Positions 1 through 64,000 of a stretch of DNA of 64,000 bases are shown one piece after another (within the stretch, counting starts at the first letter, position 1; each line of letters begins with the position of its first letter). The notes below the pieces were generated by a model that searched no databases, had not been told where the DNA came from, and worked only from the letters and a program-made list of their open reading frames with translations. The stretch comes from Thuidium tamariscinum (taxonomy: Eukaryota; Streptophyta; Bryopsida; Hypnales; Thuidiaceae). The stretch covers positions 9,486,001 to 9,550,000 of the forward strand of contig OX344751.2 of assembly GCA_947034885.2 (NCBI GenBank), written 5' to 3'. Both the position numbers and the translations under genes were made by a program.

Positions 1-1686
1 TCTCAAACTGCCCCTAATGTATGTCATCTATATCACCATAAATGCAGAACCACCACCCTAGGTATCAATGCAATTGCCCTAACCTATACATTGGGTATCA
101 CATGAGTCTAATACAACTACCATAAATATAGGTCAATTTTGGGAGGTTTATGCCAAAATATTTTACTTTTTATACTTTTATAATTTGGTAGACAAATAGG
201 AATTTTAAAATTTTTGGTACTTTATCAGGACATTCCTAATTATGGATTAATTCTTTCTATTCATTTGTAAATGTGTTCCTTTTTCTAATTTTTATCAAGG
301 ATAATTTTTTCAAATTTTTAGAAATAGTTGTAAATAATTTTTTTTAATAAATTTGACATCTTCCAAATTTTCCCGAGTTATTTATGAAATTGACCTACAA
401 ATATGGTATCCAAATCAAGCGTGGCTTTGGTGAGGTACTATAGAAAGTACTTGGGAAGTATGATAGAAACCCCCATGTTTGCATTTATTACAAACTATTG
501 GTCATTAGAATATGCCAAAATTTTTTGCCATACTATACTAGCTTTGAGTTGGGAGAAAAAGAAATCAGTTCCAAGTGTTGTTGAATAGAACCTAAAATCA
601 TGTCCTATACACAAGGTAACATCAAAATATAGCCCAAATGGTGTCAATATTGTGAAGGTCAACTTTCTAAAAGGATTATATGAAGGATGATATACACACC
701 ATTCTCCAACCCTTGTGCAAGCAAATTGAAATATAGGAAATATAAGAGAAAAGGGAGCAAATTTCATGAGCTACACTAATAATGAATTTACTACTTATGA
801 TTTTGAACAACATTTTTATTGTGCTCATGCAAAAATATGATAGGTTTCATTTTCCATTAAGAAAGATTCAGAGGTAAAAGGGAACCTTTTTGGATTGTTC
901 CCTTGGCAATTTACTATATTGACCACAAATTGCTAACCTGCCCTAACAAACGAATTTTTGAATTTTTGAATTTTTTTCAAGTCAAAATTTTCAAAATATA
1001 TAAAAAACTAAAAATTAAATTTAACAAATTATTTATTTTCAAAACTAATTATTTAAATATTAATTAAATAAATTAATATATGACATAGCATGATCTTAAC
1101 CACATCACACTATTGATATGGCATTGTTCCTAGAGTTCCTGGAGTTCATGAGCTCGCACTCTTATATTGGTGTCAATCTCCTCTAATGAAGGTAGTCCTA
1201 AAATACAAAGTCTTCAAAGATTTCAAAGTTAAAATAATTTATTCATATTACAATTATATAAATTTGAAATGCATGTAACAAAAGTAGTGTGAGGATTGGT
1301 GAAAACTCTCACACTATTTTTGTAACTGACAATAATCGAAATAATTGATCAACTATATCATAATCCTTAGTACAACTTTTGATGGATGAATGCATTGATA
1401 AGATGAAAGAAATGATGATTGTGCCATGACTTTTAATAAATGGATGCCAAATCTATTAATGAAGCCAAGAAAAGAATATGAGATTAAAGTACATAACATG
1501 GATAACCATAATCTATATACACCTTCTTTAAATCTACTAGATAATACCCTTAAATGAATTGTCAATGTGATTTTTTCCTCAAGATCTAAATAGGATATTT
1601 AGATATTTAGGATATTCTACACACACCAAAAAAATCCATCACTTTACATTTTTTTCATTCAATCTCAAAATTTATTGAATACCAAA
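1..1686. other. AT-rich intergenic DNA, no gene seen
   Basis: The stretch is AT-rich with many homopolymer runs. Its open frames are all under 100 codons and none shows a recognisable domain or codon pattern. I see no tRNA, rRNA or clear transposon end here. Confidence 0.6.
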
Positions 1687-1823
1687 ATACAGTGCCTTGA
1701 ATGGGCATAGTTATTCGTTTTCTGCACTACAACACTTAAATAAGTGGCAATTTCCAATGCCCTATCTAGATATTTGTCCATGTAAGTCAATTTTTTCTAC
1801 AGAAAATTGCCCAGCAATAAGGT
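1687..1823 (+). repeat. Dispersed repeat, copy 1
   Basis: This segment closely matches 36505-36630 in the same orientation. Shared landmarks are ACTTAAATAAGTGGCA, CTAGATATTTGTCCATG and GCCCAGCAATAAG (CTCCCAGCAATAAG in the other copy). I cannot assign it to a family; a relic of a non-autonomous element is the simplest reading. Confidence 0.65.
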
Positions 1824-4259
1824 AGCCGACTCAAAAAGCGACCCTTTAAGGACCTGCTTAGAGTTTTTGATGAGCTCTCTGACTGATAGAGTATTCTAGT
1901 AATTTTCACTTGAAGACAAGGTATTAGGGAATCTAAGAAAAGTAGTTGCATAGTTTCCGCAATTGTTGTGAATAACTTATGAATTTTAGAATGAAGTAAT
2001 TGTAGGAACCAAATCTTGACTCTAGAATTCAGAAAACACAAACACGGGAATTCTGAAAATAGATAAGTCTTTATCAAAAAAGCAGTCGTCTACCTTGACG
2101 CTGTTATTTTTCTATTTCTAATTTTGTTTTGTAGCCCTACTGAAAACTTTTTGTAGAGTACATAGAGACTGTGTCTTCTAAGTTGGTATTCATTGGGCTT
2201 AGTTTGTTCCCATATAGATGGTCTTCTTGCCTTTGTCCTTGAGTATTCTTTCTTCGATTTTGAGCTGCAATCTGTTGGTTCTACAAGCAGGTTCGTCTTC
2301 TTCTCAACCGATCATTGGTGATGCTGTTGTTGCAAATCTGTGGAGCCAGGTGGACTAATGAGGTGAGGTTTGCCATGCTATATATTAGCTCCTGCATTGT
2401 CATCTTGCATATCATGGTCCCATTGATAGGTTCAAACTTCCATTCATCAACATCAAAGTGGTGCTCCAATTGCAGCAAGGTAGTACAATACTGATGTGCG
2501 GTTTTGAAACAGCCGCTCCTGCTACCCGCAATTCGAAGCCACTAAGAATGCCGCTTGCTACACCACAAATTTTAGGGTATCTATGTATGACCTTACGCAT
2601 GAGGCTATCTCAAAAGTCCTATTCGATTTGCTTGTATCAGAGGTATATATACCGATCCTTCGCAACGTTGCCATACAGTGGAACCTCTACTGTTTCAAAG
2701 TACTTGGTGAGAGTTATCGAACCTTTCAATCATTGCAACTTCTAACTGCTCCATTTTGTTACAACAATATGGATACAATAGATTGATCAGAAACCTTCTA
2801 TATTGAACGTTATCATATCCATGCAGAACTATACGTAGTGCCCTTATTAGAGACGGACTTGATGTTGCCTTGCCAAGTGGAAGGAGAAGGCGGAGGCTTT
2901 GATAACTACCTGCATGGCAGCAACAAAGAAGCTTTGCAAAGGTAAGTTACAAAGACTATTTGTTAGTTGTCCAGTTCACTAAGATGACAAGCTACGCTAT
3001 TACTTTCACTTCAAGACTGGTAAATTCAATAATCACATATTAACATTAGATGTGGACTTCCCCTATTAATTGACGTAATCGTAGTCTAGGATGCATAATC
3101 GAAGATGTATCCACTTGATTTTATGAATCGGATCTTCTCATTGTTGTGCGAATACATGAATTAGATGTGCAGTTGAATGGACAAATTGGAGGCGGGGAGA
3201 GGAACAATCATCTTCTGCTGGTCGTATCGCTTTTCCTACAGTTCATGAACTTCTTCCATCCAATGTCGATTTCCATCAATATCGACTTGCTAGAACCCAT
3301 TTCAGTCCATTGTTTCAGCAAGCAATTTCCACAACTGAATACCTTGCCCAAAGACACATGTAAGTATGAATTTCTAGTTGGTACGAGTCGTGTGCTTTGA
3401 TTTTTTCTTCAATATTGATGTTATTGACAAGGTAATGCTATCTTCAATCATCTAGAAATAAAATGCCGATCATGTTGAAATTTGATGAAGTAATCATCCT
3501 ATGTCTTGTAGACTGTTGCTAGTAAGGTGTCTCACCCTTGTATTGTTGAATCGACAAATGCCATAAACGATAATTTTGATCTATCCAGTAAATCATCATT
3601 TGTATCCATGTTGTCGCTTAAAACCACGAACTTGACATTTTCCACACCGATGATGCTGGGTCAAGCTGGAGGAGCACAGACTGATCGGTGATATGTTCAA
3701 AAACACCCTGAGACCACTTCCGTTTTTGAAAACTTTAACTCCAGCTTCTGCTATGGTAAGTGTTTCCCATGTTAAAGACTCTTTTAAGTAATTTTTCTAC
3801 ATATGTACAATAACATCAATCATCTGTTGAGGTCATGAACCTGACTTCAATGCTTTGAACATCTATCTCCATTATCCTTCTGTTGATGTGTTACTACTCT
3901 ATATCTTAAGGTCCCTCTTCTTAGTGAACAATTTTGTTCACACATTAGCCTTGTCCTTAGTATCCGTCTTCATAGTATGGTTGAAGCTGCAGTATATCTT
4001 ATAGCCTTCATCCCTCAGTCATGGTGTTGTAGCACCTGTATCTGACTCCCTCACTTGCCAATAGGGTGGTGATGCTTACACTTGGATGGAAGCTTGGAGT
4101 ATATTCACAGATCTGAAGGCAGGAGAATGAGTTGAGTTGCTTGAAGCATGTGTTTCGCCTCCAAACATTGATGGAAAAAAGTTGTTTGACTGTTGCTAGA
4201 GTTGATTGACCTGCAACACATTACTATGGAAATGCATCTAGGGCTTCGGAACTTCCAAC
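1824..4259. other. Moderately GC stretch without a recognisable gene
   Basis: Base composition is less AT-rich than the flanks, and open frames of 60-113 codons occur on both strands, but none carries a motif I recognise and all are interrupted. It lies downstream of the broken pogo transposase gene, so it may hold that element's 3' flank or other decayed transposon DNA. Confidence 0.4.
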
Positions 4260-5936
4260 AACGCAAGTAATGTACTCATGTCCTTCCCTTGCTTTCTGGC
4301 CTTTCTTCTAGCAATAGCTTGCCTTTGATTTTCTTTGCAAATTGGAGGGGGAAATCCATAGTAAGGTGTTTTCTATGTTCTCACTACTGTCCCAACTTTG
4401 ATGAGTGCATGAAGTCTATCACCATACTCTGCTACCGCTTTTGCAAACCATGCTTCGTTGTGCCATTCTTTGATTCCATCAAAACTTGTCTCTTAGCCTT
4501 AGCAATTTATTTTTCTCTTCTCTCTCTAGCTTTGATAAGGTTTTTTTGTTGTACCTCTAATCTTTTCTGCTCCTTCTCTTCTATAGCTGCCTCCTTTTGC
4601 ATTGCAATCTGCTCCAACAAGTGGATATAGTCCATTAGGAGAGATTTGAGGGCTCTAGGAGCCCGCGAATTCCCATAGCCCAAAATCACGTAATCTGCAG
4701 CGGGAATGCAGTTTCGCACGAATCCTATGTGGTCGAGACCATGCCACGTCATCAAATTTATTTTTTTTGAAAAAAAAAATTGGACTTTTTTCATATTTCA
4801 GGACCACACACACACACCATTTTTAAAAAAAAAATTGTTGGCCTGACAATAGCCAGCCATTCCCATACTAGTTTTGGGAACAGACCTGAAACGGCCCTTT
4901 GGAGCCCTCAAATCCCTCCTAATGCATTTTGAGTCATCCAAATGGACTTTGAATAATCAATGTAAGGCTCTCCTCCTTTCCTTGTTTTCTTTACAATTGG
5001 TAGCTCGACGTGGGAAAGTTTTAAAGATTGATAGAAATTGTCTTCTTCTTGTATAGAACTGTCGTCATTCTCTGCGATTGAAACTACTTTGTCAGATTGT
5101 TCACTGTTACTTGACAATTCAACATAGTAATGTTTACATTGCGATAGACTGTCTACATCCTCGTCATTGATTTCTTTGATTTGCCACTCTTGCAGACCCC
5201 CATAATGAACTACATTGAAGTTTTCGGAAGAAGAATGCTCTTCAACAACATTCACACTATGTCCTCCACCTCTTTTGAAATTTAAACTGGGTCCCATCTT
5301 GCCATTCATAGTTGTATCATCATAAGGATAAATTCCAATCGTTTGAAAATCCTTTGTAATATTCTCCTTGGTAAGAGCTCTTCTAAGAGCAAATGCTATC
5401 CATCCAACCAAATCTTCTTTCTTAGGATTTTTCCTGACATGACTCCCTGTCCACTTGTCTTAGTAAGCTCTGAAATCACTTTTAAATGGTTTGAAACATG
5501 TTACATCAAGTGGCTGCAATGCATGTGACGTATGGCTAGGAAGAGTAAAAAAAATATATCCCACTTAGCATAACTATTTTCACAACTTCTAATATAGCAT
5601 GTGATGTGTGACCATCTAAAATGAGTAGATGTCTACAAGTATGAGATAATTCATACTTTTCTTTCACATTTTTGATAAAATGCTTCATCCACGCTTTGAA
5701 TAATAGATGTGTCATCCAAGCTTTAGGTTGCATACTCATGCTAGCCTTCTTGTCCCTAGTTTTGGAAAGATAATTGTAGCCTATTCTCTTTCCTTTGAAA
5801 ATAAGATAGTTAAGAAGAGTGTCTCCACTTGCATTGATACAAACGAGAACAGATAACCACTCTTATTGGTTGGGAACTATTGTGTGAACACTTTGTGTTT
5901 TTTTTAGCTATAACTAAACCACCACCGCCTCGTACT
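4260..5936 (-). pseudogene. C-terminal half of pogo-like DDE transposase, split by hAT insertion
   Basis: Read on the minus strand, this gives the downstream part of a pogo/Tc1-mariner (DDE_1) transposase. Just inside the hAT junction is a run GVRGGGGLVIAKK. Near 5640 the frame reads HLLILDGHTSH, carrying the second catalytic Asp, and near 5500 LQPLDVTCFKPFK, carrying the third. Next come GWIAFALRRAL and TIGIYPYD, then an acidic region with HYYVEL and a charged coiled-coil tail that matches the remnant at 49321-50502. Stops and frameshifts break the frame (for example near 5540), and a 290-bp element interrupts the tail. The N-terminal half lies beyond the hAT element at 22103-23370. The family is recognised with good confidence. 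The copy is clearly dead. Confidence 0.85.
4634..4923. mobile_element. 290-bp inverted-repeat element inside pogo remnant
   Basis: The two ends form an inverted repeat of about 22 bp. The left end begins ATTAGGAGAGATTTGAGGG and the right end, reverse-complemented, begins ATTAGGAGGGATTTGAGGG. The insert breaks the pogo tail coding sequence: the tail resembles the 49.3-50.5 kb homologue on both sides, with unrelated sequence between. No coding capacity is visible. The target duplication is unclear, so the superfamily is left open. Confidence 0.7.
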
Positions 5937-5944
5937 CCTTGAGC
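5937..5944 (+). repeat. 8-bp target site duplication (left)
   Basis: CCTTGAGC directly abuts the CAGGG end of the hAT element and is repeated exactly at 22095-22102. An 8-bp target duplication is diagnostic of hAT elements. In the interrupted pogo gene the site lies in codons reading R-A-Q-G on the minus strand. Confidence 0.95.
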
Positions 5945-5970
5945 CAGGGTTGCTTCCGTCGCGTCACGTC
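5945..5970 (+). repeat. hAT left terminal inverted repeat
   Basis: The first eight bases, CAGGGTTG, match the right end exactly. The next bases align imperfectly, with CGCGTCACGT facing CGACGTGACGT, giving an imperfect repeat of about 26 bp. CAGGG is the classic hAT terminus. Confidence 0.88.
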
Positions 5971-6420
5971 CGTCCGTCAGGATGTCCGTCCGCTGACGTG
6001 ACGAGGAGCCGAGCGTCCGTCAAGATGAAATTCACGACAGAATCCGCGACAGAGGATGAAAAATCGTGATAGCGGTCGTGGACGCCCTCACGGACGACCT
6101 CCGTGGACGGCCTGGAAGGATGTGCTCGGTGGACAGTTCCGATGGACGGTCCTGGCTGACTGGACGGCTTGGATGGACACTCTGGGTTCTGCGGACGGTC
6201 CGGATCCGGTGGACGGTTTTAGGGGACGGCCCCGCTCAGACGATCCGCGGGGTATGGACGGCCCGGACGGACGCCTCCAGATCGACGGTCTGGGTACGGT
6301 CTACGCTTAGGAAGGACGGCTTGGATTGAAAGGAACGTTGGACGGCCTGGGTTCGATGGATGACCTGGCCGTGCCGTCGACGGTCAGGATGGACGGCTTG
6401 GGCTCCGTGGACTGGAACTC
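5945..6420 (+). repeat. GGACGG motif array 1 (left end of hAT)
   Basis: A GC-rich block with many copies of GGACGGCC, GGACGGTCC and GGACGGCTTGG on the plus strand, in sharp contrast to the AT-rich DNA beside it. Unlike the three other arrays it has no gene next to it, which suggests a terminal role such as transposase binding; subterminal motif arrays do this in Ac and other hAT elements. Open frames across it, including 6056-6329, are by-products of the repeat. Confidence 0.85.
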
Positions 6421-6578
6421 TTTATTTGTAAGACTTAAAAGTCTGAGTTCATATTCGCAATCAAAATTTTCTCACTAGTCTATGTGGTTTAACCATCTCT
6501 AAAAAAATAATTTCGAAAGTTTTGTATTTTAGGCCTTCCATTAGTTCCATAGTCTAAATATAATATATATTCTGTGTT

Positions 6579-7835
6579 TAAAAAAAGAGTGTTAATGGTT
6601 TGAATCAAAAAAATGGAAATGGTTTGAATGAAAATAACGTTAATGGTTTGGAATTGTGAATAAAAAAAAATGTAAAACTGGTTTTGAAAAAAAATGTGTT
6701 AATTGTTCGAATAAAAAAATTATGGAAATGGTTTGAATCAAACAAATGGAAATGGTTTGAATAAAAAAAAAACGTTAATGGTTTGAAATGTTGAATGAAA
6801 AAAAATATAGAAAGGGTTTGGAAAAAAATGTGTTAATGGCTTGACCCAAAAAATTTGGAAATGGGTTGGGAAAAAAATGTGATTAGGGTTTGACTAAAAA
6901 AAATATGGAAATGGGTTGAAATGTTGGGAAAAAAAATTTAGAAATGGTTTGGAAAAAAAATGTGTTAATTGTTTGACTAGAATAAATATGGAAATGGTTT
7001 AGGGTAAAAAAAATGGCCAAGTTTTGAGTAAAGAAAAACGGTAATGGTTTAGGGTGTTGGAAATAAAAATATAGAAATGGTTTGGAAAAAAGATGGGTTA
7101 ATGGTTCGACTCAAAAACATATGGAAATAGTTTGAATCAAAGAAAAAGAAAAAGGAAATGCTTTGAATAAAAAAAAAGTTAATAATTTGAAATGTTGAAT
7201 ACAAAAAAATATAGAAATGGTTTGGAAAAAAAATGTGTTCATGTTTCGACTAAAAAAAATATGAAAATGCTTCGAATAAAAAAAAAGGCAATGGTTGGAA
7301 AGGTTGGAAAAATATATATAGAAAGGGTTGTGAAAAAAAATGTGTTAATGGTTCGACTAAAAAAAATATGGAAATAAGTTGGAAAGAAAATGTATTCAGG
7401 GTTTGATTAAAAATAATATGGAAATGCTTTGAAAAAAAAAACTTTCATGGTTTGAAATGTTGAATAAAAAACATTTAGAAATGGTTTGGAAAAAAAATGT
7501 TAATGCCTTAATGGTTAAAGCTCAAATTGGAAATAGTTTGAATCAATAAAATGGGAATGGTTTGAATAAAAAAGAACGTTGATGGTTTGAAATGTGGACG
7601 ACAAAAAAATATAGAAATGGTTTAGAAAAATGTGTTCATGGTTCGACTAATAAAAATATGGAAATGGGTTCAATCTAAAATATGGAAAGGGGTTGAATCT
7701 AAAAAATGGAAATGGGTTAGGGTAAAAAAAATGGTTATGGTTTGACATGTGGAAAAAAAATGTGGAAAAATGCGGTGGGAAAAAATTGGGTTAATGGTTT
7801 GATTAAAAAAATTCGAAATGGTGGGAATAAAAAAC
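6579..7835 (+). repeat. A-rich degenerate minisatellite
   Basis: About 1.25 kb of degenerate tandem units built from ATGGTTTGAA, ATGGAAATGG, TGTGTTAATGG and runs of A, each unit roughly 25-30 bp. The same units appear in reverse complement at 12773-13133, so the two blocks form an inverted pair around the RING gene. Short frames such as 7192-7377 are repeat artefacts. Confidence 0.85.
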
Positions 7836-8202
7836 AAAAGCATATATACTTGTGGCTTATCAGCATATGTAAAAAATAGAATTTTGGCATTTTTTAAAAG
7901 TAAACTTAGAAAATATACTTTAAGTGAAAGTATGGCATTGGATTTAAATGAACTTGTTGCACATACATTTCAAGCAAACGTATTGAGTATTCTTTTCATT
8001 TGTTCATGGTTAAGTTTTCTGTTTAAGTGTTTAACAGACAATATAGTTGTACGAGAAAAATGAAAATGCTTCATTGCCCAAAAAATGTACTTTTGCAACA
8101 TGAGCAATAAACGCTCGTAAATGGTCGTCATAGCCAAATACTATTTACAATACTAATATACTATACATTCGTCTAATGGCCTAACTCATCACCAGAAGGT
8201 AT

Positions 8203-10608
8203 TCAACCTTGTTCTAGTTCTACAATGCCTCTGGCTATACTATTTCTCAAAAAAATTTGCAATCCTTCTCTAGATTGCAAACTGTTCAACGTAGCCACTA
8301 CGGTCCGATCATATCGATCATGCAAGTAGGAAGAAATGGATGACAACATTTGCACCTCATTGAACGTAGTGTCTTCGATGAACCTCATTTGTGCCTCATG
8401 ATCCAGGTCTTGGAGTATTCCGATAGGGTTTCCGCTGGAGTCAAAAACCACATTCTTTGGATGTGGTCGGCGCACGAACTCCTCTCGGTCCAAGTCCCAA
8501 TGGCCACCAGCAAGTTGGCCAAAAAATACTCGCCGCCCTGGATCGCCCGCACCAATCAGCTTCTTGCACACCTCCGTAATCTCCGCATCATCGATCCACG
8601 GAACGTCTTGCACGCTGCGCATGGTGAGGTGTCTACTGTCATGGCCCCACTTCCACATCCATATCATGTCATTACCCCAACTCCCTCTATTCTCATCGCC
8701 AGGCACGTTCTCTTCGTTTAACTCGAAGTGTGGGGGCATGTGATGCTCCAACCCAAATTGGGCGTACAACCGCCGGTGCAAAGGAGCCTTGCATTGCGCG
8801 CACCGCTTTCTTGTGACCATGTGCGGAATGAGACATCCGGGGTGGTACATATGTCCACACGTTCCAAGGCTCCATCCACCCTCGGGCCCAAACGGTTCCA
8901 TGCAAATCATGCACGTCGTTCCATCCTTCACAAACACGGGAACTGTGGGCCACAGTAAGGAGGTATTGCCTTCTCTATCCACGGGCCCGTATCGATGTCT
9001 CGCGGTGTTGAATTGGAAGTCTAGATGCGGATGCCCGTCCCAATCAATGCTTGCATTATCGCGATTTGTGGGCAATGTAACTGGAAACATGTCCTCCAGT
9101 CGGGCCCACGATGTCAAGCCAAAATAACGTTGGCTACCATCTCTAAATTCTGCAGCTACTCTCCTGACCTCACGCTGCAATTGCGCGACCTCGTTCATAG
9201 CCAAAGTGCATGCCAATCTCATGTTGCTCATGGCAAGCAACTTTTGCTCCCGGTCAGTTGCCGTTTGGAGCAACAATCTATCCTTCATGGCATTTACAAA
9301 TGCCAACTCGTCCTGTAGTTCACTCATAGACGCTAATACAGCCTCCATGCTGGCCTTGGCCTCATTGCACTCGCCCTCTGCACGCTCCGCTCGTGCCACA
9401 ATGGCATCGTACGCCACGCGCTCAACGCTAATGAACTCTTGGCCCAACGCATCTGTTGATTGGTTTGCCGCATTTGAACTCTCACCACGAAAATGTGGTG
9501 TTGGGAATATACCACGAGGCCGCACCTGGCGCACCGTCAACGGGTCAGCTGGCTCAATTAGACCATATGTGGCCCGCTCCACGACCTCATCCAATGGTGG
9601 AGTGCCATCCATGTTTTGGCGACGTACATGTTCAAGCAAGTCAATGTTACTTGCTAGTAACTTAGCATTCGTTTCCTCCAAAGCCTTCACCCGTGCGTTG
9701 TGGGCTTGTACCTCCATCTCGTGCCTTCACCCAGCTTCTGCACCATCCTCACGCAACTGAGTCACCAATGCACGTAATGCCTCTAATTCCCCATTCGCTC
9801 CAAATACTTCATTAATTGTCGTGGACGGGGGAATTGGGTGAATGGCGAGTGGCATGGGCTCGCTTGGACCGGCAATGGGCGCCTCCAATTCGGGAGCCAC
9901 CGGGTTTTGTTCGTTGGCGCCTTGTAGTGCATTGTCGACCTCCATGGGGTCCGCGTCCGCCACTTCGTCCCGTTGTGCCCAAGCCACTCCTTCGCCCTCC
10001 AACTGCACTGCAGGATTTGGTGGAATTCTACGGCTTTTAGTAGGGAAACGGCCACCCCGTTGTTTTGCCGTATACGTGTTCCAATCCATGTCCTTGCCCA
10101 AAAAACCCTCCGCATACGCCATTTGACACAATGCGAGGGTCCCATCCTTCTTCGAGAGGGTCCCCCAAAGTGCCAATGCCACCTCGGTCAACCGCTTCTT
10201 GAACGCCGGGTGTATGCAGTACTTTATCAATGCAACGCCAGATCACACTTGCGTCTCATTTCTCTCCCGTGGAAAATGGCGGTTGATGTGGGCCCAGTCC
10301 ACGTATGCCCGACATGTGGTGCGGGTCCATGGCTCAAGCACATGTTCCCACCCGGGCGCGGCCAAAACTTCACCAGTGTTGAAAGTCGCCCAGTCTACAG
10401 TGCTCCTGTTCCCACGACGCCTCCTGTGTGGGGGTTCACCTTCATGGGTCACCATCTCCTAGTTTTCTACCACTGGGGGGTGATTTGCAGGAACTACCAC
10501 CTCCTGGTTTTCTACCACTGGGGGGTGATTTGCAGCAATTACCACCTCCTGGTTCTCTGCCATGGGGGGGTTTTCTACATGTATTACCATCTCTTCAATT
10601 TCTGCCAT
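8203..10608 (-). CDS. Coiled-coil / RING-H2 protein, cargo gene of the hAT (frame broken by three stops)
   Basis: One reading frame runs from ATG 10608 to the stop at 8203 (802 codons), interrupted by TAG at 10459-10461, TGA at 10243-10245 and TGA at 9727-9729. The last part alone, from ATG 9717, is an intact 504-codon frame. The N-terminus has 15-residue repeats (PPVVENQEVV type). The middle is of unknown fold, with WATFNTGEVL and HPAFKKRLTE. Numbered from 9717, residues 1-35 and about 100-195 look like coiled coil. A RING-H2 finger follows, with C269, C272, C287, H289, H292, C295, C306 and C309. A C-terminal region rich in Trp and His (MIWMWKWGHD) is unrecognised. RING-H2 proteins are usually E3 ubiquitin ligases, so ligase activity is an inference. 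Array 2 and a TATA box lie upstream. The stops suggest decay, or less likely readthrough. Confidence 0.8.
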
Positions 10609-10811
10609 AGTATCTGCACACAATGCCACAACACGGATGTATGTATGTACAGATGACTATGCTCTGCCTCCTGTTGCGTGAGGGCAATTGGAATGTGGCA
10701 AAGCAATAGCCAAATGCTTGACTTCCTCCCGAATTGCAATGCAAAGCTTTTTGCAAGCTAGGACAGAGCAACTCAAGAGAGAAAGCAAGGTTCATTGCGG
10801 CTGAATTTGGG

Positions 10812-10818
10812 ATTTATA
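10812..10818 (-). promoter_or_regulatory. TATA box of the RING gene
   Basis: TATAAAT on the minus strand, about 200 bp upstream of ATG 10608 and just downstream of motif array 2. The same order of array, TATA box and gene is seen for the other two genes of the element. Confidence 0.6.
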
Positions 10819-10884
10819 CTCCCCATTACCAAGGCTCGTTAGGAGTGTTAATTTGTGTCTAATCACATCGCCATGCACCACCTG

Positions 10885-11175
10885 GAGCCGTTGATGCGGA
10901 CGGCCATCGACGGTTGGGGCGTCCTGGGAGTGTCAAATCTGGTTCGGGAGGCCGTCGACAGGTTCGGGATGACGTCACAGAGGCCGTCCACAGGTCCGAC
11001 GCCGTCAACGAGTTCGAAAACACTCATGAGTTCGAAAAACACTAATTACTGCGCCGAATTACAAATTCGACGGCCGAAAATGGCTGTTCGTGATGGCCTG
11101 CCCGGCTCCGGCCCGAGGTCCTGGACGGCCCAAATTCGTTGCGGACGGCCTGCCCAGGTCCTGGACGGGCCCAAT
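10885..11175. repeat. GGACGG motif array 2 (upstream of RING gene)
   Basis: A GC-rich block with GGACGGCC, ACGGCCCAA, GGCCGTCGA and GGCCGTCCA motifs, matching the arrays at both ends of the element. It lies immediately 5' of the TATA box at 10812-10818, so it is probably the upstream promoter region of the minus-strand RING gene. Confidence 0.75.
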
Positions 11176-12572
11176 AGGTGGCTACAATATATACCCTCAA
11201 TTTCAATTAGGCAGGTGGAATCCAATTAGACAGCCAGGATCCAATTACGCAATTGGTATTCAGTTAGGCAGTTGAGATGTAATAAGCTATAAGACAGCTG
11301 AATTTTAATGACGGTGAACTGGTGAAGATTGCCAATGCAGTACCTGTATACTGTAATTTTTATTGGAGCTCAGTGAGTTAACATTCACAGCTTGCATTTC
11401 TTTTTTAAAAATTTTGGGATTCATTCATGATTGTGACAAGTGTGTGACTCATTCAGATCTTGTATTTCTTTTTAAATTTTTTTGGGATTCATGATTGTGA
11501 CAAGTGTGTTAGCCATGTATGCATGGTAGGAGGCTAAGATTCCACTTATTTAAATTAAGAGTTGATTTGCCTTTTTCGTGTATGTCTTTAGATGAAAATA
11601 TTTTTAGTTTATTTTTCAGTCAAGGAGAAATAGATGAGGAATCTAATACAAGTTGTTTCATATTTTTTTGAAGCAAAATTGAATTAATTATGAATTTTCA
11701 AATACAATTTGTCATAGGACCCTATTTGTGATCAGTAAGCCTTGAAAACCTATACATGCACAGTTTCTAAAAAAATCTGGTTTGGTTCAAAAACTAGTAA
11801 TGCAACATGTAAAAAACACTAGAAATGGTTTCTAAATGTGTCCCTTTCAAAAACTGAAATGAATTCTTCAATTAATCATTATTTCAAAACAATTTAACAT
11901 TTGAAAGAAGGTAGTTTAACAACCATTTTTTATTTTGATTAAAATTAGTAGACACCTATAAGTACACTTAGTTAGGATTGAATCCATTGTAACTCTAAAA
12001 CCATCCATTCATATAGTAAAAATCAAATCTTAGCATGCTTCAATATAATCCACAATTAGTTTTCTCACAATGAGCTATCCAATTCAGACCCTCCTATTAG
12101 GCAGATAAAAAAGCCTGCATAGTTTATGAACCTCCGTGTGAGCTTCCTACCATAATAGTTGATTTGAGAGCAAGAGGTCCTTGAACTTCTTCATTTTAGA
12201 TGTTAGAATGGATTTGCAGACTTATTGATACTTGTGTTTTTAAACACAATCGGCTTATTAAATTCCCTAAGTTTTCTTATTATATAAATGAATGTGAATA
12301 TGCTCTTGTGCCTTTAAATTGGTTTTAAATATTGCATTAGGATTGTATACTATAGTTTAATTTCTCTATTGCGTGCTTTGTTTTCTTATAAATGGTGAAA
12401 TATAAATAGTTGTAGCTTTGATTTTTGATTTTCAAACTCTTTAGTGGCACAAAGATAGCATATGTTGTGTGTTTCACCATGTTCTTAGTTCATCAAAATC
12501 CTTGAAGCTGACATGTTTCCTTGTATACAATGTTTTTGATCTTCTCAGTATTTTGTAATTATGAAATGTAGA
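11176..12572. other. AT-rich hAT interior with small direct repeats
   Basis: No gene is seen. At about 11200-11300 there are short spaced repeats of the type CAATTAGRCAG. At about 11391-11512 a unit of about 65 bp is repeated twice, ending in GATTGTGACAAGTGTGT. The rest is AT-rich without a domain-bearing frame. Confidence 0.55.
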
Positions 12573-12772
12573 AAAAAAATAGGGTGTTCAAAAATAGTCC
12601 TTCAAAGAATTTACAAAAGAAAATAGGGTACTCTAAAATACACTCCGGTAGCTTTATTTCTACTAATAGGGAGGGAAAAAAACATGAGAAGGACATAAAT
12701 ACCCCCCCCATTAAATACCCCATTATCGCACGTGGTTACCAAAAGATAAGGGGTGTGAACCCCCCGAGTCTG

Positions 12773-13133
12773 TTATTCAAACCATTCCCATTTTTTTTAT
12801 TCAAACCATTTCCACATTTTTTTCCAAACCGAACCATTTCCATATTTTTTTAGTCGAACCATTAACCCATTTTTTGGTCCAAATCCCTTCTATATATTTT
12901 TGCCCAACACCCGAAACCATTAATGTTTTGCTTTATTCACACCACTTCCATTTTTGGGATTCAAACCATTTCCCTATTTTTTTTAATCGAACCATTAACA
13001 CATTTCTTTCCAACCCATTTCCACATTTTTTTTATTCGAACCGGGCTCGACAATTTCTTTCCAAACCCTTTCTATATTTTTTTGGGGTAACTTTTTTAAC
13101 CCTTTGACGTGTTTTTTTGGTTCAAACCATTAA
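12773..13133 (-). repeat. Inverted copy of the A-rich minisatellite
   Basis: Units such as TTCAAACCATT, AACCATTTCCA and GAACCATTAACAC are reverse complements of the units at 6579-7835. Together the blocks form long inverted repeats flanking 7.8-12.8 kb. The open frames at 12584-13107 are by-products. Confidence 0.8.
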
Positions 13134-14540
13134 CACACTTGCGGAATTCTAACTCTTTCTTCTAGGGTTTATCATACACTTCGGCAAAGAGAGGATTAGA
13201 GCGGTTTAGGGTTCCGCAGAAGAGTCTGAATTCTGAAAATTGGTTGGTGCCCACTAACGGAGTCTTGCTTGCCAGTGCCCCCGTCCTAAACTCCTAATTA
13301 GTGCTTTAGTTCACTTATACTTTCATAACTCATAGTTTCATAACTCATAAGTAGAGTACATGACTACATGACCAGAATATTATGCAATATAGTAATATAC
13401 TAATATGTACATGTAGTACTAATCTAATTTCCTAAAAAATATATGCCTAGTCGGATGGCTCCTGAATTTAAAATTGAGAAGTTTAAATCCCTACATATCC
13501 GTAGGGCAACTTCTAAAATTTAGGGTCCATCACTTCAGCCATTCTCGATATGAGCTGAAGCACTGGAAGGCAATGTAAAATTTTAGCCGTGTACATTACA
13601 CACTACCCACCAACAAGTTTAGGATCATCCAATTCTGCCATTGAAACGAATTTTGCGTAATATAATCAAGCATACCAAATGTGGATTTCACATAAGTCAA
13701 ATTCAGTTTTTGGTGAATTGTTTCATTCAAAACTCATGGTTTAGCATGATAATTGATTATAAAACATTGGTGATGAATTAGCATTAATTTGCAAAGAGGA
13801 GATATGTAGGAAACATCCATATGCACATCTTTCATACCAAAAAACATCCTAGATTCCTAGTAAGTTACAACAATATAATTGGGTTGAAGAATTCAATTAG
13901 GCATTTTATATGACCCCATTTTGTAAAATAGATGTATGTACGCTTGAATTAGATTTAGGCAAAGTCATTGTACGGAAATGATTTAAGTTCCTCAAGGAGT
14001 TATAGTGTGACCATCAAATAGCAAATGCTAATTAAGCCGGATTAAATTATTAAAATTAGCTCCTATTTCCTAAATTTGCGGGGGAGAATGAAATTAGATG
14101 GAAAGGGAGGAAGTAGAGCTTTTTGACGACACAACTGAGAACGGATACGCATCAACCGAAGAGGTATGTGTTTAGACTAGAACCAATAAGTTTAATCATT
14201 TCATGTTATTTCTTTTATTTACTTCAAAATTTGCAAAATTAGATTGACGCTAGGAAAAGAAAGATCAATTACAGAATACAAATTATAATGCACTTCTTAA
14301 GTTATTAAATTACTAAACTAGACATTTTACCCTCATTTACGCAAAAGTAAAAAGGAACTTAAACCCTAAACCCTAAACCCTAAACCCTCAGTTGGGCAAG
14401 GCCTTTAGGCTGGGTTTTCACCTTCTCAAAATTCAATGTCAGCCCTTAGATGGGCGGTTTCTGGGCCTGTTACCTTATTACCTTGTAGAAGAATTTCAGT
14501 CGCACGAGGCTTGCCATTAAGTCCGTTAATGGCTTCGCTG
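13134..14540. other. Non-coding hAT interior between minisatellite and kinase promoter
   Basis: No supported gene. A slightly GC-richer piece at 13140-13300 contains two CTAGGGTTT/TTTAGGGTT-like stretches, and the remainder is AT-rich. A telomere-like run sits near the right side. Confidence 0.5.
14362..14388 (-). repeat. Interstitial telomere-like repeat
   Basis: Four tandem copies of AAACCCT, the complement of the plant telomere unit TTTAGGG. Plant promoters often contain one or two such telo-boxes, and this one lies about 540 bp upstream of the kinase-gene TATA box. Confidence 0.85.
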
Positions 14541-14574
14541 GCATCTTCACCGCCCTGTGCTTCCCCTTAATGGT

Positions 14575-14890
14575 TCAGAATTCCCGGGACGCCCAGTGGG
14601 GTCCCGTGGACGGCCTCGTTCCACGACGGACCCCCAAATTCCCCATTCGGCTTGTGCGTCCCCTCGACGGTCTCGCAGTTCCTCGACGGTCCCCACGACG
14701 GCTTTGAAATTCCCGGGACGGATGGGGCGTCCCGTCGACGACCTCATCATCCTCGACATTCCCCTTGACAGCTTCCAAATTCTGAGGACGGCCAGCGGCC
14801 CAGCGCGTCCCCTCGACGGTCTCGAAGTTCCCAACACCCCTCAACGGCTTTCGAGTTCCCTGGACGGATCGGCCGTCCATGCGACGGCTC
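14575..14890 (+). repeat. GGACGG motif array 3 (upstream of kinase gene)
   Basis: A GC-rich array of TCGACGGTCTCG, GGGACGGATGGGG, GGACGGCC and TTCCCGGGACG motifs, ending 10 bp before a TATA box that precedes the kinase-fold gene. Composition and motifs match the terminal arrays. Overlapping frames on both strands (14547-15066) arise from the repeat and show no domain. Confidence 0.78.
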
Positions 14891-14899
14891 GCCAACGAC

Positions 14900-14906
14900 T
14901 ATATAA
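14900..14906 (+). promoter_or_regulatory. TATA box of the kinase-fold gene
   Basis: TATATAA on the plus strand, directly after motif array 3. Transcription would start near 14930. A short intron could follow, with donor GTGAGT at 15049 and acceptor TTTTTCAG ending at 15100, just before ATG 15102. Confidence 0.7.
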
Positions 14907-15114
14907 GGTGGGCCAGTTCCCCCACTCTGCACGAGTCTCTCCTGCTCTGACGGTGCTCTCTTGCCCTGGATTGGTTGCAGTCCTTGCTTGGGAGCGCGGG
15001 TGCTTGCGAGGAGGCTCGGCTAAGGAAGGGGGGATAGTTTTCACATTTGTGAGTACTGAACCCTAATTCCTTGGTTTTACCATCGCATATTATTTTTCAG
15101 AATGGACGGGCGAG

Positions 15115-16764
15115 GTGCGTCGAAGCACAAGGTTGATGCGTGGTTTTCAAGCATCGGAGATTCTGTTGGTGAACAGTCTCCAGAATCCATTGACTGCGTA
15201 TCGGAGGCAGTATTGGCCGGAGAAGGGGTCGGTGGTGTGGCTGGAGGAGAATCTTCGGGGGCCAAGAAAAAAAAAGAACAAGCGGAGGCACAAGGCTGCG
15301 AATACAGACGACTGGCCAAGGAAGGCTGCGACCAGGAAAGTGCAGGAAGTGGCATTGGATTTTCTGGAGCAATATACAATTGCTCAATTGAATACAACCT
15401 ACGTCTCGCGTGGATTGCAAGGGGTGGAGACAATAAAAAACAAATTCACCCACATGTTTTGGACAACAATGGGCGAGGATGAGTGGCTTGAAGATCGCAC
15501 AAAGGAACACTTCCGTCGTTGGCTTGACGAACAAGTGCAAACTTGTGTTTTCAACATCGCCCAAGTCGCCGCATCGGTAAAGGGCTTCAAACGAGATGTA
15601 GCGCCGAAGCAACAAGCATTGCATTTGTTGCACAAAAAGGTGTATTGGTGGCATGACGCAATGCGAGCGCTGTCTTCCAGCAATATCCGCTCTGCCCCAT
15701 GGTTTCAGCAAAGCCAAAGCTTGTCCCTAGGCCAAGCGGGTGCAGGAGGAGTGGTATTTCTCGAACGAGGAGTGGTGGTGGTTCCATTGTCAGGCCACAA
15801 CAAACAAGGGGGGCACGGGAGGGTGCGTAAAGTGAGCCTCCAAAATTCAAGGCACATTCCCCCCACGATGGAATTGGCGGGCAAGACAGCCCTATATGTG
15901 GATCAATTGAAGAAGTCGCGGGAGAAGTTGTCCATCGAGGCTTTGGTTTGTCCATGTAATCATCCAAGGGTCATAAAATTTTTTGCTATAAATGACATGA
16001 CCATGGAGTGTTATTCTCAATGGTGGAATGGAGGAACATTGGGAGCCATGTTCACCTTGGACCACAAAAACCGAGATTATGCTGAGATCGGGGAGCTTGC
16101 CTACCATGCAACTCCACAGACGATGCAAGAAGCCAAAAGACTCTTGGCTTATCGTAGAAACCGCACCGAGCTTGCATGGGCGTTAATTTGCATCGTGGAT
16201 GCGGTGCAACAATCTTCGGTGCTCCACAACGACATCACGCCAGAAAACATCATGTTGCATTTTCCGAATGATGATGGGCGAACAGTGTGGATTGGGCTAT
16301 GTAATTGGGGAATGGCTAGTCGTATCAATGAAGAAACCCATTCTTTGTACCAGTTTCAATGTGGAAGCCAAATGCGGGCTACACGTCAGAAACGTTGGTG
16401 GGTGGCCCCTGAATTGATGTATGTGAGTGGAGAGGCGGGCACTTTGGTATCCCCCACTCGCGCAGATGGGGCACCATGTGTCAGTATACATACGGATGGA
16501 TTTGCTGTTGGGAAGCTTGCGGAGAGGATATGGAAGAAAGACCGCGAAAATATGGAAATGCTTCCCGACCATACAGCGTTTGGTACATTTCAAGCCACAT
16601 TGGGCGAATTGTGCAAAGAGGACCCACTACAACGACGCACGGTTACGTACGCCGTGGGACGAATTAGTGGCGCCCCCTTATTTTGGACTCCACCCGTGGA
16701 TTGCTACCGCGAGGCCCGCAAGGAGCAAGCACTTCTACAAGAACAAGCAAGGAATGAAGATTAG
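15115..16764 (+). CDS. Protein-kinase-fold protein, cargo gene of the hAT
   Basis: The open frame gives 549 codons; residues are numbered from 15115. A Lys/Arg patch at 51-60 could be a nuclear signal. Residues about 95-200 are of unknown fold. The kinase fold follows: Gly-rich loop QGGHGRVRKV (231-240), Lys257 in LAGKTA, HP-R-IKF at about 293, NGGTL, catalytic loop HNDITPEN (371-378) with Asp373 and Asn378, NWG (397-399) where DFG is usual, and APEL (431-434). The missing metal-binding Asp makes activity doubtful; GAT to AAT decay would explain it. The true start is unclear. In this frame the first ATG is at 15136, whereas ATG 15102, in a good context after a possible acceptor, opens an overlapping frame of 126 codons. 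No close named family is recognised. Confidence 0.82.
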   Translation: MRRSTRLMRGFQASEILLVNSLQNPLTAYRRQYWPEKGSVVWLEENLRGPRKKKNKRRHKAANTDDWPRKAATRKVQEVALDFLEQYTIAQLNTTYVSRGLQGVETIKNKFTHMFWTTMGEDEWLEDRTKEHFRRWLDEQVQTCVFNIAQVAASVKGFKRDVAPKQQALHLLHKKVYWWHDAMRALSSSNIRSAPWFQQSQSLSLGQAGAGGVVFLERGVVVVPLSGHNKQGGHGRVRKVSLQNSRHIPPTMELAGKTALYVDQLKKSREKLSIEALVCPCNHPRVIKFFAINDMTMECYSQWWNGGTLGAMFTLDHKNRDYAEIGELAYHATPQTMQEAKRLLAYRRNRTELAWALICIVDAVQQSSVLHNDITPENIMLHFPNDDGRTVWIGLCNWGMASRINEETHSLYQFQCGSQMRATRQKRWWVAPELMYVSGEAGTLVSPTRADGAPCVSIHTDGFAVGKLAERIWKKDRENMEMLPDHTAFGTFQATLGELCKEDPLQRRTVTYAVGRISGAPLFWTPPVDCYREARKEQALLQEQARNED

Positions 16765-16980
16765 AGAATAGTATTTTAGTGGCAATGTAATCGTAGACGT
16801 ACCTTAGTACTTGCTTTTACCACAGTATAGTCCACGAACTTTGCCTCACTGAATTTTGTACTAACTCCTTTTTGAAATAAATATATGTAAATCTTTTTGT
16901 TCCATTCGAGTATGATTCCGGTGAGTGGATTTGTGAGTAGTTCTGTCCCTTCGCAAATTTTGGACTTAATGCCATGTTAA

Positions 16981-17910
16981 CCCCCTAAAGGACCACGGCC
17001 GTTTTTCAACCCAAAACCACTCAAAACTGCCATTTTTGTTCCATACTTCCATTCATCCATGAAAAACAAAAAAACTAAATTTTTAGAATCTAACCATAGG
17101 ATCTTGAACTTTACTTAACTAAGATGATGTGGTGAAAATTTCATGAAGTTTGACCGTATAGATAGGAAGATATGAGCATTCAAAGTTGGAAAACAAAGTT
17201 TTCTTAAACTCTAGTTTGCAACTTCAAATGACTTTGTCCTCCATTTATGTAATTTTTTTGCACTACAGACCTTGAATTAAATTTTTTTTTAATTGAGAAA
17301 TTGAGCTAAGAGCTTAGGAAAAAAAATTCACAAAATAAAGACTTTTTTTCATTCTTTAAAAAATTGTCAAGTAGATGTAGGTCCAAGATTGAAAGAAAAA
17401 CTAAATTGCAAATATCTCATAGATGGAATTGAAACACAATAATCCCAATGGTGAGATTGTTCTAGAAAACAAAATCAACCTTGTCCAACAATTTTTTTTG
17501 AAAAATTGTGAAAATTGCATTCACAAATGAATCCTATAAGTTATTTTTTCAAGAAGATGCTTAGATTGCCCGAAAAACAAGATTGTTCATAACATTCACA
17601 TTACTAATCCAAATGGAATGAATCAAAGCTTTACTTGTAGACAAAAATATAATCTATAAGAAAAAAAATTTATTTTTTTAATTTTGAAGTTTTTGTAGAT
17701 TTTTTTTTCTGCCCGGCAACATGAAAATTATGTTTACGATGGCATAACTTTTGCTCTCGGTCACCAATTGAAAAAAATTAATATTTCCACGGAGCTAATC
17801 AGTTTTTTTATCTTATGTGAAAATTTCAATAAAATTCATTAAAAATTGAAGTCACAAGTACCTGCCCTAATTCTTAAAGTTCCCCGAGGGGACTCTTGGT
17901 CCTTTAGGGG
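16981..17910. mobile_element. TTAA-flanked non-autonomous element, copy 1 (930 bp)
   Basis: TTAA at 16977-16980 and 17911-17914 flanks ends CCCCCTAAAGGACCA and TGGTCCTTTAGGGG (inverted). Two further copies, at 54509-55436 and 59996-60918, share ends, length and interior. A TTAA duplication with C-rich ends starting CCC is the pattern of piggyBac elements. No transposase is encoded. This copy is inverted relative to the other two and nested inside the hAT element. Confidence 0.85.
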
Positions 17911-17914
17911 TTAA

Positions 17915-18295
17915 TTCAGTACTTTCAATCATTTTCTCCATATTCCAGATTACATTTGTTTTCTTGTACAGGGCAAAATCCATAATGATCTCAAAATATC
18001 CAAGCATGTAGGTAACCAGCTTCGAAGAATGAATCCAAATTTAAGAGTATAGAACACATGGCAAACGACAAAGCAAATATTTCCATTTCTTGGGACAAAT
18101 ATCCATAAATGGATCCGTTGTTGCGTTGTAGAATTTGTGACATGTGAAGATAAAAAATTTCTACCCATGCGCCTTACATGAGCACAGGAAGCATGGGTAG
18201 TATTTATAATTAATGCCGAATTTCACATGCAAGGTATTCAGCCTTACACAATATTACATAAGATGACATGGAGACATTTTTTTCCCTAGATGCTC
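17915..18295. other. Region between nested element and transposase tail
   Basis: No gene is supported. It probably holds the 3' untranslated part of the minus-strand transposase gene, which converges on the kinase gene. Confidence 0.5.
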
Positions 18296-19450
18296 TCAAC
18301 GTCTTGCACGTGTACGATTAAGAGCCATGCTCCTTGCAGCAGCCTCTCGCGTGGTTGCTTGATTGTCTTGAGGTGCAGGTGGAGGACCTCTACGAGTCCC
18401 TCTATAATCACTATCTCCCGGAACTTCACCATCTTCACCTATACTAGGACCCATGGATTCATCATCATGATTGGACGTTGCCCTACCGACTTCGCTTGGT
18501 GAGTTGTCAGGGCTGTCTGAGCCTTCACCTACTATAGAAGCCAATCTGCGGATTGTTCGCCCCCCTACTCCATCTCCAGCGGTATCCACACTGGGCCCCG
18601 TCGGTCCAGGGAGAAGACCTTCGCGGAGAAATGGTATACTCGCCGCTTCTTCCCTTCTTAGCCTTCTACGTGTTCTTCTACTCACACGTTCGTTGGTGGG
18701 GCCTTCTTCACGTGGCCACGGCCGTCGATTAGTAGTGCGTGTAGGCGGTGCAACGGGTTGTTCTGAGGATGGAGGTGCATTCCTTCGCTCGGTCATATTT
18801 AGAGTTGGGAAGAGACCGGCCAATCGTGTACCGACTGATGGAGTTTCTTGGTTGGGGCGGGCTCTAGAAGATGAAGGCCGTGCTGAATTTTGGACGGGTG
18901 GATCATCCAAGCTAGGCGCTTGTGGTCGCACGCCGATCGTGTCTCGACGCAATGTACGAAAGTCTATCTCGACACCAATGGAGGATCTGTGGCTACGAGT
19001 GTTCCGCGCCACTGGGGGATCTGTGGCAACGACCTCATCTTTGCCTTGTCTTTCTACCACAACGACATGTTCATGTCTCCGGGTACGCATTTCTTCTTCA
19101 ATCGGCCCTATAACCGGCGAAGGTGGGGCTTCAACCCCTTCGTTTTGATTTCCACCACTTGACCCCGCAATCGATGTACGTGGCATCCATGACAGACTGC
19201 CATCATTTCCCCCGTTGTCATTTCCATCCTCATCTCCCTCGTGATCATTTCCATCATTATCTGTGCCATCAAAGTCAAATACGGACTCGTCAATTAGGGG
19301 ATCCCTTTCTTGCCTTTCACCCAAAGGCCGAAATGGTGGATCATCATCGCCATTGGAACTGTCGTCTGAGTCATCGTTGTTAGCGTCTGACATAACCGAA
19401 CCACGATCCAAGCCATCTGATTCGGTTGTCATGGAATCTTCGGACAACAT
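18296..19450 (-). CDS. In-frame C-terminal extension of the hAT transposase (acidic/basic, disordered)
   Basis: This 384-codon frame is in the same register as the transposase and is separated from it only by TGA at 19466-19468 and five codons. The first third is very acidic and Asp/Asn/Gly-rich. The middle has basic Arg-rich patches (SRRTRRRLRREE), and much of the rest is Ser/Pro-rich, so it looks disordered. Many plant hAT transposases have an acidic tail after the dimerisation domain, but 384 residues is long. Either the TGA is a recent nonsense change in a longer transposase, or the second frame is a separate product starting at ATG 19450. I favour the first reading, because the long clean frame implies recent selection as one protein. 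Confidence 0.6.
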   Translation of the reverse strand: MLSEDSMTTESDGLDRGSVMSDANNDDSDDSSNGDDDPPFRPLGERQERDPLIDESVFDFDGTDNDGNDHEGDEDGNDNGGNDGSLSWMPRTSIAGSSGGNQNEGVEAPPSPVIGPIEEEMRTRRHEHVVVVERQGKDEVVATDPPVARNTRSHRSSIGVEIDFRTLRRDTIGVRPQAPSLDDPPVQNSARPSSSRARPNQETPSVGTRLAGLFPTLNMTERRNAPPSSEQPVAPPTRTTNRRPWPREEGPTNERVSRRTRRRLRREEAASIPFLREGLLPGPTGPSVDTAGDGVGGRTIRRLASIVGEGSDSPDNSPSEVGRATSNHDDESMGPSIGEDGEVPGDSDYRGTRRGPPPAPQDNQATTREAAARSMALNRTRARR

Positions 19451-19465
19451 GTTCTCAGTGTACCA

Positions 19466-21430
19466 TCATGTTGCATCCGCCGCACCCCTTTCCCTGAGAG
19501 TCCTCGAATTGGTATAAATGTAAACCAATTCCTCCGCTCGCTCAGATGTCAATCTGTTGCGAGACTTGCTGTGGACAAATGAATACATGCTCCAATTGCG
19601 TTCGCATGATGATGCGGAACATACTTGTGCAAGGATCCTTCTTGCAATAGGTGCAAGCGTATGAGCACCGGCTCCGAGAAGATCCCACCATTCATGCGGC
19701 TCCAAATTCAAAGTATTCACATCGGGAAGTCCAGCGAACATGCCTCGGCGGTCTCGAAAGGATTGGTACTCAAACAAAGCGGCTGCATATCCCAACCCTC
19801 CAACTGCCAATTTGCGTAGTACTCTAAGAATGGCCTCCTTTGCCTCGTTATCGTCTATTAGTACAATTTCATCAAGGAGGAATGGATTGAGCAGGGCAGC
19901 TGCGTAGTGCAAATCGGTCTTCATCAAATCCCATCGTTCGTAAAACGCATATTTAGCACGGTCCGCATAATTTGCCTCCAATGAAAATGGTCGATTCCTC
20001 AAAGCCAAAACATGCTTTTCTAGCTTCTTCATCACGATCCATGCTTTGCCCATGACCGGATGTTTTCCATCAAACTCTCGAAGAGCCACCAACACAGGCT
20101 CTACCATATGCACGAAGTTGAGACACCTCCTCCAGAACTCGTCCTTTCGAACCCTACGTCGAACATTTTCTGCCTTATTGTGTATTGCAACATTCGAGGA
20201 CCTCACATATTCGTTCCACTGCGGATCATGGACTGTAGATTCCACGGCTTCCTTGACCTCGGCCAAACGCTCGATCATGATGAACATGGTCGCAAAACGT
20301 GTCTCAATGGGATTCTTCAACATGAGATTAGGAGAATGTCGTCGGAAAATGGCGAGTGGCATGTGATGCGTGCGAATGAATTTCACGATTGATTTTGCTT
20401 TCTTCACCATTTTGACCACCCAAAGTTGCTTGCCCCAATCTTCAAGTAGAAGGTCAAGTGCATGCGCGGAACAACCTTGGAAATATAGGTGAGGGAATTC
20501 GCGAGTAATTTGAGTACCAGCCAAACGCATGTTTGGCGCATTGTCCGTGCAAACTTGCACCACATTATGTCCCCCCACTGCGTCAATGTAATCGATCATG
20601 CGATTAGCCACATAAACAGCGTCTTTGCTTTCGCCTGTAGTGTCCACCGATCCCAAAAATACTTCTCCACTCGTGCACGACAACATTACATTGATCAATG
20701 GCCGATGGGTGACATTGTCCCATCCGTCAGAACATATAGTGACACCGTACTTGTGGATAGGCCCCCTTGTCTTCTCCGCTACCAGTGCAGCCACTTCCTC
20801 CTTTGTTGATGTCATGAGCTTCGTACGTATGGCATTGTAAGGTGGAGGTTTGTAAAGAACTCTGGACTCGGAGGTTGATTTCACGGCATCCACAAAAGCG
20901 GGGTGTCTCACCACATTGAATGGGATATTTGCTTCGTAGAAAAACTTCGCCCACTTCTTGTCTAGTACTTGCTTTTTGGATGTGTCCATCCCTTCTTGTA
21001 CGGATAATTGCCTCAGCGGTCGACTATGGGTCGAAGAAGGGACAGGCGCCTCTGATGATCGAACTTGAGAATTTTGGCCCAAAGTATTTCCTCCCCCTCC
21101 ACTAATTGAGATTGAAGCATTGGGTAGTTCTTGATCACGTACCACCCTCGTTGGATTCGATGACGATGATGTCACTTCCACATCATGTTCCTCTTCGTCT
21201 TCGGAGACCGTAGGAACATTCCCCCCACAATTGAAAAACATAGCCTTCACTGCTGCACTGGCCTTGTTGCACATTCTCACTCCGGGGAGGGTGTCATTTC
21301 GTCTATAATCCAAGTGGAAAAGCAAGCGATCCCTGCGGTAACTAATCTTCGTTTTGTAGAACTTGCATTCCACTTTCCCATCCTGTTGTAGCCTGTACCA
21401 GGGTTCCTATTGTGTCCTCCCCCCTCCCAT
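19466..21430 (-). CDS. hAT superfamily transposase
   Basis: The clean frame is 21373-19466 (635 codons, numbered from 21373). The frame extends upstream to ATG 21430, crossing one TAG at 21407-21409. At the start is a BED-type zinc finger with WYRLQQDGKVECKF and a later His; the usual second Cys is Tyr (CKFY). DUF659 and the RNase-H-like core follow, with CSDGW (Asp216), CTDNA (Asp277) and CSAHALDLLLED (301-312). The C-terminal dimerisation domain has EWWDLLGAGA (561-570) and CSASSCERNWS, with Glu591. The D-D-E set is thus present. The protein should bind the element's ends and cut and paste it. A 5' exon is possible, with a donor at 21514. Array 4 and a TATA box precede the gene. Two nonsense codons suggest this copy is inactive or nearly so. 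Confidence 0.93.
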
Positions 21431-21642
21431 TGCTCCCACTGGTTCTTCACTTGAAACTGCACAAACAAAACAGGTTAGTATTCTGTTTGGATGTGATGTG
21501 GAAATAACACTTACTGCTTTCACAGCAAGTGTTCCTCCCACACACTCTTCTTGGACTTCACTCTAGTGCAATGGCTGTGTGCCAACCAGGTCATAAGAGC
21601 AGAGATCAACAAGGAAAAGTGACCTTCAAATACACAGCTTGT

Positions 21643-21651
21643 GCTATATAC
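21643..21651 (-). promoter_or_regulatory. TATA box of the transposase gene
   Basis: GTATATAGC read on the minus strand lies just downstream of motif array 4 and about 215 bp upstream of ATG 21430. The position mirrors the TATA boxes of the two cargo genes. Confidence 0.55.
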
Positions 21652-21667
21652 TGTGAAGGCTTGGCAG

Positions 21668-22068
21668 CAGTCGTCCAGTCGACGGCCTGTCCGTTGGCGC
21701 ACTGTGGACAGCCGCGGACGGGACGTCGTGGCCATCCCCGCAGACGCTCTGGCCGTCCAGCGGACGTCCCGCTGTCCAGACGACGGCCTGGCCGTCCCCG
21801 CAGCGTGGACGGACTCTGGACGCCGTGACCGTCCGCTGAACAAAAAACTCTCGAGGCGACGGCCTGGCCATCGCGCCTAAACCCTAAAGCCGCGGACGCT
21901 CTGGCCGTCCACGCAATGGCTAGTCATCGAGGCGACCGATAGGCCGTCTACGTGCTGTCGACGGACTTCATCCGCGCTGTCGACGACGCCGTCAGCATTC
22001 GGGACGGCCTCTGACGCGTCCTGACTCGTCACGACTGACGCGTCATGACATCCGGACGGGAAAAGCCC
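21668..22068 (-). repeat. GGACGG motif array 4 (right end, transposase promoter)
   Basis: A GC-rich array with CGACGGCCTG, GGCCGTCC, GGACGTCC and GTCGACGG motifs between the transposase TATA box and the right terminal inverted repeat. It mirrors array 1 at the left end. Sites near a hAT terminus commonly bind transposase and can also repress its own promoter. Confidence 0.82.
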
Positions 22069-22094
22069 ACGTCACGTCGGGATAGACAACCCTG
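22069..22094 (-). repeat. hAT right terminal inverted repeat
   Basis: Ends in CAACCCTG, the complement of CAGGGTTG at 5945. Further inward CACGTCACGTCGGGA aligns imperfectly with the left end. Confidence 0.88.
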
Positions 22095-22102
22095 CCTTGA
22101 GC
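22095..22102 (+). repeat. 8-bp target site duplication (right)
   Basis: CCTTGAGC, identical to 5937-5944. Confidence 0.95.
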
Positions 22103-23370
22103 CCTAGACTTGTCACAATTCCATATTTGATGGGGAAGGTATGTGTATTTTTGATATAAGAATGTTAAATTCTCATAGAAAGTCTTGATACAGTTTCAAG
22201 GTTCAATGCTTTAACTCTATTGACATCAGTAGGGCTTGTGGTTTTCTCATAGATAATTGAGGATGTCTATTTAGGAAACACCTAACCCAACCTCGTCCAA
22301 GAAGACCATTTTTGAAGGGTGTGACCCTTGTCTGTGTAAACTCATGAACTATTGACTTGAGTTACCCATATTTAAAGGAAAACCACGATTTTGCATTTCC
22401 AGAAGGTAAGACACTATTTTGCCTTCTTCTTGATTATTCAAAAACGCTTTCTTCCTTCTCTTCCTAGACAAGGTAGTTCCATACATGTGGCCTCTAAAAT
22501 TGCTAATAGGAATTCCATAACTTTTGGCTACAGTTTTCAGAGGCATCCTGTCATCTACATCTTCTATAGCCTATTGTAATTGCATACTCGTCCAATTCCC
22601 ATTCTTCTTATTCTTCTTGTGAGCTCTCTTTGGAATTGAAGGAGGAGGGTCATTTTTTACCTTTGCACTAGGAGAATATTGTTTGTAGCGTTGATTGTGG
22701 AACAAAAATGTTTCTTCTCCCTCTAATAAAAGATCTTGGTAACCGTCCAAAATGGAACGTTGATCTATTGTCCGATCTTGGTCACATTGCTCGTGATCCT
22801 TGTCCACCTCTACTCTAGAGCTCTTGAATATCGTACTTGTATTTCTAGTTCCTTGCTCTAATTGAGATGATTCTCCATGTTGTTGTTTTTTGCTATTGGA
22901 TGGTGCCTTCGTGACATTTATTGCTTCCTTGTGTTCGGGACTATCAACAACCTTGTCATTAGCTTGGATTCCCTCTGTTGCCAATAATTTGGATGCTACT
23001 GTGCTATGCTTCAGTGGACTGTTCCAATACGTACTCATAGTAATGGGTCTTTTGATTTGTTGATGGTGTCCAATTGCAGAGCCTCGACCGACCACCGTAC
23101 ACCCTTTGTCAAGTAGATAAGATGTATTGCACTCATTTGCGTCAGCATCTTCTACCAAGTTGGTAGACAATACATTCTTCGATTCAAGCTCCTCTATGGT
23201 TGCAAAGTCAAAACCATCTGGAACGTCTTCATCGTTCGTTTCTTCCTTCACTGAAATATCTAACTCATCAAAGTCGCTTGCACTCGATCTCCAACTGCGA
23301 GGTTTGTGAAACTTGTTGTCACTATTCTCCTCCCTCCTAAGTTGTCAAAGTCCTCGTCAGAGTTACCCAT
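22103..23370 (-). pseudogene. N-terminal half of pogo-like transposase, split by hAT insertion
   Basis: From ATG 23370 the frame begins with an acidic N-terminus, has one apparent frameshift near 23335, then stays open for more than 200 codons (23251-22571). Next, RMPLKTVAKSYGIPISNFRG is a psq/CENP-B-type helix-turn-helix, and RCFLNRHPQLSMRKPQAL is the second helix-turn-helix. Near the junction, in a shifted frame, IWNCDKSRAQG carries the first catalytic Asp and runs directly into GVRGGGGLVIAKK across the hAT element at 5936. Stop codons (22571 and after 22260) and frameshifts show that the gene is dead. The split halves fit one gene interrupted by one insertion. Confidence 0.85.
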
Positions 23371-23409
23371 CTTGTTGCTAGATTATTACTATACGTTCTA
23401 AGCAATTAT

Positions 23410-24142
23410 GGGTGATTGCACGAAACACCTGTACTATTTGTTGCGTTTTACAACAGTACTCCTGACTTTTTCTGGAGTACTATTTAATTAGAAAAATAAT
23501 TTTTAAATTTTTAAGAAAATATGACTTATGTATACACCTTTAAGACAAAGGTACCTACAAAAGGAATTGTATAGGAAAATTTTCTAAGTAGGAGAACTGG
23601 AAAAGTGCTAAACCTCAAGAAAATACATACCTTCATGTTTTAATTAGGGAAAAATAGTAAAAATAAGTAAATAAAAAAAATAAAAAGTGGCCATTTGGAA
23701 CAACTTTATAAAGATGGTCATTCACCAAAGAACCTACCAAAATAATATTTTATATGTTTCAAAATACAAGCAGAATGAAGCTCTCTTTGTAGACCTCCAC
23801 ATGACATAAAATTAATTATTTTTGAAAATAATTTTGTGGAAAGCTATAAGTCTATTAGAAGACCATCTCATCTAAATTTCATCTCAAAATCATAAAAAAA
23901 AGGTATTCCATAGTACTAAAAACCTCCAAATTGTCATATGTGACATTCAATCACTAGTACTATTTTTATATCAAACTATTTTTGAAAATTATCAAAAATT
24001 CACGTAAGCTGTATGATAGTTATGAGTACCTTCCCTAGAAATCTTGAGTCATTTGGAGCAAAAATGCAAAAGTTATGGTCAAAAAACAGATCAGCGTGAG
24101 ACGTGTGACGGAAAATAGTACAAGTGTTTCATGCAATTGCCC
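23410..24142. mobile_element. Non-autonomous inverted-repeat element, about 730 bp, copy 1
   Basis: The left end reads GGGTGATTGCACGAAACAC and the right end, reverse-complemented, reads GGGCAATTGCATGAAACAC. TTAT lies immediately outside both ends and may be the target duplication. Length and ends match the copy at 25911-26649. The interior is AT-rich without a transposase. The superfamily is not assigned. Confidence 0.72.
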
Positions 24143-24859
24143 TTATTTTGATGAGAAAGGAAGTAAAGCCTATTGATTTGGAGCATTTGTTGGAAATAAC
24201 TATCTACTACAATTGGTATGATAGATCTAACAACCACTCTCTATTTTGCAATTATAGAATGACTCAAGGGAAAACAAACAAACATGTTGCACAGTCGATT
24301 CTTCACTTGACAATCTCAAATTACAACTACTTCAACTCTAGTAGCCTAGAAACTTTTTCTGCACTCATTCATATTCATCTTTGAGTGAAGAATGTATGGA
24401 CAAAAATATTGGAGGACTTGTTGTAAAATGATGAATTGTTAAGATTCTTTAATTTTAAAATCGGCTCATTAAGTCTTAAAACCGGACTATTGAACATGCT
24501 AATTCAAATGGTGCTTGTTTGTAAAAGCACTCTTTACTATGCCCAATTCGTCTTGTACTGCACCTATTTATGTTCTTTATGATTTGTTGATTTGACAATG
24601 CTGCTTTTGTTTGTTGTTTCCTAAATTCTAATTTAAGTCCATTGTAGTTTTCAAAATAAACGTACTTGGCCCTTAATGAGTTCTCTCCAAATGCACTAAT
24701 CAACATCTCCAAAATTTGAAATGGCGCTTCCAATAACCAATAAACTTTATGTGGACATGAAGGTACCATTTCAAAACCATGTAGAGTTAGTTATAGAGTT
24801 CTTTATAGGGACGCTTCTAAATAGATAGTTGCAATTTGAGCCTGCTACCATACTGTAAG
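24143..24859. other. AT-rich spacer, no gene seen
   Basis: Short frames only (for example 24476-24769, minus), with no recognisable domain. It lies between a 730-bp element and the left edge of the segmental duplication. Confidence 0.5.
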
Positions 24860-25910
24860 CAACCGCCTCTAACTTATTGATGATCAATCGATAAGGTACT
24901 ATTTACCCCATGTTCATTGTGATATCCAAGGAGAGAAGATTTTTTTTAGGCATGATTTTTTTGCTAGTTGCCAACAAACAAAAGATGTAGGCTTTTTTTT
25001 GAAGAATTTTTTATTTATTTCAATCAAAATAGCTAGATTTTTACTATTTTCTTAAGACTAATAGTGAAATCATTAAGGGAGAATTGAACCTACAAAGATG
25101 CTTTGAATTTTCTCACTAATTTTAATTCTAATTTAATGGGTATGAAGGTAGTTACATCCTCATTATAACTTCCACATAGGATTGCATGTAGCTACTTGGC
25201 TTATAGATATTTGTGGGAGGCATGTGCTCCATCCTTCATGATGGAGCCATCATGAGATTTTTGAGATGGATTAGATAATGATGACAAAAATTTGAATTCA
25301 TTGTGCAATTCTTGGCCCAATTAATGAATTGAGAAGGTTCTTTCTACCCAAATAGTTATGAGATCATTGAAATGGATTGGATAATGATGATTAATTTTTG
25401 AATTCATCATGCAATTCTTTGCCTTATTAGTGAATTGAGTTGGTTCTTCCCACCCAATCTTTGCATTACAAAGCAACCTTTTTTGAGGTTCAATTTTCCC
25501 CTAATGTTTATTTAGATATCATCTACTTTTGATATAGATATCATCCAAGTTTAGTATGACACAAACTTGTATTTAAGGAATAATTAGCTACTTCTTCAAT
25601 ATGATAAAAAGAAAAAACCATTGAAGGCAAGAATGTTGCCATCTATGTAGTAGAATGTTATTTTGTAAATCTAATGAGGGAGGAATGCAACATAGATGCA
25701 GCATGCAATTTTTGTTTAAAGCTAGCAAGTATAAGATTTAAAGATCACTGAATTAAAATGAAGGAATCAAGTTTATGGACAAATAAAGTCTTCTCAAATG
25801 CACTAGTGATTCAAAACCGCCATCATCACTCTGTATACGTTTCCGAAATTTTAATATCTAAGTACCTAAAAAAACAATTTTAGAACCTCTACCAAAAAAA
25901 ATATGGCCCA

Positions 25911-26649
25911 GGGGTGACTGCAAGAAACACTTGTCCTATTTTTTGTCCCCTTGACCTCCAACAAGTAGTTTTTTGCTTGTAACTTTTGCATCTTTTTTCC
26001 TATCAACTTGAAATTTGGAATGAAGGTGCAAACAAAAGTTTTGTATGTTGTGTAATTTTTTCAATTTAAAAAAAATTAGTTTACTATTTTTGAACTGCCC
26101 CCAATTGGCTGTCTACCTCGGCCATTTGGGGGGATTTTAGTCCTATTATGGACTCAAAAATCCGAATTTGAAGCCACAAATTGGACAAGTTGGAGTTCTA
26201 CTAACATTTCAAGGATTGACGGTGAGTTTTTATAAAAATAGTAAAATGTCTATTGTCCACATGGGGTCAAAGTGACCTTCCTTTGCACAAACTCTACGAA
26301 GAGGGAAAAACTTTTTTAGAGGAATTTTTTCTTGCAATGTGTGCACAATTTTAAAATAATTTTTTGATTTTTTTTGAATTATTAAAAATAAAATGGTCTA
26401 CAGACCCTTTTTCTGCTATTTCCTGCTCCCCGTGGCCTATGAAGTACTTGTAGTAGTCTATAGTACTGCATAATATTGCATAATACTACACTGACAACCC
26501 AGATCTGCAAGTGCCCCAAATCAACGGTTGAGATTTGTAGGCGTGCGTCAGATGCGTTGTTTCGTCAGGATCGCGTAGTACTGCTAGTACTATGCCAAAA
26601 AATAGCATTTTGAGCCAAAAACGTGAAGTGTTTCTTGCAATCACCCCCC
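25911..26649. mobile_element. Non-autonomous inverted-repeat element, copy 2, only in duplication unit A
   Basis: Ends GGGGTGACTGCAAGAAACAC and, reverse-complemented, GGGGGTGATTGCAAGAAACAC match copy 1 at 23410-24142. At the paralogous place in unit B (about 37250-37265) the flanks are joined without the insert: ACCAAAAAAAATTGGCCCC followed by TTTGTAAC. The exact target duplication is obscured by the run of C. Confidence 0.8.
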
Positions 26650-28460
26650 TTTATAAGTATTGCATGTGGTATCCAAAAGCCGCATTCTTTTGTACATTGG
26701 ACCTCCAATTTCCAACAAAAAAACATAAAATATGATTTGTCTAATAGTAGTAAAAAGGCACAATAGTCAAAAGAGGTAGTACCCACCTAAATACATTGGG
26801 CAATGAATAAAGTTAGACAATCTATCTTTAGAAATGCCTCAATTGATTTGATTGTTCAATTCATGGAAAATGTATACAAGAGACTAAAGATATGTTTGCA
26901 CTTCATGTTAAAAAGTGTTGCTACTTAGGGTCTTTGAAGAACAAATCTAGACCTACTTTTGAACATGATTGCCATTGCAAACATCACCCCTAACACCACA
27001 TGCAAATATATCTAAATTAATTAATCCAATGAAGACGTTGGGGACATTAGTATTCAATGAATGGCAAAGCATTTTCTTGTTTGGAAGAGAAGAAAAATCT
27101 TTCATCTTTGCAATATGTATGGAAAGGAGATGGTTTTCTATAGTAGGTTGACCCTTAGTGTGTGATTCTAGTTTTGTCTTTTGCACATGATGCACATAGT
27201 GATAGAATCTCTCATTTCCATAGAGCCCAATTGATTCTTTTTGGGGTTAAATTAGTTGCACAAAAAAATTATGAATTCTCAAAGAATAGTATGCAAATGC
27301 TTAGAAATGTAGCAAAATTATGAACATGATTATGAATCTTCAAATTGAATTGATTTAGAAAAAGATTCACTATTGAATTTATAAAAATTTCCAAAGCTTG
27401 GGTGGTTTGGATGTAAAGAGTCAAAAAATTATCAAATAGGGAATTTTAGCCAATGAGGTGGAGGCATTCTTTTTTAACTCTTTTTGGTATGTAACTAGCA
27501 ACAACCACTTAAATACACATCTTGTACTTGGATTTGAACCTTTTTTCAATTTTTTTCCTATTGTGTGTCTTGTCTTGTGTTCTTTTAGTGTACTATGTTG
27601 ATTCTATAATTTTGGCTTCAAATTTGTGACAAATAAGTTCCATTTATTTCATAATTTATGAAATTCAAGAATGAAGTGGTCATTATTCCAAGAGCATTTT
27701 CTCACTCATTATTGGTTTAAATATATAAGACTTGTTTCCATGCATATGGAAATTAGTTACCTTAAGAATGAGCATATGATGCCAACTTTATAAAATATGA
27801 TGTGTTTAAGGGAGGCCATCAAAGCACAATTTTAATTACGTCCAAATATGGATTTTCTTTAAGTAACCTTTACTTAAAAAAAATTATAATCTTACAATCT
27901 ATAACTTGAATTGAAACCAAAATTTCTAGAGATAGTAAGGACTTGGCTTTTTACAAGATCCTTCAATTAATTTTGCCTAAAAATGATTCATCCCCCTTGT
28001 AGCTTCAACTCTTCATAATTTACAAAATTGAGATGCAAAACACCTTGAAAGTTGTTAGAAATTTTATGGGTTAAAGTGGTCAGAACTGCCCTTATACTAT
28101 TTTTGGTGGTGTTTTGGTTTGGCGTATGCAAACTAAAGTAGAAGTATCCATAATCAATCACTTAAACAATTTTCAAGTAGATCATCAGCAATATGAGGCA
28201 AATAAAAAAAATTCCATGTAGGAAGATAGGAAATATGGAGATTGCAAATTTTTCAAATTTTTATTCCCAAAATTGAAATTACTGTGAGTTTTGGGAGCCA
28301 AAAAGTTGTCCACACTAATAGCCAATATTTAGACTTTCCAATCATGATCATAGAATAGGTACTTTCCCACTCACTTCTTCCTACTTCTTGCTCACTACTT
28401 TGGGACATGTGACATGATCTTATTGGACCTAATCTTGAAAAGGAGGAAAAAACACAATTT
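26650..28460. other. Non-coding part of duplication unit A
   Basis: AT-rich DNA that matches about 37265-39230 of unit B. The open frames here are short and not conserved in frame between the units, so no gene is called. Confidence 0.55.
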
Positions 28461-29436
28461 AAACTTTGATTGGAAATATATTCTAGCCTTGCTTGGAAAT
28501 AGGTTCCTCTACCTTAGCGCCAAAACGACACGCCGCCAAAAACTGAAAATACCCCGCCCTTTGTCGATCGGCGGCGCGGTGTGAACAAGGATCCAGGGCA
28601 CGAACCTTGACTGCCGCGTGGCCACCTCCACCTTCAACTCTCGAACAATGAAGGTACAACCTGCGTATGGAATTTCCGCACCCATTCCCAGCATTAAATT
28701 GCATGGCGGCAGAGAGTGTTATCCTTCACTCTCCACAGAAATTGTCTGATTTCCGTCTCTCAGAATTTGTCATTGCCTTAACGAGCTGCAAGGATTTGAG
28801 TCACACGTACGGTAGCTCACGACCACATTGATGTAAGAACTCCCCACTCTGTGGCTTTCAATTTTTTCATGAACTTGAGTAGCCAGTGCTCCATGAAGGT
28901 CCGATCGATCTCCAGTGAATTTGGGTGCGACATTGCATTGTCAGGCTCTGTTTAGAAGTTTCATTCTTAAACTCTGATTTGGCTTTTAGTGGGGGAGGAT
29001 TTGCTTGTGACAGGGACTGGTGATCGACAGGCTGCATTGCGTGATTCGGTTTCCAGTTGGTTTTCTTGAAATGGAGGTAGGAGACTGGGTTTTGCTCCGT
29101 TTCCAATTTTGCATTTCTGTTTCGTAACGGAGTCGTGTGTGTGCTCATCGTGTGTAAGGTGATAGTCGAAAGGATGAGTGGACTCCTCGCAGTCGTGTGT
29201 AGTTTTCCCGCTTCCAGATTTAGCAGAAACATGATCTGCTGTGGAGTCTTTTTTCATGTTCATTGTGTCTATGTCGTAGATGATTCATTGTTAGGACTTC
29301 AGTTGCAATGCATGTTGTAGATGATCCATCGATCGGGTGCTGGAGGATTCATTGAGCTTCTGAGTCGATTCATGGAGATTCTTCCTTCACCTTCCTCTCC
29401 TGTACAGACGACCTATTTTCTGTGACGTTCTCTAAA
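28460..29436 (+). promoter_or_regulatory. Upstream region of dioxygenase copy A
   Basis: GC-richer than the surroundings and conserved with 39270-40230 in unit B. Minus-strand frames here (28483-28704 and others) are not kept in register between the copies, which argues for untranslated or promoter sequence. No TATA box is clear enough to place. Confidence 0.45.
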
Positions 29437-29585
29437 ATGATATCCAGCGCATTAGCTACACCTGTCACACATTCAAAAGTCGAGACGCTAAGATCAACGA
29501 TGTCTGAGTGTAGGTCCCCAGTTCCATTGCTATGTTCGATTCGAAGCTTGCTTGCTGACCATGTTGGCTGGTATTAATATTGCAG

Positions 29586-32500
29586 ATAGAAAACGCGGAA
29601 AACAATGGCAATGAAGATGAATTGAAAGCCAAAAGGCGAGTATTTTTTGACACTCTCCTGGCCGCAACGAGAGAGACTCCCTCGGAAAGAAAACCTTTCG
29701 CCACTAATGGAACAATTGACGGTTGCCTTCTTCAATCCCTCGTCGTTGAGGGTCTCCCGGCCGAGTTAAGTCTCCCTCTCTGTCCTCGCGGCGGTGCAGC
29801 TCTACGCAGCGTCTGCAATCAGGCTCCGCACGGGCAAGGCTTGCACACAGTGCTCGACCCCACCGTTCGAAGAGCTTGGCAACTGGACGCCTCCAAGGTG
29901 AGCTTCTCGAACGACTCCCGTTTCGTCACACGCATCCAAGACATTGCTACCCGCGCATTGAAGGAGTTGGAGCCCGAGAGTAGCCTCCCAGTCGAAGCGC
30001 ATCTGTACAAGGTGCTTTTTTACGAGACTGGTGGGCATTTCAAGGCGCATCGTGATACGGAGAAGGAGCCTGGGATGTTCGGGACTTTGGTTGTGCAGTT
30101 GCCGACTTATGGGGGGTTCCAAGGTGGTGAGCTCGTTGTCAGTCACAGAGGAGAAAGCAAGGTCTTTATCTGTACCGAGGAAGCCTCAACGAAAATTTAC
30201 TACACTGTGTTCTTTGCGGACTGTGAGCACTCACTGGAGCCCGTGAGAAGAGGGAGTCGGCTATGTTTGAGTTTCAACTTGGTTCGACGGAATGCAGGGA
30301 GTGTGGTGCGAGAGCGTAATTTTGAGACTCCCTTGTTCCGAAAGGTCGAAGATGTGTTGCGTCCCTGGTTGGAGGAAGTCGAGAAGGAGGATTCGAATTC
30401 GAAGCTGTATCCTTCCCTCCTGGCCGTCCCCCTCCAGCACAAGTACACGCCACCAAATCTGTCTTTCGGTGGACTGAAGGGCGAAGACGCGGACTTGTGC
30501 GAGGTGCTTGTGAATTGCTTAGAGCGACGCATGGACGTTCATCTGTGCCTCTTGACGAAGAGAGAATTGGGCACACCTGCAGGTACGGATTTGGGACAGA
30601 ACTCATATTTTTTCCTTAACGTGCTTCTCCAAGATTTAGTTTTCATTTGACCTTCTTTCCATGTGATGTGGTTTATTCTAGATATCAAGATTCCAACGTG
30701 AAGTAGTGTCTTTCTTAATCATACAGTACAGTGGATGCTTCAGTAATCATGCCCGTGAACTTTGATTTGAGTCAAGTGTGTATGTAAACACTATCTGTTG
30801 ACATTTCATTTCATTTTAGCTTAACGTAGAATCAGTGTGCAAAAATTTTAGGCGATACAAGTTTCTAAATTGTTGTATCGAAAGGTTACAAGTTCACCTG
30901 TATGGTGAATGTCACCTCTCCCTTGTTGTTTAGTGAATGGTAGTGGTGAGTAAAGGTCCAAGGATTTTTGTCCTGAATTTCGTGCAAAATTATGTATATA
31001 TCTTCAGAGTTTGGAGAGTTTCCGCGTGGGAGAGTCAGGGCACCGTGGACAGACGGGGCGTTCGGGATGGATGATGTCTACGATAAGGAAATAGGCACAT
31101 CCGTTTGGATTGGTGTCGACGATCAGAAACTCCCAATTTATCCTTGGTACGTTGACCGTAAGACAGAGGTTGTTCTCGGCAGTGACGAAAAGCCGTTCTA
31201 TAAAAACCCAGATGAATTCGAGTACGAGGGCTGGACGGGAAACGAAGGTCCCACCCTTGATTACTTCTACCACCGAGCTCTGGTAGCGATTTGGCCCAAA
31301 AGCAAAGCAGTTGCGACCGTCACAGAATCTCGATGTCCTAACAACCTGTACTTCGCTGCTGAAGTTCCAGAAGATGCCGAGGTGTTGAGTTTGCTGAGCA
31401 TGGTGGAGCGTCTGCACAAAGAGAAAGACCGACATGCTCCTTTAGTGCTGCGTCAATTGTTAGCGCATTGTGAGAAGAAATATGAAGGAATTTGGAAAAC
31501 CCAGGACCTTGATTCAAAGAAGGCAAGTTGCGTCAGTTCTCGATTGTTGGACATGTGTGTCGTGGTTGGCGATTTGACAGACACCCTGAGGGTCCTCAAG
31601 TTGCATTCGGAGGTCTTTCAAGTGGAGAAGTATTATTCGGATGGGCGTCGTCCTCGTCAAGTCCCGTGGTTCATTGGTCTGCGAAACCAGTTCGAGTGTA
31701 AGTCCATTGCGGGTGCTGTGCATTCCCATGGTTGGGCAGCTTGCGGAGAGTCCGTGTTACTGTTACTGCAGAAGGATAGCCTCAAAGAAGGGGGAGAATA
31801 CTATGCGCTGCTTGCTGTGGAGCTTCAGCAGTTGGGGCACCCGGACGAAGCACTGTTGATCGCTACGAAGACAATGAAGCTGGTGTTGGGTTCGGAGAGA
31901 GCTGAATGCCATTCACAGCTTCTATCCTCTGTGGTGAAGATGCTGTGTATGTCCGAGAAGTGCCTACAGGAGCTCAGCATGGAGTTTACACTGTGGTTGG
32001 CAGTAATGGATATCACTTGGAATATCCAAGTGTTAAACGAATTGTCCACGACAATGTTGAAGGGATCAGTGGATGAGCAGAGGATTGCAGTGAAACAGGA
32101 TTCGGGTATTTTTCGCTTGTTTTCTGGGTTCTTTGATATACTCATTGCACGAGACTTCCTCACCCCTGTGCCAGAGGGTCTTATTGTAGGTCTAGTGCAC
32201 AGGTTCATTTCGCTTGGTGACAGCAAGGTCACCGACAGTCTTATGCGACCGCTACTGCGTCAAGCGGACCTTCACCCAGAGCAGCCCTGTCTGAAGGAGT
32301 TGCTGGCTTCAGATCTTCTGTGGAATGCATTGGTGGTTGACGCGCGAGGCAAGGACACTTTGAGAGCTCTTTTGGAAGCCCGTCTTGCATGGCTGGCGAG
32401 TTCTCCAAAGCCAGAGTTCAATTGGTGTCAGCCCTTTGCGCAGCTTCCACAGCACCCAACCATTGAAGAATTCCTGAGGGGCCCTGAGAGAAGTTTAACC

Positions 32501-32776
32501 TACCAGGGTTTGAGGAGTCTCCCTGAGGCAAGAAAACTTGCTCTCTTATTTGATGGTCAGTACCGTAATGGTTATTGTGCTACTGGAACCGAGGGCGGGC
32601 GGGGTGCCGGAGCGTACTGCGTGATTGAGAAGTCCCGCGCTGCTTTTATATTCGTTTTGGATCATTGGGCGCTAGAGCAAACAGAAAAGAAGAAATTGGA
32701 AGAGAAACGTCAGATTCTCCTGGAACTGTGTGATGGATCAGGAACAACATCAAAACAAGAGAGTGAAAGAGCATGA
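29586..32776 (+). CDS. 2-oxoglutarate/Fe(II) dioxygenase with long C-terminal region, copy A
   Basis: Two main exons are visible, 29586-30582 (acceptor TATTGCAG, donor CAG|GTACGG) and 31008-32776 (acceptor TATCTTCAG). They join in phase to about 920 residues, and at least one 5' exon is needed. ATG 29437 (MISSALATPV) is conserved in copy B, but its splice is unresolved. Numbered from 29580, the dioxygenase core has H157-x-D159 in AHRDTE and distal H217 with R227 in CEHSLEPVRRGSR, the iron and 2-oxoglutarate ligands of the prolyl-4-hydroxylase-like fold. The second exon, about 590 residues, begins EFGEFPRG, has a WxGVDDQKLPIYPW-like start and helical repeats, and is unrecognised. Hydroxylation of a protein is the family expectation; the substrate is unknown. 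The tail is shortened relative to copy B by a 2-nt deletion. Confidence 0.88.
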
Positions 32777-35700
32777 TGAAATACAAGCTGCCGAAGAAGC
32801 TGGAGTAAAAAGACGGAGAGTAAATGAAGAAAAGGAGTGAAAATCAAGCTGCAGAAGAAGTTGAAGAAGCCTCGCGGTCTCGGGGCTCCAAGTAATCCTC
32901 TGAATCTCTGTTAATGCACCTGTACAATACAGCACTGATATCTTCTGTCTGGAAAACTTGCCTTGGTGCGAGACTTACTTGATACCTTCCCGCTATTTTG
33001 ATATGAATACCGGTACTCACAGCTATCCTTACGGAGTTAATGAGACTCGTTTTGTGTAGATACGATAATGTCATCTCGAACCTGTGGATCATTTTCTTGA
33101 ATCTGAGACCTACGTTGATGAAGGAGCTGGCAGTTAGTACTTTGCAGAAATGCCAGTTATAGGTTTTGGTTTTGTTTGTGGTTATATGAGGTACGTATAT
33201 GCTATATTAATTAGTAGATGTACTGTACTTCAGAAGTACTGAAAAGTAGCAAGTTTGGATGCAACCACCTGCACATTTTCTTCCCACGTTGAGGATTTTT
33301 GTCGTTGGCGTGAACTTCAGATTCTTGGTGGTTTGGGAATTTTCAGTTGCAGTTTCGCTCTCATTGTGAGGATGAGCTTGAAGGAACTCTTGCTGTCGGG
33401 GCACCTTGTTACTGTCGAGATAAGTGGGTTTTCTTCGAGTTAAGAAGAGACCTTTCTAGAATTAGGCAATGACGCTATGATAACGGCAATTCCCGTGACG
33501 GCAGGTTTCACTGTGGGTATCAATGTACGGGGAGATCCGACGGCTAATAGAAAATCAGCCGAATGAAATCCTTGAATTACCGATTTAATTTTTTCATTTT
33601 AGGTCGTATAACCAAATGAAAAATTAGGAGTATAGGAAATGAATTGTCTAGGAAAGTGAAATGACGGCTTTTCATCCGTCCATCATTTAGTAGAAGTGGA
33701 TTTCAACTGCCCTATAAATGTACCTATCGGTTCTTAGTTGGAGAACCCTAGGATATATTCAACTTTAAGAAAAATAAATGTTCATCAATAGTGTCACATG
33801 GACTCTTAGGCCTCTATTGTGGAATGAACATGAAGGAGAAGATAAGCTCTTTATACAAGTGGGTGGTAGGAAGTAAAACAATTTATATGGGATATGTAAA
33901 GTAGTATTAAGAGAAGCTCAATCACTCATAGTGAAGTAAAAAGCAGGAATGTGTTCAAAGTAAAATTTCAGACCTCATTTCAACATAGTAGAATAATTTT
34001 TTCTAAAAAACTTTGTGAATTAAGCTAAGTTTTATCTTGAAAAAACCGTTTGAGGTTTTGAGACTTCAACTAAAAGTTATGGACAAAAATAAAAATGTGT
34101 CTTTGAAAATGTCTAAAAAATGTCCCTTCAATTTCCTCTTTGAAAATTGCCCAAAACTTCTAAAAGATTCATGACAAACAATGAGAATTGTTTTAAAAAG
34201 TCTTCTTTACTATTTGTTTTCAATGAAGTAACTCCTTCAAATTGCCATCAAAAAATCTCTTAACGGTAGGTCAAACGGTTGATTTATCTTAGCTTAATGG
34301 ATTGTAATTGAATTTTTTAGAATTTATAATGGATCATAATTTCATTTACTTACAGACTTAGCTATGTGGTTCTAGAATTAGCCAAAAAAATTCAACCTTT
34401 TTTGTCAACAAATTTATGCTAAACTCAGTGCCATCCAAGTATGATAATGTATAAAAAATTGCCTTGAACTTAGTATTTAAATTGTACTCTGTTTGTATAT
34501 TTTTTATTCCGAAATCTTTTAGAAACTTAAAGAAAATGACCGGAATGCTAAGAAGAAACAAGGCTTTTTATCGAATTAAATGACTACACTTAGACAACAT
34601 CCGAATGATAATGGTGAACTACCGAATGACATATAAAAAGAACGGCAAAAAACTGAGTCATCGTGTAAACTCCCCGTTCACTGCCAAGTTGGTATTCTAA
34701 ACCTAAAGATTACCACATATGTTTGTTACGAAAGTAGGCAGAACACGATTCTTCAAAATACTATTTTCACATACTAACGTAGGTGATATCCGCAACAAAC
34801 TAAGTGTCCAAATTCCTCTGACAAAACAGTGGAAGTGGTAAAAACTTCAGAGTGGAAAAGAACAAAAGAAGCTTGTTTTTTCCATGCATCTATACATAGT
34901 TCATGAATGTAGAATAATCGGCTGGATGCACATGCATCGGACATTATGCTGACTCTGATAAAAACCACATTTTAGTTGCGCCTGTAAGAAATAGCAAGTA
35001 AACAGAACCCATTGAGAAGCGAAGAAGCTGAGATGCAAAACATGTATTCTTAGGCAAAACCCAGCAACAATTGGATGTGTAGAGAGAAGACAGTAAGCGA
35101 GAAGTAGTTCTAAATTCGTTCCTAAGACCGTGTGTAAGAACAATGTTCCACCCTTGAAAGATTGACTGGTGGCTGTGGAAATTATGCATTTTGATAGCGT
35201 GTGACATCATCTACTTTAATTCAATAAGTCAAATATAATCATTGGAAGTTAAAGTGTTGTAGAAGATCTTCCCTTTCCACCCTTAATACCGAGGATGAAA
35301 AGTTGTACTTTTGTCCTACAAGGAAAGATTCTTTGTCATTCAAAGGGCACCAAACATTAATTTACAGTGGCATTCAAAAGCTAACTTCTAAGTGTTGAAC
35401 TCATTTGCAAAATTCATGATTTTGGAAAAATCATCATAAAATACTATTTGGAAGAATATTTTGGAATTGAGATGGAAATCTAGTTTGTGTGGTAAATTTT
35501 TTGTGTCAATTCAAGTTGTTTTGAATGTTTGGGAGCAATTCAAAGTTCAAAACCCTGCCATTTTTGGAATATAGTAAACTTTGACGGCTTGTTTCTTCTT
35601 CATATAGAGTTCATTTTCAATAAAACTTGTTGGAAAAGTTGCACATACTAGTCTACTTTGTGTGACTAAAGTTTCATGTCAATTCAATAAATAATGAGTG

Positions 35701-36120
35701 ACTAAGAAGCGTTCTAGTAAATGGAGGTTTAGCCTTAGATGTAGTTTTTGTAGTTTTTGTGGCTAATTTTTGACATTTAAAAGCTGTTTTGTAGATACAA
35801 TGAGTTAGTCAATTGAATTTTTTTTCCACCAATGTGTTTGTGTACTAGTTTTGAATCACTTTGTAGTGTAAAGTTTTTTCATTTGAGTAGGTTTAGAAAT
35901 CAAATTTCACCTCCGAATGTGTTTTTGGGAAAATTTCAGTAGCCATTTCCAGCACTAAAACATTATAATCTTGCAATCTATGCAGTCAAATGACTCCAAA
36001 TTTTGTACATGTCTACTACAATATTGTATGGTTGAGATTTGTATAGCTTAGTGACATTTATATCTATAAGGCTTCAAAAGCTATGATGTTTTTGAACATG
36101 TTTCTACCACGGGCCTTGAG
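32777..36120. other. 3' flank of copy A and AT-rich spacer
   Basis: 32777-33110 matches the 3' flank of copy B. 34770-35210 matches 44250-44540, beside the last recognised exon of the minus-strand membrane-protein gene, so it may be a duplicated fragment of that gene's end. 33440-34770 and 35210-35950 are AT-rich with no gene seen. At 35976-36127 the sequence resembles the right end of the TTAA-flanked element family (AATCTATGCAGTCAAA, then AGGGGTTAA). Confidence 0.5.
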
Positions 36121-36299
36121 GGGTTAAAGGGTATTTTCTTTGTTCAATCTCAAAGTTTAAGGTACAAATACCCGTTTTTGTCCATGTATCCATTCCTACA
36201 CCCTGTAGTATCACTAAATTTGTCAACAAGAATTCATTAAAGTACCCTACAAATGTTTTATTCTAATTTCTTGACATAGTTGTAAGACATACATGTATA

Positions 36300-36500
36300 A
36301 TTTTCATTCACTGATAGTTGGTTTCAATAGAGTTCAGTTCAAGGTACACCTATGGAACAATTGTGGTAGTTTAAAGAGCCAATACTTTGAAAATTTATAG
36401 AAATTTCATATTGCATCCAAAAATTTTAATTTTTTTTTAATATTCATGATTTTTACTCGCTAATACAAAAAAATATTATTAAAAAAAAATGCCTCCAATT
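36300..36500 (-). repeat. Partial third copy of the 350-bp repeat
   Basis: Shares TTTGAAAATTTATAGAAATT, ATATTCATGATTTTTACTCG and GCCTCCAATTATGC-like stretches with 57490-57680 in the same orientation, and with 51530-51680 inverted. It is more diverged than those two. Confidence 0.65.
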
Positions 36501-36504
36501 ATGC

Positions 36505-36630
36505 CTTGGGCATACTAGATTTCTGCACTACGGCACTTAAATAAGTGGCAGTCTCCAATGCCCCAGCTAGATATTTGTCCATGTATTAAGTCACTTCTTT
36601 CTGCAGAAAATCTCCCAGCAATAAGCTTAA
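36505..36630 (+). repeat. Dispersed repeat, copy 2
   Basis: Matches 1687-1823, as described there. It sits directly before the left edge of duplication unit B. Confidence 0.65.
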
Positions 36631-36639
36631 GTTACAAGT

Positions 36640-39600
36640 AACCGCCTCTATTGATGATTAATCGGTGAGGTACTATTTACCCCACGTTCATTGTGATGTC
36701 CAAGGTGAGACTGAGATTTTTCCGTATCCATGATTTTCTTTTGCCAGATGCCAACAAACAAAAGATGTAGGCTTTTTTTTTCCGAAGAATTTTTGTATTA
36801 TTTCAGTCAAAATAGCTAGATTTTTACTATTTTCTTATGATTAACAATCAAATTTTATCTAGACATCATCTACTTTTGAGATATGGGTATCACCCAAATT
36901 TAGTATCACATAAGTAATCAAGGAATAATTAGCTACTTCTTCAATTTGATAAAAAGAAAAACCCATTAAAGGCAAGATTGTTGCCATCTATTTAGTAGAA
37001 TGTTATCTTGTAAATCTAATGAGGGAGGAATGCAACATAGATGCAACATGTAATTTTTGTTTGAAGCTAACAAGTATAAGATTTAAAGATCAATGAATTA
37101 GAGCAAAGGAATCAAGTTTATGGATAACTAAAGTCTTCTCAAATGCACGAGTGAATCAAAAATGACATCATCACTCTGTGTACATCTCCAAAATCTTAAT
37201 ATCTAAGTATGTAAAGAAACAATTTTAAAGCCTCTACCAAAAAAAATTGGCCCCTTTGTAACTTTTGCATGTGGTATCCGAAAGCCACATTCTTTTGTGA
37301 ATTGGAACCTCCTTTCCAATTTGCCAAAAAGTAACAAGGTATTATAGCCAAAAGTGGCAGTTTTGGAGGTACCCACTTGAATACATTGGCCAATGAATAA
37401 ATTTAGACAATCTATCTTTAGAAATGCCTTAATTGATTTGATTGTTCAATTCATGGAAAATGTATACAAGAGACTAAAGATATGTTCATACTTGGTGTTA
37501 AAAGGTGTTTCCACTCAAGGTCTTTGGAGAACAAATCTAGACCTACTTTTGGACATGATTGCCATTTCATACATCACTCTTTACACTGCATGCAAATATA
37601 TCTATATTGATTTATCCAATAAAGACATCAAGGACATTTAGTATTCAATGAATGACAAAACATGCATCTTCCTGTTTGGAAGAGAAGAACAATCTTTCAT
37701 CCTTGCAATTTGTATGAAAAGTAGATGGTATTCTATAGTAGGTTGACCCGTAATGTGTGATCCTAGTTTTGCCTTTTGCTCATGATGCACATGGTGATAG
37801 AATTTCTCATTTCTATAGAGCCTAGACCATTCTTTCGGGGGTTAAATTAACTACTTTAATAATTTATGAATTCTTGAAGAAGCATATCCAAATGCTTAGA
37901 AGCAAAATTATGAATCTTGAAACTTAGTTGATTTAGAAAAAAAATTTACTATTGAATTTATAAAAATTTCCAAAGCTTGGGTGATTTAAAAGTAAAGAGT
38001 CAAAAAGTCATCAAATAAGGAATTTTGGCCAATGAGGTAGAGGGATTTGGTTTTTTTTACGTCTTTTTGGCCTATAATTAGCAACAACCACTTAAATACA
38101 CATCTTACACTTGAATTTGAACCTTTTTTCATTTTTTTTTCCTATTGTATGCTTTTTCTTATGTTCTTTCACTATACTATATTGATTCTTGAATTTTGGC
38201 TTCAAATTTGTGACAATTAATAAGTTCCTAGTTACCTAGAAATTGAGCATAGGATTTCAACTTTCTAAAATGTTATGTGTCCAAAACAATCCATCAAAGT
38301 AGAATTTTGGTTACACCCCAAAATGGATTTTCTTTAAGTAACTTTTACATATATATATAATCTTGCAATCTATGAGTTGAATTGAAACCAAAATTTCTAG
38401 AGATAGTAAGGACTTCATTTTCTATGAGACCCTTCAATTAGTTTTGTTTAAAAATGATTCATCTCCATGGAATTTCAACTCTTTGTAGCTTACAAAATTG
38501 CTTAAAGTGGCCCTTGTAAGGTAAGAGGTCCTATATTGGACCATCTGAGGGCTGAAACAAAATTTCAGGGAGGTTAAACTTCTAGGAATATTTCTCAGTA
38601 AATTTTCCTTGAAAGACAAGTAGAATTGACATCTAACCCAAGTCGTTTCATATTATTTTAAGTTTTTTTGAATTAGTTATCAAATTGTGAAGTTGAAAGG
38701 GCATAGGGCTATAAAACGGTGTACTAGCTAAAATGGACACTGGCAATACATTGTTGAAGGCTACAAAAAAAAACATGTACATGTACTATACATTTAAGAT
38801 AGGGCACCACTCTAGAACCTGCTCCATTTAAGAGCCTTCTACCTTATTATTTTTGGTGGTGTTTCGGTTTGGTGCTAGTCAAGGTAGAACCACCCATAAT
38901 TGATCATTTAAGGTATTTTAGGCATGATCTAGTGTAGTGCAAAGTAAAACAAATATTTTCAAAGGTGTAAAGATAAAAATGATGGGGATTGCAAAAACTT
39001 TGGTAATTTTATCACATGAATTGAAATTACTTTGAATTTTGGAAGGCATAAAGTGTGCTTGACCAAATGCCAATCTATGGAGTTTTCTAATTTCGATCAC
39101 GCAAAAAATTACATTCTTACTCACTCTTTTCTACTTTTTTGCACACTACTTTGGAACATGTGCCATAAACTTTTAGTCCCAACTTTGAAAATGAGAAAAA
39201 AACTCATTCTAGCCTTGGTAGAAAATACGTCCATCATTAGGTTGGCTATGGGGGGTCGATTGGTTATAGGTGGTTCTACCTTAGCGCCAAAACGGAACGC
39301 CGCCAAACACTGAAAATACCCCACCGGCCGCCCCTTCTCGATCGGCGGCGCGGTGTGAACAAGGATCGAGGGCACGAACCTTTGACTGCCGCGTGGCCAC
39401 CTGCACCTTCAACTCTCGATAAGAGTCTCGAACAATGAAGGTACAATCTACGTATCGAATTTCCGCATCTACTCCCAGCATTGAATTGCATGGCGGCAGA
39501 GAGTGTTACTCACATTTCCTTCACTCTTCCCAGAAATTGTCTGATTTCCGTCTCTCAGAATTTGCCTTACAAGCTGCAAGGATTTGTCACAAGCTACTAG

Positions 39601-42600
39601 TCACACGGTTGCTCACGACACGTTGATGTAAGAACTCCCCACTCTGTGGATTTCAATTTTTTCATGAACTTGAGTAGCCAGTGCTCCGTGAAGTTCCGAT
39701 CTCCAGTGAATTTGGGTGCGACATTGCATTGTTAGGCTCTGTTTTGATGTTTCATTCTTAAACTATGGTTTGGGTTTAAGGGGAAGATTTGCTTGTGACA
39801 GGGACTGGTGATCGAAAGGTTGCATTGCGTGATTCGGTTTCCAGTTGCTTTTCTTGAAATGGAGGTAGGAGACTGGGTTTCCGATTCTGTTTCTAATTTT
39901 GCATTTCTGTCTCGTGTGTGTGCTCATCGTGTGTAAGGTGATGGTCGACGATTCGAGCATCGCTTGAGTTGCAGAGTATTTTGTGAAAGGATGAAAGGAC
40001 TCCTCGCAGTCGAGTAGTTTTCCCGCTTCCAGATTTAGCAGAAATATGACCTGCTGTGGAGTCTTTTTTCATATTCTTTGTGTCTGTCGTATATGATTCA
40101 TTGGTAGGACTTCAGTTGCAATGCATGTTGTAGATGATCCATCGATCGGGTGCTGGAGGGTTCATTGAGCTTCTGAGTCGATTCATGGAGATTCTCCCCT
40201 ACAGACGACCTCTCTTCTGAGACGTTCTCTAAAATGATATCCTGCGCATTAGCTACACCTGTCACACATTCAGAAGTCGAGACGCTAAGACCAACGATGT
40301 ATGAGTGTAGGTCCCTAGTTCCATTGCTATGTTCGATTCGAAGATAGCTTGGTGACCATGTTGGCTGGTACTGCAGATAGAAAACGCGGAAAACAATGGC
40401 AATGGAGATGAATTGAAAGCCAAAAGGCGAGTGTTCTTTGACACTCTCCTGGCCGCAACGAGAGAGACTCCCTCGGAAAGAAAGCCTTTCGCCACAAATG
40501 GAGCAATTGACGGTTGCCTTGTTCAAGCCCTCGTCGTTGAGGGTCTCCCAGTCGAGTTATGTCTCCCTCTCTGTCCTCGCGGCGCCGCAGCTCTGCGCAG
40601 CGTCTGCAATCAGGCTCCGTACGGGCAAGGCTTGCACACAGTGCTCGACCCCTCCGTTCGAAGAGCTTGGCAGCTGGACGCCTCCAAGGTGAGCTTCCCA
40701 GACGAACCCCGTTTCCTCACACGGATCCAAGACATTGCTACCCGCGCATTGAAGGAGTTGGAGCCCGAGAGTAGCCTCCCAGTCGAAGCGCATCTGTACA
40801 AGGTGCTTTTTTACGAGACTGGTGGGCATTTCAAGGCTCATCGTGATACGGAGAAGGAGCCTGGGATGTTCGGGACTTTGGTTGTGCAGTTGCCGACTTA
40901 TGGGGGCTTCCAAGGTGGTGAGCTCGTTGTCAGTCATAGAGGAGAAAGCAAGGTCTTCAACTGTTCCGAGAAAGCCTCAATGCGATTTTACTACACTGTG
41001 TTCTTTGCGGATTGTGAGCACTCACTGGAGCCTGTGAGAAGAGGGAGTCGGTTATGTTTGAGTTTCAACTTGGTTCGAGGGAATTCAGGAAATGTGGTGC
41101 GTGAGCGTAGTTTTGAGACTCCCTTGTTTCGAAAGGTCGAAGATGTGTTGCGTCCCTGGTTGGAGGAAGTCGAGAAGGAAGATTCGAATTCGAAGCTGTA
41201 TCCTTCCCTCCTGGCCATCCCCCTCCAGCACAAGTACACGCCAGCAAATCTGTCTTTCGGTGGACTAAAGGGCGAAGACGTGGACTTGTGCGAGGTTCTT
41301 GTGAATTGCTTAGAGAGACAATTGGACGTTCATCTGTGCCTTTTGACGAAGAGAGAAAGGGGTACACCTGCAGGTATGGATTTCCCTAATAGCTCTAAGA
41401 TGTATTTTTTTATGACTTACTGTTTTCATGTGATGTGTTTTTCCTACTATACGGAACTTCTGAATTAGAGTCTTAATTAACCATATAGTACATAAAACAT
41501 TTCAATGACCGTACAGGTGAACTTTGATTTGTGTCAAGTCTGTAAATACTAAATCTGTTTACATTTCGTTTTGTGCACTTCCTTTTTAGCTTAGCACAGA
41601 ATCAATGTGCAAAACTTATAGGCGACAAAAATTTTAGATTGTTGTAGGCAAGGGCTCAAAGTTCACCTGCATGTGAATGGAACCCCTCCCTTGCTTTATG
41701 GTGAATGGTGAACGGAGGCTTTACATTATCGGTCCAAGGATTTTTGTCATAAACTTTGTGCAAAATCATGTATATCTTCAGGGTTTGGAGAGTTTCCGAG
41801 TGGGAAATTTAGGGCGCCGTGGACAGATTTGACATACAGGATTGTTAATGTCTATGAGAAGCGGATAGCCACGTCCGATTGGGTTGGTGTCGACGATCAG
41901 AAACTCCCAATTTATCCTTGGTACCTGGACCTTAAGACGGAGGTTGTTCTCGGCAGTGACGAAAAGCCGTTCTACAAAAACCCAGATGAATTCAAATTCA
42001 AGGGCTGGACGGGAAACGAAGGTCCCGACCTTGATTACTTCTACCACCGAGCTCTGGTCGCAATTTGGCCCAAAAGCAAAGCAGTGGCGACCATCACTGG
42101 ATCTCGACGTCCCAACATCTTGTACTTCGCTCTCAATGTTCCAGAAGATGCCGAGGTTTTGAGGTTGCTGGACATGGTGGAGCGTCTGCACAAAGAGAAA
42201 GACCGACATGCTCCTTTAGTGCTGCGTCAGTTGCTGTCGCATTGTGAGAAGAAATATGAAGGAATTTGGGAATTCCAGGATCTTGATACAGAGAAGGCAG
42301 ATTGCGTTAGTTCTCGATTGCTGGACATGTGTATTATGACTGGCGATTTGACAGACACCCTGAGGGTCCTGAAGTTACATGCGGAGATCTTTCAAGTGCA
42401 GAAGCGTGATTCGGATGGGCGTCGTTCTCATGAAGCCCCGTGGTTCATTGGACTGCGAAACCAGTTCGTGAGTAAGTCCATCGCGGGTGCTGTGCATTCC
42501 CATGGTTGGACAGCGTGTGGAGAGGCTGTGTTACTCTTGCTGCAGAAGGATCGCCTCAAAGAAGAGGGAGAGTACTATGCGCAGCTTGCTGTGGAGCTTC

Positions 42601-44540
42601 AGCAGTTGGGGCACCCCGACGAAGCTCTGTTGATCGCTACGAAGACGATGAAGCTGTTGTCAGGTTCGGAGAGTGCTCAATGCCCGCACTCGCAGCTTCT
42701 ATCCTCTGTGGTGAAGATGCTGTGTATCTCCGAGAAGTGTCTGCAGGAGCTCAGCACCGAGTTTGCAAAGTGGGTGAATGTGTTGGATATCAATCAGAAT
42801 TTCGAAGTGCTGAACGAACTGTCCACGTTAATGTTGAAGAGATCTGTAGATGGGCAGAGGATTGCAGTGAAACAGGATTCGGGTATTTTTCTCTTGTTTC
42901 TTACGATCTTTGATATACTCGTTGCACGGGACTGCCGGAACGTGCCATCGGGTCTCATAGTAGATCTAGTCCACAGGTTCATTTCGCTTGGTGACCGCAA
43001 GGTCTCAGACAGTCTTATGCGACCGCTGCTGCGCCAAGCGAACCTGCACCCAGAGCAGCCCTGTCTGAAGGAGTTGCTGGCTTCAGATCTTCTGTGGAAT
43101 GCACTGGTGGTTGACGCGCGAGGCAAGGTCGCTTTGAGAGCTCTTTTGGAAGCCCGTCTTGCATGGCTGGCGAGTTCTCCAAAGCCGGAGTTCAATTGGT
43201 GTCAGCCTTTTGCGAAGCTTCCAGAGCATCCAATTATTGAAGAATTCCTGAGGGGTCCTGACAGAAGTTTAACCCACAAGGATGTGAGCAGCCTCCCTGA
43301 GGCCAGAAAACTTGCTCTCTTATTTGGTGGTCAGTACCGTAATGGTTATTGTGCTACTGGAACCGAGGGCGGGCGGGGTGCCGGAGCGTACTGCGTGATT
43401 GAGAAGTCCCCCGTTGCTTTTGAACACGTTTTGAATCATTGGGTGCTAGATCAAATAGAGAAGAAGCAATTGGAGGAAAAGATTCAGATTCTCCTGGAAC
43501 TGCGTGATGGACCAGGAGCAACAGTAAATCAGGAGAGATTGACAGAGCGGGATGAAATGCAAGCTGCAGAAGAGAGTAAGCAGGAAGCTGCGGCTGGAGT
43601 GAAAAGACCGAGAGCAAAAGAAGAGGATTGAAATTCAAGCTGCAGAAGGAGCCAGCTCCAGAAGAATCGATGAAGCCTCGTGGTTCTGGGGTTCCAACTA
43701 ATCCTCGATTTCTGTTAATTCTCCTGTATATACGGATATCTTCTGTCTGGAGTACTTGTCTTGGTGCGAGACTTAAAAACGCCCTGCTATTTTGATGTAA
43801 ATTCCGCTACTCACAGCTATCTTTACGCTAATGAGACACGTTTTGTGTAGATACGATGTTATCATCTCGATCCTGTGGAACATTTTCTGAATCTGAACCT
43901 GAGACTGAACTTACAAAACTACGAAGAACGGAAAGCAACGACCTATTCCAATATAGTCATCGTAGCACGTATCGAGTAATGTCAACTGTTTTGAAATCAC
44001 GCTACTGTCGGCAGATGCTCTTGCTGATAGTGCTTCTGATAACTGTCCATCTCGCCTATTGTTTACACAGCATCTGCTCTCTACTATACATATCATAATA
44101 TGATGTTTTCAATGCAATCAACACTTTACTGATAAAAATGGAATGGAATGTCACACATGCCTGACAAATGGTAGGCGCCCTAGATCACCGTAGTTGGGAA
44201 AAAAATTCTAGCAGATGAATACCCTGTCCTCTAGTGGTGATACGTCAAGGTTCAAGTAGTTGATATCCGCAACAAGATGTCCAAATTCCTCTGGCAAAAC
44301 AGTTCAAAAGTAAGAACGTCAGAGTGGAAAAGAACAAGAGATGCTTGGTTTTTCCATGCATATTTACAAAGTTTGCGAATGTAGAATATTTGGCTGGATG
44401 CAGAAATTGTGCACGCCTTGATAAAAACCATGTTCTTGCTGTTCCCACAAGAAAATAGCAAGCAAACAAAAACCCATTGAGAAGCTAAGAAGCTGAGATG
44501 CAAAACATGTGTTTCTAGGCAAAATCCAGCAACATTTCGA
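36640..44540 (+). repeat. Segmental duplication, unit B
   Basis: The partner of 24860-35210. It lacks the 740-bp element and much of the AT-rich DNA found downstream of the gene in unit A, and has about 300 bp near 38500-38830 with no match in A. The dioxygenase gene and its 5' region are conserved. The non-coding part at 36640-39270 holds no supported gene. Confidence 0.88.
40377..43631 (+). CDS. 2-oxoglutarate/Fe(II) dioxygenase with long C-terminal region, copy B
   Basis: Paralogue of the gene at 29586-32776 with the same structure: exon 40377-41373 (donor CAG|GTATGG) and exon 41782-43631 (acceptor TATCTTCAG), joined in phase, with a conserved upstream ATG at 40234 (MISCALATPV). Numbered from 40413, the ligands are H143-x-D145, H203 and R213, all kept, so the catalytic site looks intact. 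The C-terminal exon aligns over its whole length with copy A, with scattered substitutions. The tail here is longer, ending in a charged segment with VKRPRAKEED, a plausible nuclear-localisation signal that copy A lacks. Both copies keep open frames over roughly 2.8 kb, which suggests that selection acts on both. Confidence 0.9.
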
Positions 44541-44600
44541 TGTATGGAGTCGTACTACGACTGGTTTCTTTTCTAATTTCAGACCTCGAAGTGCATAAAT
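43632..44600. other. 3' flank of copy B
   Basis: Matches the 3' flank of copy A in parts. 44250-44540 is the duplicated segment next to the end of the membrane-protein gene. No separate gene is supported. Confidence 0.5.
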
Positions 44601-44630
44601 TTTGTGAAACAGTATGCCAAGACTGCTTAC

Positions 44631-47629
44631 CCTCTGATACTGTGCGTACGTCATCAAGATATTCAGGAATCAGTTCTCTGTACACCACACCACCTTCTTT
44701 TGCATCCAGGATCATGAGCACACCTGAACATCATGAAGGAAAATAATAAGTTAGATCACACAACAAACAGGCTAAGCCCTAAATGGCCGCTACCATATCA
44801 ACAGGAGTTGAAATAAATCTTATAGAACGCTTCAAGGATGGTAAAAAATACATCAATGGAAAGAAGAACCACACCCTGCAAATTTGAACAATAGCAATGT
44901 GTTTTCTAATTGATTGATAGACTTCAAAGTGGACCATCTTTTATTATTTAACATTTTCATCTTATTCAGCCAACATCCCTATTTACGATCCGTCATATAA
45001 AAACTGTTCAGCTACACAAGTAGATAATACAACAATTTTCTGGGGGGGACCAAAAATTGTAAGCAACTGTTCTCTCTGAGAAACATTTCATGAAAAGATA
45101 TACAAACGAGCAATCAGAGTAGATTTTCACCAACACGTAGGGAGAAAGCTGTTTGAGCCCGCTAGATAACTCTAGCTTTGTTAATAGTTCTACCTGAGGC
45201 GAGCCATTCATCCGAGCAGACCCCTTTATCTGTACAGGTTGCAAGTGGAGCTAACCACAGAATATTTCGAAGATCCATACTTTCATCGTAAGGTATCTTA
45301 GAGCCTGCCACAAAGAGGTTGCGCTCATATCAGCACCTGGAAGCAGTGAAAGAGAAAGATATCATTGGCAAAAGCTAATAAGCTCCAAATCTTCACAAAC
45401 AGTTGTCTCACCCCTCTGGCAGTATCCTAAATTAATAGGGAATATCTTCTCGTCATATGCAGGGTACTCCCGTGCATGAAACCTGCGTAGGAAGAAGTTC
45501 TCACAAACTTAGTAAAGCCTCGTTAGCTTCTGTTGTAATGAAATTGTAGACAGAGGATCCTAAATACGTCGGGGAATTCATGCCATCTCTCATACTGGCC
45601 CCTTGTTATCAATAGTAACCCATCTCTTCTTATACACTCGATTGGCCTTCAAAAAGCAAGCTGGGAGGAAGCATGACTTAGCTAAATGATGTGTAAATGA
45701 TCTTTGAATGGAAATGGGAAGTCAACTACCCCTTCAATAAAAATCTACACCCTCCCACATTGGAATTGCTCATGAAATTCGTGCATGGTGATAGAAATTT
45801 GATCTCTTTACAGCTCTCTAGTAATCTCACAAAAATCACAGTTCTACAGAAGTTAAATAATTAAAAAGTAACGTAAGTAGAAATCTCTACCTTAATCTTC
45901 ACTTAGAGTTGTTAAAAAGAAACAAGAAGCATGCCAGTAAAACCTCTACACAACCTCCAAGCCAAAGAAATCCTCACAGTATGATGGTTATTGGGATTTT
46001 GACTCACAAAATGCCTAGCCGGTGGGTATCATAGGTAGTGAACATGTGGCCATGGAAGAGGTCAAAGCGGTTGAGTGAGACGTTGAATCCCACCAACGGT
46101 GACAAAATGCTTATGGCTTGGAACAGAAACACAATGTACGAATTGATCACCTGCATCACACCCGAAATTACTACAAATCTTAGTCAGTTTTCGGTACACC
46201 GATGAGTCAGACATTGAATACTCACAAGGCATGCTTGACTGCGTCAGAATTATCTTTCAATTGCTGAAGAGACCATTAAAAAAAAGGCTAAGTCATCAGA
46301 ATAATAGGAGCTATGCTATCGCAATTTTGATTTGGCACCTTAGCAACAACACCAGGCCATCCCACATATCAAGAACTTGCCCATTGCTACAGCACGCTGA
46401 GGGAGAAACAAATTGAACGCAATGAACTAGGGTTACAAAACAGTGACGTAGAATGCGACCTACATTGTCTTCAAATCTGTTTCCATAATCGTACTTAGTC
46501 AGAAAGCAGCGCTCCGCAGTGGAGTTTTCTACATCCGGCACCTGCTACACACACACAGAAACACACACCACTTGCTTTATCGACCACTCTTGGAAGCCCG
46601 ATTCTCTTCAAAGGCTGAAAACAGATGCAATCCTCTGAATTATTAACCAGAACAACCACGGCTTCCGTACTACAATATAAGATTTGAAAAAGTGAGTAAG
46701 TCCACTTTTCAGTGATGATACGAAGACTTTCTTTTGTTCGATTTTAATCTACCTTCTTTGCATAATATATACAATGGTCTCCGTTGATTCCGGCGATCAA
46801 TACAAAGTCACCCCATCTGATATTTCCCAATATGATCAATCAAATTTCTCGTTCTAAAACCAAGAAACCCTAAACCAGAACACGAGAAAGACTGTGTAAT
46901 ACAATACAGGAAGAATTTCAAAGTGAGCAAGGCCACCTTTGTCCAATTTTGTCCAATTTTCTATCTAATTTTTGTCCAACACATCCAATGGTCTCCACTG
47001 ATTCCAGCGATCACTAAAACTTGACTACCTCTTCTGTCCCACAATACGATCAACCATATTGTTCACTCTGAAACCATGAACCTCGGATTCCAAAACCATC
47101 AAATCCAAAACCAGAACACAACAATCTAGGAGCAACTTCAACCCACCGTATGGCGCCTTGGCGAGAGCTCACTCAACACTGCCTCTGGCTCGCCCCCAAA
47201 CGCCACTACCTTCCTCGCCAAGCTCAACACCGACTCAGGCGGCCATTGCACCAGCCTCTCCACTTTCTTCTCCAAACCCTCCACACCACTCACCAACCGC
47301 GCATTCACCTCCACCAAATCTTCCACAGTACTCAAATCCTGCTGCAATTTCCGTCGCCGTGTCCAAGCAGCATCCACAATCTCGTGGTAGGGGACCAACG
47401 GACGAATACAAGATTTAAGCTCGGTTGCTCGCGTAATGCTCAAGTTGCCTGCTCGTATGGGACCCGAGAACAGAGCCATGAGATCCTCGGCGCATGTGGC
47501 TGCTGCATCACTGCTGGCGAAGCTTGTGGGGAGGGAGTTGGTGGCGTGGGGGAAGTTGAGGAAGAGCACGGGCACCAGGAGGAGTTTGGGTACCAAAGAG
47601 ATGGCGAAAGGGGGGCGCCAAACAACCAT
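44631..47629 (-). CDS. Multi-exon gene for a probable secretory/membrane protein
   Basis: Six exons are read on the minus strand: 47629-47147, 46541-46464, 46150-46008, 45482-45412, 45304-45194 and 44723-44631. The last three junctions carry phase across correctly, giving a continuous LGILFHAREYPAYDEKIFP, then NLGYCQRGSKIPYDESMDLR, LRNILWLAPLA and VVYRELIPEYLDDVRT. Exon 1 starts MVVWRPPFAISLVPK followed by a hydrophobic stretch, a likely signal peptide, and has a charged, probably coiled segment. Exon 3 starts VINSYIVFLFQAISILSP, a likely membrane helix. A small exon between 46464 and 46150 may be missed, and the 3' end below 44631 is not found. The motifs look like a plant-conserved protein, but I cannot name the family or function. 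No stops interrupt these exons. Confidence 0.75.
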
Positions 47630-49100
47630 TGTTTGTGGGTGGTGCAGAATTGGAACCCAAAATGCGAGCTGATGCGCATTTGTGTGTCAAATGGCCGGAA
47701 CCAACCCTAAGTGGGGATTGGGGGGTTTGTTAGGAGCGTGCCTTCGGGGTGTGTGGAGTGTGTGTCCCGGAAATCAGATTTTGGGGGTGGAATGTGTGTC
47801 TGGGCCACACTATGTGCGTCGTGATTTTCTGAGAATGGAATGATTCCCTAAGAAATGCGTGATCCTCTGAAAATTGAGCAATTCTTTGAAACTTGAGAGA
47901 TTCCGTCGGTCGATGTGATGCTTGCGGAATGCGTGCCGCGCGCGGCGGCCACTCAATGATGAAGTGGCTGCGTCTCGCTCTCGCCGGACTGGGGGATTTC
48001 ACCATTTCAGTCCCGTCAAAGGGTGTCTTTTTCTTGTCAGATCATATGAATTATTCCCTCTGTTTTTTAAAAAGACACATGTTTGTTTCGTTTGTTTTAA
48101 GAAAAATATGAGTCTCTTCACAAATAGAGGTACTATGGTAGTCTGCTCGAGAAGCGTTCAATTAAGCCCAACTGAAGGTCTGCTGCGAAATTGGGCTTCT
48201 GGAATGGTAGCATTTTTGATGGAAAGACAAATGTGCTTGGTTGGTGAATCTATTTTCGTAGGATTTTTTGGAGCCCTGACGAATTAACTAGATTTTATTG
48301 AAGTTAGGCATGGGTAGACCTCTATTTATGGACATAGGACGGCAGGGCGCAACAACATGAAAGTTGAACTGATCTGGAACAGTGCAGCAGTGCTTACAAA
48401 ATAATATATACATGTTTAAGAAAAAGTTTGACAGAGTCATAAGAGCGTTCTATAGCAACGAAAACAACGCTCATTTGTCATTTCAAAATGAGATCAGCCT
48501 GTAATTCTTAAAACATACTAAAAGCACTCCATTATTAGCATGTACAACATGCCAGAAGAAACCATTGCGCTTTCGAAGCAAACCCTATACAGTGTCTGAG
48601 CACCGTCCATTTTTCGGAGAATATTCAAGCGAGCCAAGGAAAACAAAAAAAAACAAAAAAAACAAAAAAAAGACACTGGTCGAGATTCGGCGCATGTACC
48701 CACTCCAACATCAGGCCTCTGGATCTCCGCCCCTACGCCTCTTTTCCGCAAGCTGTAAAGGGTCTGGTAGTCTTGTCTGTCTTCTTGCATGCTAAGTACA
48801 ACGGTCAGCGCAGCTTGGCGGAAGTATTCGTTTCATCTGTCCGGTGTCATTCCCGTGCCTTCCATCAACTACGTTGCTTTGAATCCGTCGACGCTTACAG
48901 TTTTGAAATTCAAAACCCTAGCCTCTACGTACGCAACTCCGACGCCATCAGCTGAGTCCTCAAAATGCTGTACAGTGCATTTCTCACCTTTCAGTACTCT
49001 GCTTCCACTAAGTCACTTGTATAGTAATCCGAAGCTTTCTTCATGCAGTCAATCATATTCTTCATAGTCCAGTCTTCACATCTTCTTCCTCTGTCTCAAA
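47630..49100. other. Spacer upstream of the membrane-protein gene
   Basis: 47630-48010 is GC-richer and probably holds the promoter of the minus-strand gene. At 48050 ATTCCCTCTGTTTTTTAAA resembles one Stowaway-type terminus, but no partner end was found. An A-rich run with spaced C lies at 48643-48672. No gene is supported. Confidence 0.45.
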
Positions 49101-49320
49101 GTATTTGTGAACATTGTCCTCTATCAAAGGAGACTACTGCAATAGTGTTTGGTGGAGCTGTGATTGCATACATGGACTGTGCAGGCATGTAATACTGCAA
49201 CATGTGAGGATATTGCATATACTATGGAGGATACAATACTCCACACCGCAACCATGGAGGGACCTTTTGAGGAGGTGGTAAGTTACTTGTATCTTGTCCA
49301 CATGTCTTTGTAGCTTGCCT

Positions 49321-50502
49321 CTACATAGCCAATCTCTGATTTTCTCTACAGACAAGGGAGGCATTCCCGCAATAAGGAGCTTGGTATCCAGTGACGGGAG
49401 CACCAACTTTGATAGCTGCGTGCAGCTTGTCACCTAGTGCCTTCACATTTTGCACGCTCCAAGTCTCTTTGTGTTTTCGTCTAGCTGCTGCAAGTTCAGC
49501 TCTCTCCTGCTTTACTTTCAGTTTGTCTTTCTTTTCTTCTGCCCGTCGTTGCTTGCTAGCTTCTTTCTCTGATTGCTTCCTCTCCCACTCCTGCGCAACT
49601 AATTCCCTTTTGGTGACCAGTTCGTGAAGCTTTTGAATGTGTTGGTCGTCGATGAGCAATATCGACTTCCCGTAATCAACTTTGGGCTCCACTTGTGACT
49701 AGGTCTTGCGTGGGACTCGTAGTCGTGGCAAGTGCAATTGCGCCTTGAAGGCAGTAGTCTTCCGTTTAGTCACTTCGGTGTTGCTCCTGTCGCTGCTCGA
49801 TGAGTCGGAGCAGCTCACCACCGACTGTCCACCTTCATTGTCGTCTTCGCCTTCGATTTCCACATAGTAATGCTGGCACTCAGGAAGGTGGGTAAGTTGA
49901 TCTTCGCTGCTGCGCTGCCTCCATCGATCGTTGATCTCTAGTCCTTCGGCAAGCTCGCAATGCCTGAGGTCGGAGGACAACACTCCGGCCATGCTGACAG
50001 GCTCCCCTGTCCCTCAATCCCTATTGGACTTCGGATGCGACGGTGTCGGCTTCGGTTGCCACAAGCCCGCCTTCCCAGCTTCCCGCAGGCCAGCCTTCCC
50101 AGCTTTAGTCGCCGCGACCCCGATCCTATGTTCCAGCGCCGCGGTCCCGCCTTCATGCCCGACCGTAGTGCCGCCTTCTTCTCCGCCTCCACTCGTGCCT
50201 TCTTGTCGGGCCACAGGTCCCTGGCTACTCGGCACAGGCAAACCACATCGATCCAGCGCCACTGTCTTCCAACATTGAAGATTCGAAGCCTCAGGGACTG
50301 TTGATGTTGGGCACGTCACTCCCAGAGCAGGTGGACCATCTTCATTGGGCAACTGAGTTGAGGACTCCAGTAACTCGTCCAATTCATTGTCCCCGAATTC
50401 ATCATCATGTGCAGAGTAGTCTGGATATGAATCTTTGTTTCTCTTATGTTTGTGGCAGCTAGAGTCACCACTTCCATCATTTGAGGCAGTAGAGGAACTC
50501 AT
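49321..50502 (-). pseudogene. Pogo-family transposase remnant lacking DNA-binding and DDE core
   Basis: The frames 50502-50014, 49992-49699 and 49692-49321 read as one degraded protein. The N-terminus (HDDEFGDNELDELLESS) resembles the acidic start of the 22.1-23.4 kb pogo gene. The C-terminal part has CQHYYVEIEGEDD, then PKVDYGKSILLIDDQH, a long Lys/Glu/Arg coiled coil and LHAAIKVGAPVTG, matching the tail at 4260-5411. The helix-turn-helix and DDE core expected between them are absent and replaced by Gly/Ala-rich low-complexity sequence. It is most simply an internal-deletion derivative of the same transposon family. Confidence 0.72.
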
Positions 50503-51474
50503 TCTAATTCACTCAGGAAATGAAGACTGCAAATTCAGCTATTGTCAATCGTGAAGCTCCTCGTCTCAAGAATACAATGTGGAATTCCTACTCTCCTGAC
50601 CTGTCTCTCTCAATGTTGATAGCAAGATGTGTGTGATCTCTCCGTACACCAAGTGAATGCAATTGTTTGAAACTACGCAATCTCACAATGCTTCCGAAAA
50701 TGTCATGAATTTTAGGTCTGACCATGGCCTTTGAAGCTTGGGTCTTCATGTTCTTCATCAGCAACCGCCATCCATGGCTACCACCATTCAATTATCCTAG
50801 CTGGCACTCCTGAGGAAGAACATAGGGAGTTCTCAAAATGGCGGTCATTTTCTGTAAAATAATACATGCCTAGTGTTGTACTAGTCTACAGCCATTTTGT
50901 ACTTCGCTACTCTAGCTTACAAAATTGAATCATCGTAGCTACATATTGAAGCCAGCACTGCGGCTTAATTAATAATTATGCATCATGTACAATGACATGT
51001 TCTTATTATTCTAAAATATTTAAATGTGCAGTAGAACTATGCATAAGAAACATTTACTATGATATGTTTATTCATCCCTTCATGTTCTTTAAATGATCCA
51101 TTCTCTTCACTTTCAGCACTCTGTTCACATGACAAATATGTTTTCAAATGCATGTGTGTTGTTTCAAAACACTCTACATGTGCGATTTGAAAAGCCCGAT
51201 TTGATTTTGAACAGACTACCATAATATGACTTTAATTTGCTTTGGGCTAATTACAACAAGGGGACTACTGCATTCCTTTAATGATTTCGATAAGAAATAC
51301 AATCACAACCAAATCATGGAAACAATTGAGCTCATATTTAGCACCAATCATACAAACCACAAGGCAATGAGCAAGGGATGTGCAGTTCGTGCACCTTGAG
51401 TTTCCACTTCTAATGTGTGAAGGTAGATGTACATAAAAGTAACAAGATTCAGCCTCATTTCTCAAGAGTTTACA
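50503..51474. other. Spacer, no gene seen
   Basis: AT-rich with short open frames (50588-50791, 51037-51222, both minus) that carry no recognisable domain. Confidence 0.5.
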
Positions 51475-51823
51475 GTGGAAACACCCAAAATCGTCAAATA
51501 AGGAATTCAGCATAGTTGGAGGCAGCATTTTCTAAAAATGATATTTTTTTAGTATTAGCGAGTGAAAATCATGAATATTAAAAAAAAATAGATTTTTCGG
51601 CTACAATATGTAATTTCTACAAATTTTCAAAGTATTGGCTCCCTAGACTTGTGAAACCGTCCTATAGGTGCCCAAAAAACTGAACCCTGCAAAAATCAGC
51701 ACTCAGCCAACCAGATTTTCCTATGTGTCCTTCAATTGTATCAACAAATTACAATCACACATGTAGTGAATACATTAAGGGAACTCTACTGACACATTTA
51801 GGTGAATCTACTGTCCATTCACT
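51475..51823 (+). repeat. 350-bp repeat, left member of an inverted pair
   Basis: Closely matches the reverse complement of 57350-57715. Shared landmarks are GGAATTCAGCATAGT, TATTAGCGAGTGAAAATCA, CAGCACTCAGCCAACCAGAT and CACATTTAGGTGAATCTACT. No coding capacity. Confidence 0.85.
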
Positions 51824-51824
51824 A

Positions 51825-52163
51825 GAAGAAAACTACAATATTCATGCCAAAAATTGCGTTAAACTTGCCAAACCTGCATTTTACTTAACAAAAATTGGAT
51901 TGGGACTGCATTGCGTTCAACATAACGTGTGGAGTGGATTGTATTGAGTTCTCCCTTTATAACGCAAAATTTTGCGTTTCAACGTGTCAACACAAAATTG
52001 AACAAGGAAAACGCAGAATTCAACAAGGAAAACGCAGAATTTTGTGTTAGAATGAAAAATTCTGCATGACAAAACAGGACTTCAACACAATCTACTCCAC
52101 GTATTATGTTGAATGCAACACAATTTCAACACAATTTTTGTCAAATACAACATAGTTTTCTTC
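51825..52163. mobile_element. Fold-back (near-palindromic) element, about 340 bp
   Basis: The two halves are inverted copies of each other. The left half starts GAAGAAAACTACAATATTC and the right half, reverse-complemented, starts GAAGAAAACTATGTTGTATT. Inside, GCGTTCAACATAACGTGTGG faces GCATTCAACATAATACGTGG. It could form a long hairpin, as fold-back MITEs do. The centre carries short repeats of AACGCAGAATT. Confidence 0.7.
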
Positions 52164-52380
52164 CACTACTAGAGAAATGGGGTCCAAATGAAGACAAAAT
52201 CAATAGAAATTTTGTTGATTTTCTCGGTAGGTTAGGAGCACTTGGTTCGGACCTCATTTGAAGACAATTCTGTTGATTTTCTCTTGGTTGGATCAAATAA
52301 ATAAAATACTAAAAATTGAAATTTTTTTTACTCTGCTACTTAAAATTTCCAAGCAGCAAAGAATTTTTCTGCTGCCCAAA

Positions 52381-52495
52381 ATCTCCGGGCAGCCACCCCC
52401 AGAACTCAAAGCCTCCCAGGCGGCTTGAACCTCAGACCTTCCGGCTGGGAGCCCAAGGTCCCAACCACTGCACCCTCTCAACATGCCCATGTCCG
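52381..52495 (-). mobile_element. tRNA-like SINE remnant
   Basis: Read on the minus strand, GGTGCAGTGGTTGGG resembles a tRNA A box and, about 33 bp on, GAGGTTCAAGCC resembles a B box, with a possible anticodon arm around CTCCCAG between them. The block is GC-rich inside AT-rich DNA and has no convincing full cloverleaf. A tRNA-derived SINE head or a tRNA pseudogene fits best. Confidence 0.55.
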
Positions 52496-53300
52496 AATAG
52501 CTGATTTTATTTTCCTTATGTATCTCTAATTTGGTGTTTCTTAAACTCAGCGTAATTTGGAGGCCTTTTTCGCATAGAAAATCAACTTTTTTCAAAAAAT
52601 TTTGAACAAAGAAAAGTTGAAGGGTCAAGCTCACTTTCATCTCCAAAAATCCATTTGTGATTTTGAGTTTTTAATCAAAAGTTATTGACAAAATTTAAAG
52701 AGGGGTCTGAAAATGTCAAACAAAATGTTTCTTGATACCCTTCTTAGAAATTTGTTCATAGCTTTTAATTAAAAACTCAAAAACACAAATGAATTTTTAG
52801 AGATGAAAGTTAGCTTGATTATTTATTTATTTTTAGTTGAAATTTTCTTGAAAATAGTTATTTTACTTTGCCAAAATTGCCTCCAAAGTCTGCTGAGTTG
52901 AAAACACCAAATTATAAATGGCAAATTTTAAATTTAAAAAAAAAATTGTACATAGATTTCAAATGTGGTATTTTAAATGTTGCTTAATAAAAATGATTTC
53001 AAATGCTTGTAAGCCAAAATCATGTGCTCTAATGCCTTTTACCTATGGAGATTATATTAACCTCTAGACAACCAAGTGGTGTTTTGGAGCAACTTAGAAA
53101 TTTTAGACAACATATTATAAATGGAATTTTTCTTTTAAAAATTTTACACAACATGTGTCAAATTTTGTAACTTTTGATTACATGGTTGAAAAGTTATTTC
53201 ATGATATGTGATTTTCATTCATCTTTGGGCAACTTGAAATTCAAATTTCTTAATTACGTATTCACTTTAAAAATAAATAAAAGTTTGAAATTCATTCCTA

Positions 53301-53305
<5 letters not shown>
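52496..53305. other. AT-rich spacer, no gene seen
   Basis: High A/T with stretches of similar wording (TTTTTAATTAAAAACTC and AGTTTTTAATCAAAAGTT) forming a local inverted repeat near 52660-52770. No gene. Confidence 0.45.
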
Positions 53306-53374
<69 letters not shown>

Positions 53375-53406
53375 GTATATGTATATATGTATATGTATAT
53401 ATATGT
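53306..53406. repeat. (AT)n microsatellite
   Basis: About 60 bp of uninterrupted TA dinucleotides followed by TATG/TATA interruptions. The open frame across it (53174-53437) is repeat-driven. Confidence 0.97.
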
Positions 53407-53689
53407 AGAAAGCCTTGAATCAATCCATTTTAATTAATGAGATGAAACTGATAAGGAGTTCCAGATTGCATGTAGTTATAGATTGTATAATCTCATATGA
53501 TCTTTGAAGTCTTTTACTTAAATCAATTTTCAATATATTTTGGAAATACTATAATTATAGGATATAGAGTGTTCATTACAACATTGCAACCATTGGGATT
53601 GGCATTCTTCAATTCCATAAATAAATTTTTTTTAATTTAGTGTTTTCAATCATTATCTTTTTTTTTAAAATTATTTTTAAAGAATTCCA

Positions 53690-54062
53690 AAAGATTCTTA
53701 TTAGAGGTAAAAAATATTATGAAAGATTTTAAAAAGATTTAAATATTCCCTGAAGATTTCAAAAGATTTTAGAAGATTTGTTATAGATTCAAAAGATTCA
53801 ATAAGATTCAAAAAAATCTTGAGAATTCTAAAAGATTTAACAAAATTCTATTATATTCATTAAGTCACAATTGTCATTATGGCAAATTTCGTTCTAAAAT
53901 CTACACCCGTCATAGATTTTTGAAATCTATTTATATTGTAGATGTATGAAATCTATACCTATCTAAGATGTTTCAGATCGCACGGTTTGAAATCTAAATC
54001 TATCATAGATTTTAGAAATCTATATACATCTTAGATGTCTAAAAATCTATACCTATCCTAGA
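53690..54062. repeat. Degenerate simple repeats (AAAGATT and AAATCTATA types)
   Basis: 53690-53850 is full of AAAGATTT/AAAGATTC words. 53900-54062 has spaced copies of GAAATCTATACCTATC and ATAGATTTTxGAAATCTA, about 40 bp apart. Confidence 0.75.
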
Positions 54063-54508
54063 TACCAATTTTTAGTTTAGACTACTCGGTTAGAAAAATG
54101 GCATTTGGAATACCTCCATTTTAACGAAATTAGCCATCATTGTCCAAAACAACATAAGATTGTTGATTTGGAGCCATTAGAAAACATCTTACATTGAACC
54201 AACAGAGTTTCTGTAGATGTGGTCTAGTAGAAAGCATTCGAATGTCAAAAATCATTTTCATGTTGGTACCAATAGAATTGTGTTGATTTTGTGTTGATTA
54301 TGAATGATATTCAAGTAGTGTTCTAGTGATTGCAAGAAACAGGCATGAAAATGGGTGTTTTGCCTTTATCAACACTTGGTGCACAAATGAGGTCTTTTGC
54401 TCTGGCACTCTCCACAAGCCCATGTAGCACCTTACTATCAACCTTCCCCCTAGGTTGAACATTCCGCGTGAACCTGATTGATTGTTTCTTTTCTCTTTTG
54501 GTCTTTAA

Positions 54509-55436
54509 ACCCTAAAAGACCATTGTTCCCTTAGGGGACAAAATGGATTTCGGCCTTTCGGGCAGGTTCTTATGACTTCAATTTTTAGTGAAACTTTTTG
54601 AAACTTTCTCACAAGATAGAAAAATTGATTAGCTTAGTGGGAATTTATTTTTTATTTCAATTGGTGACGGGAGCAAAAGTTATTCCACAAAAAGCCCAAT
54701 TTTTCATTTGGCGGGTAAAATTTTCTTTTTGTAAAAAGTCAAAATTTAGTTTTTAAATTATTTTTTCTGAAATAATATATTTTTACCTACATGTGAAGCT
54801 TTGATTCATTCTATTTGGACCTATAATGAGAAAGTTTTCATAATGGACAATCTTGTTTTTCAGGCAATCTAAACAATTTCTTGAAAAAATAACTTATAGG
54901 ATTCATTTTTTAATGCAATTTTCACAATTTTTCAAAAAAAATTGTTGGACAAGGTTATTTTTACTTGCTAGAACAATATCACCATTGGAATTATTGTATT
55001 TCAATCCCATCTTAGAGTTATTAACCATTTAGTTTTTCTTTCAATCTTGGACCTACATCTACTTAACAATTTTTTAAAGAATGAAAATCAAGTGTTTTTT
55101 GTGTGAATTTTTTTCCTAAACTCTCAACTGAATTTTTCAACACAAAAAATTATAAATTCAAGGTCTATAGTGAAAATTTTTTTTACAAATGCCAGTCAAA
55201 GTCATCTAAAATTGCAGACCACGGTTCAAAAAAACTTGTATTTCCAACTTTGAATGCTCATATCTTCCAATCTATACAGTTAAACGTCATGAAATTTTTA
55301 TTACATGATCTCAATCAAGTTAAGTACAAGATCCTACGGTTAGATTCTTTAAAAAAATTGTTTTCTTGGGTGAATGCAACAGAAATGACAGTTTTGAGAG
55401 TTTTTTGACAGAAAAAAGGCCTAGGTCCTTTAGGGA
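54509..55436. mobile_element. TTAA-flanked non-autonomous element, copy 2 (diverged)
   Basis: The left end ACCCTAAAAGACCATTG follows TTTAA, and the right end GGTCCTTTAGGGA precedes TTAA at 55437-55440. The interior matches 59996-60918 (CTTTGATTCATT, AAAATAACTTATAGGATTCA). It is more diverged than copies 1 and 3. The open frame 55103-55408 is a by-product shared with copy 3. Confidence 0.78.
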
Positions 55437-55440
55437 TTAA

Positions 55441-57349
55441 TGGTCATTGCCTATTTTCCAAAAAAAGAAGTAACAAAATTTGTTTAGGGTTATCTAAGAA
55501 AAAACCTCAATGGTGGACATAAAGGAGACACATGGGATTATAAGAACATACGTGCAAGTTAGTTTTGAAAAAAAAAATAGAGAAAATTTGGAACATGTCC
55601 AAAATTTTAATGATTGTAGAACTATTTTTTGAAAGCCTAGAAAATTTCATTGAATGATGTGAATTTTGAATATCAAAAATTTATTCTTGAGAAAATTTAG
55701 AAAAAGTAATGTGGTTACACATAAATAGAAAAAGTTAATCCAAAATTGGGAGTGTTGAAAAAGTAGGAAAAAGAAAGTCTTGAAATTCAAGAAAAGAAAA
55801 GGAGAGTAAGTTGCCAAAGTGTCGAAATTCTTAAATTACAATATTCTGACAGCAAACTCTTGAATTTGACCTACATATACGATACATTGTGGTCATTGTT
55901 ATTATAGCAATTAGGGTAAGGGGCAACGGTGCTATTTTGTGAGTGTGCAAGGACAAGCTTGTAATTGTTGAGCAAGGATTATGTGAGTGTTGAGCTCCTA
56001 AATTTGAAGAAGCTTTATAAAACTCAAATATATCTTTAAAAATAGATTGTGTTGAAAAATTATGGTTAAAATTTATCACTTTCAATAAATTTTTGTACGT
56101 ATTACTATGGTCATGTAGAATTTAGATGAAAATTCAAATTTTTAGCATTTTTTAGAATATTAGGGGTATATATTATAAAGGTGAAGAACTCACATCTGTG
56201 AAAGATGAATGGTGATGGAAATAAGTTTGAATAGAATATTGATAAACAATTGTCCTATAGCAATGTCGACCTTCTTGTGATCAATGAAAGGGCACTAATA
56301 ATTCCCTCTTAATGTATTGTTATTGAACTTGTTTAGATTTTAGAAAAGAAATGTTGATAAGAATTATTTTTATACCTAGTGATCTTTGTTAAATTGAATT
56401 TTATTTTGATTGATCATTGTCTTTTAGCATTATGGGTCATCTTAGGGTCAATAGGAAGGTAGCACCACTTCCTTCTTGATTTGCAAATCAATTGAATTGT
56501 TTAGATTTGTGGAAAAAAAATTGTTGATAAGAATTCATTATGTGTGAAAGAATTTAGTGGCACCAAATTTTGTTTTTATTGATTACTATCTTGTAGTTGT
56601 GTAACCTCTTGGAATTGATAGGGGAGAACCTACACTTCTATCTTAATATGTTGGAAGAAAATATTTGGTTTCCGTTTGGTTTATGAGGATTATTTTTGTA
56701 GGGAATCACCTTAATTATACCAATTTGTTGATTATTTCATCATTGTCATCTTATAAGACCTCCCATGGGATCCAAGTCTTCCATCTTGATCTGATAGCCA
56801 TTTCGTTGATTACTACCCTCTTGTTGCTTGGAACCTCTTTGCATCAAGAGGAGGATCAAGCACTTGCCCAAGTACTTGCCATCTTCATAGGCTACTTATT
56901 TGACTTTGTTAGATTTTTAAGGGAAAAAAAATTGATTAAGATTCATTTGGAATCAAATAAGCCATACCTCTATAAGTTGGATGTTGGACATGGGTGTTGG
57001 TGCCTCAATCTTGGCTTGGTGTTTCTAATGAGGTCATTAATCACTCTATTAGTGTTGGATAAGACATTGCTTGTGGTCAAAAAATCCATCATGCATTCAT
57101 TAGGTGTCTGTCATGGATCATTCAGCCACAATCATGGGCACACTGTCCAAATTTGGCAACTTCATCCATATTTAAAAGAAAAAGATTTTTGGCAAAAAAA
57201 AGATTATTTTTATCTAATGAAAAAAAGACATTTATTTTGAAATGGTGCAATCTGGCCCTATAGTGCTAGGAAAAAGGCTTGATATCAACTAATTTTGGAG
57301 GTTCTATATGTAAGAAGAAGGTAAGGGCAAAATACCCATTCATGTGCCT
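55441..57349. other. AT-rich region with one weak open frame
   Basis: The plus-strand frame 56665-57240 (191 codons) is hydrophobic in parts but shows no recognisable domain, intron signals or conserved motif. I do not call it a gene. Other frames are shorter. Confidence 0.45.
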
Positions 57350-57715
57350 GTCCTTTGCAATGGACAGTAGATTCACCTAAATGTGTCAGTAGGGTTCCCT
57401 TAATGTGTTTGCCACATGTGTGATTGTAATTTGCTGACACAATTGAAGGACACATAGGAAAATCTGGTTGGCTGAGTGCTGATTTTCGCACGGTTCAATT
57501 TGGGAGGCACCTATAGGACAGTTTCACAAGTTTAGGGAGCCAACGCTTTGAAAATTTGTAGAAATTACATGCTGTAGCCAAAAAATCTAATTTTTTTTAA
57601 TATTCATGATTTTCACTCGCTAATATTAGAAAAATATAATTTTTAGAGAATGTTGCCTCCGACTATGCTGAATTCCTTATTTTGACGATTTTGGGTGTTT
57701 TCACTATATTGTTCA
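57350..57715 (-). repeat. 350-bp repeat, right member of an inverted pair
   Basis: Reverse-complement match to 51475-51823. The pair could be the arms of one roughly 6.2-kb element or two independent insertions. Confidence 0.85.
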
Positions 57716-59991
57716 CTAATGAAATAAGTTTACATCATTTTTGATTTGCTACATCAAGTAAGATAAACTCCCCATTGCAGTCAGAATTGGAGCAACTGAA
57801 GCCTAATGTGAGCAAATTTGTTATGGTGCTATGCATTTAAGAACTCACATACATATGCTTTTAACATTTGTTGGTGAACTTTTCTGTAATATCATGCACT
57901 TCAAATTGAGATTGTGTATATATCATGCTATTGACCTGACTGTCTACAGCTAATATCTTAGTGGAGATTTTGAAGCTTGCTATTCTTCAGGGAAGCCAAA
58001 TCTTTTGCTGATAAACATCCCAGGATGTTGCCGTTGAATTCTTCTCCTTCTGGATGTTAACCATGTACTTCCAGCGACACCATTTTGTGGCTTTTATATG
58101 AACAAAAGATCATGTGGAGAACAACTAAAAGTATTTTTTCATCCATTTTTGCCTCGTTGACCTTTCATGAAGGGTTACAAAGAGTGCCTAATTGAGTTTG
58201 TAGTCTTGCAGGTGTTGGTCTTTGTGTGAATGAGAAGTTGGTAAAAAAAAGGATCACAAAATATGCTATTTTGAGTGTATTTGGAGAAGTTGCTACTTCT
58301 TGCTTTAAATCTAAAATTCCTTCACAGGAATGATCATTCTTTAGTTTGATCCCAACTAACAAAATGAAGATAATCTACTCTAGTTTCTATTCCAATTTGA
58401 AATTTGAAAAAAAATAACTAAAATCCAATTTGAATTGCAATTTGAATTTCAAATGTATTTTCAATGACTATTACGTTCTATTTATAGAATGATACAAAAA
58501 TTTAGATTATACTATGATGTTTGTCATTGTAATATACAATGATGGAAAAATTTTGAGATGTTTTTGAAATACGTTTCCATTGGATGTGGATTTTTCTTCA
58601 CTTTTTCTTCAAAAATTCTCATGAAAACAAATTTTTTTTTTTAAATGTGAAATTTTCAGAAGTAAAGAAGGCATGTAATTTCATCTTTGAAAAATAAGCA
58701 TAAAATTTTCATACATATCTACATGTGAAATGGCAAAAATTGAGTGATTGCAGTCATGTTTAAAATCAACAGTTATGGGTCCGTTGTTTAGAGGTTAAGT
58801 TAGTGCTTTATTTTCATGTTTGCACTCGTACATCTGTTGTAGAAGGCTGGCCAAAAACAAAGTTTATTACTCTAATTTACTTGAAGAACTTGAATTTTCA
58901 ATCATTCATCCATAGGTATCTTCAAAGTGATGTCTTTAATTTAATTTAATTTTTGAAAATTACTCAAATTTTAATGAATATGAAAGGCCTTGAGGAAAGA
59001 TGGAGGACTTATTCAAGCCCTACAAGACACCTTAAGGTACATGAGTTCATTACAATCTACTTTCTAATTCTATCACCTTATTTTTGACCCCATTTTTGTT
59101 GAGCCTATTGTACAAATCTGCTCATTTTTTGACAATTTTAGTTTATTGATGTCAAAAGGAGTAATAAATCAATCTTTCATTGGTAAACACTTGATTGTTT
59201 ATGGATACATAGGAGACTAGTTAAACTAGGATCACCATTAAAATCACCATCTCTATGGCCATGCCCTATATATGTACCCATGTTTGTTGTTTTTGTCCCA
59301 TGATTGACAAGGTTTTAAAAATGAAGGTAAAAGGTGAGCTGTGCATAGCTTATGAATGTTTGTGGGTTTGGAAACATGTGTAGTGAGAGGATGGAATGTA
59401 ATTAGTTGCATTGTCATTGATTCAAATGATTAGGTGGATGGGAGGGTTGCTTCTAAATGCTTGTGGGTTCAAAAATAAGTTTGATAAACTTTGTAAAGAA
59501 CACACCCTACAAGCATGTTTACAATTATGGCTATTTTCTAGTTTGAAAAATCGTTGTGACTTTGTGCTTGCCACTAAATTCTCTATTGCTTTTGTCAATA
59601 TTTTTCATTCCATCTTTCCTACTAAATTTCATTTCTTCCTCCCTTGAGTGATTTGTCCCCATCTTCCAAAATCCTTGAATCCATTGTAATTAGTGTTGCT
59701 ACTTTATGGATGGTTCATAGGATGTTTATGCCCCCATTCAATATCTAGCTTGTAATTTTAGGTTAGACCACTTTAAAAATTCACAGATATTACAATTTTT
59801 ATTAAAAAATTAAAATTCTACTTGATTTTGACTAGTGAAACAAGTGCACACCTCTAAAAAAATTTGTACCCTTCTTATGTTGACCCTAAGATAGTCAATA
59901 TGCAAATTAGGATGGTAGTAGGTTTTCTAACTCAAAATAGGAAAAATCAATGGAGTGGCCAAGTTTTTGCACTCTCTCTCTTCAGTCTCCA
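57716..59991. other. AT-rich spacer, no gene seen
   Basis: Only short frames (58165-58362 minus, 59411-59647 plus) without recognisable features. Confidence 0.5.
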
Positions 59992-59995
59992 TTAA

Positions 59996-60918
59996 CCCCT
60001 AAAGGACCAAGAGTCCCCTCGGGGGACTTTGGGATTTTGGGCATGTACTTGTGACTTCAATTTTTAATGAATTTTCTTGAAATTTTTACATAATATAGAA
60101 AAAATGATTACCTCCGTAAAAATATAATTTTTTTTCAGTTGGTGACCGGGAGCAAAAGTTATGCCATTCTAAGCATAATTTTCATGTAGCCGGGCATAAA
60201 AAAAAAATCTACAAAAACTTCAAAATTAAAAAATTAATTTTGTTCCCTTATAGATCTTATTTTTGTCCACGGGTGAAGCTTTGATTCATTCCATTTGGAT
60301 TAGTGATGTGGAAGTTATGAACAATCTTATTTTTCGGGCAATCTAAGCATCTTCTTGAAAAAATAACTTATAGGATTCATTTGTGAATGCAATTTTCACA
60401 ATTTTTCCAAAATTTTTTTTGGACAAGGTTGGTTTTGTTTGCTAAAACAAACTCACCATTGGAATTATTGTGTTTCAATCCCATCTATAAGATATTTGCA
60501 ATTTAAATTTTCTTTCAATCTTGGACCTTCATCTATTTAACAATTTTTTAAAGAATGAAAAAAAAGTCTTCTTTTTTTGGATTTTTTTTCCAAAGGTCTC
60601 AGCTCAATACTTCAATAGAAAAAAATTTAAATTCAAGGTTTGTAGTGCAAAATACTTCCACAAATGGAGGACAAAGTCATATGAAGTTGCATATCAAAGT
60701 TTAAAAAAAACTTGTTTTCCAACTTTGAATACTCATATCTTCTAATCTATGCAGTCAAACTTCATGAAATTTTCACCACATGATCTTAGATAAGTAAAGT
60801 ACAAGATCCTACGGTTAGATTCTAAAAATTTACTCTTTTTTGTTTTCATGGATGAATGGAGCAAAAATGGCAGTTTTGAGTGGTTTTTGGCTAAAAAATG
60901 GCCATGGTCCTTTAGGGG
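59996..60918. mobile_element. TTAA-flanked non-autonomous element, copy 3 (923 bp)
   Basis: TTAA at 59992-59995 and 60919-60922 encloses CCCCTAAAGGACCA at the left and TGGTCCTTTAGGGG at the right, a perfect 14-bp inverted repeat. It is in inverted orientation relative to the copy at 16981-17910. No transposase is encoded. The frame 60521-60745 is a by-product of the repeat. Confidence 0.88.
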
Positions 60919-60922
60919 TTAA

Positions 60923-63900
60923 ATAGGAGATAATCTTGTACTTTGCCTTTGGGACATCTAAAACCCTCCCCCAAACTTACATTACCTTAGAAAGATGTTG
61001 CAAACACTAAGAGAATATTTTCATTGGCCAACAATTAGAGGGAAGATTGGAAGCTCCCTTGACTCTTTGGATGGGTCTAAACCTTTTATTTGATTTCTAT
61101 TGTACTCGCTCTTTTGTCCCAAGTTCACTAGAAATCACCATGACACTCTAGATTTATTTGAAATCACCATACTTGGTTATACTTTTGAACCTAAAAAACT
61201 ATCAAATGTTAGAAATCATTGTATGTAGACATACCTTTGACTACAGGAAATCACTAATGTAGGATATATGACTATAAGAAAACCAAATTTTTGGTGTTGT
61301 TTCCTGACTAATGTATCATGTTGTTTGAAATTTCAATGCATTAGATAGTGAACAACTATTGGAATGTGAATTTTATGTGATGTTGCAAAAACCATGTATG
61401 GCTAAATTAGAGAACGAGAAGATGTCATCATAGATAGATATGTTTTTTATGATATTTTGAAAAATAAGCTCATGTTTTTTTGTGACATCCTAAAAAACAG
61501 AGATTGGCATATCAGCAAAAAACCAATTTTGATTGTAGCTAAATTGGAAAATATCACTACGGTCTATGATAAAATGTTGGCCATATGTAAAAAATTTAGG
61601 AAAAGGGCATCCATGTGGCATATTTTGCAAAAAAAAGGAAAATGGATGGATGTGTTTTATAGATGAAAAGATATGATATACATAAAAGTAGGGTGGTATG
61701 AAGAAGAACAATCCATATGGAATATACAAAGCAAGAATTGAGTTCAATGTAAAATGTTTGAAACAACATGATCCAGATGTTTGAAACAATGTCAACATGT
61801 ACAATGATCAAGATGCCATATTCTGATTATTCCATATCTTTTGTTTCACCATAGATTGAGAATGGATATAAATATGTCTTCTCTACCTTTCAGTTTCACT
61901 AGCTTTTAATGAATTAATTCCTTCATTTTGCCATCAAAAATTGTCTTGATGGTAGATGGTAAGTTTCCTTTCATTTTTGTTGAACTCAAAAATTTAAAAA
62001 AAAATTCTATCCTTCAATTTATTTTAAGTAATAATTTTTTGTTGGTTTTGCCTTGTAGATAGGGTATGTTCAAATCAATGTCTCAGAAAACATCTATTTT
62101 GACATTTGAAAAAGCAACTTCAAAATTTTCAAATAGTATAAAAGTATGCTAATAAGGCATTCCATGTCATTACTATTGATATCCACATCACTTTTCTTGC
62201 CACCATGTCAAGTACCATGTCATAAACATGCTGGATGACAAAAAATTACATAGTGCTTACATAGCATCCATGTGTCATATTTTGGGGAGTTTGGGAGACG
62301 ATGTTTTTGTGATATTAGAAAAAGAAAACAAGCTATAAATTCGACATGTTTTTTGTTTTGCTTTAATCACATTTTATGCCTATCTATTATAACAAATTTT
62401 AGGAGACATCAATGGTGATACCTTATGTGTCAAAATAAATGCCTTGAATTGTTTTTCTAAACATTAAAAACAAACAAACTATCTTATTGTATTCCAATAC
62501 AAGAGCCAAATTTCAAGGAAATGTAGTTCAAACTCTATCATTTTACTAATATTAAGAACATATAGCTTTGTACCCCCATTTTTTGAAACTAGGCACAATA
62601 GAATGGTTATATGGAACTTGAAAAAAGGCCATGATTGGGGCTTTAGTTTAAATTGGTATTCTTTGTAGTTCTTTAGTTGTTCCATATGTTATTTTTTTCC
62701 AAGGCTTTAACCTTGGCATTTTGCTCTTTATATATGGTCTTCTTGGAATAAATTTCACATTTCAAATAAAAATGCTTCAAATAAATACTCTCGGCCCCCT
62801 ACTTTGTGTTTGAGTAAATTTTGGGCTAAAGGCTGGAGGGTGTATTCATTGCAAACATGGCATGTGAAAATTGGTGCCATTGAGCATGGAGTGAGATTCC
62901 AATAAAGTAGTGACATAGGACTTAAGAGTTGTTCTTATTTGAACATGATGGCACCATCTATGAAGGGAGCCTATTAAGTATTTTAAATTGTCATGTCAAA
63001 TTGTTTTTTTCCTTAGTTTTTCTTTTTAATGACTATGATATTACAAACATTATTTTTGTTGTAGAATAAACTATGATAACAATGTTTTTTTGGTGTTTTT
63101 TCTTCCACTTACAATCCTCTCAATATACCTTGTTGACAAGACTAAATTCTCAAAATCCATAAAAACTAGATTCCTAATGAATATAAAGTCAACAACACCA
63201 AAGTAGTTGTTAGAATACATTCATTAATTGAATTATAGATGTTGAGAAATGTCTATTGCAATTTTTTTCTTAAAAAATTGGTTTAAGAAAAAATTAAATC
63301 TTGTGTAAAATCTAAATCACAAGATATATAAAAAGAAGTAAACAAAATTAAAATTAAAAATAAAAATAAAGCTAGACTAAAGTGAAAGCATTGTTCAAAA
63401 AAGTCAAATTAAAAGCTACTTGTAATATCAATCAAACCAAACCAAATTTGAAAGTAGATCAAAATTAAGACAATGAAAAAATTTAATCCAAATTAAATAT
63501 ATATTATACCAATTAGGTTGTTTAATTTTTTAATTTATTTGATATGTTGAGATTTTAAAAACAAATAATATTTTGGCATTGCTTTTGGTAACATTAGAAA
63601 GCCCTTTGAAATAAAAGGCACAAGGACTTTGTTTTGTGGCATTTAGACCTACGGTGTGGAAGTTTTTGAATTTCAAAGTTTTTAGGAACAAACATTTTAA
63701 TTAAATTATACCTTAAAAAGTAATTTTCACATTGTATGCCTATATGCCACAATCTTAAGCCTTTGCATTCCTTCAAACATAAAAGATATTGAATTTCAAA
63801 GTTCTTACAAATTACAATTCAAAGAAATGATTTTTACTTTTATTTGGATTGTGGCAAAGGTACAAGGTACACTAGAGAAGTCTCAAATCAAAATTAAAAA

Positions 63901-64000
63901 ATAGAAGCTAATTGAAAGTCAAATAGAAGTAAAATCTACATACAAGTAAGATTTGTTTTAAAAAATAAAAACTAAATCAACATTAAAGCTAAATGAAAAC
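60923..64000. other. AT-rich region, no gene seen
   Basis: Long A/T-rich DNA with frames of about 100 codons or fewer on both strands (61457-61804, 62479-62685, 63594-63776) and no domains. No transposon end or RNA gene is recognised. Confidence 0.5.

What the first reader, a model, noticed from the sequence alone, without database searches (positions are those of the whole stretch)
5945..22094. A 16-kb hAT transposon with a perfect 8-bp target duplication and two non-transposase cargo genes
CAGGGTTG ends and identical CCTTGAGC flanks show that the whole 16,150-bp block moved as one unit. hAT elements are normally a few kb with a transposase only. This one also carries a RING-H2/coiled-coil gene and a kinase-fold gene, each with its own promoter. 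A large cargo-bearing hAT would be a distinct class of plant mobile element.
Basis: partly seen in the sequence, partly recalled or inferred. Interest (0 to 1): 0.92.

Follow-up and report, generated by a model that had tools for sequence, protein, structure and literature searches.

The report
High-copy three-gene hAT transposon family
A plant genome, probably a moss, holds many copies of a roughly 17-kb jumping gene that carries, besides its own transposase, a protein kinase gene and a RING-finger gene, and the kinase appears to have been kept by natural selection about as strictly as the transposase itself.

Summary
The 16,150-bp block (5945-22094) has CAGGGTTG...CAACCCTG ends and a perfect 8-bp duplication. 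It interrupts an older DDE_1 transposon; nine related sites elsewhere lack the insert. Ten other copies, chosen for having the left end plus the kinase, were fetched: 8 of 10 have both ends, all three genes in the same layout and a private perfect 8-bp duplication, 16.7-17.3 kb. A left-end pattern matches 315 places. Of 68 listed transposase hits, 34 have a listed kinase and a listed RING gene at the expected spacing. The window copy is damaged in all three genes, but 3 of 9 complete copies have all three frames open, and 7 of 9 are about 99% alike: the family moved recently. Kinase constraint is about as strong as the transposase's, RING constraint weaker. GACGG arrays lie at both ends and before the RING and kinase promoters. 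Most likely kinase and RING are built-in accessory genes co-regulated with the transposase; what they do is inferred, not shown.

The parts
5937..5944 (.). Left target-site duplication CCTTGAGC
   Evidence: related empty sites carry the target once, three as GCTTGAGC and one as GCTTATGC
5945..6415 (+). Left end: CAGGGTTG terminus plus subterminal GACGG array (19 motifs)
   Evidence: left-end 24-mer with up to 3 mismatches at 315 places, reversed control 0
6580..7840 (+). AT-rich degenerate tandem repeats (period about 133 and sub-periods 24-50)
8203..10608 (-). RING-H2 gene with a predicted long helix (low confidence), ATG at 10608; window copy broken by stops at codons 50 (10461), 122 (10245), 294 (9729)
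   Evidence: open 787-codon frame in 6 of 9 other copies examined
10818..11180 (-). RING promoter: TATA box (10818) with upstream GACGG array at 10880-11180 (9 motifs)
14560..14905 (+). Kinase promoter: GACGG array (12 motifs) directly upstream of TATA box at 14900
15102..16764 (+). Protein kinase gene; window copy has a frame break in a 9-A run near 15270 and Asn in place of the DFG Asp
   Evidence: open 553-codon frame in 5 of 9 other copies examined
16977..17917 (.). About 940-bp TTAA-flanked repeat, related to two copies elsewhere in the window; appears to be part of the whole family
   Evidence: kinase-transposase spacing 2666-2730 bp in 46 of 46 linked pairs; 15,919-16,007 of the window element's 16,150 bases align in each of 8 other copies
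18296..21430 (-). hAT transposase gene (1044 codons; DUF659, dimerisation domain, long C-terminal extension); stops at codons 8 and 655 in the window copy
   Evidence: open in 5 of 9 other copies examined
21650..22094 (-). Right end and transposase promoter: TATA-like box (21650), GACGG array (14 motifs), terminus CAACCCTG
22095..22102 (.). Right target-site duplication CCTTGAGC

Best explanation
This is one decayed copy of a high-copy, recently active hAT family of about 17 kb with three genes: transposase, protein kinase and RING-H2 protein. SHOWN: the unit inserts whole, with an 8-bp duplication; the three genes travel together in many copies; copies with open frames of each gene exist; the kinase shows purifying selection about like the transposase, the RING gene more weakly; GACGG arrays sit at both ends and before the RING and kinase promoters in each of the nine complete copies examined. 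INFERRED: the transposase binds these arrays, as Ac transposase binds its subterminal ACGG-containing hexamers, both to cut the ends and to co-regulate the three promoters. The kinase and RING protein are accessory factors that help the element spread, most likely by changing or removing a host restraint (silencing or repair factor) or by tuning transposase activity. They are not chance passengers.
For: Copies: of 11 places noted with a left end and a kinase at the right spacing, 10 were fetched; 8 of 10 have both ends, an exact private 8-bp duplication and all three genes in one layout, 16,721-17,256 bp; one of the eight has a one-base change in its left terminus. Genome-wide: 315 left-end 24-mers with up to 3 mismatches, reversed control 0. 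Linkage in the truncated hit lists: 47 of 85 RING hits have a listed kinase in the element's orientation, 0 in the opposite one; of 68 transposase hits 46 have a listed kinase (0 a kinase in the wrong orientation), 46 a listed RING and 34 both. Empty sites: 9 of 9 non-window matches to the joined flanks cross the junction; in the 4 that I aligned the target is present once, 3 as GCTTGAGC, 1 as GCTTATGC. Selection: nonsynonymous/synonymous ratio between two subfamilies 0.23 for kinase (p=2e-5), 0.23 for transposase (p=1e-5), 0.57 for RING (p=0.02); among copies other than the window 0.30 (17 copies), 0.38 (9 copies) and 0.57 (13 copies). Catalytic kinase residues: Lys and Glu in 27 of 27 relatives, HxD Asp in 25, DFG Asp in 26 with one gap. 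Arrays: 54 of the window's 103 GACGG sites lie in four blocks totalling 1,548 bp, and 0 of 500 shuffles reach the GACGG count in any block; clusters at the corresponding places in 9 of 9 complete copies. Youth: seven of the nine complete copies are 98.9-99.5% identical to one another.
Against: The window copy is broken in all three genes. Of the 10 fetched copies one has both ends but no matching duplication and one is interrupted by another element. Selection on RING is weak: window against three young copies 0.64-0.87, p 0.09-0.57, against all 13 others 0.21-0.94. Kinase ratios also vary: window against 17 others 0.21-0.64, highest against near relatives, and pairs are not independent. Three other kinase loci match from query residue 1 and one of them aligns without a gap across the window's frame break, so a lineage may have moved with a broken kinase. 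No expression, binding or activity data. Array function rests on analogy. The fetched copies were picked for having a left end and a kinase, and the hit lists are cut to about the best tenth, so the share of gene-less or partial copies is not known; the right-end count and a search for more distant kinase and transposase families in this genome did not complete.
Confidence: 0.85

Rival explanations
1. Passenger model: an ancestral hAT captured two host genes (transduplication, Pack-hAT style) and has amplified them since; the genes do nothing for the element.
For: Gene capture by hAT elements is on record (histone H3 in a fungal hAT, PMC6710886 passages; maize Pack-hAT, PMC8903248 passages). 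RING shows weak constraint. One other copy aligns without a gap across the window's kinase frame break.
Against: Kinase constraint is about that of the transposase. Both genes have the element's GACGG array upstream in 9 of 9 complete copies (the RING start codon was located only in the window, elsewhere by position). Weak support: one kinase relative and one transposase relative each report a longest contig of 6,480 bp; expected by chance 0.008 among the 8 closest of each, but 0.28 among the 26 kinase and 82 transposase lengths used (of 27 and 110).
Confidence: 0.12
2. Composite or nested structure: two or more separate hAT elements and trapped host DNA that only look like one unit (macrotransposon).
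For: GACGG arrays also lie inside the element, as the ends of inner elements might.
Against: No inner TIR plus duplication at the inner arrays, while the same scan finds the outer pair (random regions of the same size gave 1.0 chance hits per scan, so the test has limited power); about 16 kb of the window element aligns with each of 8 other copies that have private duplications.
Confidence: 0.02
3. The kinase and RING genes serve the host (adaptive cargo, as proposed for fungal Starships), not the element.
For: Signalling-type genes; purifying selection on the kinase.
Against: Many near-identical copies and promoter arrays shared with the transposase.
Confidence: 0.08

Closest known systems
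Ac/Ds of maize (hAT)
   Same: 8-bp duplication, short terminal repeats (11 bp), many subterminal AAACGG hexamers that the transposase binds (PMC3260210, passages); the motif here also has an ACGG core
   Different: Ac is 4.6 kb with one transcript for an 807-aa transposase; this is about 17 kb with three genes, and the arrays also precede the two other promoters
Histone H3-carrying hAT of Pseudocercospora fijiensis
   Same: Large hAT (about 9.5 kb) with an extra coding sequence, 8-bp duplications, 99 full-length copies (PMC6710886, passages)
   Different: Captured housekeeping gene, inactivated by RIP; the paper found no other domains in the element
Pack-TYPE elements (Pack-hAT)
   Same: Plant TIR elements with extra coding sequence
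   Different: Described as non-autonomous with captured gene fragments (PMC8903248, passages); here whole genes sit beside the transposase gene
ToxhAT / ToxTA
   Same: 14-kb gene-carrying element once called hAT
   Different: Re-classified as Tc1/mariner-like with a TA duplication and 74-bp TIRs (PMC12506042, passages)
VANDAL21 with VANC anti-silencing protein
   Same: Plant DNA element with accessory genes and fast-evolving tandem motif arrays in its non-coding parts that its own protein binds (PMC5735166, passages)
   Different: Different superfamily (Mutator-like, recalled); kinase and RING were not compared with VANC beyond the Pfam scan; anti-silencing here is only a hypothesis
Starship giant elements of fungi
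   Same: Gene-carrying mobile elements
   Different: DUF3435 tyrosine recombinase and far larger, 143 and about 200 kb in the cases seen (PMC9594970 and PMC12506042, passages); here a hAT transposase

Membership tests
hAT superfamily | 8-bp target-site duplication | tested here: met
   Window and 8 of 10 fetched copies, each different; 1 of 10 has unmatched flanks and 1 is interrupted
hAT superfamily | Short terminal inverted repeats of 5-27 bp | tested here: met
   8-bp perfect CAGGGTTG, imperfect beyond; range from a PMC12506042 passage
hAT superfamily | Transposase with DUF659 and hAT dimerisation domain | tested here: met
   Asp227, Asp288 and Glu602 invariant in 9 aligned proteins; their catalytic role is recalled
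hAT superfamily | Demonstrated transposition by this transposase | not testable with these tools
   no bench data
Pack-TYPE (Pack-hAT) | Non-autonomous, no functional transposase of its own | tested here: not met
   Transposase gene present in all 9 complete copies and its frame open in 5 of 9 other copies examined; function not tested
Pack-TYPE (Pack-hAT) | Captured fragments of host genes with a host parent copy | tested here: inconclusive
   Genes are whole; a host parent was not searched for
Starship | DUF3435 tyrosine recombinase captain | tested here: not met
   Pfam scan of the five ORFs that make up the element's three genes reports no DUF3435
VANDAL with VANC | Mutator-type transposase and a VANC protein | tested here: not met
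   Pfam scan of the five ORFs that make up the element's three genes gave hAT, RING and kinase-type domains only

The most novel reading that the evidence does not exclude
An autonomous hAT that evolved its own signalling module: a kinase and a RING-type E3-like protein expressed under transposase-bound arrays, which disarm a host restraint on the element, making it a multi-gene element of a kind that my searches did not find described for hAT.
Probability: 0.45. Interest if true: 0.9.

Novelty: new variant of a known kind. Interest (0 to 1): 0.78.

Why it matters
hAT elements are usually small one-gene units. A family of 17-kb units with a kinase under selection about as strict as the transposase would show that plant cut-and-paste elements can keep signalling genes of their own. 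It offers a natural system to test how a transposon counters or exploits host regulation, and some genes labelled as kinases or RING proteins in moss genomes may really be transposon genes.

Tried and rejected
Inner nested element (arrays at 10880-11180 and 14560-14900 as ends): no TIR plus duplication. The 940-bp TTAA repeat as a late nested insert: rejected, because kinase-transposase spacing is the same in 46 of 46 linked pairs and nearly the whole window element aligns in 8 other copies. Structure prediction of RING (mean pLDDT 52) and kinase (41) was too poor to use; no fold search was run. Scans of viral contigs and genome contigs found no relative. No tRNA and no Rfam match in the window. 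Contig-length coincidence is kept only as weak support; 26 of 27 kinase and 82 of 110 transposase contig lengths were used, the rest left out by hand. Literature searches listed no kinase-carrying hAT; these were listings, apart from passages searched in six papers and in PMC5735166. The library lacks most subscription papers, and no repeat database was searched. PMC13317346 has no occurrence of the word hAT.

Full report
WHAT WAS CLAIMED AND CHECKED. The ends and duplication are exactly where stated: CCTTGAGC at 5937-5944 and 22095-22102, CAGGGTTG opening at 5945 and CAACCCTG closing at 22094. Of 316 CAGGG..CCCTG pairs in the window only this one has an exact 8-bp duplication. The transposase carries DUF659 and the hAT dimerisation domain, the second gene a RING-H2 finger, the third a protein kinase domain that scores just under the Pfam cut-off in this copy.

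THE UNIT INSERTED WHOLE. On the minus strand the left flank holds the DDE_1 domain of an older transposon. Joining the flanks with one copy of the duplication keeps one reading frame across the junction...IWNCDKSR|AQGVRGG...; that this is the first catalytic-Asp motif of such transposases is recalled, and a Pfam scan of the joined peptide did not extend the DDE_1 match over the junction. The genome gives a more direct test: searching 292 bases of joined flanks found 11 matches, of which 2 are the window's own two halves and all 9 others, at 67-81% identity, cross the junction without the insert. In the four that I aligned the target is present once, GCTTGAGC in three and GCTTATGC in one. These are paralogous copies of the host repeat, not the orthologous empty allele.

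OTHER COPIES. The window lies in an unnamed assembly of 363,211,507 bp in 19 contigs. A 24-base left-end pattern with up to 3 mismatches occurs 315 times, its reversed control 0 times. From the kinase and left-end hit lists I noted 11 places where both lie on one strand about 10 kb apart and fetched about 19 kb at 10 of them. In 8 of 10 the element is complete: same ends (one has a one-base change at its left terminus), an exact 8-bp duplication that differs at every place, RING, kinase and transposase in the same order and orientation, 16,721-17,256 bp. Of the other two, one has both ends but unmatched flanks and one is interrupted by a second element. These ten were chosen for two of the features, so they prove that the family exists and not what share of copies is complete.

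LINKAGE GENOME-WIDE. Hit lists are cut to about the best tenth (kinase 77 of 772 first-look candidates, RING 85 of 726, transposase 68 of 709). Even so, 47 of 85 RING hits have a listed kinase in the element's orientation within 12 kb, 0 in the opposite orientation; 46 of 68 transposase hits have a listed kinase 2,666-2,730 bp away, 46 a listed RING, 34 both, and 0 a kinase in the wrong orientation. Of hits on contigs C1-C3, 26 of 32 RING and 22 of 29 kinase hits have a listed exact left end at the expected offset. Of the 100 listed left ends, 39 have a listed RING or kinase and 16 both. Unlinked items may be partial copies or have partners missing from the cut lists.

STATE OF THE COPIES. The window copy is decayed: transposase stops at codons 8 and 655, RING stops at 50, 122 and 294, kinase frame break in a 9-A run and Asn for the DFG Asp. 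Of 17 other kinase copies compared, 16 keep the Asp and 1 has Asn. Nine of the 10 other fetched copies were examined for frames (the interrupted one was not): the transposase frame is open over about 1,044 codons in 5, the kinase frame over 553 in 5, the RING frame over 787 in 6, and 3 have all three. Seven of the nine complete copies (window included in the nine) are 98.9-99.5% identical to each other; the window copy is 96.3-96.9% identical to the other eight and one further copy about 95% to the seven. The family has therefore moved recently and the window holds an older member. One other kinase locus aligns without a gap across the window's frame break, so that break may have travelled.

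SELECTION. Between one pair of copies from two subfamilies the nonsynonymous to synonymous ratio is 0.23 for the kinase (19/316 synonymous, 16/1136 nonsynonymous, p=2.1e-5), 0.23 for the transposase (p=1.4e-5) and 0.57 for RING (p=0.018); window against three young copies gives 0.24-0.33 (kinase), 0.39-0.43 (transposase) and 0.64-0.87 (RING, p 0.085-0.57). Over all comparisons with the window the ranges are 0.21-0.64 for kinase (17 copies), 0.32-0.54 for transposase (9) and 0.21-0.94 for RING (13). Mutations after insertion are expected to be neutral and push ratios up, so low values are conservative; the pairs are not independent. The RING finger motif is intact in the window and all 10 other fetched copies.

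REGULATORY ARRAYS. GACGG/CCGTC is concentrated in four blocks: left end 19, before RING 9, before kinase 12, right end before transposase 14; 54 of 103 window occurrences in 1,548 bp; 0 of 500 dinucleotide shuffles reach the count in any block, while the three coding controls lie below their shuffle means. The right flank control also has more GACGG than its shuffles (35 against 19.4, 0 of 30), at low density. Each of the three genes has array, TATA-like box, leader and an acceptor-like CAG shortly before the ATG; the intron reading is inferred. All 9 complete copies show clusters at the corresponding places, with changing motif number and the RING array in one or two clusters; 200 shuffles of one copy gave a largest cluster of 5. 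In maize Ac the transposase binds many AAACGG hexamers in the terminal 200 bp (PMC3260210, passages), so transposase binding is the natural guess for the arrays.

RELATIVES. Among hits named as plants the closest are from the moss Ceratodon purpureus, 26% for the kinase and 44% for the transposase; the transposase also has weaker relatives in conifers, flowering plants, Chara and Closterium. One kinase hit is named as a Bacilli MAG, probably contamination (inferred). One Ceratodon kinase cluster has 126 member sequences, which may count one protein in several databases. RING has 5 relatives, none with an organism name. Hence 'moss' is an inference. Catalytic Lys and Glu are kept in 27 of 27 kinase relatives, the HxD Asp in 25 of 27, and the DFG Asp in 26 with 1 gap, so the family looks like active kinases.

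MECHANISM, SHOWN AND INFERRED. Shown: a whole-unit insertion with 8-bp duplication, repeated in many places; three genes kept together; selection on kinase and transposase, weaker on RING; shared arrays. Inferred: transposase binding and co-regulation; kinase and RING acting on a host restraint or on the transposase. I put the accessory-gene reading at about 0.85 as a whole, and the specific counter-restraint role at about 0.45.

COMPARISON. It is a hAT by every sequence feature tested. It is not a Pack-TYPE element as defined (own transposase gene). ToxhAT, the obvious fungal parallel, has been re-classified away from hAT (PMC12506042, passages). A fungal hAT of about 9.5 kb with captured histone H3 is the nearest precedent found, and the same paper gives about 5 kb as typical and a range of 110 bp to 7,144 bp (PMC6710886, passages). 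VANDAL21/VANC is the nearest plant analogue for accessory genes plus fast-changing motif arrays (PMC5735166, passages). I found no report of a kinase-carrying hAT in the searches listed under Tried and rejected.

Noticed in passing
28090-33111 and 38842-43900: A roughly 5-kb duplication in direct orientation (83% identical) in which each copy encodes a 2OG-Fe(II) oxygenase-domain protein and a second large ORF with no Pfam match.
   Followed up: partly
16977-17917, 54557-55435, 59991-60922: A TTAA-flanked repeat of about 940 bp, three copies in the window; the two outside are 79% and 88% identical to the one inside the element, which appears fixed in the family by spacing.
   Followed up: partly
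14360-14388: About four telomere-like TAAACCC units inside the element.
   Followed up: no
6580-7840 and 12770-13131: AT-rich degenerate repeats in the element occur in inverted orientation in a second place between RING and kinase.
   Followed up: no
51471-51819 and 57359-57708: An inverted pair of about 350 bp at 91% identity.
   Followed up: no
L002, L003, G000:C7:21630706-21632400: Three other kinase loci match the window's kinase from query residue 1, and L002 aligns without a gap across the window's frame break; a lineage may have moved with a broken kinase.
   Followed up: partly
P0032: A Ceratodon purpureus kinase cluster with 126 member sequences suggests that related kinase genes may be multi-copy in that moss too.
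   Followed up: no
4908-5862 and 22103-23344: The insertion site is a decayed DDE_1 transposon; nine related sites in the genome lack the insert, four of them aligned.
   Followed up: yes
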